Positions 1-64,000 of a stretch of DNA of 64,000 nucleotides are shown here, piece after piece; within the stretch, counting starts at the first letter, position 1; every line of letters begins with the position of its first letter. Location of the stretch: positions 23,840,646 through 23,904,645 of the forward strand of contig NC_088311.1 of NCBI RefSeq assembly GCF_910592395.1, given 5' to 3'. The translations under genes were made by a program, and so were the position numbers. This DNA is from Lineus longissimus (taxonomy: Eukaryota > Nemertea > Pilidiophora > Heteronemertea > Lineidae). Under the pieces are notes generated by a model. It did no database searches. It saw nothing but the letters and a program-made list of their open reading frames with translations, and was not told where the DNA came from.

Positions 1-444
1 TTCATAAGGAACAATCTGGGAGATAATGGTGTGAAATATCAGACGGAATAACACTTTTCTTTAGGATTTCTCAAAACTCTTTTCATGCTGCGTCGACGCA
101 AAACCCGGTTTAGGGGCGCCTGTACAAAAGGCCTATCTTACCACATGTACATGTATGTGCACACCTGGTCGCCAAAACTTAACCCACTAAGTAGCTACTC
201 ACCGCTATATGGCCAGTATCAACAATTATGACTAAAACGAGGAAGATGATGGCACCTGGAATGGAAAGCAACTGTACTGTGGAACCCCGGTTACACGACC
301 ACTCATGGGTCCGAGGTTAATTGGAGACGCGGTCGCGACCGATTAAGATAATTAGGCCCTTTGGTAGGGTTGAGGGGTAAATTTGGTCATCAGGACCGCC
401 CAATCCAGTGGTCGTGGCCTGGGTACCGGGTTGGTCGTGTTACC

Positions 445-463
445 GGGGGGGGGGGGGGGGGGG
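445..463. repeat. 19-bp poly(G) tract
   Basis: An uninterrupted run of 19 G lies within a G-rich stretch (about 370-560) containing several GGTTGGT/GGTGGTCG words. The surrounding bases 1-885 hold no exon I can support and are probably intron of the SLC15-like gene. Confidence 0.8.
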
Positions 464-885
464 CTTGTAATGGGTAATTAGAGAGGAAACCACCCGGGAC
501 CGACGATTCTTGGTCGTCGTAGCGGGGTGGTCACGTTATCGGGGTGGTCGCCGACCGGGGTTCCACTGTATATCAATTCAAGCTCAAACCAGTGCTTCCA
601 TCTGAAGGTGGAGTGGTGAACTGGCTTTGATAGTAAATTATCATCGGTTAAATCTGTTTACACGTTGGTCACTGGGGTTTCTTGCGACAGGTTTCCAGTT
701 TAAGCCAAAAAATAAGATAAAGCTGAAATGACTTCTTCATCCGTTGACATAATTTCATCTCTGTTGCTTGAGTGTATTTTGCGGTGCTCCCTTCTTTTAT
801 ATATATAATAAAAACAACAACTGTTTTTGTGATTTCACCTGTTTACAGTCAAATCGTGCGTGTGTGTTTCTTCTCGACCACTTAC

Positions 886-984
886 CGAGTAGAATAACGC
901 AGTTTGAAATAAAGAGTGATTTATATCGTCCGAGGACCGCATCAGCAATACCGCCAGCTACAGCTGGAATACCGTAAATAATAC
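886..984 (-). CDS. SLC15/POT peptide transporter, internal exon
   Basis: This 99-nt exon is bounded on the minus strand by a pyrimidine-rich acceptor ending TTTTTCAG and a donor GTAAGT. It enters and leaves in phase 1. It encodes IIYGIPAVAGGIADAVLGRY and then KSLFISNCVILL. The GGIADAVLGRY core matches the proton-dependent oligopeptide transporter (PTR2) signature, where an acidic residue and a GR pair lie in the loop after the second membrane helix of MFS transporters such as SLC15A4. It joins in phase to the exon at 1366-1567. Later exons would lie left of the window. Family-level call from motif and splice phase; the exact paralogue is unknown. Confidence 0.62.
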
Positions 985-1365
985 CTGAAAAATAAAAACA
1001 GTTTTCAATTATTAATTTCCTCGCACAATAATCCGAAGGCTTGAAACCGACTGCTACGGATATTGGTGATACATTATACACAGTAATGTATCACTTAGCT
1101 TGGAAATGATTTGAGAACGTCACTGATCCAGGTATATTAGAGGATGTAACTGTACAACGAATCGGTTGGAACATGTCACTGGACTGGAGAGTATATTATA
1201 TCATACCGGACTTGGAAATGATTTGAGAACAATTAGAGAACAGTATGTCACTGGTCTATTGGAATTGATAAGATGATGTCACAGGAATAGGAATTGATTT
1301 TCTAAACTAGAACATAACTGATGAGACTATGTCATTGTACGAGGAAATACTAGGATATCACTGAC

Positions 1366-1567
1366 CGATATAAAATCCATTGATGACGACCGTTGCAGTT
1401 TCGGATAACTTGAGGTCATTTTTGCAGAACCCCGGTATGTAGGCAAACGTACAGAATAGGGTGAACCTGCTGAGAACCTGAACAACCATGACAGCCGATA
1501 GTGCCACGGTTGTCTTGGAAGGCAGATGCAGCAACGGCCGTGTGTCGTCATAGTCATCGCTCCTGGT
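1366..1567 (-). CDS. SLC15/POT peptide transporter, upstream exon
   Basis: This minus-strand exon of 202 nt runs from an acceptor ending CCAATTTCAG (phase 0 entry) to donor GTCAGT (phase 1 exit). It encodes an acidic N-terminal stretch with TRSDDYDDTRPLLHLPSK, a hydrophobic helix containing VALSAVMVVQVLSRF, and a second segment ending ETATVVINGFYI. Joined to 886-984 it reads GFYI-G-IIYGIPAVAGG, as expected for helices 1-2 of a POT-family MFS carrier. The initiator Met is not in this exon, so a further 5' exon should lie to the right. I could not identify it. Confidence 0.55.
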
Positions 1568-3212
1568 CTGAAATTGGACAAGCCCGTGAAATAAAATGCA
1601 AAGGCCCGGGTTACGTGAATCAGCCCCTGCATGGTTGCGTGGAAAGGATGAGGTGTTCCACCCGTACAATTGGGTGCTAGTGACAGTTTCTGCGTGACTT
1701 CAAATCGGTGTGGCCATAGACAAGTACCACCAAAAGACACATGAAGGACTACTCTTCCATCACAGCAGGCACCTGTCGCCCCTAACATGCTTCCCGAAAT
1801 TGGTGGCTTGCATTGGAACTATCAGCGCCCCTTATGACATCACTATTTCGGACACTCAGCGCCCCATTTCTGGAAAGGTGTATAGAATATCTTGTTTAGT
1901 CTCGTATCAGCTTTTGTTAGCCTAGTGTGGGTAAATAACGATAACATTCGAATTTGGGTCAAATTTTTGACTATGAATGCCATTTGCGGAACAGAGTAGT
2001 CAAACGAACAGTCAGGTGGGTCTGCATTAGGCCCTCTGGCACGTGCACGTTCCCATTAGGTCTATCTGAACCGAGGACCGCGTCAAAATATTGAGATCAA
2101 TACAAGGAAGTAATGGTTGTTGGTAAATACTACATATAAATCGGCTAGAAAGATGCAACAAGTAGCCCTTTTGACTGTGACGTCACGTTACTTACATCTA
2201 CATCATGTTCGTCCATCGTTGACAGGATGATGGTCCTTCCTTTCCCCAGTGAGGTCGATCTACATTTAGGTCCTCATGGCTGCATTTCAGTCTTGGTTTT
2301 CCCCATGCACAAAATATATATGCCAAGATGTATATGCCTTACATGTGACATATATCATAGATCAACTTCCTGCTATAACTACACTCAGTGTCCTGCTGCA
2401 GTGTAATCTCATTGCCCTAGAGTATTTTTTCGATATGAGTAATTGCCGGGTCGCATTATAGTTATAAAGTTCCAGTGTAGGGGCGCGGCAGACCAAGAGA
2501 GAACAGTCAAAACGCATTCTGAACCATCAGAGTTAATCGGTTCATTACCTCCCCTCATACGGAGTCTGGGTCGGCGGTTGAGGGTCAAGATGCCAAAACG
2601 TTACACCGACACTGTTAGCAGAGTCATTCAAATAAACTTTCATTTGAAAGACTCTGCTTTTGTTAGGGACCAAATTCCCCTACTTCAAAAGTCTGTGTGC
2701 AAATATGCGTTCGTAACAATCTTGTTCTGATATATATTTGATTGAGGTAGTGCAATCAGGGCGAATTGTATCAAGAAGATATTCTAAAAGGTCGTGTTAG
2801 GTATGCGAATATTGTCCCCAGATTTAGCCGAGCAGGGTGATTTCTCGATATTTGCCTTCATGCTATACAAGGAGTTAAACGAATCCTGTGTCACATGAGT
2901 AAGAAAAAGGGAACGTGGATGGAAAGGGAGGCGGCGTTTACAGCGAAATCAGTGAAACATGTCAGTCTAGCCAAAAGCGGAAGTTATGACATCATTCCAC
3001 GTGATTTCATGCCATGTTGTTGTCCAGGATCGTTGTCCTTTTCATCGCCAACAATCATGGGAGGCTATAATTCATTGCACACAACACCTTCCGTCAAAGT
3101 TTGGAACTAGGCTACTGCTTGCAGTGTATGTTGTATAGTTGCGAGGGTATCGATCGCTTGGCAAATTCCCAGAGCAGAGGTATATATAGGTTTTTAACTC
3201 AGAGCTGGATGT

Positions 3213-3300
3213 GCTGGCCTAGCTAGGTGGTTACTTCGCATTAGTGACTACTAAACCCAGACTTTCGTTCTGTTACGCTGGTTCGAGCCCCGTCGCGGGT
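3213..3300 (+). repeat. tRNA-like SINE head
   Basis: A pol III box A-like word TGGCCTAGCTAGG (3215-3227) is followed about 53 bases later by a perfect box B word GGTTCGAGCCC (3280-3290). The flanks do not fold into an acceptor stem ending in a normal tRNA 3' end, so a tRNA-derived SINE remnant is more likely than a functional tRNA. The rest of 1568-5300 is intergenic or 5' flank in which I see no supported gene. Confidence 0.45.
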
Positions 3301-5375
3301 GAGAATCTGCTGAAACCTCCGGCGCCATCCAGCACTTTTTGGGTTTTTTTAATGACATTTTCTGTCAGAAAAAGTTTAAAATCCATCTAACAGATTTACC
3401 ATTTTAACATACATGTACTTAAGCAAGATAACATCATGATGGTGTATTATGACATCTGAACAAACTCAGAAAACGTGATGACCGCCTTAAAGACAATGTC
3501 ACATTAAGTCAGTCGCATCATAATGTGTCCCATTACGTCCTCTATGCTTCCTGAGTTTCATTGCCTTTCACTCGGTACTATAATCGAGTCCCCAGTTAAC
3601 TCCCTATGTGCAAGGGGAGGAACATACTCTGGTAATCGAGGATGCCATTAAAGGGAGACTAGATAGGATCAAGGAGGTTCTATTTGATAAAACTTTCTTG
3701 TATGAAAGGACCAAATATATTTACAGAAGGTCGCCGATGGATGCTCTTCAGGATGATTAGTCCAGAGTCTCTACCAAGTAGTTAACGTGTTTCCATGGAG
3801 ACCCGCAACAATCACACCTATTTGACCCAATAAATTATGGGTCCGCCTCATAGAGGTTAATGGTACTTGTTTATAACGACAGTGCCGTGCCTTTAATTAT
3901 TATAGGCCTATGTCCGGGGGATACTACAGCCCGGCAAGTCCCTCGTGTTATCTGATGTCGGTGTAGAAGTTTGAGTGTCCAGGAAGACGTAATCCGAGGA
4001 ACAAAGAATTGTATGATGCACTTTATTCTCCAAGCTGTTGGCGGTTATGGCCCCTATAGAACCATGTCATTGAATATCATAAAAACGGGGCTGGGCTCTT
4101 TTTCCGGGGGGGGGGGGGATATACTATATCCGTCACACCAGTGTAACAGTTTATTATGGTGACGTAAACTGTTTGTCTCCCGGACACTCTATTCCCGGGA
4201 TCTGATGTGACCGCATGGAACTCATCCCTGGCGGCCAAACTCCTTGATCACAGTATATAAAAGGTTCTTCATAAATTTTGATGACTCTCAACAAAATCGA
4301 AATTTGGCGCGCTTCTTAGCAGCGCCTCTAGTGTCAAGATTGGTCCCACGGGTGACGACGATTTTATTTTGTTGATTCATTGTCATGGCACGATCTTTCT
4401 TCGAAATGAACTGCTGGTTTATGTATGTTGAATTCGGCGAGACAAAAAATTTTAACTTTATTTCTTCTATGAAGATTGCCTGTTTTATTCACAGATGACA
4501 CAATTTGATCATTATTGTGCACTTGCGGCTTTATGCGCCAATTAATTTTATGTATAAAAATCGACGCCTAACTCTGGTGTGTGCATATTTAAGTTCTAGA
4601 AGTCCCGTTGGGTGGTCCAGTGGGTAGCCACTATTTCCAAGCAACGGGACCGACTCGGCGATGTCATGCATTTTTGGTACGTGCCGGACCCGTGCGTCAG
4701 GAATTCCTTGGGGAATCCCAGAACGTCACGGCTACATATTCGACCTTGACCCCATGGTGAACTTTGTGATTTACATATTTACACAACTTTACCCAGTAAA
4801 TGATTGCATTTCTGTCCATTTGAGGTTTGATATGACAAGGTGATTATTGGAGTGGTAACGAACGAGTTGACCATCATTCAAGATTATGTTTTCTTTGTAA
4901 ATTTGATGAAAACTGCCTGGTACTGGGTAAGATTTGCCTCTCTGTGACTGTCCGTGTCAGTCTTGGTCTAGCTGTGCTGTAAAAACAACATAACAATTAA
5001 CATGTAAACTGACAAGACATGCAACAACTGTCAGTCAATTTTGTAAGTTGTGTGTGAGTGTCATGGTGAGATGCTGATGATGAATCAGCTGTTTTCTCTT
5101 GCATGCATGCACTACTGACAGTCAGCTGTCAGTTAATGTATATCTTTTCCTGTGCTGGACAGCTCATTACACTCTGGACAACGCAGAGAGAGTAGGCCTA
5201 GTCGTCAGCGTAGTATAGCCTCGTCCCTCACCCTTTAGTCCGTGACAGGGGACTGTAAACTCGTTCTTTAAATACCAGTATTTCTCATTTCTGTTTTCAG
5301 TAGACCGTCCCAGACAAGTGACCTGTGATTCTCTGCCGCTGGTCAGTTTACCAGCCACACCTAGCCTTTGATTCT

Positions 5376-5385
5376 GCCACCATGG
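5376..5385 (+). promoter_or_regulatory. Kozak context of ABCA start
   Basis: The word GCCACCATGG surrounds the initiator at 5382, a textbook vertebrate-type Kozak match. It fixes the start, because the peptide that follows ([14 protein letters not shown]) aligns with the ABCA1/ABCA4 N terminus. A likely 5'-UTR acceptor (CTGTTTTCAG) ends at 5300, so an untranslated first exon probably lies upstream. Confidence 0.75.
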
Positions 5386-8300
5386 GCTTCTGGCTCCAAC
5401 TAAGAATCCTGCTATGGAAAAACTTCATGTTGCGAAAGAGGCAACCTGTAAGTATTGTCAGGCATGAGATGAAAAAATGGCTACAAGACTCCAGTCGCCT
5501 TAAAAAAGAAGGCGTAGTATAGTTCACCTGACCTTATTTACTCCTTGAGCACAACATGTAGAGGGTTTCATATTGCAAGAGCCTAATGCATTTCATTTTT
5601 ATGCGTTATCAAGCTACCTGAATGAGTTATGTTTCGACTCGGCAGCGATTACCTGCCTATAAGACATCTCACTGCCTTAATTCACACAATGTACTTTATC
5701 AGATATCGACAATTCTTTTCAGGGCCGAGTGACTGTTGAGATCGTGTGGCCGTTGTTACTGTTTCTTATCCTTGCCTGGGTTAAGACGAGGGGATTGCAA
5801 GAAAACATTCATGAATGTAAGTATAGAGCAATACATGAGTGGCCTGAAATTGATGCCTCGTCCCTTGAGCCTGTCTGAACACCAAGTCACAAGGCCAGTG
5901 ACCAAAATTGATACCCTACTGTACATGTAGTTGGTGCTGTTGCCAGAAGAAAGGTCTTGGACTCCCAAAACAGCCCAAGCACTCAATCAGACAAAAAGAG
6001 CGTTGATCTATGTCGCAGCTGACTCTTATATACAATGCAATGCGTCCATTCAGCAGCACAGGATAAGAAACTAAAATCTCCAAAACTTTCTGAAGTCTCT
6101 TTTAAAACAGAAAGTCTGACAAGGTTTGAAAACTGTGTTGTGCCATGGATTCTCCTCTGGCTCTGGTCTTCTTTTTCTTCCTTAAAAGTGTTTGGGTTCC
6201 TGTTCTGAGGACCGTGATTCAATCATGTTATAATAGTATGATCATAGTATGCCACTGAAGTGCTTCAGTGCATCCGTTTATAATCTGGTATGCTACGAGC
6301 GACACTTGGTAGAGGATCATGAATTCACTGGCAGCCAGCTGCCATGCTTTGAGTAAAGGCATTATGTGCTCAAATTTCCTCCAACCGCAGTCCAATTTTG
6401 AACTCAGTAGAGTGGATGGCATTTTCTGTAAGACCATACAAAACATCATTGTTGCAATCGAGACGGGAGGTTCCAGCATTACAGTGGCTACTTTGAGGTC
6501 AGATCCATATTACATCAGGAGAAAATGTGACTCGCTCTACCAAAACTAGGCGCTTGTCGCATTTGAACTTGACAGGTTGATACGGACTTGTTGTTCATTT
6601 CCCTATTGTAGACCTTTTGTGAAATCTATTACAAACTGATTTGGTCACATTTCACAAAAGGTCTACAATAGGGAAGTGAAGAACAAGTCCGTATCAACCT
6701 GGCAAGTTCAGATGCGACACGCGCCCAGTTTTGGTAGAGCGGGTCACAAATATAGGTCATTTCTCAGTATGTGTCTTGAGAATATCCTTATAGAAAAGCC
6801 TTGCATAAAACAGTTGAATAAGGATTATTTTAATGCAAAATCTTTAGAATTTTGTGCAGTGACATATATGATGTCATATTGGCAGTGTGTCAAATCTGGT
6901 GTATACAATATGAATGCCGTACAGGGAAGTTTATGCATGATTGGCTAACAAGTGGTATATGTCGGTGCATTGGTACTACAAACTTTGCCATAACTGTAGA
7001 CAGTAAAACCTGCCATTTTAGCGCGCTATAGGACTGCTGTCTGTTTAACCACAAAGGTCCCCTTGTTGGGCCAACAGCAGATTCCTCTCCCTTCAAATCT
7101 TCTCGTGTCTCGGGTTTGTCTGCTCTTCTTGTGCAGAAATTAACAGGAGTCAGCATCCCTACTAAAGAGTTTTCTGAGGCAGGGCCTGATATTTTTTTGA
7201 TAGTTTTCTGAAATTTGCAAGTAGCTGTCATGAACAAGCGATGACTGGTTTGGTTAGAAACTCTTTGAACATATCCTGATTTAACATGACACGTCATGCT
7301 TCATGCTGATTATGTTCAATCTGATATTGGTTTGCGTAAGTTGATGCCTCAGGCACCTATTCCATAGAGCTATACCCTATACTATACTATACGCGAACAA
7401 TAGTTTCATGGTCATGCACCCTTTGTGAAGCCATTGTTCGCGTATAGTGTAGTATACCGTATACCTCTTATGGAATAGGTGCCTCAGAGTAGCATCCTTG
7501 ACTAATTGGTAACCTTAATTAGTGTTCGACTTCTGATTGATTTTTTCGGTAGCAGACGTACGTGTCACTGTATGATTGCGTGGGCAAAGTTAATGATTAA
7601 TGCTCTGTGATACCAAGAATTTAGTATTCTTGATGATACTGTAAGTTATATTTGTGATTTACATGTAATAACCCCCAAGGAGTGGCATGTTCTTCCATAC
7701 ACCATTCTCTTAATCTCGTAGGATAGCGTCCCCCCCCCCCACAACCCCCCATAGGAGGAGGACATTATCTGCCCTGGTGGGCAATGGTAGGCAGGCACGT
7801 TAGTGCCATCCCTATTGATTTGCAAAGTTTTATCGGCCGACCATTGATGCATGAATTACCAGCAGTAGGATCCATTGAAGGTCACTCACAAAGGTTGATT
7901 TTGCACAGTGAGGGCCTCGTTCTGAATCTCTTTCTTAGCTCGGCACCCCTGCACATGTGGTGTTCACATGTTTTATTCAAGTATTTTCCATGATTTTTGT
8001 ATGATATTGAAATTTTTCAAATTGACGAGGTATGATGTTGATCATTATGCACACATAAAGTGTATGACAAACAGCAGTATATAGAATAATATTTCTAAAG
8101 CCATTATATATATTAACAAAAGCCATTTATTCATTAGTAGGCCTCCCTGTCATCAGAACTTCTTTTTAGATCATAAACATATAATGAAATGTGCACCGAA
8201 CCACTGACACTGACTCAGTATAAAAATGCCTATTGACTTCAAGTCGTAAGCCTATTTTCTAACCCTGGACAAACCCCAACTCTCACATAAAGTGTCCTTA

Positions 8301-11300
8301 TTTCACAATTGACTGACCTGGTAAATATGGATATGTGTGTTGGAGACATCGTAGCAGATTACCTGAGTCATTGACATTATCAGTAAAGTGTAATAAATGA
8401 AGAAAAAAAGACCCCTTTCCAGCCCCCTTTCCAGCCCCCTCCCCCAAAATGAATTCCAAAGCCAGGATGGCTTTCAAATGGACTTCATCATAGAAATAGT
8501 CTCAGTTCCTTATTTTCCCTGAAGTGAAGCCACTAGTGCAGATTTAACAACCTGGAAGAGGGGGTTTGGTCCACAACTGTCTACGTGGTTGGGCCGTGAA
8601 AGTGTTAAGCTGGGGGTATAGGTAGCTAGTCAGTGGTTAGGTTTCATGATGCAATAGAAGATAATTACCATTGGGTTTGAATTTGGTGTACTAATTTCAT
8701 GTTTAGAAGCATGCCTCTGTTTCGAGCTGAAAAAGCCCAACTGAACATCCAGGATTTGGCAACATAACAACCTTGTTCAGGATCAGCACATGGATATTTG
8801 AAACTACATGTTGTGAAAGCATACCGCTTTATTGACGAACTTGAGTTAAATTTCTCGTTGCTCTCTTGCAGGTCATTATGATGGGAAGCCTATGCCATCA
8901 GCAGGACTTGGGCCATTCCTTCAGGGGATCATCTGCCATTCAAACAACACTTGCCATAAGACAGTGAGAGAAGATGAGCTCAGAGGAAGGGTAGATACAT
9001 TCAACAACTCGCTGTAAGTTTCATCATTTGACCTCCTTTAGTCAGGAGCCATCATCATTCATGCTGTTTGGCTTGTGATAAGACTAATGACAGACTTGCT
9101 ATAGGCATGCAATGAAGTTGTGATTGTTACTTTTTGTAGCTAACAGGCTATATTTATTAGCAGCAGCCCAGCTTATAACAGTTTAGCTGTATCACGACTG
9201 CATAAGATTAAAGGGAACTGGAACCGCCGAGCGATTTATTCAACTTTTCGACTTTCACCGCCCGAGAAAGTCAAACTTCCAACTTCCTATTCGAGTTCAG
9301 ATTTGTAGCTCCGCCCCCAGTGCCCGAGCATGCGCAGTTCAATTTGTTATTATTGAGAATCATGTGAGAATCACGTGAGTCATGCGATCTTTCATTCATG
9401 AGTTTTCGTAGTAAATTCCATAGTAGTGACGTCACTCAATGATTGACAGCTAGGCGCCATGTTTCATTCTAGCCTCGTTCTGATCACCCGATATGCGGGA
9501 AATGAAAACGAGGTCATACGAACTGGCTTGGCGGTTTCAGTTCCCTTTAAGGTGGATAGGATCAGGAACAAATAACCCAAATAAGTACAAACGCCCTCTA
9601 TCTATTTGACTTCAAATCTGCTTACCTTCTAGAATCTCGAGATTATTTCGTGATGTGGAGAATATACTCGGAAATAGCTCGGAAGTGGAAGAGATTACTA
9701 ATCTGATTGATGATTACAACACGCTGGAGACGATGGGTAATGTCATCACCAATGGATCGAGCAAAGGTACGTGGCTAAAACACAGTGGCTCAGGATGAGG
9801 ACTAGACTACTGGGCATAACGTGATCAGTCACCCATTTGAGTGTGGTGACCCCCAGGCCCAGCAGCTTACTCCGACTCTGATTATCTTCCATATAGCAAT
9901 TGCCATCTCTCAAATAGGAAGGGATGGTTAATGTCGTCCTCTGGATCTTCCCGTAACCGCCAAAACACTTTAGCATTATTGAAAAGACCTAATATTTTTT
10001 ACTCTCCAAATTCATTTCAGGTGGCATTAAGATCGGCAGCCTGTTTGTACATCCAGAGAACCTGAAGCAGACCATCGCCAAGCAGAACATCAGCTTAACG
10101 CCTGCTGTGGTGGATGATATTCTCAATGCACAGTTTGACCCTCAAGCAGTGAGTAATATTATACCAGGCGTAAATGTAGGCAATTTGATTTTTGACGCAT
10201 GAAATGCTGCTGCAAAATGACCAGAAATGTTCTGGAATGTTTGGTCATAGATTTCTGAACTGTCCTAGACCCGCACACAATTTTTATTGGAATCATTTTT
10301 GTTGTGGTTGTTATGATTGTTGGTTCCTGCCACAATTAAGAAAATAAAGTTAACCAAGACATTATTTATTCCCAATTTCAGTATCTAGAGTACATCACCG
10401 GACAAAACGCCTCGTCGTTACAAAACATATCTGCAATCGAACTCTTTCAAGACCTCCGCACATTCAACTGGTCCGAAGAGAATGTTAGAGAAATTGTATG
10501 CGATACTGCAACGAATACGTCCAAAACTGAGCAAATCATCATCTATCGCAATACTGCGGAGGCAGAATTGGTGAAGGATCAAGTGTGTAATCTTACCAGG
10601 GATGAGCTCACAACACTACTGAAGGATTTTCAGGATCAGTACAGATTCTGGAAGGTCATGGAGCAGGTCAGTAGGGCCCTGATAATCCACAAATTGGAAA
10701 ACTGGTATGGAAGTTGCCTTTACAAAACGCTGAATTTAGGGTTTTGAGATTTGAAAGGTGGATTTTGAGATGTCTTCTGGGTTTTTAGCATTTTTTAAGG
10801 AATTTGCAAAATGAAAAAAATGATTTTCAAGCTTCTATGCATTCTTTATTCCAGCTCTCTGAATATGCCATGAATAATACCGGCAAGCCCATCAATTTCA
10901 ACAACTCGACGTATCGAAGATGGCGGAATATTCTGGATGATGTAAGTCCTAAATCTCAACTTGGGACTCTCATATGCTGTCCTTAATAGAGAGGTGTCCT
11001 GAATTGAATGGAAACAACCAATTTTGGGACCATAACTAGTGTCCTTTATAGAGAGACTGTCCTTAATAGAGAGGTGTCCGCTAAGGGAGGTGCCACTGTA
11101 TAGTCTTTCATGAGTAACTTGAAGGTCAGAAGTATCTAAGATCACCCACCTTGCATAATTCTGACAACCTATGACCAAGAACAAGTGATTGTTAAGGGCA
11201 GCAATGTGGAATGTTGCCATTTTTAGGCTAAAGGCATGTAGTACCAGCCACTCACAAAATGTACGAGAACCGTAACCTTAAAAGTTGGAATCAGAAACAG

Positions 11301-14272
11301 ACTTTGTATGCACATTTTCTTTCTGAAACTAACTGTTGCAGAATCATGTGTTATTTCAGATCAATAACCTCGACAGCTTTAGCAACCTGATATCAGACGG
11401 CAATGCTACCGTCCGGGACGTGATGGATATGGCACAGGAGAGGAATGCATCGACCTTGATGCAGGACATCAGCGCGATATTCTGCGGAGAAGGCAACAAG
11501 ATCTTCCAGTCCAAGGGTGGCATGGGGTTGTTCGGTGCCGGTAGTAACCCCAAGAAGGAGGAGGAGAATGAAGAAGCTAGGGCAAAAAAGGAAAGAGAGA
11601 AAGAAAAAGATGATGGGTACACAGGGTACATTTACGATAATGATACCAGTAAGTTTTTAGGGATACTCCTTTGATGTCACGGCTCACCCAGTTTCTGGAC
11701 AAGAGAATTGCAAACACTCTATGATGGTACATGTAATAGCATGGAGTTTGTAAGGACTAAAACTAAGAAATTTTAATTAGAAAGATGATAAAAATTATGA
11801 AAATTCGCTTCCCACATTGACCGGAGGCAGCAATGCTCAAAAGCTTCATGATAGGTTTTCAAATTGGACCATGGAAGACCTTCACCCGTTGGAACTTTCC
11901 ATTCCAGCTCCCTTTTGCAATGACCTCTTCAAAACTGCAGAGGAGACCCAAGTCACTAGAATCCTATGGCGGGAGTTAAAACCCCTGGTGCGCGGGAAAC
12001 TGCCGTATTACCCAGATAATCCTGCAACTCGCAAGATTATTGAGCAGGTAAGGCTGTATATAAATTCTTGGTGACGGAAGGTCGTTGGATTGAAGCGTCA
12101 AACTGCCATCAATATAGATGTTCTAGATTGCCAGTGATGAACCTAACCAGAAGCGAATGTTGATAAATTTGATGTCTTGAAAAGCATTGACGTGTAGTAA
12201 TGATGGCCACCATGAGGACACTTCGTGACATGCTTGTGGGAAGAGGGTCATACAGTGTACGACTGGAGACCAAAACCGAATGTGATAATTGTATGAATTG
12301 CTTTGTTTTTTCCACAGGCCAACAGTACCTTTGCTGAGCTCTCGATCCTAATGCGTCTTGCGAAAGACTGGTTGGACTTCTCTCCAACACTCTACAAGAC
12401 TTTGGATGGACCCCAGGGTGATATCGTCAGGGTGAGTTTAACGTTTTAGCCAGAATCTTTTCTAGAGTGCCACAAACACCCAGGCTTTCAGTCTGGAGAG
12501 TAATGTTTTCTCTGTTGATTTCACAAGCTCTAGTCTAAAGTTCTTCATGATTGAAACTCATGAAAAGCCTTTGCTGGTTTTATGCACTGGAAAGGTCACT
12601 CGCTTTTTGAGATTGTGTTTGGTGCCAAAATTCTAAATCCAATGCGGAACACGTACACCATTCACAATGCATTAATCCAATGGATAGATGGTCACTTACT
12701 GGTCATTTGATACCAACATCTCAAATTTGCTGATATTGGCGCTGACAAGATTCTTGTACGCAACCATTCTGTTCTTCTACATACATACATACATTATAAA
12801 ATTTGTGTGGGGCGCCTTTCCACCGAACAAATCGTGCTCAAGGCGCTGCCCCCTCAAAGTGCCTCGCGTACAGCCAGGTCTTTAACTGACATTTGATTTA
12901 AGGACATCTGAAGCATCCTGAATATGAGGTGGGAGTTGATTTCTAACAGAATATGCATTGTTTCTTCCAGTCCTTCTTCTCACAATGTGAACAGCTTGTG
13001 CCGCAGGCCCAGCTCAAGGAGAGATGTGCCTTCTACAGCAGGTACCTCTACAACGGTCCAAAAGACCCGGACAAGTATGACTGGCGTGATTCGATTAGCT
13101 ACATGGACAAGTACATGAAACAGCTGTATGACTTCCTGCAGGTGAGTCCAGCATTTAACAGCATATTGTTACATAAGAGACCTTTTGGAGTTATTGATTC
13201 AACCCTTGAAGCATCTACATGGACTTAGAAATGTTTTCATCCTTCAGATTTGAATTTTTTCAAAGTTCAAAATTCTGAAAAATTTTCAAAGTCAAAAGTA
13301 GTTTGGGGTTGATGATGTTTCTTCATTTTGAGCAGAAAAAAAAAGTGAAAAAAATACTTGTACTTGAAAATTTTTTCATCTTGCAGAGTTGAAAAGTTCA
13401 AAATTCTGAAAAATTTTCAAAGCAAAAAGTTTTTTGGGACTGATGATGTTTCTTTATTTTGTGCAGAAAAAAAAAGTGAAAAAAATATTTGGACTTGAAA
13501 ATTTTTTTATCTGTAGCATGACAAATTTGCCGCAATCACTTTTTTAACAGAAAATCATGGCAGCATTCGTCTTTTCAGTTCTCATCATTCCACATTTCAG
13601 AATGCTCCAATGTGTTCGTTGATAAACGCTGCCTGACTTGATGCAAATCACATGATTTTTTGCTGTCGGTACCCAGCATGTCCAACACTGATACTTACAC
13701 TTGGCCTTTTTGTACAAGATTGAATGAGAAGCATTTGCTAGTCTTTATAATATTGCCCATTGAACTTGCTGGTGTCTTTTTCTCCAGTGTTTTGAGTACA
13801 ACAAGTTTGAACCCCACGAGAGCGAACAGAGCCTCGTCAATGCCAGTCTCAATTACATCGAGAGTAATAAATACTGGGGAGGTAAGACTTGCATTTGTGA
13901 TACTTTGAAATGTGAGATTCAATATGAAAAAACCCTGTTTAGAAATGGACATTGGTGAACACAGTCAAATGATGCAAGAAAAGTCAGATTTCTAGAAAAC
14001 ACTTGCTTTTATTAGTGCAGTTGAATCAGTGTTGATCTAAACATGTAACTTACAGTTGTAAACTTGGCAAGAAGAAGAAAAACAAGAACAAAACATAGAA
14101 TTGGTCGCTGTATTTACTGGGGCACCCTGTATCTTTCCACTCCCCACGTTGCAGGTATCATCTTTGACTTGGGCAACTCCAATGGATCGACCGTGCCGAG
14201 TAACATTTCATACAAGATTAGGATGGACACGGACAAGGTGGACGGCACAGAAAACTTCAAAGTTCTAGACAG
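5382..14272 (+). CDS. ABCA exons 1-13: TM1 and first extracellular domain
   Basis: Residues 1-620. Exon 2 carries TM1 ([16 protein letters not shown]), followed by the family hallmark [20 protein letters not shown] at the start of ECD1. The rest is the large ectodomain. It has several NxS/T glycosylation sites and a conserved PFCNDLFKT block (exon 9, cf. PYCNDLMKN in ABCA1), and ends with the conserved [10 protein letters not shown] (exon 13). Exon 8 holds an unusual Lys/Glu-rich insertion (11552-11610, containing [20 protein letters not shown]) in what should be extracellular chain. Introns contain the MITEs listed separately. Confidence 0.9.
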
Positions 14273-17200
14273 GTCTGTTGACAAATTCAATTACAGGAAA
14301 TTGGGACATTTGGGAAGAAAATTTACAAGATTCAACTCATCAGTTTTTATCAACCAAGTTTTAAGGAAGCATGGCACCCACAGGCTATGCCTCTCCCCCT
14401 AAGCATTGATGTGGTTCACGCAAAGCTCAGGATAACCTGGTTAGGATCAGAATGAGTTCTTAGTCTTTTTTGCAATGCATATGGGAAAAACGGGTCCATT
14501 TGTTTGTAAACAAGATGTAGATGGATGTAAACTATCGACAATTCTTCTGCATTTTTTATAAAAGAAGATAACTTCAATGAAGTGCATGTGATTGTAGGTA
14601 CTACACGCCAGGCGCAAGAGACAGCCCACGAATTGACTTGAGCTATTTCACTTATGGATTTGCGTACATCCAGGACATGATTGAACACGGATTTGTCCGT
14701 GCTGTCACTGAGAAGGATGTCGAGATGGGGATATATGCCCAGCAATTCCCCTATCCGTGTTACATCTATGACACGTGAGGCATTCAGTACAATGAGTTGC
14801 ACACTGTACATGCTTTGAGATAACTTAACCGCCCAGTTTTAGATCAAGGCCACTGATAACTCAAGCCTAATCTGACACTGATAACGCTTTCAGTAGATTT
14901 GTACCTGCCCTTTAATTATAGGGACCCTAATGTGCTGAAGTGACATCTCTTGTTCTGTGCAACACTACATATACATATACATGTAGTGTTGCGTGCAACA
15001 GGGAATGTTTCCTTTGAGCAGAACTGTTGTACAGAAATAACTTGGCCTGTGTCCACCTAACCCTCATACTATGCTTCTAGATTGTACAGTCCAGGTCCCA
15101 GAGCTCGGGGTGGGATTGACACCAAATATTTCACGTATGGCTTTGCATACATTCAAGACATGGTCGAACACGGGATAATACGGTCTGTTACAGGGAAGGA
15201 CGTTGAGATAGGAATCTATGGCCAACAATTTCCCTATCCTTGTTATATTCATGACAAGTGAGTCAGGTGCTATGAATACATGTATTCATCTGCTGTTAGT
15301 ATCGAGGCCTGGGATAGATTTAACCCTAAATCGCAACTCAAAATTTGTTATTTGAACGTGGTGTGAAAGAGGCAATAAATTGGACATTTTCACTGGACTC
15401 ATTAGGGACACCTCAGTAACATGCAAGTTTCACCCAGGAACAAGCTTAGTGAGTAGACTATACTTGCCAAGTGGCTGACAGTAAAGTATTGGAGATTGGA
15501 TGCGACACCATCTGCTAAGATTCTAAGGGTGGCGCATGTGCGTGGCCTGATGTCACTTCCTGCCGGTGATGCCTAACCTGATGAACAACAAACTTTAATC
15601 GGAAAATTTCTTCGTAATTTTCTAATTTTGAGTTGCGGTTGCTAGGTTTTAATCATTCCAAGTGAGTTTGGTGTTGTCTGTTCCTGGTGCATGAACGTCT
15701 GCTTCGCTGTATGGGTGACGTCTGCTTTACTTTGCTGCATGACTTATCTCCGCCATTGCTTTGCTTGTGCTTGTAGATTGTGGACCCCAGGTCCAAGAGC
15801 TAGGGCAGGGATTGACACAAAGTATTTCACTTACGGATTTGCGTACATCCAAGATATGATTGAGCACGGTATGATTGAAGCAATCACCGGGAAATCTGTT
15901 CAAATGGGTGTCTTTGCTCAACAATTTCCCTATCCTTGTTATATCTATGACACGTAAGTACATAAGTCGTATAACCAGGTTTGTTTTCTCAAGTTATTTC
16001 TTCCTCTATTTCTATATCGCTTGTAAATTGCTTGCATGATATCTTATATGCACAGTTGTGAAGAACACCTGAGAATCGACTGCTATCAGTAGTTAGCGCA
16101 CTGAGGGACCTGCATGTAAACCATTCCCCTTGATGGTGCATGCTGTTGACACCGTTGAAAAGTCTCGACTGGTCAGGTATATTAAGCTCTGTTTCTTGCA
16201 CTGATCAACTGGTTGGACATTCTCTCTGTAAAAAACACTATCTCTGTTAAAGACACTCTCTCTGTTCTATATAATTATTGTAAGGAGATCGCTTAAAGAC
16301 CATTGGTAGTCAGCTATAAATCACAAATCATGCTCAAGGAATAATTGTCAAAGTTGTGACAAGCCTTGAAAATCTTGTTGATATATGTTAACAGACCGTC
16401 ATTTTTTCACCACGGCAGGTTCACCAAGGCTATCTCAAGTAGCATCCCGATGTTCATGGTGTTGGCGTGGGTCTACACCGCTGCGATGATCGTTAAGGGC
16501 ATTGTCTACGAGAAGGAGAAACGCTTGAAGGAAGTGATGAAGGTTATGGGCCTGGGTGAGGCGGTCCACTGGGTCGCCTGGTTCATCAACTGCTTCGTCA
16601 TGATGCTCATCAGTGTCATCTTGTTGCTTGGAGTTCTAAAGGTTGGTTAGGTTTTCGTATGATCCTGATCCAAGTTTTTTCCCGACGCTTTTGTATTGCT
16701 ATTGAAAGCCTTTGCAGCTGCGATAGTCAGTAACAACCCAAAGCTACTGTCAAGCCTTCAATCATGTGCTGTACATCAGGGCTGAGTCGAGACTAGCTGA
16801 GATCATAGTGTACGGTGCCTAGCAGGTTCATACAGTGCCGTGAGGCTGGTAGACTTGGGAACCTGTCAAAGCAAAGTCCAAGGCTTTCTGAACAGGTGCG
16901 TCGGGCGCAACGCTAACAAAAAACATTGACCGTCATTTTTCCCAGTCTTTGGGGGGCAGGTTTCTTTGTTGCAAAGTTTGTGTTGTGTCCATTGCTGATG
17001 GGGTTACAATATCTTCTCTGGTTTTATTTCAGTTTGGCAAAGTCCTGAAGTTCTCCGACCCGTCCCTGCTGTTCTTTTTCTTCTTCGCTTTTACGGTAGC
17101 GACGATAATGCAGTGTTTCCTGTTGAGTTGTTTCTTCTCGCGAGCCAACCTGGCGGCCGTGTGTGCGGGAATCATCTACTTTACGCTGTATCTACCGTAC

Positions 17201-20200
17201 CCGCTCATGTTTCAGTGGGAGGAGATTATGACCATGTCCCAGAAGGCGACAGGAGTAAGTAGCGAACAACACTTAACGTCTGAGTATTTCCCAGGGGAAA
17301 TGGCCTTGCTTGCATGGACACAATAACACAGTGCCTCCGGGGAATGAACCTTGATGGACATGTCACATTCAGCTGTAGTTACAGCACCTTTTATGATGAA
17401 TATTAAGATGTTGGCATACAGTTATTAGAGTTAGACTATTCCTACTGCACTGGTACTCTATCCTTCCTCATTTAGGACTTACCCTGGTGAAATGAGGTTG
17501 TTTGGCAAAATTCTTGAAAAAGAGTTTTTTGTGATTGATTCATTTTCCAGAAAGTTATCTTCAAAATGTATGATGCATGACAGTGTGGAGGGTTGACTGA
17601 GATATAGACTTGGAAATAGATAACTCTCGTCATTGTTGTGTTGGTCATTGGAAGAAAAATAAGGCCCATATCTATGGCAAGCCGTTTGCTTCAAAAAGTC
17701 GAGATGATTTTTTTCAAGTCGAGATTTTTTTTTCAAGTCAAGAAAAAATATTTCAAGTCAAGAAATTTCTTCAAAAAGTTGAGATTAGTATTTTCAAGTT
17801 TACACATTTTTTTTCAATTCTACAAGTTTGTTTTTTTTTAAGTCGACTTTTTAAATATATATACATATTTTTTTTTTAAGTAAAAAAAAAAGTTTTTTTC
17901 ATTAATTTTTTTATATACAACTTATCAGTTGATTATTTTTCTAATTCTTTTAAATTTTTTTTCAAGTCGATAAAAATTTATTGTAAATGACTAATTTCCT
18001 ATTCAACAAAAAAAAACACATTCGAGACAGAAAAAATAAGTCGAACATTATGACGTCATCACTTTTCGTGTACAGTATGTAGACTCGTCCCCAACCGTTC
18101 TCTTGCTGACTTCGCATTCTAATGCCCACATATATACATAGCAGGGGACCAGTCTATACAGTATGCAAGATAGCGGGAGGCGATGTTGTTGACATTGCCG
18201 AGTGTCTGCGTCAGTGTCCCGCTATGGTCCGGCGATCTGAAAGGGCCAGACAATCATTAGATCAAAACAAACTAGAGAACTGTTCCAGGCTACTAGATGA
18301 CATTCTAGGAATTCTGAGTGCGCTGTATATACGTGCATGCGATCACTTCGGTGCCGGTGTAACATCTGTGGTTGTTCCCCATGTGTCAGTGTTTCCAAAC
18401 AATAGGCAGCTAGAGAGACCACGACTTTTCAATAGGGGGGATACACAGAAAAACTTGTCAATCTATTTTTGAGCGTTCCCAAACAATGAGGGGAAACACT
18501 CAAAAACAGAAACACTCAAAAACATTACACCGGTTCCGTTTTGGCAGAAGATTTTGCGGAGGTCTTGGTGCCTATGCACAGCACTAACGATCAGGTATTG
18601 CACGCGATAGAGGGTTTGCAGAATAACACGACACACGGGCCTGATCGCGGCTGGCCAGGTGTTGAATTAGGCGGCGCGCGCAATGTACACAAAAACTGAT
18701 GACGTCATAATGTTCGACTTTATTTTTGTAGCGCTCGACTGATTATTTTCTCGAGTATGAAATTTTTACTCGAATATGAAATTTTTACTTTCGACACTAT
18801 TTCGGTATTTATTATGTATCATTATCATATTTTACAAACACTATTTTAATTTTTATAATCATTTTTTTCTCGCAGTGAAATTTTTATTAATTGATTTAAC
18901 TTCAATAAGTTAAATGAGAAGAAAAATAAATATCTCGACTTGAAAAAAAAATTTATTTCAAATTTTTTTTCTTGACTTGAAAAAAATCATTGCGACTAGA
19001 AAAAAAATCATTTCGACTTTTTGAAGCAAACGGCTTGCCATACATATCTGCTATCCGAGTTCCTTTTCGGGGACTATAATACAAGTTTTACAACATATAT
19101 CGATTCCAGTGCCTCCTGTCCAATGTGGCGTTTGGATTCGGCTGTAGTTACATAGCCCGCTATGAAGAACAAGGAGTGGGAATCCAATGGCACAACTTTG
19201 CAGTCAGCCCGATACCAGATGACCACTTCAACATGATGCAGTGTATCATCATGATGTTTGCCGACGCACTCATTTACTGGATCCTAACCTGGTACATCGA
19301 AGCTGTTTTCCCTGGTGAGTTTACCATGAGTTCTATCCATAGTTTATTTCCCCAGTGGCTCCATGCTCTTGTGGTGGAATAGTCGGCCCTATTGAAGAAA
19401 GGTTGTGGATTTGATAATAGTAATACTGTTCAGCATTTGTATAGCACTCCTATTTGATTCACATTTAACTCGCAAGTGCTTTGGCATATTACCGGTTCTC
19501 GTCTCCTGTAGTCAGCAATGCCAGCAAGATGTTCGGCTTCTGCCACTTTTGTTCTTTATTGTTTGACTCTTGCAGGCCAGTATGGTGTACCCCGTCCATG
19601 GTATTTCCCCTTCACTAGCTACTACTGGTGTGGCTCGGCTGCTAACAAGGAAAACATCGACATCAATGTGCGAAATGAGATGGAAATGGGAAGTGAGTAT
19701 ACCATCTTTGTCAATTCTTGTGGACAATCGCTCAAGACAAAAAAATGTGCCAACTGTAGACGCAAACCGAAGGTTTCTGTCCATGTGTCTTCACTGACAG
19801 ATGTGATGAATATTACTAAATATTGAAGTTTATTTTCAGGTACAGATGAATTCGAGATGGAGCCCAACAACTTAACCCTCGGCCTGGCGATTAGGAAATT
19901 AAGGAAGGTGTTCAAGCGTGGGAAAAAGACAGCTGTTGATGGCTTGACCTTGAACTTCTACGAGGACCAAATCACCTCATTCTTGGGTCACAACGGAGCT
20001 GGGAAAACGACAACCATGTAAGCAGAGTCATCTCCCTTGCACTTTCCATGATATCTTTAGAAGTTATTGAAACATATTCTTGTGACATTTTCATTAGAAA
20101 GCACTGAGTTGAGCACTGTAGTTTGATGGTAACACTTGTGTTATCATCATTAGATAACTATTAAGGTGACCATGTTTCCTCCAGAGTAACCGCTGTTGCC

Positions 20201-23200
20201 CAACAACTTCGGTCAGTTGAGAAGGTTGGGATATTCCTGTCAGTTCCAGTGGCTCACACGTCCCTCTTTACAGCCTCCTCCCATCGCGTACTGTGTCTTC
20301 CCCTTCCTCCCCTTCCTAACTTGTGTAATGATCTCACTTCATTTTGCCTCAGGTCTATCCTGACTGGTCTGTTCCCGCCGACAGAAGGGACAGCCTTCAT
20401 CTACAACCAGGATATCCGCACGGAGATGGACTCGATCCGAAGAAGTATGGGGATGTGTCCACAGTATAATGTACTCTTTGATAGGTGAGTCAAATCACCA
20501 AACTTATGTCGCAGTTGTAACTTCCATTCTGTTGCTTGTTTAAATATGGGACTCTGGCAGGCGGTTGGAATGACATCTTGAGTCATGTTTTGATAATGTG
20601 TGTTATCGACGAGTTCTCTCCATTCATTTTCTAGCCTCACTGTTGAAGAGCACCTGTGGTTCTATGGACGGTTGAAAGGAATGGATACTGAGAGTATCAG
20701 GAAAGAGGCCGCTCAAATGATCAACGATGTGGGCTTGCCTCACAAGAAGAATGAGCCAACGTCATCACTCTCTGGTAAGGGTGGAGAAACGTCTTCCGAT
20801 TTCATTCCGACTGGCCCAATTGAGGAGCTCTCCTTGTGTAATCTGGAGCTGCTTCATGAGGTCAACCTTAGAGAACAAAGCTTTACCCTTGATGTTTGGA
20901 TTGCGAGTTTTGTACGTGAACCAGAACAGACAGATTTCGGTTTTCTGGCACGTCCTCCAAGCATGAACTTTAGCTATAATTTCAAACACATCTTTTTTCA
21001 GGTGGGATGAAGAGAAAGCTATCTGTTGCCATAGCATTTGTTGCCGGATCTCGCTGTGTCATTCTGGATGAGCCAACAGCTGGCGTGGATCCCTATGCCA
21101 GGCGAGCCATCTGGGACTTGCTGCTCAAGTACAGGAAGGGTAAGAGGTCAACCTAGTCCAGAGGAATCTCAGACAATTCCCAGCTGATTACTACCTGTTG
21201 GTTATGAAATCGTGATCTGTGACTTATTCCCCAGATGTTATGCGGTTGGCTGCTCTATGCAACTCTATGCATTGTGTCATGCATCGTAGTACAGTAGGAC
21301 TGGAAGTTCAGTCCGCCTCAGTGAAGTGGTTAAAATTCCAAAGGTGGCTTTACCATTCTATCCTTTACTTCTTAGGCCGTACAATCATTCTCTCCACCCA
21401 TCACATGGACGAGGCTGACACCTTGGGAGACCGCATCGCCATCATCGCAGATGGAAAGCTCCGCTGCTGTGGCTCCAGCCTCTTTCTGAAAGCACGATAT
21501 GGAAGTGGCTACTACCTGACCATGTCCAAGCAGGATGAGAGCAGAGCGAGGACAGAGGCTAGTTCCATCGCTACGAACAGCCGGCCCTCGTCTGCTAGGA
21601 CAATCAGGGATATTCAGGTAGTTATTGCGTCATGAGCCGAGTGATGAGAACACAACCTTTTATAAACTTTGGGCTATTTTGTATACAATTCTTTCAGGCT
21701 GGCTCTGACCACCATAAATTGTCATCACAGAGATTTGTGCTGGGTAGCTACTTTCAACATGGTTCTCCAGTGACATCTTGGAATGACCAATTGAGTTGCG
21801 GCAGTTGGAGGTGCATATTTGCTAGGATTTCAGTAATATTGCAGTCTAAATTGTGATGTTTTTCTCCTGCAGCTTGAAGATGAGGCCGCTGGCATTGGAA
21901 ATGGTGATGCCAAGCTTCCATTTAACAAGCTACCACCTGATGATGGCATCAGCGTTAGTGCATGCAATGAAGCCTACGTCACGAAATACGTCCAGAATTA
22001 CGTCACAGGTGCTGTTTTGGTGGAGAATATTGGAACCGAGTTGATGTTCCAGTTACCCGAGGAGGGTGTCAAGTCTGGAGAGTTTGCACGCCTTTTCTCC
22101 AATCTTGACCAAGACTTGGATGAACTTGGGATATCTAGTTACGGCATCTCTGACACGAGTTTGGAAGAGGTGAGACGCTTTGAATCATATGTTTATTTGG
22201 CAGCATTCGACAGTCAAATAACGATCCTTTACCAGACGGGTCGATTGGCCTGCATCATTTGTGATTTCTGTCAACCTCAGCACCAAGCTGTCCAATGGTC
22301 AAGTCCAATGTCTTTGTGTTTTTGCAATGATTAACAAAGTGGTCTTCGATCGGTGAAATTAGAGCACTTTTGATTCTGATCCATTCCTGTTGATTTGAAG
22401 GTTTTCCTGAAAGTCGCTGAGGAGGGTGAAGAAACTGATGACAAAGATGAGAAGGCTCGTCAGAAGCTGGAACAAGAATATGATGGTACGTGAGAACTAC
22501 CTGATATCGTAACTAAGCCAACATGCCGTCATTATTTCTTACGCAGAACTACATCTCATTGATGTTTTAATCATTGACAGATGTAATAGTTTTGGGTATG
22601 AGATTGAGTGTCTGTAGGCTGTTAGTCCTTATGAAAGAAGCCCCCATTAGTTTAGATTGCTTTGTAGTATTTCTACTAAGACGAGACTTGTGAATCCTGA
22701 CACCTGGCTTCAGACAGCTAAAGCGACATATGTGTATTGATATATCTAATTTTCAGGTGGCAAGTATCCACGTCCTGTGTCGAGGTTGAGCTTCAGGCGA
22801 AAGAAACTTGGGATCACCGGAGGGTTCACCTCTGCGGCAACGGACAAGCAGGATCTGATCAACGGAAATCTGGATGATACGGGTAAGTTTACCACATCTC
22901 TGAGATCATTTGCACGCAAGTTCCGGTTGTGAACTCGATTGTGGATTGCTGGTAATGCAAAAGTATACGCCTCTCTGCTGGCCACAGCAAATCATTCACC
23001 AGGCTCTGGTCCATTAGGTGTGCACTGCCAGTACTATTAGCAAAAAAAGTTAAGTTTTTTGGCTAAAGGAAACTTTAGAAAGTAGGCTAATTGGTGGTTG
23101 TCTAGGGTAAGCAGAATCAAGGGTGCTCCAAGGCCTTTTGAAAGAGTAAGGTCCCAGGAACAAAAAACCACTGAGAAGACCATGACTGGAACAAATGAGA

Positions 23201-26200
23201 AAATGACATCATATGTAGCCCACTCTTTAGAAATGACTCGTTTTAAAATGACATGTTGCAAGTGATAACATGAACTCTATGTAAACCTAGCCTAATACAA
23301 TATCCCATGTCATTTCCAATACTAGCCAAGAAATATGTGAAGAATGGAAAAGGATTGTCTGATGGGAGAGGTACTCGTTTTGTCACAGTGTCTGTTTTAT
23401 GTTTTTTTCTCACCCAAGTGATTCCAACTTCTATCTTCTGTTCCCCGTACTACACTCTGTGCATGAATGTTTGTCATTGTCTCCACACAAATGGTCATTT
23501 TATTTTGTTGGATTCCTATAAAGACTGAGAAACTTTCTCAAAATTGTTGCAATGATTCAGCACACTATTTGTAAAGCAAGTTAATCTTACTAACTGCTGT
23601 TGTTACGAGACAATATTCCACAACCTTGAAATAACTGAGTTATTTTATTGTGACGACATATTGCATACCCATGACGATAAAGTTTGATGGTTTCAGATTC
23701 TGTCATATCGATGCCGATCAGTGAGCCTGGTGATTGTAATGGTGCTGGGTCATACAAGGTTGCTCCCGGCTTCAGCATGTTGTGCCGGGAACTGAAGGCG
23801 CTCTTCATCAAGAGGTTCCATCATGTCCGCAGGAGCAAGAAGGGATTCGTCGCTGAGGTAGGTAACGTTGACACTGAATTTTCTGACCTATCACTCACCA
23901 AAAGTATGAAGAGGTCGTGATGTCATGAATACATTATGAATTTAAGTAGGTGGGAGGCCACGCGCTGCACTAAACTTGGTCTTGGTAACTGAGTTGTAAT
24001 CCTCATCATCGTTTTTCAGATTATCCTGCCAGCTGCGTTCGTGCTCCTGGCCATGATCTTTGCCCTGATAACGCCCCCGCTGACCCCTGACCCACCAATG
24101 GAAGTACACCCCTGGCTCATGACTCCGAAAGATGGAAACTTGAAGATGTTTTTCAGGTAAACAGGATTTCTCTTGTGTATGCTCTCACAGTGTCAGATAC
24201 TGTGAATCACCACATTTTTGCTGGCATATTATTTTCATGTAATCTGCGACTAATATCGACAGTTGTACCACATTACCTGTCCTGATGGGTCATTTAGTCC
24301 CTTATCTCTTGCTTTACAGCAATGACGCGCCACCTGGAGACTTTGCCGACAAATACGTTAATCATTTGTTATCGAAAAACGGACTGGGAACAAGATGTCT
24401 CGACCCTGATGTTCATCAAATTGAGTAAGTATTCTTCAGTTACCAAATTAGTTTGTGTTTGTGTAAGGTGGATCATCTGTCATTATAAACCATGTTAAAT
24501 GCAAGACACCTTGCTGAATTCCTGGCGCTGGTCATCACCTGCTTGATCTCTTCACTCTCGAACACTAACTGCCGTTTCGATGCGAGACGCTGCCATTATA
24601 ATGAGGCAGCCAATCAGAATCATCGGAGTGATTCGCTTGGTCACTGCCTACAACTCACCTGTCACTCTCACTATAAAGCATCACCTCTGATTGTACTTTT
24701 TACTCTAAAATTGGACAATCATGTTTTCAGCGGCTTTCCCTGCCGACCACTTCAAGACAAAACCAAGTACCAATTCTCTGCACAGCCGCTTATGACTGGG
24801 AACCTTTCCATAGACTCGCCTAACTGTGATTGTAGTACTGGCTACCAGCAGTGCCCAGCTGGGGCAGGAGGGCCGGAACCATCCAAGCGTCTCCATCAAA
24901 ACACGGACACCATCTACAACATGACTGGAAGAAACATCTCGGACTGGATCACCAAGACCATGAAATCGTATATCAAACAACGGTAAGATACCTTATTGTT
25001 CAATCTTGAGAGCATTGAGCATGGGGTGATGTCATTGTTTCGTGTAAATAAGGGTTTATAGTGACTCTATCCGGGAGGAGAAGTCAATCCCGGTTTACTC
25101 ACTTGAATAAGGTATTTTACTTGCCCTGGCACCGGCAGTGAGTATGCGGAATCATGCTGAGTCTTGTTCAGAGGACATTGCAATCACTGATAAGGAGATT
25201 CACCCCAAGGAATGTGACTGTGACACCACAAGCCACACACCCCACAGATCCACACAGTTATTTTATTCCACTGTAATGTTGTTTCACTACAGCTACGGTG
25301 GGTACTCCTTCGAAGTTAACGCCCTGGCCAAAGATAACTCCTCTACCCTCCAGAAGAGCCTAGAGAGAATCTCGTTGGCATTTAACAATGGCAAGCCAGT
25401 AATGGATGGAAGCAATGACTTCTGGGATGACCTCGACAGATTCATCTACAACTTTGATTACAGGAATGCCACCAAGGTCAGTGATTTGAGGATGACACGT
25501 GTGAGGTTGAAGTTATAATCCCAAGCTCAGTTAATGCCTGCACTCTATGCCACATCTTGTGTGATGGTCATTTAGAATCATTGGTCTGCTGTTGCCAGCC
25601 TTTCACAGGAGTTCAACTTTACTTGGGTGCAGGACAGTAATTTGTTCAAGAATGAATTGACCAGAAATAAGTTACAACCATCCAGGTGTCTGTGAATCAA
25701 GTCTTGATTTCATTCAAAAGTATTCACTAACCATTCTCGCCTTTAGGTTTGGTTCAACAACAAGGGCTACATCTCCTTCATTGCGTATGCAAATGGCATC
25801 AACAACATTGCCCTGCGTTCGAACCTACCCAAAGGGATGGACCCGAATAAGGCGGGAATCACCCTCATCCAGCATCCCCTGAACCTGACCAAGTCGCAAC
25901 TGATCGGTGAAACAGCGTAAGTCAATTTATAGCTTGATCTTTATCCTTTCCTAATCTGTTTCTGTTCCTATTCTCAACAGCATCCCAATGCTGTAACTTG
26001 TCCAACCCTGGCTATACTGCATGTTCTGTTCATTTTAGGAAACAAGGCTATGTGGATGTGCTGATTGCCATCTGTGTGATCTTTGCCCTATCATTCATCC
26101 CAGCAAGTTTTGTGCTCTACCTCATTGAAGAGAGGACGTCCAATTCCAAACATCTCCAGTTTGTGAGTGGTGTTAGTCCCTACATCTACTGGTGTGCCAA

Positions 26201-29200
26201 CATTGTCTGGGATCTGGTAAGGACAAAAGTTTCTTAATCATTTCACAAGAGTTGACCGATTATCATGGTCTGGAGCGTCATAAGGTGCACTGCGTAAGCC
26301 CGAAATTACACAATAGATTGGTTTCGCAGGCGCACGGATAGAGTAACGTGAACAATTAGCAGCGGTGACGTCATCACTACTTGCGGTGTCGTGACGTTGT
26401 ACGCAACGTCCCTACGCGTAAACGGAGGGAAAAGACGGATAGCGGGCTCGATACACGTAAACGCAAACGGACAGCAAATTTGACGAGTTTTCACTGACAC
26501 AGAAGTCGTACATCCCGAGCAGCACCTGTAATAGTTATTAGGAATATTGTGCTGTAAATAACTGGCTTTTGTAGTCGATATCGCCTATCCATGCAGGCAA
26601 AAACAGATAATGAAGTCGGGTTGCCACCTAGACTTAAATGTAACTGTTTTCTCGTGCGCAGCGAAACCGCAGAAATGACGCAGCAGTAAATAAAACGGTT
26701 ACGTCTAGCTAAACGTTCACGTCGCGCTATCCGGGCGCCTGCGAAACCACCCTATTATCCGTTGATAAGGGGTGATGTTGAGTGCCAAAACATTCAACAC
26801 TTGACCACGCTGCCCATCACGAATTCCATCATAATCCTACACTGTACCTTGATGTATAGAAGGTCAACTGATATTTCAATATCATGTTTTCAGATGAACT
26901 ACATTGTACCAGCCACCTTGTGTATATTCATCTTCTTGGCCTTCAACAAGCAATCCTACGTGTCCGCAGATAATGCTCCCGTCCTCGTCTCCCTGTTGCT
27001 ACTCTATGGGTGAGTCTAGTTCAATGGCTCAGTAAAGTCTTGATATTAAGGCTCCAGTTCCAGTGAAAGTTGTTTTGTCCTGTTTCGATCAATGTTGCGG
27101 TGCCAATCTCAAAATTGACGCCTGGGTCAACTCCCTGATGCTGCTACTGAGAATAATCTTTGCAAGAAAGTAAGATAACTTTTACGTCTTTAAACTTGTA
27201 TATTCAAACTGTAAACGGCACGGACATACACCAATCTTTGTCGGCAGAGGATCTATCTCGCCAGAAATCTCCTGAACCAGGGTTTCAATGGGGACAATAG
27301 GCTTGAGGACTTGGACTTGGCTTGGTCAGTTGGAATATACTCGGGCTCTGAACTTCGGGCAGAAGTTTCACCGGTTACTGTTAGTACGACGCTTGCTAGC
27401 GCTAGCTGGCTTGCTTGCTATTTAACTTTGTTGCTTCCTTCAGCAATCAGGAAAGCTCCCTTGGTTGGTTCTGCCAAATGCTCAGAGGACCCACGTTATA
27501 TACCCCCAGACCAACGCCAAGAATGCATAAACAATAATTGAATTGACGTCATACAACATTCCTCGCATACCAAACTCTCGGATGACGTAGGTGATGACCT
27601 AGTTGCCGGGGAAAACCCACGCAATATGCTAATTAGGTTGAGTTGCTATCGAAACTGACCAGCGCGGTTACCAACTGGGGTGGTAACAAACTAAAGTGAA
27701 TATTTCTTAACTTTGCCGCTAATCGGCACCAACATCGGCCCCCCCTAAATGCAACCTTGGAGGGCGCATTTACATAACATATAACACTTACAGTTTCCCC
27801 AGAGTATAACTGCTATCCAAATATTCCCAAAAGAATTAATTAAGTCCAAATGGAATAGTCCAAAGAGTAGTCCAAAATATTAACTACATGTACACAAGTC
27901 CAAATGAATGTCACACACATAATCCACAATTATGCGAATGCTGATGTCCTGCACTGAACTAAATATGCAAGACACAAAATGCAAGTCCAAAACTAACATG
28001 CACTAAAACGTTAATCCAAATCAGAAAATGTTCGTAGTTAATCCTGGTTGTGATCATCCGCAGTTGCCTCCAGCAAAACGATTTTGTTGATCGGCCGCAC
28101 CATCTTATCGGTAAAGGCTGTCTTCAGCTCCACAGAACGTACCAATCCGTCTTTTCCGGGGAACGTATCGGTGACTCGTGCTAACGGCCAGTGAGATCTT
28201 GCTAAAGACTGGTCGAGAACTAAGACCAAATCGTTTACGCGTATATTCGGCTGTTCGGCAATCCACTTTGATCGGACTTGAAGAGCAGAGAGGTATTCAG
28301 CGGTCCATCTCTTCCAAAACTGATCGACGACGAATTGGACATGTCTCCACCGTTTTCCGAACATGTCAGCCTTTCCAAAGGTTCCGATTGGCGACGGGAA
28401 TCCCTTTCCAAAAGGACGCAGCAAATCATTCGGTGTTAGCGGGAGTTGGTCTTTAGGATCGTTGGAGACGACAGTCAGCGGACGGCTATTCACGACGTTT
28501 TCAACTTCGGCAAATATCGTATCCAAGCGTTCATCATCGAGGGACTGCTTTAGTAGTATGGAGTTCATCACCTTCCGGGCAGTTCGGATGTTGCGCTCCC
28601 AGACACCGCCCATATTCGACGCTGTAGGGGTATTGAAGGTCCAATCAATGTGGTTCTGCAGCAAGTATTCTTTAAGGCGATGACTCTCATTCCACTGGGC
28701 AATCGATTCTCGCAGCACACGGTTTGCGCCGACAAAGTTGGTGCCATTGTCGGACCGGATCAGCTTTGGAACTCCTCGTCTTGCACAGAATCGGATTAGG
28801 GCGTTGATGAAGGAGTCTGTGTCCATGGACGAAAGCTTCTCTAGATGAATCGCTCGCATTGACAGGCAGGTAAACATACATCCATAGCGCTTCTCTTGAG
28901 AACGTCCCCTCTTAACGTAAAAGGGACCAAAAACGTCAACACCCAGACACTGGAAGGGATACTTTGATGGTGTCACTCGTTCAGGCGGGAGATCTGCCAT
29001 CTTCTGCTGCCCCAGCTTGCCGTGAAGCACTTTGCAAACAATGCAGTCTCTGAGAACTCTTTTCACCAGCTGACGGGCCTGTGGAATCCAGTAGTTCTGC
29101 CGTAAATTCGCCATAACGTGTTCTCTGCCGGAGTGCCTGCAAAGCCGCTCGTGCGCATCTCGTACGATGAGTGTTGTTACGTGGTCATCTCTCGGCACAA

Positions 29201-32200
29201 TCACTGGATGCTTGGCTGGGTCAGGAATCGAAGCATTCTTTAAACGTCCCGTCACTTTCAGGAGCTGGTTTTCGTCCAGATACGGCTCTAGTTCAAATAT
29301 TGAACTCTGCTTCGTGATGCGTGTATTTGATCTCAAGGCGTTGACCTCGTTGCTGTAATGCCTTTTCTGGAGACATCGAAGAATAGCTCGTTCTGCTGCC
29401 TTTAGTTCTTCAGGGGAGAGACGGTCATTCATCTTGGGTCTTTTCTTGTGTAGCCACTTGAGGAATCTCAAAAGATACGCCACTGCTTTGAGTAGTCGAG
29501 GCCAGCTTGAATATCTGTTGAACAGCTTTACTATGAAATCGTCAGGAACCGTCACGACCGCACAGGACTTGGCTTCCTTCTTGACTTCGGGATCCCTCTC
29601 AAGCAGGTTAGGCTGTCCTTCTGGTATTTCTGGCCAACTGTCTTCACTCAACCATAGGAACGCTGGACCTTGGCGCCATCTGGTGTCGGACAACATCTGT
29701 TCGGCGTTCAGCCCTCTTGACGCATCATCAGCCGGGTTGTCCTTTGTCCCTACGTAACGCCACTGGCTTGGCCTTGTACCATCATGAATTACGGCTACAC
29801 GGTTGGCGACAAAGGTCTGGAAACGCTTGGTTTTGTTCTTGACATATTGGAGAACGATGGTGCTGTCCGTCCAAAATGTCGACTCTTGCAGGGGCAATCT
29901 TATCTCACGACGTATGAGGTTGTCCATCTTCACAGCGAGCACGGCAGCGGACAGCTCCAGGCGAGGAATCGTCATCGGTGTCATCGGCGCCAGTCTGGAT
30001 TTCGCCATCAGTATCGTACAGTGCACAGCGCCGTCACTGTTCACCAATCTCAGGTAACTCACAGCACCATAGGCATCGGCGGATCCATCGGAGAAGTGAT
30101 GTAATCTAGCTTCAGTGATGTCGCCGAAATCGGTCGGATGAATACATCTTGGCACTTGAAACTCTTCTAGTTTGGGCAGGCCATCCAACCATCTCTGCCA
30201 TCTCTTGATGCTGGCGGGGCTCATTTCATCATCCCATCCTTTGTCGGATCTGCATTCTGTCTGGAAGATCATCTTCGCTTCGAGGACGAATGGACAAACC
30301 AATCCCAGGGGGTCGTACATAGAGCTGGTGATTCTAAGAAGACCGCGCTTCGTGAAGACTGGTTCCTTATAGCGAATCTTGAGACCAAACGTGTCCGTCT
30401 CCGTGTCCCATTGGACACCCAGGGCTCTCTCAATTGGTAGGGAGTCGGACGTCAGGTCGAGATCTTTTATGGTCTTCGCTCTGTCTTCAACGGGAATGGA
30501 CAGGAGGACCTCTTTGCTGTTTGAAGACCATTTCGTGAGTCGGAATCCTCCCAGTTGAAGTAACGTTCTCAATTCCTCAACCAGCTTGACAGCGACATCA
30601 ACACCGGGTACGGATTTTAGACAATCGTCAGCGTAGAAGTCCTGTAACACTGTTTCTATGGTATCGGGATGAAATTCGTCTTTATGGTCTTCAGCCGTTC
30701 GTCTCAGGGCGTAACTGCAGCAACTCGGGCTCCATACTCCTCCGAAGAGGTGAACCGTCATTCTGTAGACTTGAGGTTTCTTCTTGGGATCACCATCCTT
30801 CCAAAATAGGAATCGCAATGCGTCTCTGAATTCGGGTTTGACCTTGACCATGTGGAACATCTCCTGGATGTCTCCCATAACGGCAACAGGGCATTCGCGA
30901 AACCTCATCAGAACACCAAGCAGCTTGTTCATCAGGTCGGGGCCTTGGTAGACCTGGTCGTTCAGAGAAGTCCCAGCATATGTGGCTGCGCAGTCGAAGA
31001 CGATACGGAACTTTTCCGGCTTACTGGGATTGACGACATTATGGTGAGGGAGGTACCAAACACTACCCGGTTGCGACATCTCATCTTCTGGAACTGGCTC
31101 TGCAAAGCCCTTGTCCAACAGATCCTGCATACCACTTCTGTATTTGTCGTGCAATGCGGGATCTCTGCTCAATCTTCGGCCCAGAGACTGGAGTCTTTTC
31201 TCGGCCATCATACGGTTGTCCGGCAGTTCGGGAGGCGTCTTCTTGAACGGGATGTTGAGCTGGTAATGGCCGTCCACCAAGCTGACTGACTTGTCCCACA
31301 CGCCGACTACCTTCTTGTCATTTTGTGACATCTGGGGCTGGCCACTTGCAAGAGACTGGCAGGCGTCAAGTCTCCAAAACTGCTCAACTTGGACTTCCAA
31401 GACACGTTCATGGTTCATCTTCTCGGGAAGGCCAGCTTGAATAAAGGAGCAGACAGCCGTACTGTCTGCTGGTTGGCCACCAATTGGACCGTTCAGAGTC
31501 CACCCTAGGCTGGTTCTGATCGCATACGGCTCATCATCTCGACCCCGGCGGACTTCAAGCGGAAGAATGGCTTGTGGGACATCTTGGCCAATAAGCAGCG
31601 AAACCCCCTTGTCGTCGACAGAGTTGTCGCATACTCCCGTAAGATGACGCCATCTGCCGATATCCAACTGACTCGGTCCTGTGATGCTATTTGGGAAGCT
31701 GTCGATGGCATACACCCTGGGCAAGTCCAGCACACTTCTCTTCTTAGCCTTTCTGGATGTCGGTGTAACTTGAAGACACACTTCGATGGCATCTGTGGCT
31801 GCACTTTGACCGAGGGTCTCCAAAGACAGAGCTGTTCTTGATCCCTCCAACTTGAGCTGGGACAACAAGGACTTAGAGCAGAACGTTCTGTTGCTGCCGG
31901 AGTCTAGCAGCGCGTCTGTCTTGATGAACTCGTGCTGCCCTTTCCCCCTGACGTAGACTGAGACAATCGGCAAGGCAATGCGTGTTGAATCTTTGTTCAG
32001 TGAGTCACAGGCGAAATTCTCTGCACCATCAGTCTTGACTTGGCTGGGAGGAGTAGCAGGCTTCGCGACAGCGGCATGTTCCTTCTTTACCATGGCAGCA
32101 TGCAGGAGTTGAGAGTGCTTGAGCTTGCAGTCTTTCTCATGGCAGTCACTGGACCTGTGGCATTGACGGTAGCTATGGTTGCTGAAATCAAGGCAGTTGA

Positions 32201-35200
32201 AGCACAACCGCTTCTCCTTCACAACCTCCAGACGTCTTGTGGGTTCCATGGCCTTGAACTTAGGGCAGGCTGCAACTTTATGACTCTGGCTGCATATATG
32301 ACAATTCATCTTCTTGGTCTCGGGCTTAGCATCGCTGGTGACGGACTTGATTTTAGCTGGACTGCTTCTGGCTGCTTTGGTCGCCTGATTATCTTTGCCG
32401 GTCGCTTGCACTGTTAAACTGACGCCTGTTTTCTTCTGTGGGAAGGTTCGCTTCTTCTCAACTCTATCCTTGGCCTGTATCTTGCCAAAGACTGGATCAT
32501 TTTCTTCGCCAGACACCATTTCGAGAAAGGTGACAAAGGCTTTGAAGTCTGGATATGACTTTGTCCGTAGCTTCGACCGATGCGCTTCCTTTCTCCACCT
32601 CGACTGGATATAAAGGGGAAGTCTAGTTGAGATGTCTGCCATCCGGTCTTGAGAGTTGACCTCTGCCAATTTATTCATGGCCTTTAACGTTTCGTAACAT
32701 CCCCGGACATCGTCAGTAAACTCCTGCAGCGCTTCACCAGAGTTGGTCTTTACTGGTGGGCCTTCAACTATCTTCTTCACCCAAGCCTTCGCAATGGTAT
32801 ATTCATCACCAAATCGCTCCTTCAGCAGCTCCCTAGCTCTGGCATATCCTGCTGATGGTGACATCAAAGCGCAAGGACGAATTACTCGGGCAGCTTTACC
32901 ACAGCAGTATTCCATCAGGCAGTTGAGCTTGTCTCCATCTGTAACACAGGCTCTGTGCACCAGGCTATCAAAACTATTCATAAACGCCCAATACTGCATC
33001 GGCTCTCCGTCGAACTTCTGAAGACCGGTCTTGGGAAGACGCAAGGCATCGATTAGCTGTCGCTGTATATCGAGAGGAGCTGCTACTGGCACTTGGCTTG
33101 ATGACGTATCAATGGCAGGGATTACATAACTCGGATGTGCTGAGACATTCCCTGAAGTAGTCGTAACATTTTGATGCGTGGCAACTTTAGCTGGCTGTGA
33201 CATCACGACTGACACTGCTGGACGCGGCATGGCGGCTTGAACATCGGCAGGATGTGACATAATATCAGGCATCATCACAGGGCTGGGCTGGTACACCATC
33301 TCGGTCATTTGTTGGGACATTGTGCCTGGCACTGCTTGGCGCGGCATGGCGGCTTGGACATCATCGGCAGGATGTGACATCATCACTGGCATGGGCCGGT
33401 ACACCATCTCGGCCACTTGTTGTGACATTGAGGCGGCTGAGCCAGTGCGGTAAGTCATGTCGGCCGGTACTGGCTGTGGCATCCTGGCGACGTCTGGGGA
33501 AGGCTGCGACATCGTGGTTGGAGCGGCAGCTCGAACCAAAGTCGCTGGATCGCATCTCTGGGCGGTAGGCTCAAAGGAAATCAGCCAATCTGGTTCATAT
33601 GAAGCAGGTACTGTCTTCACGTCAGGAGCCGTTCGCCTATCTGGAGACGCTCGAGGGCGTTGTGGTGTACTGCTGTACTGTCGTTGATGGAACTCCGGAA
33701 CCAAAGGGTTAAGCATAAATTGTCTCTCAGGAACCCTAACTTGATCTTGGATGACAGGCGAAAGGACTGGATCGGGGGGTCTGTCACGGTCCAGATGCTT
33801 GACTAAGGTCTGTTCCTCAGCGTCAGCTGCTCGGAGCTCTTCCTCTAAGGTCATGCGCTCACTTTCAAACTGGAGTTGTCTGGCCTTCTCCTTCAGCGCC
33901 AACTCGGACACTTTAGCTTGCCGCTCAGCTTCCTCGATTTCTTGTTGCAGTTTCATTTTCATCGACTGGTGTTGCTTGAGCAGACGGGATTTCTCCGTCA
34001 GCCCGGCCTTCTTGGCTGAAGTGATCGCTAGGTAACTAGACACCCTGCTTGTCTTTGATGAGCTGCTGCCTTGTTGGGAGACACTATCCGACGGACTCAG
34101 CTTGTCGTTTAGGTCTTCCTGCCTCATCCGTTGATCAAATTTAAAGCGGACGCTTTGGATAAGCCCGAGCATATTCTGGAAATGCTCCCGACATTCAACA
34201 GCTCGGGCCGGGTTTACAGCAGCGACCAATCTGACATAGTTGTCATGGATGTCTCTGAACTTTTCAAAGGCGTTTTCGAGATCACTCAGCGGCTGCTGTA
34301 GGAGTGAGGTGTGCAGCCCTTGCTCAAAGGCTTCGTTGAACTGCCTATGCCTCATTGTCACTTGTGCGGCATAACCCCCTCGGCTTCTTGCCATTTGCAC
34401 GAGTTGTTCTGCTGCCAACTCATCGGGATCGAGCATCTTTGAAGCGACGGTGTGCCTCACGGGCCTCCGTAGTCGATCAGCTGTTGACCCAGTTTCTGCT
34501 TCATGTACACTGTGCTCGCTCTGTACACTCTTACGAGATTCTGGCCTGGATGGCGGCAGTTCTTTGCTGGCAATTTCTCGCAGATACTGCCCTTCCATTA
34601 TGGATTATTCTTGGTGAGGACCAAAGTTAAATCGTGTTGCGGTGCCAATCTCAAAATTGACGCCTGGGTCAACTCCCTGATGCTGCTACTGAGAATAATC
34701 TTTGCAAGAAAGTAAGATAACTTTTACGTCTTTAAACTTGTATATTCAAACTGTAAACGGCACGGACATACACCAATCTTTGTCGGCAGAGGATCTATCT
34801 CGCCAGAAATCTCCTGAACCAGGGTTTCAATGGGGACAATAGGCTTGAGGACTTGGACTTGGCTTGGTCAGTTGGAATATACTCGGGCTCTGAACTTCGG
34901 GCAGAAGTTTCACCGGTTACTGTTAGTACGACGCTTGCTAGCGCTAGCTGGCTTGCTTGCTATTTAACTTTGTTGCTTCCTTCAGCAATCAGGAAAGCTC
35001 CCTTGGTTGGTTCTGCCAAATGCTCAGAGGACCCACGTTATATACCCCCAGACCAACGCCAAGAATGCATAAACAATAATTGAATTGACGTCATACAACA
35101 TTCCTCGCATACCAAACTCTCGGATGACGTAGGTGATGACCTAGTTGCCGGGGAAAACCCACGCAATATGCTAATTAGGTTGAGTTGCTATCGAAACTGA

Positions 35201-38200
35201 CCAGCGCGGTTACCAACTGGGGTGGTAACAAACTAAAGTGAATATTTCTTAACTTTGCCGCTAATCGGCACCAACAATCAAGATATGGGTTGCATAATCT
35301 TTTCTATCTTTCCCTTTTCAAACGTGATATAAACCATTTTATAAATCATAATCAGACTATGAGTTGACACCAGTCCTTGACTGCCACACCACGCCACCCC
35401 TCTACCCTTTGATGAAATATCTCTTACATCTCCCCCTTCCAGTTGGGCAATCATCCCGATGATGTATCCATTCTGCTACGTGTTCTCCGTGCCCAGTTCA
35501 GCATTCGTGGCGTTGTCGAGCATCAATATCTTCATTGGCATGACGTCAACGATCGCCACTTTCATTATTGAGCTACTCGAATATGATGATGCGGTAAGTA
35601 GAAAAACTTTGTCTGCGTCTCTGCTTATGAGCTTTTTTATATTGCCACAACAGTTGGGGGACCATTTACGGTTATTGAAGTGACACCTCCAGCTGCTGCC
35701 TGGAAGCGACTTGCCCCATGTGTCCGCCTCGAGTATCGAAACCGTGTTATTCATATTTGACATTTTGATGAGTGACATGTTACACTACGCCATGATAAGT
35801 TAACTGGGTGTTTCCATCCAGCATGGAGTTACTCACTCGCAGTAAGTTTCACCCCTATAGATGGTATCGACTTGTATAATCAGGCTCGTAATTTTACCTT
35901 GTACCCAGATAATACTATCAACCTGAAAAATCTTTTTATTTCAGGAGTTGGCTGACATCAACAATGTCTTGAAGCAGGTGTTCCTCATATTGCCCCAGTA
36001 CTGTCTCGGTAGAGGACTCATTGACCTCTCCAAGAATCAGTTATTTGCTGACACGCTCGCAAGCTTTGGTAAGTTCAGGATAATAATAATGACTTCTTCT
36101 GTGGTCGGAATATTTGAGATGCCCTCCAGACAGTCAGTCTGTGTTCGGTAACAAGATAGCCTGTCCTAGAGGGTTCCACCACAGAGCACCAGAGCTTTGT
36201 GGCAGGGGGTGGAATCCTTCGCCAGTCAGTATTCCTCTCTGTTCTTCATAAAGGAGCAGGTCTGAAGCACATTAGCTGGAGCCTGGTCTCAGAATCAGTA
36301 TTTGCCGACACACTCCCTAGCTTTAGTGAGTTCAGGGTAATAATGATTGGTGTAAACTGTTAAATTTTTGCAGGCATTTTGTTTTTGTGGATTATGCAGG
36401 TTTACAGAACCGTTCCTTCTCTTGTTGTTGCAGGTGAGAACACATTCAAGGATCCGTTCTCTTGGGACATCTGTGGTAGGAATCTGCTTGCCATGTTCTG
36501 TGAGGGCATCTTCTTCTTTGCATTGGCTCTGCTCATTGAGTACAACTTCTTCTGTAAACCAAGGTAAGAACGTGGGTGATCTTGTAGTTGTGTTGTGGCC
36601 ATGAAGAGGCATACTGACGATTGTCATGGCATTCAGTTTAAGAAACTACACCAACCAAGATTTGTCAAGTTCACTCATACCTGGTTCTGTTACACTGTCA
36701 GTGTTTTCTTTAACCAGTGCATTGATGAATAACATTGAGATCAGACAGGCAGCTTGTGTCCTTTAAAATCTAATACTGTCATTGAGGCTTGAGAGTCTGA
36801 AAAAGAGTTTTTTGATACCTTCAGAAAAATTCAAGCTCGGCAGCAACCAACTGCTGATCAAGATGATGATGTGCTGCATGAGAAGGAGAGGGTTCTGTCG
36901 GGAGCCGCAAAGGGGGACACTCTCTTGCTTGAGAATCTCACCAAGGTAAGAGGGCATCGGAGAACGTATACCAATACAAATTACCTGAGCAGTGTCCTTA
37001 TCACACTGGTCAGGATTAGTTGAAATGTCAAATTTGGGACCAACATCAGTGTCCCTTATAGTATAGAGAGGGTGGCCTGCTAACAGGCTAAAAGGAAGTG
37101 TCCGCTATGGGAAGTTTCACTTAAAATAGTCATGGTTCTTGCTTCAGGTTTACAAGACGCAGAACGGTTACTACACAGCCGTTGATCATCTCACCATTGG
37201 TGTGCCAAAAGGCCAGTGTTTTGGACTCCTAGGTGTCAATGGTGCCGGCAAGACAACCACCTTCAAGATGCTGACTGGAGATGTACCTGTAACCGAGGGA
37301 AGTGCTTCAGTGGCTGGATACAGGTATGTGTTTTCTTATTCAATATTTTTCGTCGAAACCATTAGCACAGTATCTGGGATATTTTTGCAAAGTCGAGGCC
37401 TTTTAGGGATGGTTGGTGACTTGTCATTGAGCAGTCATTCGGGAGTAAGTGCAGAGAAACTTAATGAAAGATTTCATTCAAATTACCAACAAATGGTTCG
37501 ATATTTCAGTATCCTGCAAGACCTGACCGCAGTTCACAAGAACCTCGGCTATTGCCCACAGTTTGACGCCTTGGACAACCTTCTCACCGGGAGAGAACAC
37601 TTGCAGTTCTACGCAAGACTACGGGGCGTCCCGGAAGATGAGATCGAGAAGGTTACTGAATGGGGCATAAAGAAGTTGGGCCTGGTGCCATATGCTGATA
37701 AGGTGGCTGGCGACTACTCTGGAGGCAACAAGAGGAAGCTGTCAACAGCCATTGCTCTCATTGGAAACCCACCGATTATTTTCCTTGTAAGTTGACTGTC
37801 AATTGTAAAGTTTGCACCGTTTTCTGAAATCTCGAGCACATTGGTTGAGTTGATGCAACAGTGTTGCTCTTGGGATCAAATCTCTGGGGATCAAATCTTC
37901 CAGCCTTCTGCCTCCCTTTATTTTGTATCACCTCAAACTTTTTAAGCACTAATAGGGAGTCTCCCATGGGTATAGAAGTGTTATAGGTCTTTAGGTCAAG
38001 ATGCTGATCTGTTGCCGGTTGTCAAGAGCAATATTTAGGAGAAGTGTCACACTGTTCTCATTACTTTCCTGTTGTTCTAGGATGAGCCCACCACTGGTAT
38101 GGACCCGAAGGCAAGGCGATTCTTATGGAACTGTATCACAAGTATCATCAAGGATGGACGATCTGTCATTCTTACCTCTCACAGGTAGGCCGAAATCTGA

Positions 38201-41200
38201 AAATGAATCTTGCCGTTTCGTCATGTTTAATTCTGTTTATATCATGATGTTTTATTCTCAATGTTTCAGCATGGAGGAGTGTGAAGCCCTGTGTAACAGA
38301 ATCACCATCATGGTGAACGGACAACTCAAATGTATCGGAAATACACAGCATCTCAAGAACAAGTAGGTTCACATAAACACTTTGGATATTACAAGATTAC
38401 TGATTGAATACTACATGTAGTTACTGACAATCAAACACATACAAGCAGTTGGAAGCCACTCTCCATTGGGTGCTCTGCAAATGAGGTAGTTGATGATGTA
38501 CTCACCTACTCTCATTGGCATGGAGGCCAATGTCAGCAGGGGTGAAATAACACCATCAATAATTAGAGTTCCGGACACGTGCAGGAGGATGATAGTCCAC
38601 TAGCATCAACGTTGCATTTGTGTTCCATTTCATTCCAGATACGGTGATGGCTACACGATCCTCATCCGCCTGCGAGGTCACAACCCGGACATGAACCATC
38701 TCACCAACTACATCAAGGGCACGTTCCCTACAGCAGTCCAGAAGGAGAAGCACCATAATATGGTGCAGTATCAGTTGCCGTCTGGTGATATCTCACTGGG
38801 TAAAGTGTTTGAGAAGATTGAGAATATGAGAGGCGAACTGAAAATCGAGGATTATTCTGTGAGCCAGACAACATTAGACCAGGTCAGCACAGCTCAAGTT
38901 TGTGTCATTCTATGAAAAGGGGTTGATTTTCTAAGAGTCTGGTAAAAAGAAAGATCACGTTAGACACAGTTAAACCCTCTCTATTAAGGAACCCATTGGG
39001 ACTGATAATTGCTATCCTTAGTAGGGAGGTTTCCTTATTACAGAGGTCAAATTCAATGGAAATGCCAGACTCCTGATCAGAATCAGTGCCCGGAAGTGTC
39101 TGCTAAGTGAGGTAACACCTTCATCCTTCTTGCTCTACAGTCACTCTGGTAAGCAACCCACTATGGTTCAGAACCAAGTGGTTGATTTAGTCTTGGACCT
39201 CTTTGTTGGGCAATTACTTGCACTGGCAAGGCCCAAGGTATCTGGAATTTACATCTCATTGAAAAGAAGTGTCAGTTGAAGTAAAGTGGCTTGCCAAAGA
39301 TTCAATGTGATGAGATCAGCCACCTTTCTTTTCAGGTGTTCATCAACTTTGCCCGTCTCCAGACCGATATCTTGGATGATGCAGATCTGGCTGAGTTGGC
39401 TGAGTTGGCAGTTTCAATTGCTTATGGGCGACCCAATGGTAAGCGCAGTCTAGAGTTATGTGAGTTCATCTTATTATACATTGGACTGCTTCAATCCGTT
39501 TCTACTCAGGTTTGCGTGAGTCATTTATCATACAGTGCTGTATATAAATGTGTGCATGATCCTGGCAAACAGAGGTTGGTATTTGCCACTTCAATCAAGC
39601 AGGAACGAGGTGTCTGCTCAGGTATTGACCAATCAGAAGACCCCTAGCATGCTGGTTTTGCTCAGAAATCATGAGCCATGGGGCTTACAGGGCTTCTGAT
39701 AGGTCCATACCTGAGTGGAAGTTCTTGCTTGAAGATAGTGGCAACTAGACACACCACTGCTAGTTACTTGCTTTTGGCATAGTACACATGGAGTAAAATT
39801 AGATGTCAAGCTTTTTCTTTCACTTTTACTAATTCCCCTTAAAAATTATCCAATAATTCTTTTGCCCTTTATTTCAATTTGACCCTCTTTATACTTGCAT
39901 GGTATTATGAATGATGAATGACTGCTTTGAACAAATTTGTGTTTGTCAAAGTTTTTCCAGGAACATTTGACATATTTTTTCTTTTCTTTTAAGACTTGGG
40001 GGTGATCGAAATCTAAAACGGAATAGAGAAAACCCTGATCTTGTTTGAATTTTTATTCAGCTGTGATTTCAAGGGTGAATACCTACCAAGGCAGCGGTCC
40101 ATACCCACTCGGGTTCACTAGTACATGGAGTAGAAACATACAGTAACAATTTAAACTAAAAGTGGTATTTTGGTTTATGTCATTTAGCAAAACAGAAATT
40201 GAAAAACGGGATGCGGAGAACCAGCAGTCGTGTTGGGGTTTCTCCGAGCCCCCCACCCACGCCACCTGGCGAGGAGAAGGTTTTCATTGAGGACCCGTTC
40301 TCCTCAAGTTGTAAGTCAACAGAGAATTGTTTCTTTCCCGTAACCTATAAAATACCTCTCTTAGCACTGAGGCTGATTTTTGTGGACTAATTTAACAGTG
40401 ATTGCACTTATTTCTACATGTATTAACAAATAATTTGCTTTGATTTTAATCTGAGCTTGCGGACCTAGCTTGGGCTAACCCTGCACATAAAGAATCTTAA
40501 TTAGCATTGAGTTATGTCACTGAGGCCTTTGTGAGTTCCACAGTGTTCATGTCATTCAAGTAGTAGGCTGTACAGTCAATCACATTTGCTCAGAAGGGTT
40601 CACCGGTGCTGCAAATACATGAACTGCAACTTGGTGTGTTAAACAATTCAGCCTCTGTTTCACACCAAATTTAGCAAATGGAAAACTTTGTAGTCCCTGT
40701 GTAATGTGGTACATGAACATGACATATATTTATTGGTGATGGCCAGTAATGCTTTGATGAATGAAAAGTATCATGTCAAAGCCAATTTCAAGAAATATAG
40801 TTAGCATTTTAATATCACATTGACAAAGATAAAAATCAGCCTCCATTGGTCTAGTTTTTTTTACACCATTGCACCTCGACCCTTCTAGTTTTCTCTCAGT
40901 TTCATGCAAGGATTACATTTACTCTCCTTCCAAGACTACCAGCAAATGATCACAAAGTTTCCCAGTTAGTCGTGTGTACAGCACTCACTTGTGACATGGA
41001 ATACCAAAACAAGAACCCCCAATTTCAGTGTGCTCAATTTCCATTGAAATAGGGTCTTTGTTTTGCTCTTGTGTGTATAGTGACTGTCGTTCTTGACTGC
41101 ATTTTCACTACAGTGTTGTAGGCCCCTACTAGTGCAGACAGTGTTCGCCATCTTCACAGTGTGGTGGAAACCAATGCCGTAATACTACATGTAATCTTGG

Positions 41201-44032
41201 GAGAAGAAACGTCCTCCCGTTTTGAATCTCTGTTCTATAGAAATCATGCACAGGACCCTTAGTAAACCTTCTTGGGATTGGGACCACCATACTGTAAATA
41301 AAGTGCAGAACACTGCCATAGTTTGATGATGGGTGACTCATTTTGCTTCTTCCCCTTCCTCTAATAATCAATCAATGCTAACTCTGGTGAGTATCGAGAT
41401 CATTTGTGTGGAGGATGTTTATTGTTGGTTTTACACGGCTGTCTAAAAACCTGACTATCAAATTCCCCTGGGCCCTGATCTTGGCTTTTGATAATGCTTG
41501 AGTCTGCTTGCCAACCTCAAAAGATGTTATTTTGGTGTGATTTATCTGTGCATGGTGTGCAGCTTAATGACAGAGGGCCCGAGGTTATGAGCAGACTGTG
41601 TTGATTTCTGTGCATCAGATCAGCCCACCTAAAGTCTCTCGGGTGACATCTGCTGTCTTTTTGTAGTGAAAGGTTTTGAGACAGACCGGTGAATGTAACA
41701 TGTTTATTAGTGTGAATTTCATCTCTTATATATGTGCATGTTCTTTAACAATGATGGAGATATCCTGAAATGTTAATGACTATCAGAGTAACATTGATTT
41801 TTTAGTACCAAAACAAGATTTGTTCAAAATGCATTATTTCTCATCAAGTTGAAAAACTGTTTTTTAACTGTTATTTATTTTCACTGCTTTTACAGAAGGG
41901 TCTAAAATTTAACAGTTGATTACAAACTATGATTGATTTTGATTAAGGGGGGGGGTCATGACTTAGTTATTTGATTGTTTTGCATGTGATTGTATTAATC
42001 GTAACGATTTTTGTTCCTCTAAAATTGAACCTCAAGAGAACAGGCAAGGCCCAACTTGGCTGGCTGCCACAAGTGAATTATGTACTTCTCATGGTAAATG
42101 TTGGCATTTATGTTGAAGAATCTAAGTGTTCGGAGGACTTTGTTTTTAAATCTTCTGACACATATCTCTTAGCGAGGCTCTTAGTGAAAGCGTTTTAGCT
42201 GTGTAATTTCTATGCAACAACTGAATGTATTATTTTTATTATTGCTAAACGAACTGTGATGTATGTGTGTACTGTTTCTCCTGCAAAGGAGGTTTTAATA
42301 AATAAATAAATAAAAATAAGGATCAAATCGTGTGCAAAAAAGTGCTTTATGATCATGATTATGGTTTTTTGAGATGGATCAGAGAATTATGATAGAAAAT
42401 GTCATTTGTGCTGTCATTGATTTCCTTAATCTTGCAGGGGGATCGCAGACTCATCTGATGCCGGAGGGATACAACAACCCCATGTACGCAAATATGTCTT
42501 CGTCAACACCAAGCATTCCGGGTGGAACGGGTAAGCGATCTGCCCCTTGAAGTTTTATATCTTCAGAGTCAAAGTTTCCCAATAATTCTTTTGCTACCGA
42601 GTCACTGTCTCTGACCTCGGGCAATCGATAAGCCACTCCTCATTGGCCAATTGCACTCTCAATGTCATCTGCTTGATATACTATGTAACATATGCATATC
42701 TTCTTTTCAAACAGATGAATAGTACATAACTATACAAAAGACTGCTTCATAGTGAGATATTAACCCCCTGAGCCCTGAAACATAGCCAAGGTTGCTTTGT
42801 ATGACTTGTAGGGCATCCGTGTTGCAAATTGAAGGATTGTGGGACATTTTTGAGCAACACTTGAAATTGTGAAAAGGTTGCACTGCTAAAGTTGAGCGAT
42901 TTAATGGTACTCAATAGAAAAGTGCAGTTGATCCCACACTTTAAATACACCATTCCTACAAAGCTACCTTCTCCTGAGAAAATCTTGTAACCCTTCTATT
43001 TTAGTAATAGTAATGTTGACTCTCCCTACAGGCCCTGATGCTGAAATACTAACCCTATTAGATGAACAACCTAAACGCCCTCTATGTATGTATCGTGTCT
43101 AAGTCGTTCCTTGGTATCACGGTTTGTCACCTGGCTATCCCAAGGTTTGCAGTTTCCAAATTTATTTTTGTGTGGTGTGTGGGATTTTTGTCTTCTTTCT
43201 GTTACTGGTGCGTGGTTTTAGATGCTAGGATGTACTTTTAGTATATCAAGGGCATCTCATATTGCTGGGCTTTTCCATACCAAAGCCTTTTCCATAGCAA
43301 GTGTCACTCAAGAATATACAAAGTTATCATGATGATTGTACCAGAGTAGTTAACTTTAGCCTCATGAGACTGCCGTTGGCTCGGACACTTGCCACTAAAA
43401 GTTGGCGATTTACAGTCACTCCCCAGATTCCTCTATTCCCTCTGACCTCCTCTACTTTGCCATGTCCTTTGCTTGAGGTGCTTTATTTCAAATTGGCTTT
43501 TACCAGGACCTGGTAATTTCATGAAACTCAGTTATACCGAAATCAGCCAAAAAAAAACACCAGTGAAAATTTAGCAGTTTGCACTAAAGTATCACTTCAC
43601 TTCTCATCCTTTCTGTATTCTGCATGGAATAAAGTTTTCAAGATGGATGCGTCGTGCTTATGACATATTTTGAATCTGGTATGGAAAGTTGAATTTGAAA
43701 GAAACCATATTTATTTGAAAGAAACGTTACCTACCTTTAAATAGAAAGAAACCTAATTCATTTGAAAGGAACATACTTTATTTGTGGCTTTTCCCTTCAT
43801 TTCAAAAACCTCCCCATATCAGTTATTTGTGAAAGAGGATTTCACAAGATCGTAACTTGTAACTTTTCTGATCTCATTCTTGCTGTTTGTAGGTGCGTGG
43901 CAGGCCAATCTTCAGCTTAGAGATGATGCTGAGAGCGAGACAGGTAGTACCCTGAATCTCATCCGCCAGAACAGTGAGAGGAGTCTGGTAAATGTCAAGA
44001 AAAAACCTGCAGACGTGGACTCATTTGCTTAA
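5382..44032 (+). CDS. ABCA1/4/7-type ABC lipid transporter, complete gene
   Basis: Full-length A-subfamily ABC transporter (TM1-ECD1-TMD1-NBD1-linker-TM7-ECD2-TMD2-NBD2-tail), a plasma-membrane or organelle lipid flippase/exporter. Joined exons: 5382-5447, 5723-5816, 8872-9013, 9633-9766, 10021-10148, 10382-10666, 10855-10941, 11360-11648, 11908-12047, 12318-12431, 12971-13141, 13788-13881, 14155-14272, one of three exon 14 copies, 16419-16641, 17033-17254, 19110-19314, 19576-19692, 19840-20017, 20353-20484, 20635-20774, 21002-21139, 21376-21617, 21873-22169, 22401-22485, 22757-22882, 23697-23857, 24020-24156, 24320-24424, 24731-24982, 25293-25476, 25747-25916, 26039-26216, 26894-27009, 35443-35593, 35945-36068, 36434-36563, 36825-36945, 37148-37323, 37510-37786, 38081-38184, 38270-38362, 38639-38882, 39336-39438, 40188-40310, 42438-42530, 43032-43085, 43893-44032. 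All are GT/AG and every phase agrees. The total is 7380 nt (2459 aa; human ABCA1 is 2261). Exon 8 could instead start at 11342, in frame. The N terminus favours the ABCA1/4/7 clade over ABCA2; the exact orthologue is not resolved. Confidence 0.95.
6526..6748. mobile_element. MITE family A copy 1 (ABCA intron 2)
   Basis: A 223-bp near-perfect foldback with ends TGTGACTCGCTCTACC and (reverse-complemented right end) TGTGACCCGCTCTACC. The arms remain complementary for about 100 bases through CGGACTTGTT and AGACCTTTTGTGAAAT. It shares its ends and several internal words with the element at 49405-49594, which marks a dispersed non-autonomous DNA transposon family. No clear target-site duplication was seen. 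Confidence 0.75.
7352..7482. mobile_element. palindromic MITE (ABCA intron 2)
   Basis: An inverted repeat of about 131 bp with outer ends GCACCTATTCCATA and TATGGAATAGGTGC. Inner arms contain ATACGCGAACAATAG and its imperfect complement CATTGTTCGCGTAT. Both sides carry CTCAG directly abutting the element, a probable 5-bp target-site duplication. There is no coding content. The rest of intron 2 (5817-8871) otherwise holds only simple sequence, including a C-run near 7730. Confidence 0.7.
9208..9550. mobile_element. TTAA-flanked MITE (ABCA intron 3)
   Basis: Terminal inverted repeats AGGGAACTGGAACCGCC (9212) and, reverse-complemented, AGGGAACTGAAACCGCC (ending 9546) are flanked on both sides by TTAA (9208-9211 and 9547-9550). 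A TTAA duplication is typical of piggyBac and Kolobok elements. The 335-bp interior has no ORF of note, so it is non-autonomous. Confidence 0.8.
10960..11098. mobile_element. pogo/Tigger-like MITE, 5'-truncated (ABCA intron 7)
   Basis: It contains the words CTTAATAGAGAGGTGTCC and GGGAGGTGCCACTG, followed by TA at 11099. These match the arms of the complete element at 50411-50588. The left boundary is uncertain and the left terminal repeat appears lost. Confidence 0.55.
13262..13520. repeat. two-copy AT-rich tandem duplication (ABCA intron 11)
   Basis: Two adjacent copies with a spacing of about 131 bases share AAAGTTCAAAATTCTGAAAA, a GATGATGTTTCTT block and a CAGAAAAAAAAAGTG block. The copies differ at scattered positions. 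Intronic and non-coding. Confidence 0.7.
13697..13762. mobile_element. half copy of palindromic MITE B (ABCA intron 11)
   Basis: The stretch containing GCATTTGCTAGTCTTTA and TTGCCCATTG matches the right half of the palindrome at 48510-48650, including the GGCCTTTxTGTACAA word. Only one arm is present, so this is a truncated copy. It lies just upstream of the exon 12 acceptor. Confidence 0.5.
14598..14774 (+). CDS. ABCA exon 14a (alternative copy 1)
   Basis: A 177-nt exon with acceptor ATTGTAG and donor GTGAGG, entering and leaving in phase 2. It encodes [20 protein letters not shown], then [20 protein letters not shown], then [18 protein letters not shown]. This is the end of ECD1 leading into the membrane, equivalent to the FAYLQD...QMPYPCY block of ABCA1. 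It is the most divergent of the three copies ([11 protein letters not shown] instead of GPRARxGIDTK). Confidence 0.9.
14959..14992 (+). repeat. perfect hairpin between exons 14a and 14b
   Basis: GCAACACTACAT and ATGTAGTGTTGC form a perfect 12-bp stem around a 10-nt loop in the 306-nt intron separating exon copies 14a and 14b. A transcript hairpin here could affect splice choice, or it could be one of the many ACATGTA-type palindromes of this genome. Confidence 0.7.
15081..15257 (+). CDS. ABCA exon 14b (alternative copy 2)
   Basis: A 177-nt exon with acceptor GCTTCTAG and donor GTGAGT, phase 2 in and out. It encodes [20 protein letters not shown], then [20 protein letters not shown], then [18 protein letters not shown]. 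Splicing to exon 15 completes AA+G as Lys, whereas copies a and c give Thr, so this version changes the charge at the mouth of TM2 (HDKFTK instead of YDTFTK). Confidence 0.9.
15324..15648. repeat. inverted repeat / TTAA MITE between exons 14b and 14c
   Basis: CGCAACTCAAAATT (15332-15345) is exactly complementary to AATTTTGAGTTGCG (15624-15637), with weaker pairing continuing outward to TTAA on each side (15320-15323 and 15649-15652). This may be an old TTAA-type MITE. In RNA it would loop out about 280 nt just ahead of exon 14c. Confidence 0.6.
15777..15953 (+). CDS. ABCA exon 14c (alternative copy 3)
   Basis: A 177-nt exon with acceptor GCTTGTAG and donor GTAAGT, phase 2 in and out. It encodes [20 protein letters not shown], then [20 protein letters not shown], then [18 protein letters not shown]. 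It is closest to the vertebrate ABCA1 sequence at its start (WDPGPRA). All three copies are intact and have good splice sites. Confidence 0.9.
16419..19692 (+). CDS. ABCA exons 15-18: first transmembrane domain
   Basis: Residues about 680-935. Exon 15 has TM2 ([15 protein letters not shown]), the coupling segment [16 protein letters not shown] and TM3. Exon 16 carries TM4-TM5 with [20 protein letters not shown], nearly identical to ABCA1. Exon 17 has [19 protein letters not shown] and a last helix ending WYIEAVFP. Exon 18 completes the conserved [11 protein letters not shown] element that leads to NBD1. Exon 15 uses the slightly unusual donor AAG|GTTGGT. Intron 16 hosts the 1.37-kb foldback element. 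Confidence 0.93.
17675..19040. mobile_element. 1.37-kb foldback DNA transposon (ABCA intron 16)
   Basis: The termini TGGCAAGCCGTTTGCTTC and its exact reverse complement are flanked by TA on both sides (17673-17674, 19041-19042). The inverted arms continue about 41 bp with one mismatch, then as degenerate T-rich TTTCAAGTCGA subrepeats. They match again further in (ATTATGACGTCATCA against TGATGACGTCATAAT). A 350-bp ORF in the centre (18122-18472) resembles no family I know. It is probably a non-autonomous TIR element with TA target preference; the superfamily is unresolved. Confidence 0.75.
19840..21617 (+). CDS. ABCA exons 19-23: nucleotide-binding domain 1
   Basis: Residues about 936-1212. 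Walker [10 protein letters not shown] (from residue 985, exon 19), Q-loop in [12 protein letters not shown] (exon 20), signature LSGGMKRKL (from 1084, split by intron 21), Walker [13 protein letters not shown] with D1108/E1109 (exon 22), and H-loop STHHMDEAD with H1140 (exon 23). All catalytic residues are present, so NBD1 should bind and hydrolyse ATP. Exon 23 ends in a Ser/Arg-rich regulatory linker start. Confidence 0.96.
21873..23857 (+). CDS. ABCA exons 24-27: regulatory linker and TM7 approach
   Basis: Residues about 1213-1435. Exon 24 contains the conserved [15 protein letters not shown] element and exon 25 begins [17 protein letters not shown]. Exon 26 is basic and Ser/Thr-rich, and exon 27 leads to the second half with [20 protein letters not shown], the counterpart of the LLWKRLLIARRSRKGF motif before TM7 in ABCA1. 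The exon 25 acceptor (TTGATTTGAAG) is weak. A possible additional cassette exon lies at 23326-23370. Confidence 0.9.
23326..23370 (+). CDS. candidate 45-nt cassette exon in ABCA linker
   Basis: An acceptor TTCCAATACTAG and donor GTACTC bracket 45 nt whose phase (1 in, 1 out) fits between exons 26 and 27. Inclusion would add 15 residues, [14 protein letters not shown] with a leading Ala and trailing Gly/Asp junction. The pyrimidine tract is short and the donor is imperfect, so this is a proposal from phase and splice words only. Confidence 0.35.
23697..36563 (+). CDS. ABCA exons 27-37: TM7, second ectodomain, second TMD
   Basis: Residues about 1382-1950. Exon 28 carries TM7 ([17 protein letters not shown]). 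Exons 29-32 form ECD2, with the conserved [13 protein letters not shown] block, [13 protein letters not shown] and [11 protein letters not shown], and potentially disulphide-forming Cys in [12 protein letters not shown]. Exons 33-37 hold TM8-TM12, including [35 protein letters not shown] and [13 protein letters not shown]. Exon 34 (26894-27009) and exon 35 (35443-35593) are separated by the BEL/Pao insertion. Without it the intron would be only about 244 bp. Confidence 0.93.
26320..26748. mobile_element. 429-bp MITE (ABCA intron 33)
   Basis: Terminal inverted repeats of about 35 bp: GGTTTCGCAGGCGCACGGAT at the left and GGTTTCGCAGGCGCCCGGAT as the reverse complement of the right end, both continuing to ACGTGAAC. 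The interior is CG-rich and non-coding. No certain target-site duplication was found. Confidence 0.75.
27093..27734 (-). repeat. BEL/Pao 3' LTR
   Basis: 642 bp, starting TGTTGCGG and ending ACCAACA in plus-strand reading. It is the downstream LTR of the minus-strand element. It contains TATATAA on the minus strand (27496-27502), so it could start antisense transcripts into upstream ABCA introns. Confidence 0.93.
27735..27747 (-). other. polypurine tract of BEL/Pao
   Basis: On the minus strand this reads AGGGGGGGCCGA directly against the 3' LTR, the expected plus-strand priming site. The segment 27748-28037 between it and the stop codon is an untranslated spacer with no ORF of note. Confidence 0.7.
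28038..34598 (-). CDS. BEL/Pao gag-pol polyprotein (2186 aa)
   Basis: One uninterrupted frame. Residues 200-265 are a coiled coil and 360-470 a Met/Pro/Gln-rich linker with a tandem duplication. A DUF1759-type gag core begins near 525. Zinc knuckles are C766-x2-C-x3-H-x4-C and C799-x2-C-x5-H-x4-C. The aspartic protease has DSG at 899-901. Reverse transcriptase has D1243 and the YADD box (D1324, D1325). RNase H has D1504, E1548, D1578. The integrase zinc finger is H1816, H1822, C1852, C1855, and its DDE residues are D1888, D1950, E2001. A DUF5641-like C-terminal domain follows. Every catalytic residue is present and I see no frameshift or stop. The start Met lies just after the primer site, in good position. 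Replicative proteins of a transposon resident in this genome; described only. Confidence 0.96.
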   Translation of the reverse strand: MEGQYLREIASKELPPSRPESRKSVQSEHSVHEAETGSTADRLRRPVRHTVASKMLDPDELAAEQLVQMARSRGGYAAQVTMRHRQFNEAFEQGLHTSLLQQPLSDLENAFEKFRDIHDNYVRLVAAVNPARAVECREHFQNMLGLIQSVRFKFDQRMRQEDLNDKLSPSDSVSQQGSSSSKTSRVSSYLAITSAKKAGLTEKSRLLKQHQSMKMKLQQEIEEAERQAKVSELALKEKARQLQFESERMTLEEELRAADAEEQTLVKHLDRDRPPDPVLSPVIQDQVRVPERQFMLNPLVPEFHQRQYSSTPQRPRASPDRRTAPDVKTVPASYEPDWLISFEPTAQRCDPATLVRAAAPTTMSQPSPDVARMPQPVPADMTYRTGSAASMSQQVAEMVYRPMPVMMSHPADDVQAAMPRQAVPGTMSQQMTEMVYQPSPVMMPDIMSHPADVQAAMPRPAVSVVMSQPAKVATHQNVTTTSGNVSAHPSYVIPAIDTSSSQVPVAAPLDIQRQLIDALRLPKTGLQKFDGEPMQYWAFMNSFDSLVHRACVTDGDKLNCLMEYCCGKAARVIRPCALMSPSAGYARARELLKERFGDEYTIAKAWVKKIVEGPPVKTNSGEALQEFTDDVRGCYETLKAMNKLAEVNSQDRMADISTRLPLYIQSRWRKEAHRSKLRTKSYPDFKAFVTFLEMVSGEENDPVFGKIQAKDRVEKKRTFPQKKTGVSLTVQATGKDNQATKAARSSPAKIKSVTSDAKPETKKMNCHICSQSHKVAACPKFKAMEPTRRLEVVKEKRLCFNCLDFSNHSYRQCHRSSDCHEKDCKLKHSQLLHAAMVKKEHAAVAKPATPPSQVKTDGAENFACDSLNKDSTRIALPIVSVYVRGKGQHEFIKTDALLDSGSNRTFCSKSLLSQLKLEGSRTALSLETLGQSAATDAIEVCLQVTPTSRKAKKRSVLDLPRVYAIDSFPNSITGPSQLDIGRWRHLTGVCDNSVDDKGVSLLIGQDVPQAILPLEVRRGRDDEPYAIRTSLGWTLNGPIGGQPADSTAVCSFIQAGLPEKMNHERVLEVQVEQFWRLDACQSLASGQPQMSQNDKKVVGVWDKSVSLVDGHYQLNIPFKKTPPELPDNRMMAEKRLQSLGRRLSRDPALHDKYRSGMQDLLDKGFAEPVPEDEMSQPGSVWYLPHHNVVNPSKPEKFRIVFDCAATYAGTSLNDQVYQGPDLMNKLLGVLMRFRECPVAVMGDIQEMFHMVKVKPEFRDALRFLFWKDGDPKKKPQVYRMTVHLFGGVWSPSCCSYALRRTAEDHKDEFHPDTIETVLQDFYADDCLKSVPGVDVAVKLVEELRTLLQLGGFRLTKWSSNSKEVLLSIPVEDRAKTIKDLDLTSDSLPIERALGVQWDTETDTFGLKIRYKEPVFTKRGLLRITSSMYDPLGLVCPFVLEAKMIFQTECRSDKGWDDEMSPASIKRWQRWLDGLPKLEEFQVPRCIHPTDFGDITEARLHHFSDGSADAYGAVSYLRLVNSDGAVHCTILMAKSRLAPMTPMTIPRLELSAAVLAVKMDNLIRREIRLPLQESTFWTDSTIVLQYVKNKTKRFQTFVANRVAVIHDGTRPSQWRYVGTKDNPADDASRGLNAEQMLSDTRWRQGPAFLWLSEDSWPEIPEGQPNLLERDPEVKKEAKSCAVVTVPDDFIVKLFNRYSSWPRLLKAVAYLLRFLKWLHKKRPKMNDRLSPEELKAAERAILRCLQKRHYSNEVNALRSNTRITKQSSIFELEPYLDENQLLKVTGRLKNASIPDPAKHPVIVPRDDHVTTLIVRDAHERLCRHSGREHVMANLRQNYWIPQARQLVKRVLRDCIVCKVLHGKLGQQKMADLPPERVTPSKYPFQCLGVDVFGPFYVKRGRSQEKRYGCMFTCLSMRAIHLEKLSSMDTDSFINALIRFCARRGVPKLIRSDNGTNFVGANRVLRESIAQWNESHRLKEYLLQNHIDWTFNTPTASNMGGVWERNIRTARKVMNSILLKQSLDDERLDTIFAEVENVVNSRPLTVVSNDPKDQLPLTPNDLLRPFGKGFPSPIGTFGKADMFGKRWRHVQFVVDQFWKRWTAEYLSALQVRSKWIAEQPNIRVNDLVLVLDQSLARSHWPLARVTDTFPGKDGLVRSVELKTAFTDKMVRPINKIVLLEATADDHNQD
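34606..34623 (-). other. BEL/Pao primer binding site
   Basis: Minus-strand TGGTCCTCACCAAGAATA lies 11 nt inside the 5' LTR. It begins TGG, complementary to the CCA end of a tRNA. The donor tRNA was not determined. Confidence 0.55.
34635..35276 (-). repeat. BEL/Pao 5' LTR
   Basis: 642 bp, matching 27093-27734 base for base as far as I could compare. It has a minus-strand TATA word (TATATAA, 35038-35044) in a position suitable to drive the gag-pol transcript. The 76-codon plus-strand ORF it contains occurs in both LTRs only because the LTRs are copies. Confidence 0.93.
36291..36350 (+). pseudogene. decayed duplicate of the 3' end of ABCA exon 36
   Basis: AGAATCAGTATTTGCCGACA and the following CTAGCTTTAGTGAGTTCAGG copy the end of exon 36 together with its donor and intron start (36029-36090: AGAATCAGTTATTTGCTGAC ... 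AGCTTTGGTAAGTTCAGGAT). One T is lost, shifting the frame, and the donor GT is GTGAGT after an A. It is a relic of a local duplication of about 260-bp offset. Confidence 0.65.
36825..38882 (+). CDS. ABCA exons 38-43: nucleotide-binding domain 2
   Basis: Residues about 1951-2289. Walker [10 protein letters not shown] (from 2020, exon 39), Q-loop YCPQFDAL with Q2067, signature YSGGNKRKL (S2120), Walker [12 protein letters not shown] (D2143/E2144, split by intron 40), and H-loop [12 protein letters not shown] (H2176). All catalytic residues are intact. Exon 43 supplies the post-NBD regulatory domain with [13 protein letters not shown] and [13 protein letters not shown]. Intron 39 (37324-37509) is 186 nt, a multiple of three, without a stop codon. 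Confidence 0.96.
37003..37125. mobile_element. degenerate pogo/Tigger-like MITE (ABCA intron 38)
   Basis: Words such as TTGGGACCAACATCAGTGTC and AAGTGTCCGCTATGGGAAGT match the 50411-50588 family at reduced identity. Both ends are decayed. Confidence 0.45.
38967..39118. mobile_element. pogo/Tigger-like MITE (ABCA intron 43)
   Basis: It begins CAGTTAAACCCTCTCTATTA and ends near TGCTAAGTGAGGTAACACC, with the internal TCAAATTCAATGGAAATGCC block shared with the family copy at 50411-50588. The right terminus is approximate. Confidence 0.5.
39336..44032 (+). CDS. ABCA exons 44-48: extended C-terminal tail
   Basis: Residues 2290-2459. Exon 44 begins with VFINFA, the counterpart of the VFVNFA motif required for ABCA1 folding and function. 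The tail then exceeds vertebrate ABCA1 by roughly 130 residues. Exon 45 is Arg/Ser/Pro-rich with [12 protein letters not shown]. Exon 46 contains YNNPMYANM, combining NPxY (2378-2381) and YxxM (2381-2384). Exon 47 (54 nt, phase 1-1) could be skipped without a frameshift. Exon 48 ends DVDSFA then TAA. Phases of all five exons agree, which supports the model. Confidence 0.8.
42200..42317 (+). repeat. probable non-LTR retroelement tail ending in (AATA)n
   Basis: The stretch CTCCTGCAAAGGAGGTTTT followed by AATAAATAAATAAATAAAA looks like the 3' end of a LINE-type retroposon with a short tandem tail. No reverse-transcriptase sequence is visible upstream, so it would be strongly 5'-truncated or only a microsatellite. 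The remainder of intron 45 (40311-42437) shows nothing else I can support. Confidence 0.35.
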
Positions 44033-44443
44033 GCTGAGAGACAAACAGAAGATCAATTTCTGCCTCAAATTTAAATGTGGCATTGGTGATCTTTGTGATA
44101 TGAACAGAGTCCATAGATGATATTCAAGTTTTTACAATGGTGCACTTCTCAGCTTACCCCACACAAGCCGTTGTCTCCAAATGTTTTCCCCAAGCAGAGA
44201 CTGACATGAATCATTGCAAATTAATCCATTGAAGGTTGTCAGCTTTAGAGATTATTGGTAGGTAATGCTTGGGTAATGTGAAATTGATTCAGAAGCAAGG
44301 GTGAGTGTGAGGAACGTCCACATGTGCACTGATCGTGCCTGAATTTGTCACTTTGGATTTTGTCTGATGTTGTGATAGAATGACACATTCCATTCAAACG
44401 GATCTCATGTTTACTCAGTGTTAATCTGTGAACTCTCAAAAAT

Positions 44444-44449
44444 AATAAA
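44444..44449 (+). terminator. ABCA polyadenylation signal
   Basis: AATAAA lies 412 nt after the ABCA stop codon, followed by T/G-rich sequence (TTGCTTTGTATGTTTTG), as expected for cleavage. It gives a 3' UTR of about 0.4 kb. Confidence 0.7.
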
Positions 44450-44628
44450 TTTTGCGTAAAAAGATTGCTTTGTATGTTTTGTACAGATGAAAATTTTAAA
44501 GATCATGTTTTCACCTTCATATTATGTTATCGATTTGAGTGTCTCTTTGTGTGGTCACAAATGCAATGAGTTTGGTTAGTTATATCGATATATATATATG
44601 TATTTGTAATACTCACTTCTATGAACAA

Positions 44629-45400
44629 TGACACAGCGAGGTTTACGCAATATTCTATTCCAGAAAACGCTTAGCGCAATATTTGTCATCGAAGAGCTGG
44701 TGAAATGTTGTTTTATACACGATGATAGGCTCGAGCTCAGTCGCACATGCAAATACACTTTCTTGCTGAGTTTAATTTACACTTTTGAAGTATGTTTTTG
44801 AATTCAATAAAAGGTACGTCTTGCAGTAATAAAATGAGGGAAAAGCATTGTTTGTGCTTATTGAAGTACATGTACACAGGGCAGTAGCTATGACACAGAG
44901 AGGTTTACGCAATATTCTATTCAAGAAAACGCTTACCGCAATATTTGTCATGGAAGAGCTGGTGAAATGTTTTACGATGATAGGCTTGAGCTCAGTCACA
45001 CATGCAAATACACTTTCTTGCTGAGTTTAATTTACACTTTTGAAGTATGTTTTTGAAATCGATAAAAGGTACGTCTTGCAGTATTAAAATGAGGGAAAAG
45101 CATTGTTTGTGCTTATTGAAGTACATGTACACAGGGCAGTAGCTATGACACAGAGAGGTTTACGCAATATTCTATTCAAGAAAACGCTTAGCGCAATATT
45201 TGTCATGGAAGAGCTGGTGAAATGTTTTACGATGATAGGCTTGAGCTCAGTCACACATGCAAATACACTTTCTTGCTGAGTTTGATTTGAACTTTTGAAG
45301 TATGTTTTTGAAATCGATAAAAGGTACATCTTGCAGTATTAAAATGAGGAAAAAGCATTGTTTGTGCCTATCGACGTACATGTACACAGGGCAGTAGCTA
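44629..45400. repeat. 255-bp tandem repeat, about three copies
   Basis: GCAGTAGCTATGACACAGAG-type starts recur at 44881 and 45136, with a truncated start at 45391: exactly 255-bp spacing. A first, more diverged copy starts near 44629 (spacing 262, with an 8-10 bp insertion). Units share TTTACGCAATATTCTATTC and AAGAGCTGGTGAAATG. It lies directly downstream of the ABCA 3' end. Three short minus-strand ORFs recur because the unit length is a multiple of three; they have no recognisable domain. Confidence 0.85.
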
Positions 45401-46019
45401 GAAATGGCAGATTCCCCCCCCAGAAGTGTTAGAAAAATGACAATGATTTAGTGGCCGAAAAATTTCAAAAAGTGTCAGTATGCACTCCCAAGACCAAGAA
45501 GCTAGCTGCTGGCCTGGTACACTTTGTAGTATTAAAAATTGGAAAACTTTGTGCCTCAGTTCACTTTGTGATAATTGAAACTGTTCATAGGCTTTTTTGA
45601 GTGGAAATTGATATGATAGGGTTCGGAATTCGGTGACGAGAATCCATTCATCTTTCTTTGTCTTTTGTGGTTCTTGATCGTTTCTCCAGACAATTGGTAG
45701 CACCCCTAATGGAATACAATGTAGGCTGTTATGCCATGTCTGTCTTTCAGCTGCCAGATTGGTCTAACTTGATTTAGTTTTGTTAAATTGCGGCACAATC
45801 ATCCCATATAATAATGATAAGTGAGGCATTGGCGCTCATTCATAAATTTGAGAACATTTTGAAAGCCTATGAACGCACCATTTTGTGATAAAACCTTTAA
45901 AATAACTGATGTATACTTGTAAATATATGCAATGAATAAATATTTTGTTTGAAGCAATCTATCTTTTAGCTCAGTTTATATTTACAAGTAAATGTTGATC
46001 TCCATGATATACCTCAGGA

Positions 46020-48290
46020 TCAAGCTCCTTCAGGTACCGAAGGCTGCTCGAGAAGTCGATGAAAAAGAATAATCTACTGCCTTTTGAGACGCTCTGAATG
46101 GGGAGGTTTTCCCCAAGTGCCATTTACCTTTTGAGACGCCCTGAATGAATAGGGAGCTCATCAAGTACCTCTTGTTCTTGTTGGGGGACAACATGCTGTC
46201 TTTTGAGACACCCTGAATACGGCCTGTCCATCTTTGTAAACAATCTACAGTCTTTTGGGACACCCTGAATGGCCATCCCTTCATCCAGTTCCTCTTGTCC
46301 TTGTGGAGAACAATCTATACTGAGACACCCTGACTACATCCTTGTCTTTGTTAGAAGACAACCTGCCTTCTTTTGGGACACCCTGAGTAGAGAGCTCCTC
46401 ATCAACTCAAGTACCACTTGTCCTTGTGGAGAACAAGCTATACTGAGACGACCTGAATACATCCTTGTCTTTGTCCTTCTTTTGGGACACCCTGAATAAA
46501 GAGCTCCTCATCAACTCAAGTACAACTTGTCCTTGTGGGGAAGACGCAGCACCAAGGAGAACGAGGTCCATATTAATCGCATAACACAGTAGGTTGTTCT
46601 TGTACAAGGGCGAGATGTACTGGATGAACGGCTAGCCTTCCACTAGGGTGAATGTCTCAAAAGACAGTAGGTTGTACTCCCACCAACAAAGACAAGATGT
46701 ATACTTATAGCTGGCTATACAGAGTGTCAAAACAACATGCTGTTCTCTTACGAGGACGAAATGAACTTGATGAAAAGCTGCTTATTCAGGCTGTCTCAAG
46801 GACAGTAGGTTGTTCTCCTACAAGGACGACATGAACATGATGAAGAGCATTTTTTTCGGAGTGTCTCAAATGACCATTGGCTGTTCTCCAACAAAGACAA
46901 GATGTACTTAATGAAGAGCTCCCAACTCATGTTGTCTCTAGGGACAGTAGGTTGCTCTCTTTCAAGAGCAAGGTGTTATGAATGAAGAGTTAGTTATTCA
47001 CTCAGGGTGTCTCAACAGACGGCAGATTGTTCTCCATCAAGGACAGGGTAATCTTGATGAAGATCTCCCTATTCAGGGTGTTTCCAGGGACGGTAGGTTT
47101 GTTCTCTTACAAGGACAAGACACCAACGATGACAAGATGTACATGGTGAATAGCTAGCTATACAGAGTGTAAAAAAAACACGCTGTTCTCTTATGAGGAC
47201 GAAATGAACTTGATGAAGAGCTGCTTATTCAGGCTGTCTCAAAGGACAGTAAGTTGTTCTCCAAAAAGGACAAAGATGCACTGAATGAAGAGCTCCCTTT
47301 TCATGTTGTCTCAATGCAAAGGACAGGAAGTTGTTCTCTAATAAGGGAAATGCTGAAGATTTAGCTATTCAGGGTTTCTCAACAGACAGTATGTTGTCTA
47401 TCAACAAGGACAGGAAGGACTGGATGAAGGGCTCCCTACAGTTAGGTTGGCTCAAATGACAGTATGTTGTTCCTACAAGAAGATGATGCACATTGTATTT
47501 GTTGAGGCTTTGGCTATTCTGGGTGTCTAAGAAGACAGTAATTGATCTCCAACCATGGAACTTGATGAATAGCCAGCGATTAAGTTGTCTCAAAGTACAG
47601 TAGATTGTTCTCCAACAAGGAGAAGATGTCCTACTCCCTATTCAGGGTGTCTCAAAAGACAGCAGATGGTTCTCAAACAAGAACGAGATTGACTTGGGGA
47701 AGACCTCCTTATTCAAGGCGTCTCAAAGGACAGTAGGTTGTTCTCCAACAAGGAGAAGATGTCCTACTCCCTATTCAGGGTGTCTCAAAAGACAGCAGAT
47801 GGTTCTCCAACAAAAACGAGATTGTCTTGGGGAAGACCTCCTTATTCAAGGCGTCTCAAAAGACAGTAGGTTGTTCTCCAACAAGGAGAAGATGTCCTAC
47901 TCCATATTCAGGGTGTCTCAAAAGACATTAGGCTGTTCTCCACCAACGACAAGATCTACTTGGGAAGAGCTCCCTATTCAGGGTGTGTCAAAAGACAGTA
48001 GGTTGTTCTTAAACAAAGACATGATGTGCTGGATGAAGAGCTCCCTATTCAGGGCGTCTCAAAGGACAGGAGTTTGTTCTTTGATATGGGCAATGCTTAA
48101 CAGATGAAGATTTAGCTGTTCAGGGTGCCTCAACCAACAAGGACAAGGTGTACCTGATGACGAGCTCTCTATTCAGGGTGAAAGACAGCAGGTTGTTCTC
48201 CAACAAAGACAAGATGTACTTGGTGAAGAGCTCCCGATTCAGGGTGTCTCAGAAAACAATAGGTTGTTCTCCAGAGCTCCCTATTCAGTG
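46020..48290. repeat. roughly 71-bp minisatellite with an orientation switch
   Basis: A degenerate unit of about 71 bp is built around GGTTGTTCTCCAACAAGGAC, an AAGATGTACTTGATGAAGAG block, CTCCCTATTCAGGGTGTCTC and AAAAGACAGT. From about 46590 to 48290 units read forward; from 46020 to about 46555 the same unit reads reversed (GAGACACCCTGAATA). Some sub-blocks form higher-order pairs (47590-47900). The unit is not a multiple of three, so the repetitive ORFs inside are not coding evidence. Confidence 0.85.
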
Positions 48291-48329
48291 TTGTTACCAT
48301 TGAACAAAAGTGTTTTTTATAAATATCTA

Positions 48330-48335
48330 TTTATT
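48330..48335 (-). terminator. OXCT1: possible OXCT1 polyadenylation signal
   Basis: The first clear minus-strand AATAAA downstream of the OXCT1 stop is here, giving a 3' UTR of about 0.93 kb. It adjoins the end of the minisatellite. Between 48336 and 49259 I see only the palindromic MITE B and UTR-like AT-rich sequence. Confidence 0.4.
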
Positions 48336-48509
48336 CATCACTCAACACAAAGGAAAGAAAGGCCCTGGCCAAATCTTGCTACCACATGTAAGTAATGTTA
48401 TCATCACTCAAACAACAAACAATTCCACCCATAAACAAAATATAAAATTCAGAAATTTAGCCTCGTACAATTCAGGGAATACATGTAGGTGGAGTGCAGA
48501 GTCAGCACT

Positions 48510-48650
48510 AATGAACATTGGCTGATATGAATAAAGTCTAGCAAATGCTTTTACTTCAATTTTGTACAGAAAGGCCTTGCGTAAATGTACATGGAGTTTT
48601 AGATAAAAGCATTTGCTAGTCTTTACTCATATCACCCATTGTTTGGTTCA
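48510..48650. mobile_element. palindromic MITE B
   Basis: The arms AAAGTCTAGCAAATGCTTTT and TAAAAGCATTTGCTAGTCTT are inverted with two mismatches. The complementarity extends outward through GATATGA / TCATATC towards ATTGG / CCCATTG. A half copy lies at 13697-13762 in ABCA intron 11. Confidence 0.65.
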
Positions 48651-49259
48651 GAGTGCGATTGCAGCTTTCTACCCTCCTTAGAGGACAGTGTAACGGCGCT
48701 TTAATCAGCAGAAGTTGAGACTTACATGTACATGTACTTTCCAGATAATGTATCCAGTTACGCACACCCATGAATGATTTGTCGTTTGTTCTCATTCATG
48801 CACATGCATAATCAAAATCAAGTACTGATTGTGATGTACATTGTGAACTCAAAGTCCTGAAAGGAGAATTAAAACGAATGTTCCCATTTCATATTGTTTG
48901 CTGAAGACACTTGAATATACATGTACAATGTATACAAATCTACTCTATCACATGAATGTATGTACAGTTTTTACACACTATATTTAAGAACACATGATTT
49001 TAGAAGATTCACGAGTTCGAGTCCTTTCACCTCCTCACGGTTTGATATTGAATTTAATGTCCATGTACAGTTAGATCTCCAAATATCCCTGAACAGGAGA
49101 CTACAATTGGAAGTCCATTTCAAATGTATTTTGAACTTTAAAAGCTCCAGAGTAAGTGTAGCTGTGATACTGTCCTAGCACAATTGCTTCACTGTGATAC
49201 GATACTCATCTGATTTTATCAGTTATCATATTGTACAAACAAGGACTGATTCCCTGGAG

Positions 49260-52200
49260 TTATGCAGATCCCATTGGTTTGAGGTCGGGGGAAACCTGAA
49301 AGAGAATCAATTCGGAATCATCAACTTTATTGGTAAGAAAATGAGTTCATGAAGCAAAATTTCATCCAAAGTTTGAATCCAGACCTTTTCAGAAAGCATT
49401 CATATGTGACCCGTCACAGCAAAATCAGGCGCATGTCGCTCTGAGCTTGGCAGGTTGAGACGGACTGTTTGTTCATTTCTCTGTTGTCTGCCTTTTGTGA
49501 AATACGAGCACACCTATTTCTTCCATTATCTCCTGGTGTCATTTAGGATCATCTTCTGTGCGACATGCGCCTGGTTTTGCTGTGACGGGTCACAAATGAT
49601 AACAAATTTAACAATTAGACCAATTAGCACCAAAGTCCAAGACCAATGCAAGATACAATGTACATGAGTTATAACTTCTTGTTTTCTACATGTACACTGT
49701 GCTTCTCAATGAAAGCCTTACCTCAAATTCACATTCCGTCGCCTCGATAATCTGCTGTACATCAACACCATCTGCAATCTCCACCAGTGTAAGACCTTTC
49801 TCGCGATCGACATTGAAAACACCCTGCGAATAAACAGAATGTATCTCTTTCATCAAATACAAAGTGAGGCAGTGTAGTGCAGTGGATGACGAGGGTTGGG
49901 GTGGTCTATTGGATAAGGTATGACTTACATTGCACAATCTTTTTTGCGGACCTAACATACATGTGAACGCATGGCTGGGCCACAAGCCACAGTAATATGT
50001 ATACCAATACCTAGGCAAGTACGAAGGCTAATCATCACACCAGGTGGACGACAGAAGCGGCTTTGAGTATGGACAGGGATAATATTCCGGGGGTCAACTC
50101 AACACTGGACATGTTTTGCAGCTTTTAGTCAAACGGCTTCCATTCTCACGAGATGGTTTGAAGTGGTTCAATCAATCCACAGAAAGACAAATCAAGCGAA
50201 TACTTACTAATTCTGTGATTATCATATCCACACAATTCTTTCCAGTCAGAGGCAAGGAACAGCTATTCAAAATCTTATGTTTCCCTCGCTGCAACAGGAC
50301 AAGGAAAAATGTAAACAAACATTTAAAAAAGAGTTTTCCTTGGATGACATTGTTCCATCAATGACACAAACAACACCTCATGTCATGTGCCAATGTCAAT
50401 GATGGGATTACAGTGGAACCTCCCTTAGCGGACACCTCTCTATTAGGGACAACCTCTCTCTTGAGGACACTAGTTTTGGTCCCAAATTGGTACTTTCCAC
50501 TCAATTTGACCTCTCTAATCAGGACACCTCTCTATTAAGGACAGCACTTGTCAGTCCCGAGGGTGTCCTTAATAGAGAGGTTCTACTGTATTTGATTGAC
50601 ACAAATGTTGACATTGCCGTATTTTCCAAAAGATCATTCACCAAGAAAAAGAACATCAGTAGATTCTTGTTACAGGGACTTCACACTTGAAATAGGTTAC
50701 TTACTGCAGTATGCTCCATTGTGACCACAACTTTCGTGCCAGCACTTCCAACAAGATCCATAGCTCCTCCCATTCCCTTCACCATCTTGCCCTGCAATTT
50801 AAAAGACATAAAAAAAAGTTTTCCTTTTAACTGCAGCTCACAATGCCATCAGGCACTTGGCCAAGGTTACAAGCCATATGTCTGTGTCATCTTCAGATCA
50901 CTGCGCATGCATGGCACTTTTTATCACCAGATCATGCCACCTCTGCTGGCAGCGATAAACTGTTCAGGGGGTTTTATCAACTTGCTTCAGTTAACTACAA
51001 CTTACGGGAATCATCCAGTTTGCTATATCGCCATATTGGGACACTTGGAGGGAGCCAAGAATGGTGAGATCAACATGACCACTAAAAAAGAGAATAAGAA
51101 AGTTTATCTTTTGGGCTGAATACACTGATCTTTTGATCACTGGTACGATTCTCCTAACTGCAGCATCAGCATCGGTCACCAGACCATTTTTATTTACTGA
51201 GTCAACCAACTTGAGTCCAAGCCCAAAGTGATATTGGGGCCTATACTGGCATTGTTTTTGCGTTTAAACAACAAAGTGGTACTGCCGCGAAATGTAACTC
51301 AATATGTGGATAGAAGGGGTCTATCAACAATGAGGATGTCTGAATATACTTACCCTCGGATCATGGCAAAAGAGTCATCACTTGAGAAATATGAGCAACC
51401 AGGAAGGGATGTTACTGTCTGCTTGCCGGCGTTGATAAGGTCAGGGTCCTCCTCACCCTTGAGGGGATATGGCCCCAACCCTAGGAGACCGTTCTCACTT
51501 TGTAAATGGACGACTGTCCCTGGTTTGATGTAACTGCTGGCTAACATGGGCATACCAATACCAAGGTTGGCTGAACGATGTGTTAAGAAAAGGACAGATT
51601 TCTATTTCACTGTTTTGCTCTGGTTAACTTAACTCCATCAGTGAAAGGGGTGCTTACTTCGGTATTATAGAATAACTGTGCTGATGCCTGCCTGTTTTCA
51701 ACACGACCATAGCGACAATGTTTTAGAGCCGTGATTCAGTAACAGACGTTGACATATGATAAAACTATGAAAAGGATACCATACATGCCATCCTTGAACT
51801 CAAGAGCTGCACGTTTGATAATCCTCTCCCTCATCATGGCCCCCGGTGACGTGTCATGTGTCGCCGAATTGCCATCTGGTGAGCGATTAACTAAACGTTC
51901 GATGCGTTTCTCATATTTATCACACTTAATAACTCGCTGCACGTAAATACCAGGAACGTGGACATCTTCTGGAGCTATTTCACCAACTTCTACAATTTCC
52001 TCGACCTCTGCGACTGTGATCCTTCCAGCTTTACACATTGGAGGGTTAAAATTTGCTGCTGTTTTCCTGAAATTGAAGTAAATAGTTTAATACAACGCTC
52101 TCTACGAACCTCTTCTTCCTCTGCATTAATGAGTTCCTACGCAAAAGCTGCTTAAATCTATTCCGAAAAAAATTTGTTAGAGCCATCTTTGGTAAAATGA

Positions 52201-54546
52201 AGCTTACATTACCCCGGATCTGAAAACCAGGGAGTTTCATTGCAAACCTACAAGACTTTACTAGCTATGTAAAAACCACTGAAGTCAGCGCACCTGAATA
52301 TTAGATTGCCGGCCTTGTCTGCCTTCCAAGCTTTGACCAGTGCAAAGTCACCTGTGATCGCCTCCTCCATAATATAGTTTCGCCCATTGAACATGCGATC
52401 CTAGAAAGAGAATGCATGTTGTGCCAAATCATTACAATGACCCTTCCTTTAATATTTCTACCAAACACAATGATCTGTGAAGTTAAGGCTACTTGTTGAA
52501 AACAACATCCCTGGTCATTGTGTCATCGAAATTAGTGGCAAGACATTTCAATTTGGCATCTGACAAAAAATTGCCTAAGAACATTATCAAAAATCAAGCT
52601 GTTCACGAGAAGTTTGTATTGTATAAGCTGACCTGTCTGAATTATATAACAGTACCCACCTCTCTGGGGTCACTGGCGATCTCCACTTCACCCTCAGTAT
52701 TGTATTTGATTGGGGAGCCGCCTAAGTGGATCAAAGTACCATAAGCTGTTGCCGTGTAAAAGCCTGGAATACCTGCTCCACCCGCTCGGATTCTTTCTGC
52801 TAACGTCCCCTGAAAACAACGAAAGAAAATACTTTTTAGTCACCTATGTGTTACACTTACAGGGGTATCACACTCACTTGGTAATGGTAAATGTATGAAT
52901 AACAGTCTCTCATGATATCTCAATACCAATGCGTTATTTAACTCAGTTATGATCTTCAAACTTACCTGCGGAGTGAGCTCCACTTCCAACTCCCCATGCA
53001 GATACTGTCGTTCAAATTCAGCATTTTCCCCCACATAGGATGATATCATACGCTTAATCTGTAGAAAAGAACAAAAAGATTATGCAAGTTAAAACTTCTG
53101 TCCAAGTATAATTTATTGTGGGATACCCAAAAAAAGGTGTGACAGACCTACAGTTAAGTTCCACTCGGACAAGCAGATAGTAACACCAAAGTTTGCCCTC
53201 CCCCAAATGTGGGCACTCCCTAATGTGAGCCCATAAATGGTGTGTAATTAGCGAAATTGAGAGGCCTGGTATAGAAAAGCCTAATATAATGCTTTCCTTA
53301 TCATCATACTATTCTTTACTCACCTGTCGTTTCTGCAGCAATAACCCAAGGCCAAAGTCGTCCACGCCAGCATTGTTACTGACAGCTGTTAACCCTTTGA
53401 CCCCTGTGGTCAGCATTGCACCAATCAGGTGCTCCGGGATACCACACAAACCAAAACCTGGAGGAAAAATAAACCAGAACTAAAAAACACGACTTATATT
53501 AATCATATACAGAACAAATTACTTCATCAGTTGTATGTATATGGGACAAAATGTTTTTTGATGTTGCATTAATAAGTCATGTTAAATTTACATGAATATG
53601 TTGTGGTCAGAAATTGTACTCAATTCATAACATGAGGCTATTTTTCTTCAGTTCTGAATTAATTTGTCATTGTTTTATCATTTGTTGGGCAGATGTACAC
53701 AATGCAAGCATCATATTAACTGTTTTGTCCCTAACTTTTTTCAGCCACCGTACAAGAATACCATGGGGGAAAAGCACTAACATCATGACATAAAATTTTG
53801 CTTTTTTACAAACCTCCGACTAGAATAGTCGCTCCATCTGGAATATCTTTGACACACTCAACAGGATCAGTCAAGAATTTTGTATCTCTAAGTTTCTGAC
53901 TGGTTGAAAAGTTACAACTAGCAATCTGGAAAAGGAATATTTATTAAGTAACGATTTCAAATTTACAATAGGTCGGAGGTATGGCGATGATGCAGGATCT
54001 ATCATCACTTGGTATGTCCCCCATGTCCTGGACGCCACACCACATCAACAAAGGATCTCGTTTACACTACAGTAGGCCGATTAGTGATGGCAAAATTTTA
54101 TAATTTCAACCAGTGCCGTGAGTCAGTGTTCCATTTCAAACGCCTTCCACCTGGGTGCGAGTTTGTGGGTAATGTTGATTGTCATGGTGAAATCCAAGTA
54201 TTCATTGCTATCTCTCATGTGCAACGCTTAGGCCCGAGACGAGCATGTTGATGATACTGGGGTACCAGATGAGCCTGCATGATTTTTGATTCACACTGTA
54301 CATTCGTGTATACTGTACACCATGATTACACACGCGCATATATTATGGTTCGAAAGAGAGGCACATTTCAACAACTGTTCTATGACAAACTGTATGCATG
54401 ATCACCAGAATAGTTCTTTTTATCGGTGTAATATACCTTATACTTACTCTATACACAGGCGACAATACTGCTTTGCTTTTGATGACGTTAATAACACCGT
54501 TTATTCTACACCGAAAGAGGCCACGAAATGCTCCGAAAGTTGCCAT
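49260..54546 (-). CDS. OXCT1: succinyl-CoA:3-ketoacid CoA transferase, mitochondrial
   Basis: It transfers CoA from succinyl-CoA to acetoacetate in the mitochondrial matrix, the committed step of ketone-body use. Thirteen exons: 54448-54546, 53814-53925, 53324-53457, 52966-53058, 52660-52809, 52294-52400, 51780-52066, 51354-51570, 51006-51081, 50705-50791, 50208-50288, 49722-49823, 49260-49295. All are GT/AG and phase-consistent, totalling 526 aa (human 520). The N terminus [20 protein letters not shown] is Arg-rich, without acids, and suits a matrix-targeting peptide. Conserved blocks are [57 protein letters not shown] and [13 protein letters not shown], with the catalytic Glu at about residue 353. 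It ends [11 protein letters not shown]. The downstream Met (AACATGG context) is preferred over an upstream in-frame Met, by homology and targeting-peptide quality. Confidence 0.97.
49405..49594. mobile_element. MITE family A copy 2 (OXCT1 last intron)
   Basis: A 190-bp foldback with ends TGTGACCCGTCACAGCAAAA and, reverse-complemented, TGTGACCCGTCACAGCAAAA. It shares GGCGC, CAGGTTGA and ACGGACT words with the copy at 6526-6748. Confidence 0.75.
50411..50588. mobile_element. complete pogo/Tigger-like MITE (OXCT1 intron)
   Basis: A 178-bp element with terminal inverted repeats CAGTGGAACCTCCCTTAG and (right, reverse-complemented) CAGTAGAACCTCTCTATTA, flanked by TA on both sides (50409-50410, 50589-50590). 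CAGTxGAACCTC ends and TA duplication are typical of pogo/Tigger-derived non-autonomous elements. It is the best-preserved of four related copies in this window. Confidence 0.8.
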
Positions 54547-54640
54547 GTTGAAAATACGCATGCGCTGTACTCTCGCGGGAGAAAAGCACATGGCAATGTT
54601 GACAAAAGCGGCCACGTGGGTGGGCGTGGCATCATTAGAG
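54547..54640 (-). promoter_or_regulatory. OXCT1: OXCT1 core promoter candidates
   Basis: Just upstream of the start codon lie GCGCATGCG (54557-54566, minus strand), a good NRF-1 (erect wing/P3A2) site; an E-box CACGTG (54613-54618); and a GGGTGGGCGTGGC CACC/KLF box (54617-54630). NRF-1 sites are common in promoters of nuclear genes for mitochondrial proteins. No TATA word is evident. The rest of the 54641-55052 intergenic stretch shows nothing clear. Confidence 0.5.
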
Positions 54641-55052
54641 AGGTTGCGCATTATTTCAAACTCTGACAGGCGTTAATACTTCGACAGGACCACTACTTCC
54701 CGGTACTACTAAGAGACTGTATACATATACATCTCGGGATTGAATCGGATTTGAATGGGAGGGAATGGAAATTTTGCTGTCGATACGAGGTCCGGTTATG
54801 TTGTGTTGTAGGGGCCTATATGCGAATGATGAATTTGAGAGACTAATAAAGAAAATGTATGAAATGTATCTTTTTGTTCTCGATAGCACATAGGGAATAG
54901 AAAATAAGCCTCAATGCCATATATATATCCACGTTTGAAGTGACGGTGATTTTACCGCTTGGATAACTTGGGAACTTCTCCGAACCCCTGGCTTAACTTT
55001 CACACTAATGACAGAGAAGAGAGAACACGTGTTTGTGTACATCTTACACGTC

Positions 55053-55058
55053 TTTATT
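55053..55058 (-). terminator. possible polyadenylation signal of SAMD1/KAT6-like gene
   Basis: Minus-strand AATAAA lies 1.5 kb downstream of the stop codon. Another AATAAA at 55728-55733 would give a shorter 3' UTR. The AT-rich stretch 55059-56555 between these and the stop has no coding signal and is most likely 3' UTR. Confidence 0.35.
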
Positions 55059-56555
55059 ATATAAATGATTACGATGAAACTGTACAATTTGAATGAACCA
55101 GCATTAACGATTCACATCAAAACATGGAATGCAAAAACACATAAGTGCCGCAAACAGAAGAAAGCAACAAATAAATTAAATATCAATTATTCAGTAATCA
55201 ACTAACTGCGTGATTAGCATAACGATCAGATACATTGATTCCAAATAGCTATCGTCTAGGCCTATATATAATGATCAAAACCTGGAGAAACTTGAATGTT
55301 AGATTTGCGAAGGGGGAGGTTAACCGTACCAAACTGAGAACTTTAATGTGAAGCCCAATTTATGAATATGTGAAGCCCATGAAAATATGCACATTATATC
55401 GGTGTTTATGCTATTACACACCTCCGGGTATACAGTAGACCTTTGCAAATCAAAGAAACGAAGTGAGGTACGTTAGGTATCTAACAACAAGTATCCACAC
55501 ACAGTTCTGAACTTGAACACGATAAAACAGATCGTTACAGGGCTGACGATTTCTAAACCTATGGCAGCCCGCATCCGTTACGCTTCGGAAAGCTATGACC
55601 GCAAATATCCATCCCGGGAACGATTTTCTCATCTTACACTAATAATGAAACAAAAACAAATCAACTTATAGACGATGATAATAACTCGACCAAATTACAC
55701 GTAATTTAACTCCTGACAGTTTTTAACTTTATTAAATGTCGAACATTTGCACCAGGCATAATGTTCTTTGCATCCGAAACAAAATAAAAAATATAAAATG
55801 TAATGATTGATTTTCTAGTATAAAAATTTCTATCACACCTTTTCATCCCCTCTCGGTGATTTGAGTTACATGTTATCAGAAGCAACTATAAAAGCCGCTA
55901 AACTAGAACAGTGCATAATGATTTTAGTTTAATATACAGTCATACCACGTGACATTTCAGTAATATAATGGTTGTCCATCTGCTACAGGTATACATCTCT
56001 ACTCTGGGCTTATATGATTTAATAGCAAGTTACCTATTGCCTAGCGATCATCGACAATCTAATTGGCAAGCCATCTGAATAATGATAATGGTTGACAAAT
56101 GTCCAAGCTAATTTAATGAAATATCCTTAAAAGGGTGCCAGCAAAATGAAATTGAATGGGCAGATATATCCTATCTGTATTAGAATACCGTCTGTTTTGT
56201 TCTAGAACAAACTTTGTTCGCAAATATACAAGTACACATGTACAATTCCAATAGCAGCACCAACGAAGCTGCCGAGAAATTTGCTGCTGGAGGCAGATTT
56301 TTGGGGGGAATTCAAGCAACGGTACACAAGCCCTCTCACAGGTTTATAAAACTTAAAGCAGTGTTGATCTACAAGATCAAAGGCGTGACCTAGTACGTGA
56401 GCCAGAACAAATTTAACAACCAATCCCTAAAGCTTCGGTCATAGTCTGTCAGACACCTGGAAAGTGAACGCACACCCAATCATGGATTTCTAAGCGGAGT
56501 TATGTCACTGCTTCCTTTCTTTGGTTGTGTCTATGCTGTGAATGGAATTATGCCT

Positions 56556-59500
56556 TCAAAAGTTCATTCCGCCATCAGACTGGAGTTTGAGCACGAGTTG
56601 GTAGATCTTTAGGGCGGGGCCTAATTTGAGTGACAAGCCTGTCAAGACGTCGCTCCTCTTCAACAACATGAGTGACTTTCCGTCAATTTCCTGAAATGAT
56701 CAATGCATTGTCAGATATGAAGAATATTCTTGAATAAATTCATATTGTTCAAATTCGGAAGGGGCGCAGGACAGGAAAAAGAACTTCCCTCAGGCTGTAT
56801 ATGACTGATAATTCCAGGCCATTTCACTGGATACACACTTAGGCCTACTCCCTCACGGAAACACGCGTAAGGAGAAGTCATGTTGTCGTCCTGTTTGCTA
56901 GAGGATGAGTTATGACCCGTTTTCAACTCTATTTCGTCCGAAAATACATGAGCTACAAACCTCCTCTCTGAAATTCTCGGCTTGCTCTTTGAATCCCTCC
57001 TTCTCCAGGTACTCGACAACCTTTTCAATGGACCATTCAGCTGCATCTGGTTCTTTGGGAGCCGATGCGATGACTGGTAATGGCTTAATCATCTCTAGCC
57101 CTGGCATCTTTTCGATGGACGAATCAGTGTCCATTGGTTCCCCTTTCCTAGAATGATTACATTTTTTTAAAAACACTCTGACATATTGATAAAGGTACCA
57201 ATGACGACTGTGGTTTGTTTTCATGTGAATCTTCAAGACTTGAAATTACAATAGTTGTTTCAGGAACAGTAATTTGGCCCACAATTTTATATTCAATGCA
57301 CTTGCATAACATCACCCGCCAAAATTTCTCCAAATAATCGAAATTGCTGCGCAATTCAAAAAGTTACTTCCAACTTCGTTATCCCTGATATATACTTAAA
57401 ATAATACCACATATCATTGACAGAATAAACATGAAATTCAACTGAAAAGTGTTTTAAATGATTGATATTGAGATGACTGCACTGACTTACATCTGTGATG
57501 CCTTTGTCTCGCTCAACTCTACAGGAGAATCAAGGGTTGAATGGAGACCATCGGCATTGACGGGTGCCCCGAGTCTACTGCTGGTCTCCATGGCTTCATC
57601 TCCAACCGTGCATCCCTCCAGAACACAACGGTTGCACACCCATTTCCCTATAAAATCACAAAAATATGAACGTGAACATCATCGTTTTAAAGGTTTAGTC
57701 AAGCCATTCGTCAAGACAATGGTACAAATAAGGGATACTTTTGAATGTGAGGAAATAGGATTAAGAATGAGACAGGTAGTTTCAATTACCTGTTGGTTTG
57801 TTAGATATCTGTGGCTTGTGACACATCATATGGTATCCTTTATCACATGCATCGCAAAAGAGCATGTCCGCCTGGAAGGAAGAAATAGACTAGTATGAAG
57901 GATGTAATGTAACGAAATAATGGGTTTTTGATGGCTTATCTTCACTGACAGCTAGTACAAATTCTCAGGTCCACCGAGATTATATTAGCCTTATATATAC
58001 ATTTTGTGTGCTTTAGATAATTTTAGAGCATGTCTGGAACATAACTTTATGAATGTAGGGGTGGGTGGGGGGGGGGGGGGGTTGAGAGGGACGGGGACAT
58101 TTTTGGTCTGGTATAAGTCATACAAGGGTACCTACAGCATCTCCTGAATCGTTGCAGATGTAGCATGTCTTACAGTCCATACACTGCCAAGGGGAACTCC
58201 TGGCCCGCAAGGCCAGTTCAGCAGAGTAGTCCATGCAGCTGGGATGAGCTGCAAGAAAAAGATCGTCGGATCGTAGACAAGGCTGTAACTCAGTACTCAG
58301 GGGATTTCTTAGAGATAAGAAATGAAAGACACAACCGGTGTGCAAGGGATAGTAGTCCTAGGGCTGATAGTCCGTGTAACAATAGCCCGCATTGCTAAAT
58401 GTTTTGGTTAGGGTTAGTGGTACAATAGATCATGCTGCTTAATTGGTCAAATACAATGCTACCGGACTATGACTCCAGGGGGACTATATCCGCTGTCACA
58501 CCGGAATGCAATGAACGTCAGTTCAAAGAAACTTTGGGAATTCTTTATAAAAAACTAGGTTATTCTGAGTTTGGACAAGGCTAACTTGTGCCTGAACCTA
58601 GACTTTCGTAAAAAACAATTCGTCCGAGCAAAATCACTTATATTTTAGAGTTATGTTAGTTTAAAAAACTTCAAACTGGTATCTTACCTTTTGCGTTGCA
58701 ATCCTTGCAAACCAGCAAATCCTCTTCTTCTCCATTTCTATTGCAATCTTCCGTCAGCAGGCAGTAGTCACACTTCTCCTCTATCGGGCAGTGGCTGATG
58801 TATTTATGGGGACTTGGTCTCTGTTCTTCGTCCACTTCAAACACTGGTTCTGGCACCTTCTTCTTGACGACAGTGTGCTGCAAGGGAGAGGCCAGGTTGA
58901 TTGAAGGATCCTAATATAAAACATGCTGTCAACACTGGCTGACAGAGACAAAATTTAATGATAATGGCTGGGGATATTTGGCATGCCGCACTCCGAACAA
59001 TAATCATTTTTGTCTTCTTTGGAGAGACACCTGCCGAACAGCACTGAAAATCAACCAAGTTCGGCAAGCCCGGCTCAAGTCCAAGCATTCTGCCTTGTCT
59101 GGCGAGCCGGTGATGACATAATAGGCAGGTTTAGCAAACCCTCGAATGACGAATTACGAACGACAAAGGTCTGTCGTGTCATCAAGCCATGTGCTAATTC
59201 ATTTACGCGACACTCGTCAATCATCTACTGCTCTAATTTGTACGAGGAAACGGGGAAACTTTTGAAAAAAGTCGTCAATAAAGTACATGTTCATACTTCG
59301 TACTTCGCTGTTCGTAGCTCTCCGTAAGGGTTGCGAAACCTGCCTACTAAAGAAGTTATACGTGTATCATGAGCAAAATTATGACGGGGACGGAAATTTG
59401 ACGTGCGTGAGAACATGACGGGAGTCGATGGATCTCGATCACAGTTTTTACGCGGCATGTCCCACTATTCGGTTGCCTAGAGTCGGATACGACCCTTTGT

Positions 59501-61921
59501 TTTATGGGCACATCACAGGTTATAAGGCCGACATTGCGGGCATCGCAGAGAACACGCGCCCATAGATTAACAGACAACAGTCTGGCTAGATGGCGACACC
59601 AGAAACATTTCACTGCAGGTTTCCTCTTGCCGCCGCCTGTCGCCATTAACTCAATAAAATCTTTGTGTGAGCGATGCTGAATAGCCTGCATTGGGTGTCT
59701 TCATTGCTACACTGCCCCTGAACACTAAATCGATGGCGTGTGCGAGAATCATCTGTTCACGATGCGTTTCTTTTTTGTATTTTGGCGAATATCATCTGCC
59801 ACTCCCAAATTAGAATTGATTTCCGCCGGACACAGTTACATTTTTGAGAGACAATAATAGTCCTGTAAGAACATACAATAAATACATAATGCATATAGCA
59901 AGCTCATTGGATGATTAATCCAAGGAAGTTTTGGCTATAAATTGAAACTTCCTTGATTGACCTATTGATAGTATAGGCCACTCGGCCTTCAAAAACGAAC
60001 CGCGGTTATCAACAGAGAAGCATGCCGACTTATCGGCGGTGAATATCAGTCCTAAAGTCCTATCAGTCTGAAAATGAGAAAATTTGGGCTCACAGCATGG
60101 AATGGCAAATTACATGTATACATGCTTAACCCACAACATGACGTAAGTCCGCGTAATAAGCTGTAAGCCGTTTATTACGCTCAACTTACTGGTTCTCTAA
60201 GTGCTGGAATAACGCACGTGCTCGGTTGCCTGGCAACCTTACTAGGACTACGGATATACGGGAAAGTATTGAAATTATATCCAGACCGAGAAATTAATAA
60301 TATACATGTACAATAATGTTGTATTGATTGATATCGTAATGTGGGATAACTGTTCACTGGAACGCGCGCAAGGCCAATGGCGGGAATCCATTCCGCATCA
60401 AGACAAAGGAATTGCGGCAAACGCAGGGTGCTACAGCGAGGAAACTGCGTGTCGACATTTCTGACACTAGATATTTCTAGCCCAATTTGGTTTGATTTAA
60501 ACTTAACCACACTATAAAATGGCATGAGATCTATCCTAGAGGAAGCTGTAAAGGGCGCAAAAACAGGATAGCGATAGACTAAAAGTATCGTTTTATCGGT
60601 ATCTGCTAGTCCAGTATTCTTTAAACATAATTTACCGGCACTGCTTATATTACAAAAAACAATAATATATAGTTATGGCGCGTTTTTTTTTCGTCAGCAT
60701 GCAGATGTGGTTTGTCCAGACGGTTTTCAGAGAGAGCCCGCGCGACAACTCAAGCTGCCTGCCTTGCGCACCACAAGACGTGAATAGGCGCATTGAATCT
60801 CAAAATAAAAGCGCACCTTCGTTGAGTCGGAGAGAACAATGGTCAATGGAGAGCTGTGAAGGTATTCCAAGAGATGAACACATGCGGCAGACGCAAACAT
60901 GAATGACGCTTTTTGTCATGCTAATCATTGTGCGTAATCGGTAGTTTGGTGTGGCAGACTTCGCCAGTTTCGCGCAAAAGGCCTGGTAATCATAAGACGA
61001 GATAAACCGCCTGGGGTGTTATACAAACACATATATATGTAGCTGTAGAAAATAAAACAATAAGAATAAATACAACTGAAATGACAAAAACACTTGTCAA
61101 AAGCAATAAAGAAACACTGCATTTGCTTTTCATCAGCCGATTGCGAAAAATATTGTAACGCGTGTTGCGGCCCAGACGCGCAACTCACCCATGCTGACTG
61201 CAGCTGCTTCTGAAAATCTGAGAAAAAACAAACTACATTTATTATGAAAAATACATAGGGTACGCACCTTCGGATTCTTTAATTTTGGACCAAGTTTTGC
61301 CCTGCTGCATGGAATTGGACGACTCTTTTTGCCATTAGAAATGCATTTGTACTTGAGAGTTTGCAGACGCGCTTTGCCTTGATGAGTTGCGCTCTTTCCC
61401 TTTCCGTTTGTTTTCCCAGCAGTGTTGCCACCTTTCTTAGTATCCACGACAACATAATGTCCACTCAGAAGTCTTTTCAGTCTCCCCGCATCAATTTCTC
61501 TCGTGATAACAACGAGGAGATGGTTTTTCACCAAGTTTGGGCTGTCGCCTTGCGCTTCAATCCAGTTTTCAATGTCCCGCAAAGTCGCTCCTTTTGCGCC
61601 GCCTTCTCCGCAAGCCTGAGTAAGTTCCTTCACAGCAATGCGAATCCTCTGGCTTGTATCATTCGAATTCAAAACATTCCCTCCCAAGTGACTTTTCTTC
61701 CATTTGGCTGCGTTGCGATAACTTGTGCTTCCCTTGTAGTCTACTTTGAGGATGACTCCAGAGTCCACCAAACGCTCAAGGTCGGCTTCGGTCTCTTCAA
61801 AACTTAGAGCGTGTTTGCGTTCCACCATGTGACATATCCGATCGAGATCTGGCCGAGCCTTTCTCTTGCGCAGCTGGTCAATAGTTTCCAGAATCCAGTC
61901 GGTATACTTTGGTTCACCCAT
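56556..61921 (-). CDS. SAMD1/KAT6-like chromatin protein (WH-H15-PHD-PHD-SAM)
   Basis: Seven exons: 61268-61921, 58688-58877, 58136-58248, 57790-57871, 57491-57647, 56961-57147, 56556-56690. All are GT/AG and phase-consistent, coding 505 aa. Residues 1-75 form a SAMD1-type winged helix ([30 protein letters not shown]), which in SAMD1 and KAT6 binds unmethylated CpG DNA. Residues 90-160 resemble the KAT6 H15 domain. A basic linker follows. Residues 254-354 are a double PHD finger of the DPF/KAT6 type ([44 protein letters not shown]), which in relatives reads acylated H3K14. Residues 434-500 are a SAM domain ([36 protein letters not shown]) closest to SAMD1. There is no MYST domain. The start at ATG 61921 ([11 protein letters not shown]) is chosen by homology. 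Role in CpG-linked chromatin regulation is inferred. Confidence 0.9.
59124..59344. mobile_element. TA-flanked MITE (intron 1 of SAMD1/KAT6-like gene)
   Basis: The ends GGCAGGTTTAGCAAACCCT and (right, reverse-complemented) GGCAGGTTTCGCAACCCTTA are flanked by TA on both sides (59122-59123, 59345-59346). The 221-bp interior has degenerate inverted TACGAA words and no coding capacity. The rest of the 2.4-kb intron (58878-61267) shows no exon I can support. Confidence 0.75.
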
Positions 61922-62047
61922 CCTTATATATCCTAAAACGTTCTCCAAGTTGTTTCCAGTTGTTTAAATGCGTATTTTACGCGATATTTCGCCTTTCTTT
62001 GAAGCGCGTACGCGAATTAATAATGAGGACACGAAAACACACCGAAC

Positions 62048-62056
62048 TGCGCATGC
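62048..62056 (-). promoter_or_regulatory. NRF-1-like site upstream of SAMD1/KAT6-like gene
   Basis: TGCGCATGC lies about 130 bp upstream of the start codon in a region rich in GCGC words (61980-62340), consistent with a TATA-less housekeeping promoter. The flank 62100-64000 contains only short ORFs without recognisable domains and no RNA gene that I can identify. Confidence 0.4.
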
Positions 62057-64000
62057 CCAGACGTATTGATATGGAGAGATATGGGGCGCTGTTGTTGAAT
62101 TAATCAATAGAATTGCGCGTCTGTTGGTGCGGCTCGCTTTCAGTAGGCGGGTATGTGCAATTTTAAACAGCCCTAATTAATAACCGCTGGTATCATTTAC
62201 ATGAATTTTTCGGCTTATCCAAGCCTATTTGTGATTGTCTCATCGGCTGTTTAAGCAGAAGTTGAAAATTAAAGCGATTGCTCATAGTTTTTATAACGCG
62301 CATTTTCCATTGTTAGGCGCGCGTTGTGTATGTGAATAGTTTATGCGCGTACCAAGCAGTAATTCAGTTCGCACACAATAATTGTATCTAAGAAATATTT
62401 GTTGACAAGAATAAGTTACATAACTGTTGGTTACTTAGCTTGGCTGGATGGGAAAACACGAATGGGTGGGTTGTTTTTTCAATATCGTGGAACTGTAGGC
62501 CTAGTCGTCTGGAATGTTTTCACTTTGAAGTCTATAGTTGTATGCTGTTTTATATGTTCTGTTTTGTGTTGGCTTTTTGGAGGGGGTTTTCAATACGAAA
62601 AGCAGATGGGCAGGAGGTTATATTGAAATAAAAGCTTCCAAAAAACGAGACATTTTTTTTCACCGATGTAACATAACTTCTTGAAAGAGAAACATGTGTT
62701 TCTAGTGCGTTAAAATCAAGAGCAGGGATGGAGGTAAACTTTAATGAATTCTGATTATGCAATAACTTGAGATCGAATCATACCACATTGAAAATAATGA
62801 TGTACTGTATAGGCTTTGCCCAGACCAGGCACGAATGAGACGACACGGGTATCCCAGCGCATACTATGTGGTGACTGCTCGATTCGGCGCCTTATAGGTG
62901 ATAAGTTGCATTGTGGGATGCGGGCCAGACAATTGGACTTTTAGATAACGTAGATTGTGTTCACATTTTTGCTCCGTTATAATGCTATTCGTCGAAAATA
63001 CGCGATAAACTTGCGTAATTCTTCACTTACGCGCATTCCTGCGTGCGACCATTGCGCCGCTTGACGTGAAGGAATGATAGGCTATCCTATACATGTACAC
63101 ATGTGCAATTAAAACACTTAAACCGTGGGGACAGTTGGGTATAACTATGATCATGAACGCACAAGTAAAATGGGCAAACGAACTTTTATATAATGTCTGG
63201 CCAAAATTGTACGTGCATATGCGGCGCCAGTCAATAGTGGGTTTGGCTGAACACCGATATGTACAAGGGGTGAACGGGTGTTATTACATTGCGATGGCTT
63301 TGGTATTGATCTCGAAATGAATAGCTGACTGAGATATTGAATTGACGGTCACACCACGTATATCGATTTCGTAGTAATGATGCGAATGACCTGAATGGAA
63401 GGAAAAGTTTTGACACCTTTGTCATGAGCGCATTTGATTATCATTATTCCTGACGTGTCGAAGCGCGTCTGTTCCAAATCCGCCAAATGTGCGCAGGCTC
63501 CCCTGCAAGCGCACTCCGCGTCTTTTTGCTATACTCCTACCTCGTATGCCTTTGAAATATCGAGAGGAGGAGTATTTTGATAATTACTGGTTACGCCAGG
63601 GTGACTCTGCGTGGGCAAGCCAGGAGCAAGGGATAGTAGGCGCTCCAGGGGTGCTATAATATTCGAACTATAAAATAATTAAAATACAGTCTTGCATATA
63701 GCGCGCAAAACGCTCGCTTAGTGAAATTATTAGTTTTGCACGGTGCCTGGGAAGTTGGAAGCGCCAAATTCAGAATGGTGAAGTGTCGGCCTGTATTCAG
63801 AATCTAACAACAACTGACAACTAGTGTCGGCCGTGTCGCACGCTTTCGGGTCAGGATCCTATCGGGAACGGATGGAGAGGGATAATCACGCTGCTGTTGT
63901 GTCCCCGGTTTGGTCATGACAATACATACGTAAACATGACGCGTGTCCTCAAACCGTCTTGAGTTCGTGATATTGCCTGGACTCTCGTGTCACCATGTAC

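Follow-up and report, generated by a model that had tools for sequence, protein, structure and literature searches.

Mutually exclusive exons are described as neighbouring exons that are similar in length, homologous and alike in frame and splice phase, with junction reads leading from each copy to both flanks and none joining two copies (PMC5740500). By analogy, the nearest known system to the locus described here is the exon arrays of MRP, and the nearest in logic is the selectivity-filter exons of NALCN. MRP belongs to ABC subfamily C. Its arrays, reported from insects and other animals, likewise place tandem homologous exons in an ABC transporter; the duplications are described as independent in several phyla, and competing RNA structures have been reported (PMC6071210). 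The gene from Lineus longissimus differs in that it belongs to subfamily A, carries its array in the ECD1-to-TM2 segment and shows no significant intron pairing. In NALCN, exons 15a and 15b are likewise exclusive copies that swap the stretch deciding what passes the membrane protein, and these alternative selectivity filters are reported from molluscs and other invertebrates (PMC3557258). NALCN is an ion channel with two copies, whereas the Lineus gene encodes a lipid exporter and has three.

Two further systems are relevant for the control of exon choice. In FGFR2, the RBFOX motif UGCAUG just upstream of exon 9 is reported to repress that exon, favouring one of exons 8 and 9 over the other (PMC2880598), and a similar layout is found in Lineus. 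FGFR2 is a vertebrate receptor gene with two exons in which the RBFOX effect was shown by mutation, whereas in Lineus the effect is predicted. Exon 12 of Scarb1 offers a likeness as well, being a case of RBFOX2 control of a lipid-handling membrane protein through an upstream site (PMC9771820), but it is a cassette exon of a mouse liver receptor and the Lineus exons form a tandem array. Among the titles and abstract openings listed in searches of the open PMC library, no case of mutually exclusive exons in an ABCA gene was found. The type of exon cluster is already known; for this gene family and functional site we found no earlier report.

How ABCA1 takes up phospholipid is disputed, the alternatives being alternating access and extraction through an extracellular gateway (PMC9381790). 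The gateway is described as residues 564-592, a charged ECD1 loop that picks up membrane phospholipid and leads it towards a tunnel; the aromatic pair Y573/W574 is said to shield the lipid (PMC9381790). According to the same source, four Tangier point mutations lie in the gateway (D571G, R587W, W590S and W590L), and 25 of its 29 residues are unchanged across 34 species. These species range from mammals to bony fish and hence offer few natural gateway variants. The source also reports efflux losses of 80-85% for D581K/E584K/D585K and of 95% for F583K/W590E, both with surface expression retained (PMC9381790).

We analysed 64,000 nt of the genome of Lineus longissimus (Nemertea; genome paper PMC8593623), with 42.8% GC, referred to here as the window. 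The features needed for the argument are the following.

5382..44029, plus strand: ABCA1-like gene, 47 coding exons of isoform X3, 2441 amino acids, rebuilt from the window
14155..14272, plus strand: exon 13 of X3, phase 2 at its end, which lies directly ahead of the counterpart of human residue 573, donor CAG/GTCTGT
14598..14774, plus strand: exon 14a, 177 nt, used in X3, with a divergent gateway
15081..15257, plus strand: exon 14b, 177 nt, with a canonical-type gateway (Lys at human 587) and a Lys junction codon
15777..15953, plus strand: exon 14c, 177 nt, with a canonical-type gateway (Lys at human 587, Trp at 574)
16419..16641, plus strand: exon 15 of X3, TM2 onward according to the gene model and predicted structure
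44030-44032, plus strand: TAA stop of the ABCA1-like gene, directly after the last X3 codon

A protein search with a rough gene model gave 'phospholipid-transporting ATPase ABCA1-like isoform X3 [Lineus longissimus]' as the top match of 905; the database entry is a cluster of 9 member sequences, one contig. The 47 exons in the window reproduce this protein without a single mismatch, with 14a alone as exon 14 and with 14b and 14c skipped. Pfam domains of the product are ABC_tran (twice), ABC2_membrane_3 (twice) and R1_ABCA1, giving the two ABC2-type membrane halves, two nucleotide-binding domains and ABCA1-like R1 domain of the ABCA1/4/7 type. Sequence matches in the PDB were ABCA1 first, followed by ABCA7 and ABCA4, and fold matches of the predicted N-terminal part were headed by ABCA4 and ABCA1 (E <= 3e-31, TM-score by query 0.45-0.57). 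Judged by its sequence, the gene is an ABCA1/4/7-like ABCA transporter. A closer identity with the ABCA4 'rim protein' (TIGR01257) was rejected, the score being 2065.8 bits against a curated cut-off of 4012.85. The label 'isoform X3' suggests that NCBI annotates several isoforms, in which case its record may already imply that alternatives exist. Elsewhere in the gene, exon 8 (11360-11648) holds a lysine- and glutamate-rich low-complexity stretch, located in a part of ECD1 for which confidence of the structural model is low.

The original prediction described three tandem, interchangeable copies of exon 14, and their coordinates, their lengths of 177 nt and phase 2 on both sides all proved correct, as did the junction residue, which is Lys in 14b and Thr in 14a and 14c. 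Each copy is preceded by AG, followed by GT and has an open reading frame. The three exons hence agree with the published description of mutually exclusive exons in similar length (177/177/177), homology, and shared frame and phase, and 14a was the one copy seen joined to the flanking exons, in the annotated protein X3. The splice sites, which had been called good, are mostly not. All three acceptors are weak, with scores of 4.6-5.5 against a gene median of 8.7, and of the 45 other acceptors in the gene only 6, 6 and 8 rank below those of 14a, 14b and 14c, respectively. The donor of 14a is weak too (4 of 45 other donors score lower); those of 14b and 14c are good, outscoring 30 and 28 of the 45. 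Because 76-111 of 1750 intronic AG decoys reach an equally good acceptor score, these scores do not prove exon use.

We consider it quite probable that the copies of the triplet, which lie in a nemertean gene for a lipid exporter of the ABCA1 type, are mutually exclusive exons. Of what had been proposed, the ABCA1-type gene and the interchangeable tandem triplet stand as observed, and X3 uses a single copy; that 14b and 14c are used, and that the copies are used exclusively, is what we infer from the sequence. One ancestral 177-nt exon would have been copied twice within the nemertean lineage. With one copy taken up per transcript, the gene would yield three forms of the transporter, each with its own distal gateway loop and its own turn ahead of TM2.

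The choice of exon is not controlled through the reading frame, since transcripts with none of the copies or with several (ab, bc, ac and abc) all stay open, as had been expected for multiple inclusion; control by frame shift and nonsense-mediated decay was rejected on this ground. Steric exclusion was set aside as well, as the introns between the copies (306 and 519 nt) would be too long for it, and so was U2/U12 incompatibility, every site being GT-AG. With the non-significant intron pairing described below, no strict exclusion device was found among these four. This, and the fact that every combination tried is in frame, would suit an arrangement in which the copies are cassette exons taken singly, in pairs or all together. 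We regard such non-exclusive use as quite improbable: X3 contains one copy, and a repeated segment ahead of TM2 would extend a part of the protein that occurs once in each of the best 120 of the 905 matching proteins.

Nucleotide identity between the copies is 71-75%, with 52 (a-b), 50 (a-c) and 45 (b-c) differences in 177 nt, and whole-codon differences number 17, 18 and 15 of 58 for the same pairs. Beyond the exons, similarity continues for about 9 nt on the upstream side and 6 nt on the downstream side, and no match was found among the four cluster introns (blastn, E 0.01), indicating that the duplications are old. The exon divergence of 25-29% and the unmatched introns rule out both chance and a recent assembly duplication. 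Synonymous divergence is high (dS 1.6 for a-c, 2.1 for b-c, saturated for a-b) and dN is 0.14-0.21, giving dN/dS ratios of 0.131 (a-c), 0.068 (b-c) and <0.061 (a-b, with the saturated dS put at 3). Third codon positions take most of the changes (32/50, 29/49 and 28/44; chi-square P 2.4e-5, 5.9e-4 and 1.1e-4).

Neutral simulations (3000 each, with 45, 50, 22 or 25 nucleotide changes) were compared with these values. With 45 or 50 changes, there were never fewer than 20 or 22 amino acid changes, against 15-18 observed, and a stop arose in about 80% of the runs, whereas the observed copies have none. Together with dN/dS, this rules out long-dead copies. With 22 or 25 changes, the median was 15 or 17 amino acid changes and 43% or 39% of the runs were stop-free, so a late loss of one copy remains compatible with the data. 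On the simplest reading, purifying selection at the protein level maintains each of the three copies, and use of all of them would follow from this.

A tree was built from 43 exon sequences: the three Lineus copies, the human exon and 39 of 119 other listed homologues, hand-picked for spread. The Lineus copies form one clade (support 98/99), apart from all other sequences, including that of another nemertean, Tubulanus polymorphus, which we take to be a palaeonemertean. The branch of 14a is the longest (0.45, against 0.11 and 0.19 for the others). As the tree rests on 58 columns, it does not settle the deeper forks, and gene conversion could also pull the copies together. Identities were further compared with 97 distinct homologous exons, i.e., the human exon and the 96 that were left of the 119 after removal of duplicates. 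Mean identity was 0.517 for 14a, 0.567 for 14b and 0.561 for 14c, and the closest copy was 14a for 2 homologues, 14b for 44 and 14c for 30, with 21 ties. This marks 14b and 14c as the conservative copies and 14a as the divergent one, even though 14a is the annotated copy.

These comparisons also bear on whether 14a might be the only working exon, with 14b and 14c as unused relics of duplication. The use of 14a in X3 and the weakness of all three acceptors are in line with that idea, but 14b and 14c are open, have kept acceptors and good donors, and are more like the homologues elsewhere than 14a is. The 14b-14c dN/dS of 0.07 at a dS of about 2 is unlike that of long-dead copies and compatible with recent death. 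We therefore hold it highly improbable that 14b and 14c are relics.

Exactly one exon-14 equivalent is present in each of the best 120 of the 905 matching proteins, X3 included, whereas the Lineus gene has three. At the level of these listed proteins, this agrees with the earlier remark that no such cluster is known in vertebrate ABCA1/4/7. A protein search with 14b gave a top identity of 65% among the best 120 of 379 matches; X3 itself is also not among these, so their silence on carriers of 14b says little. A second protein search for carriers of 14b or 14c found none, the best identity being 53% over all eight of its matches.

Exon 14 aligns without gaps to residues 573-631 of human ABCA1 and represents the same 59-residue stretch. 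The human exon for this stretch is also 177 nt. Lipid access, which had been proposed as the property tuned by the cluster, can be made more precise, since exon 14 falls on the published ABCA1 gateway: by the numbering of that work, it is the distal gateway that exon 14 is predicted to encode (PMC9381790). The proximal gateway would be encoded by exon 13, which ends just before residue 573. The copies vary at 25 of 59 positions when the codon at the junction is included. The variable positions are spread over the gateway (10 of 20 positions), the next helix (1 of 10), the turn at human 603-616, which lies outside the gateway (9 of 14), and the rest (5 of 15).

The substitutions set 14a apart. 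Human position 587 is Lys or Arg in 96 of the 97 homologous exons; 14b and 14c have Lys, whereas 14a has Ser, which occurs in none of the 97. Copy 14a also carries Asp at human 580 and residues found in 0 of 97 at 583 (Arg) and 610 (Glu). Rare residues in the other copies are Gly at 582 in 14b (0/97) and, in 14c, Met at 604 (0/97) and Glu at 606 (4%). At human 573/574, where the shielding aromatic pair is located, the copies have YY (14a), LY (14b) and LW (14c). The net charge over the 20 gateway residues is 0 in 14a and +2 in both 14b and 14c, compared with -2 in human ABCA1. With the basic residue at 587 lost, an Arg gained at 583 and a charge of 0, 14a likely has a new function.

An AlphaFold model of residues 1-920 was generated from 34 aligned sequences, 33 of them hand-chosen homologues (mean pLDDT 76.5, pTM 0.56). 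Confidence is low to medium in the predicted gateway loop (about 613-641; block values of pLDDT 42-66) and good in the helix after it (642-658; about 89), and the long helix that begins at residue 680 of the model was taken as TM2. The variable parts are modelled as a flexible loop and a turn, for which the model cannot show contacts.

Whether the swap acts on lipid capture can be weighed against an effect on trafficking, folding or binding of the extracellular lipid acceptor, which would leave the exon cluster itself untouched. Some Tangier mutations in the 573-631 stretch of human ABCA1 impair trafficking or acceptor binding, and the changes in the turn affect a part outside the gateway. On the other hand, the changes at half of the gateway positions include charged and aromatic residues, and the human gateway mutants reported to lose efflux keep their surface expression (PMC9381790). 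An effect on trafficking, folding or acceptor binding is in our view rather unlikely. For the preferred step, a change in lipid capture or hand-off at the gateway, the chances seem roughly even.

One Lineus gene would provide three gateways, all under selection, on an otherwise identical protein, and one of them, 14a, is without the basic residue that the Tangier mutation R587W removes in people. A three-way comparison of the isoforms would test the gateway idea directly.

Selection of a copy was expected to depend on RNA structure or on regulators. Exclusive choice through competing intron-intron pairings, in the style of insect MRP and Dscam, has its precedent in an ABC transporter (PMC6071210), and would replace the regulatory step proposed below while leaving the cluster intact. 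Some long helices were found in the cluster (14273-14283 with 16386-16396, and 15033-15045 with 15989-16001), and the best common docking window, at 15528, reached a weakest-arm P of 0.083 (60 shuffles). The docking/selector signal expected of such systems did not emerge in this single genome: the summed P was 0.2 and none of six intron pairs was below 0.15 (60 shuffles). Whole-intron pairing gave one P of 0.03 and values from 0.24 to 0.9 for the other five pairs (100 shuffles), as expected by chance. Choice by RNA pairing is accordingly judged unlikely. As pairing did not exceed shuffled sequences while RBFOX motifs were enriched, of the two mechanisms expected regulators are the better bet.

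Inverted repeats were noted in both introns between the copies. The one between 14a and 14b (14943-15008) has 31-nt arms that are 74% complementary, a spacer of 4 nt, and ends 73 nt before 14b. The one between 14b and 14c is imperfect (79%; 15309-15345 and 15624-15662), possibly a small inverted-repeat element or hairpin; its arms have no other copy in the window (E 0.01), and a 24-nt stretch between them matches 33359-33382.

Six copies of UGCAUG lie in the cluster introns, and none in the intron between 14a and 14b.

14583..14588, plus strand: UGCAUG, beginning 15 nt before 14a
15688..15693, plus strand: UGCAUG, beginning 89 nt before 14c
15736..15741, plus strand: UGCAUG, beginning 41 nt before 14c
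16033..16038, plus strand: UGCAUG, 80 nt after 14c
16111..16116, plus strand: UGCAUG, 158 nt after 14c
16137..16142, plus strand: UGCAUG, 184 nt after 14c

These six occur in 1615 nt of cluster introns; the remaining introns of the gene have 13 in 29,356 nt, so the enrichment is approximately eightfold. The expected number is 0.7-0.9, none of 1000 shuffles reached six (mean 0.94), and the binomial P is 3e-4. As a named motif, UGCAUG in the flanking introns thus exceeds chance, as in RBFOX-regulated exons, but it does not survive correction over all hexamers: it ranks second of 1236, behind GATAAC, and corrected as an unguided discovery its P is about 0.15. Six or more copies are reached by 4.3% of the 1615-nt intronic windows in the gene, and the richest of these, with seven, starts inside the cluster and runs into the introns after it. 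Thirteen patterns, one of them a reversed control, were counted. The GCAUG core was also raised in the cluster introns (8 against 2.1, P 0.001), as were YGCUU (11 against 4.6, P 0.002) and UAAC (13 against 6.8, P 0.013), while the control CAUGCA was not (1 against 0.7).

Trans-acting splicing factors, working on three weak acceptors, would probably select the copy, and the leading candidate is an RBFOX protein. RBFOX usually enhances an exon from sites downstream of it and represses an exon from sites upstream. Applied to the positions found, this rule predicts that the site 15 nt upstream represses 14a and that 14c, with sites on both sides, is affected in a mixed or positive way, the three downstream sites helping it. 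That RBFOX sets the choice of copy is the least certain step of the mechanism, a serious possibility rather than a probability. The complete picture would be that of three interchangeable gateways: those of 14b and 14c canonical, that of 14a with its basic residue shifted from 587 to 583 and serving another lipid or another movement, and RBFOX switching between 14a and 14c in different cell types. The locus would then be an exchange of gateways made by nature, a trial of the gateway model of ABCA1. Taken as a whole this picture is tentative, and we regard it as somewhat doubtful.

Other motifs stand out in the same introns. Among hexamers, GATAAC shows the strongest enrichment in the cluster introns (14273-16418) relative to the other introns of the gene (5 against 0.3 expected). 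Three close copies of YGCUU, an MBNL-like motif, lie at 15757-15776, directly before 14c.

Repeats were also found outside the cluster. Intron 34 contains two direct repeats of 642 nt (27093-27734 and 34635-35276), about 7.5 kb apart and 100% identical, which probably represent the LTRs of a retrotransposon that inserted very recently. Just after the gene, tandem arrays occupy 44628-45400 and 46204-48081, with a 255-nt unit present 3.0 times (95% matches) and further units of about 62-133 nt.
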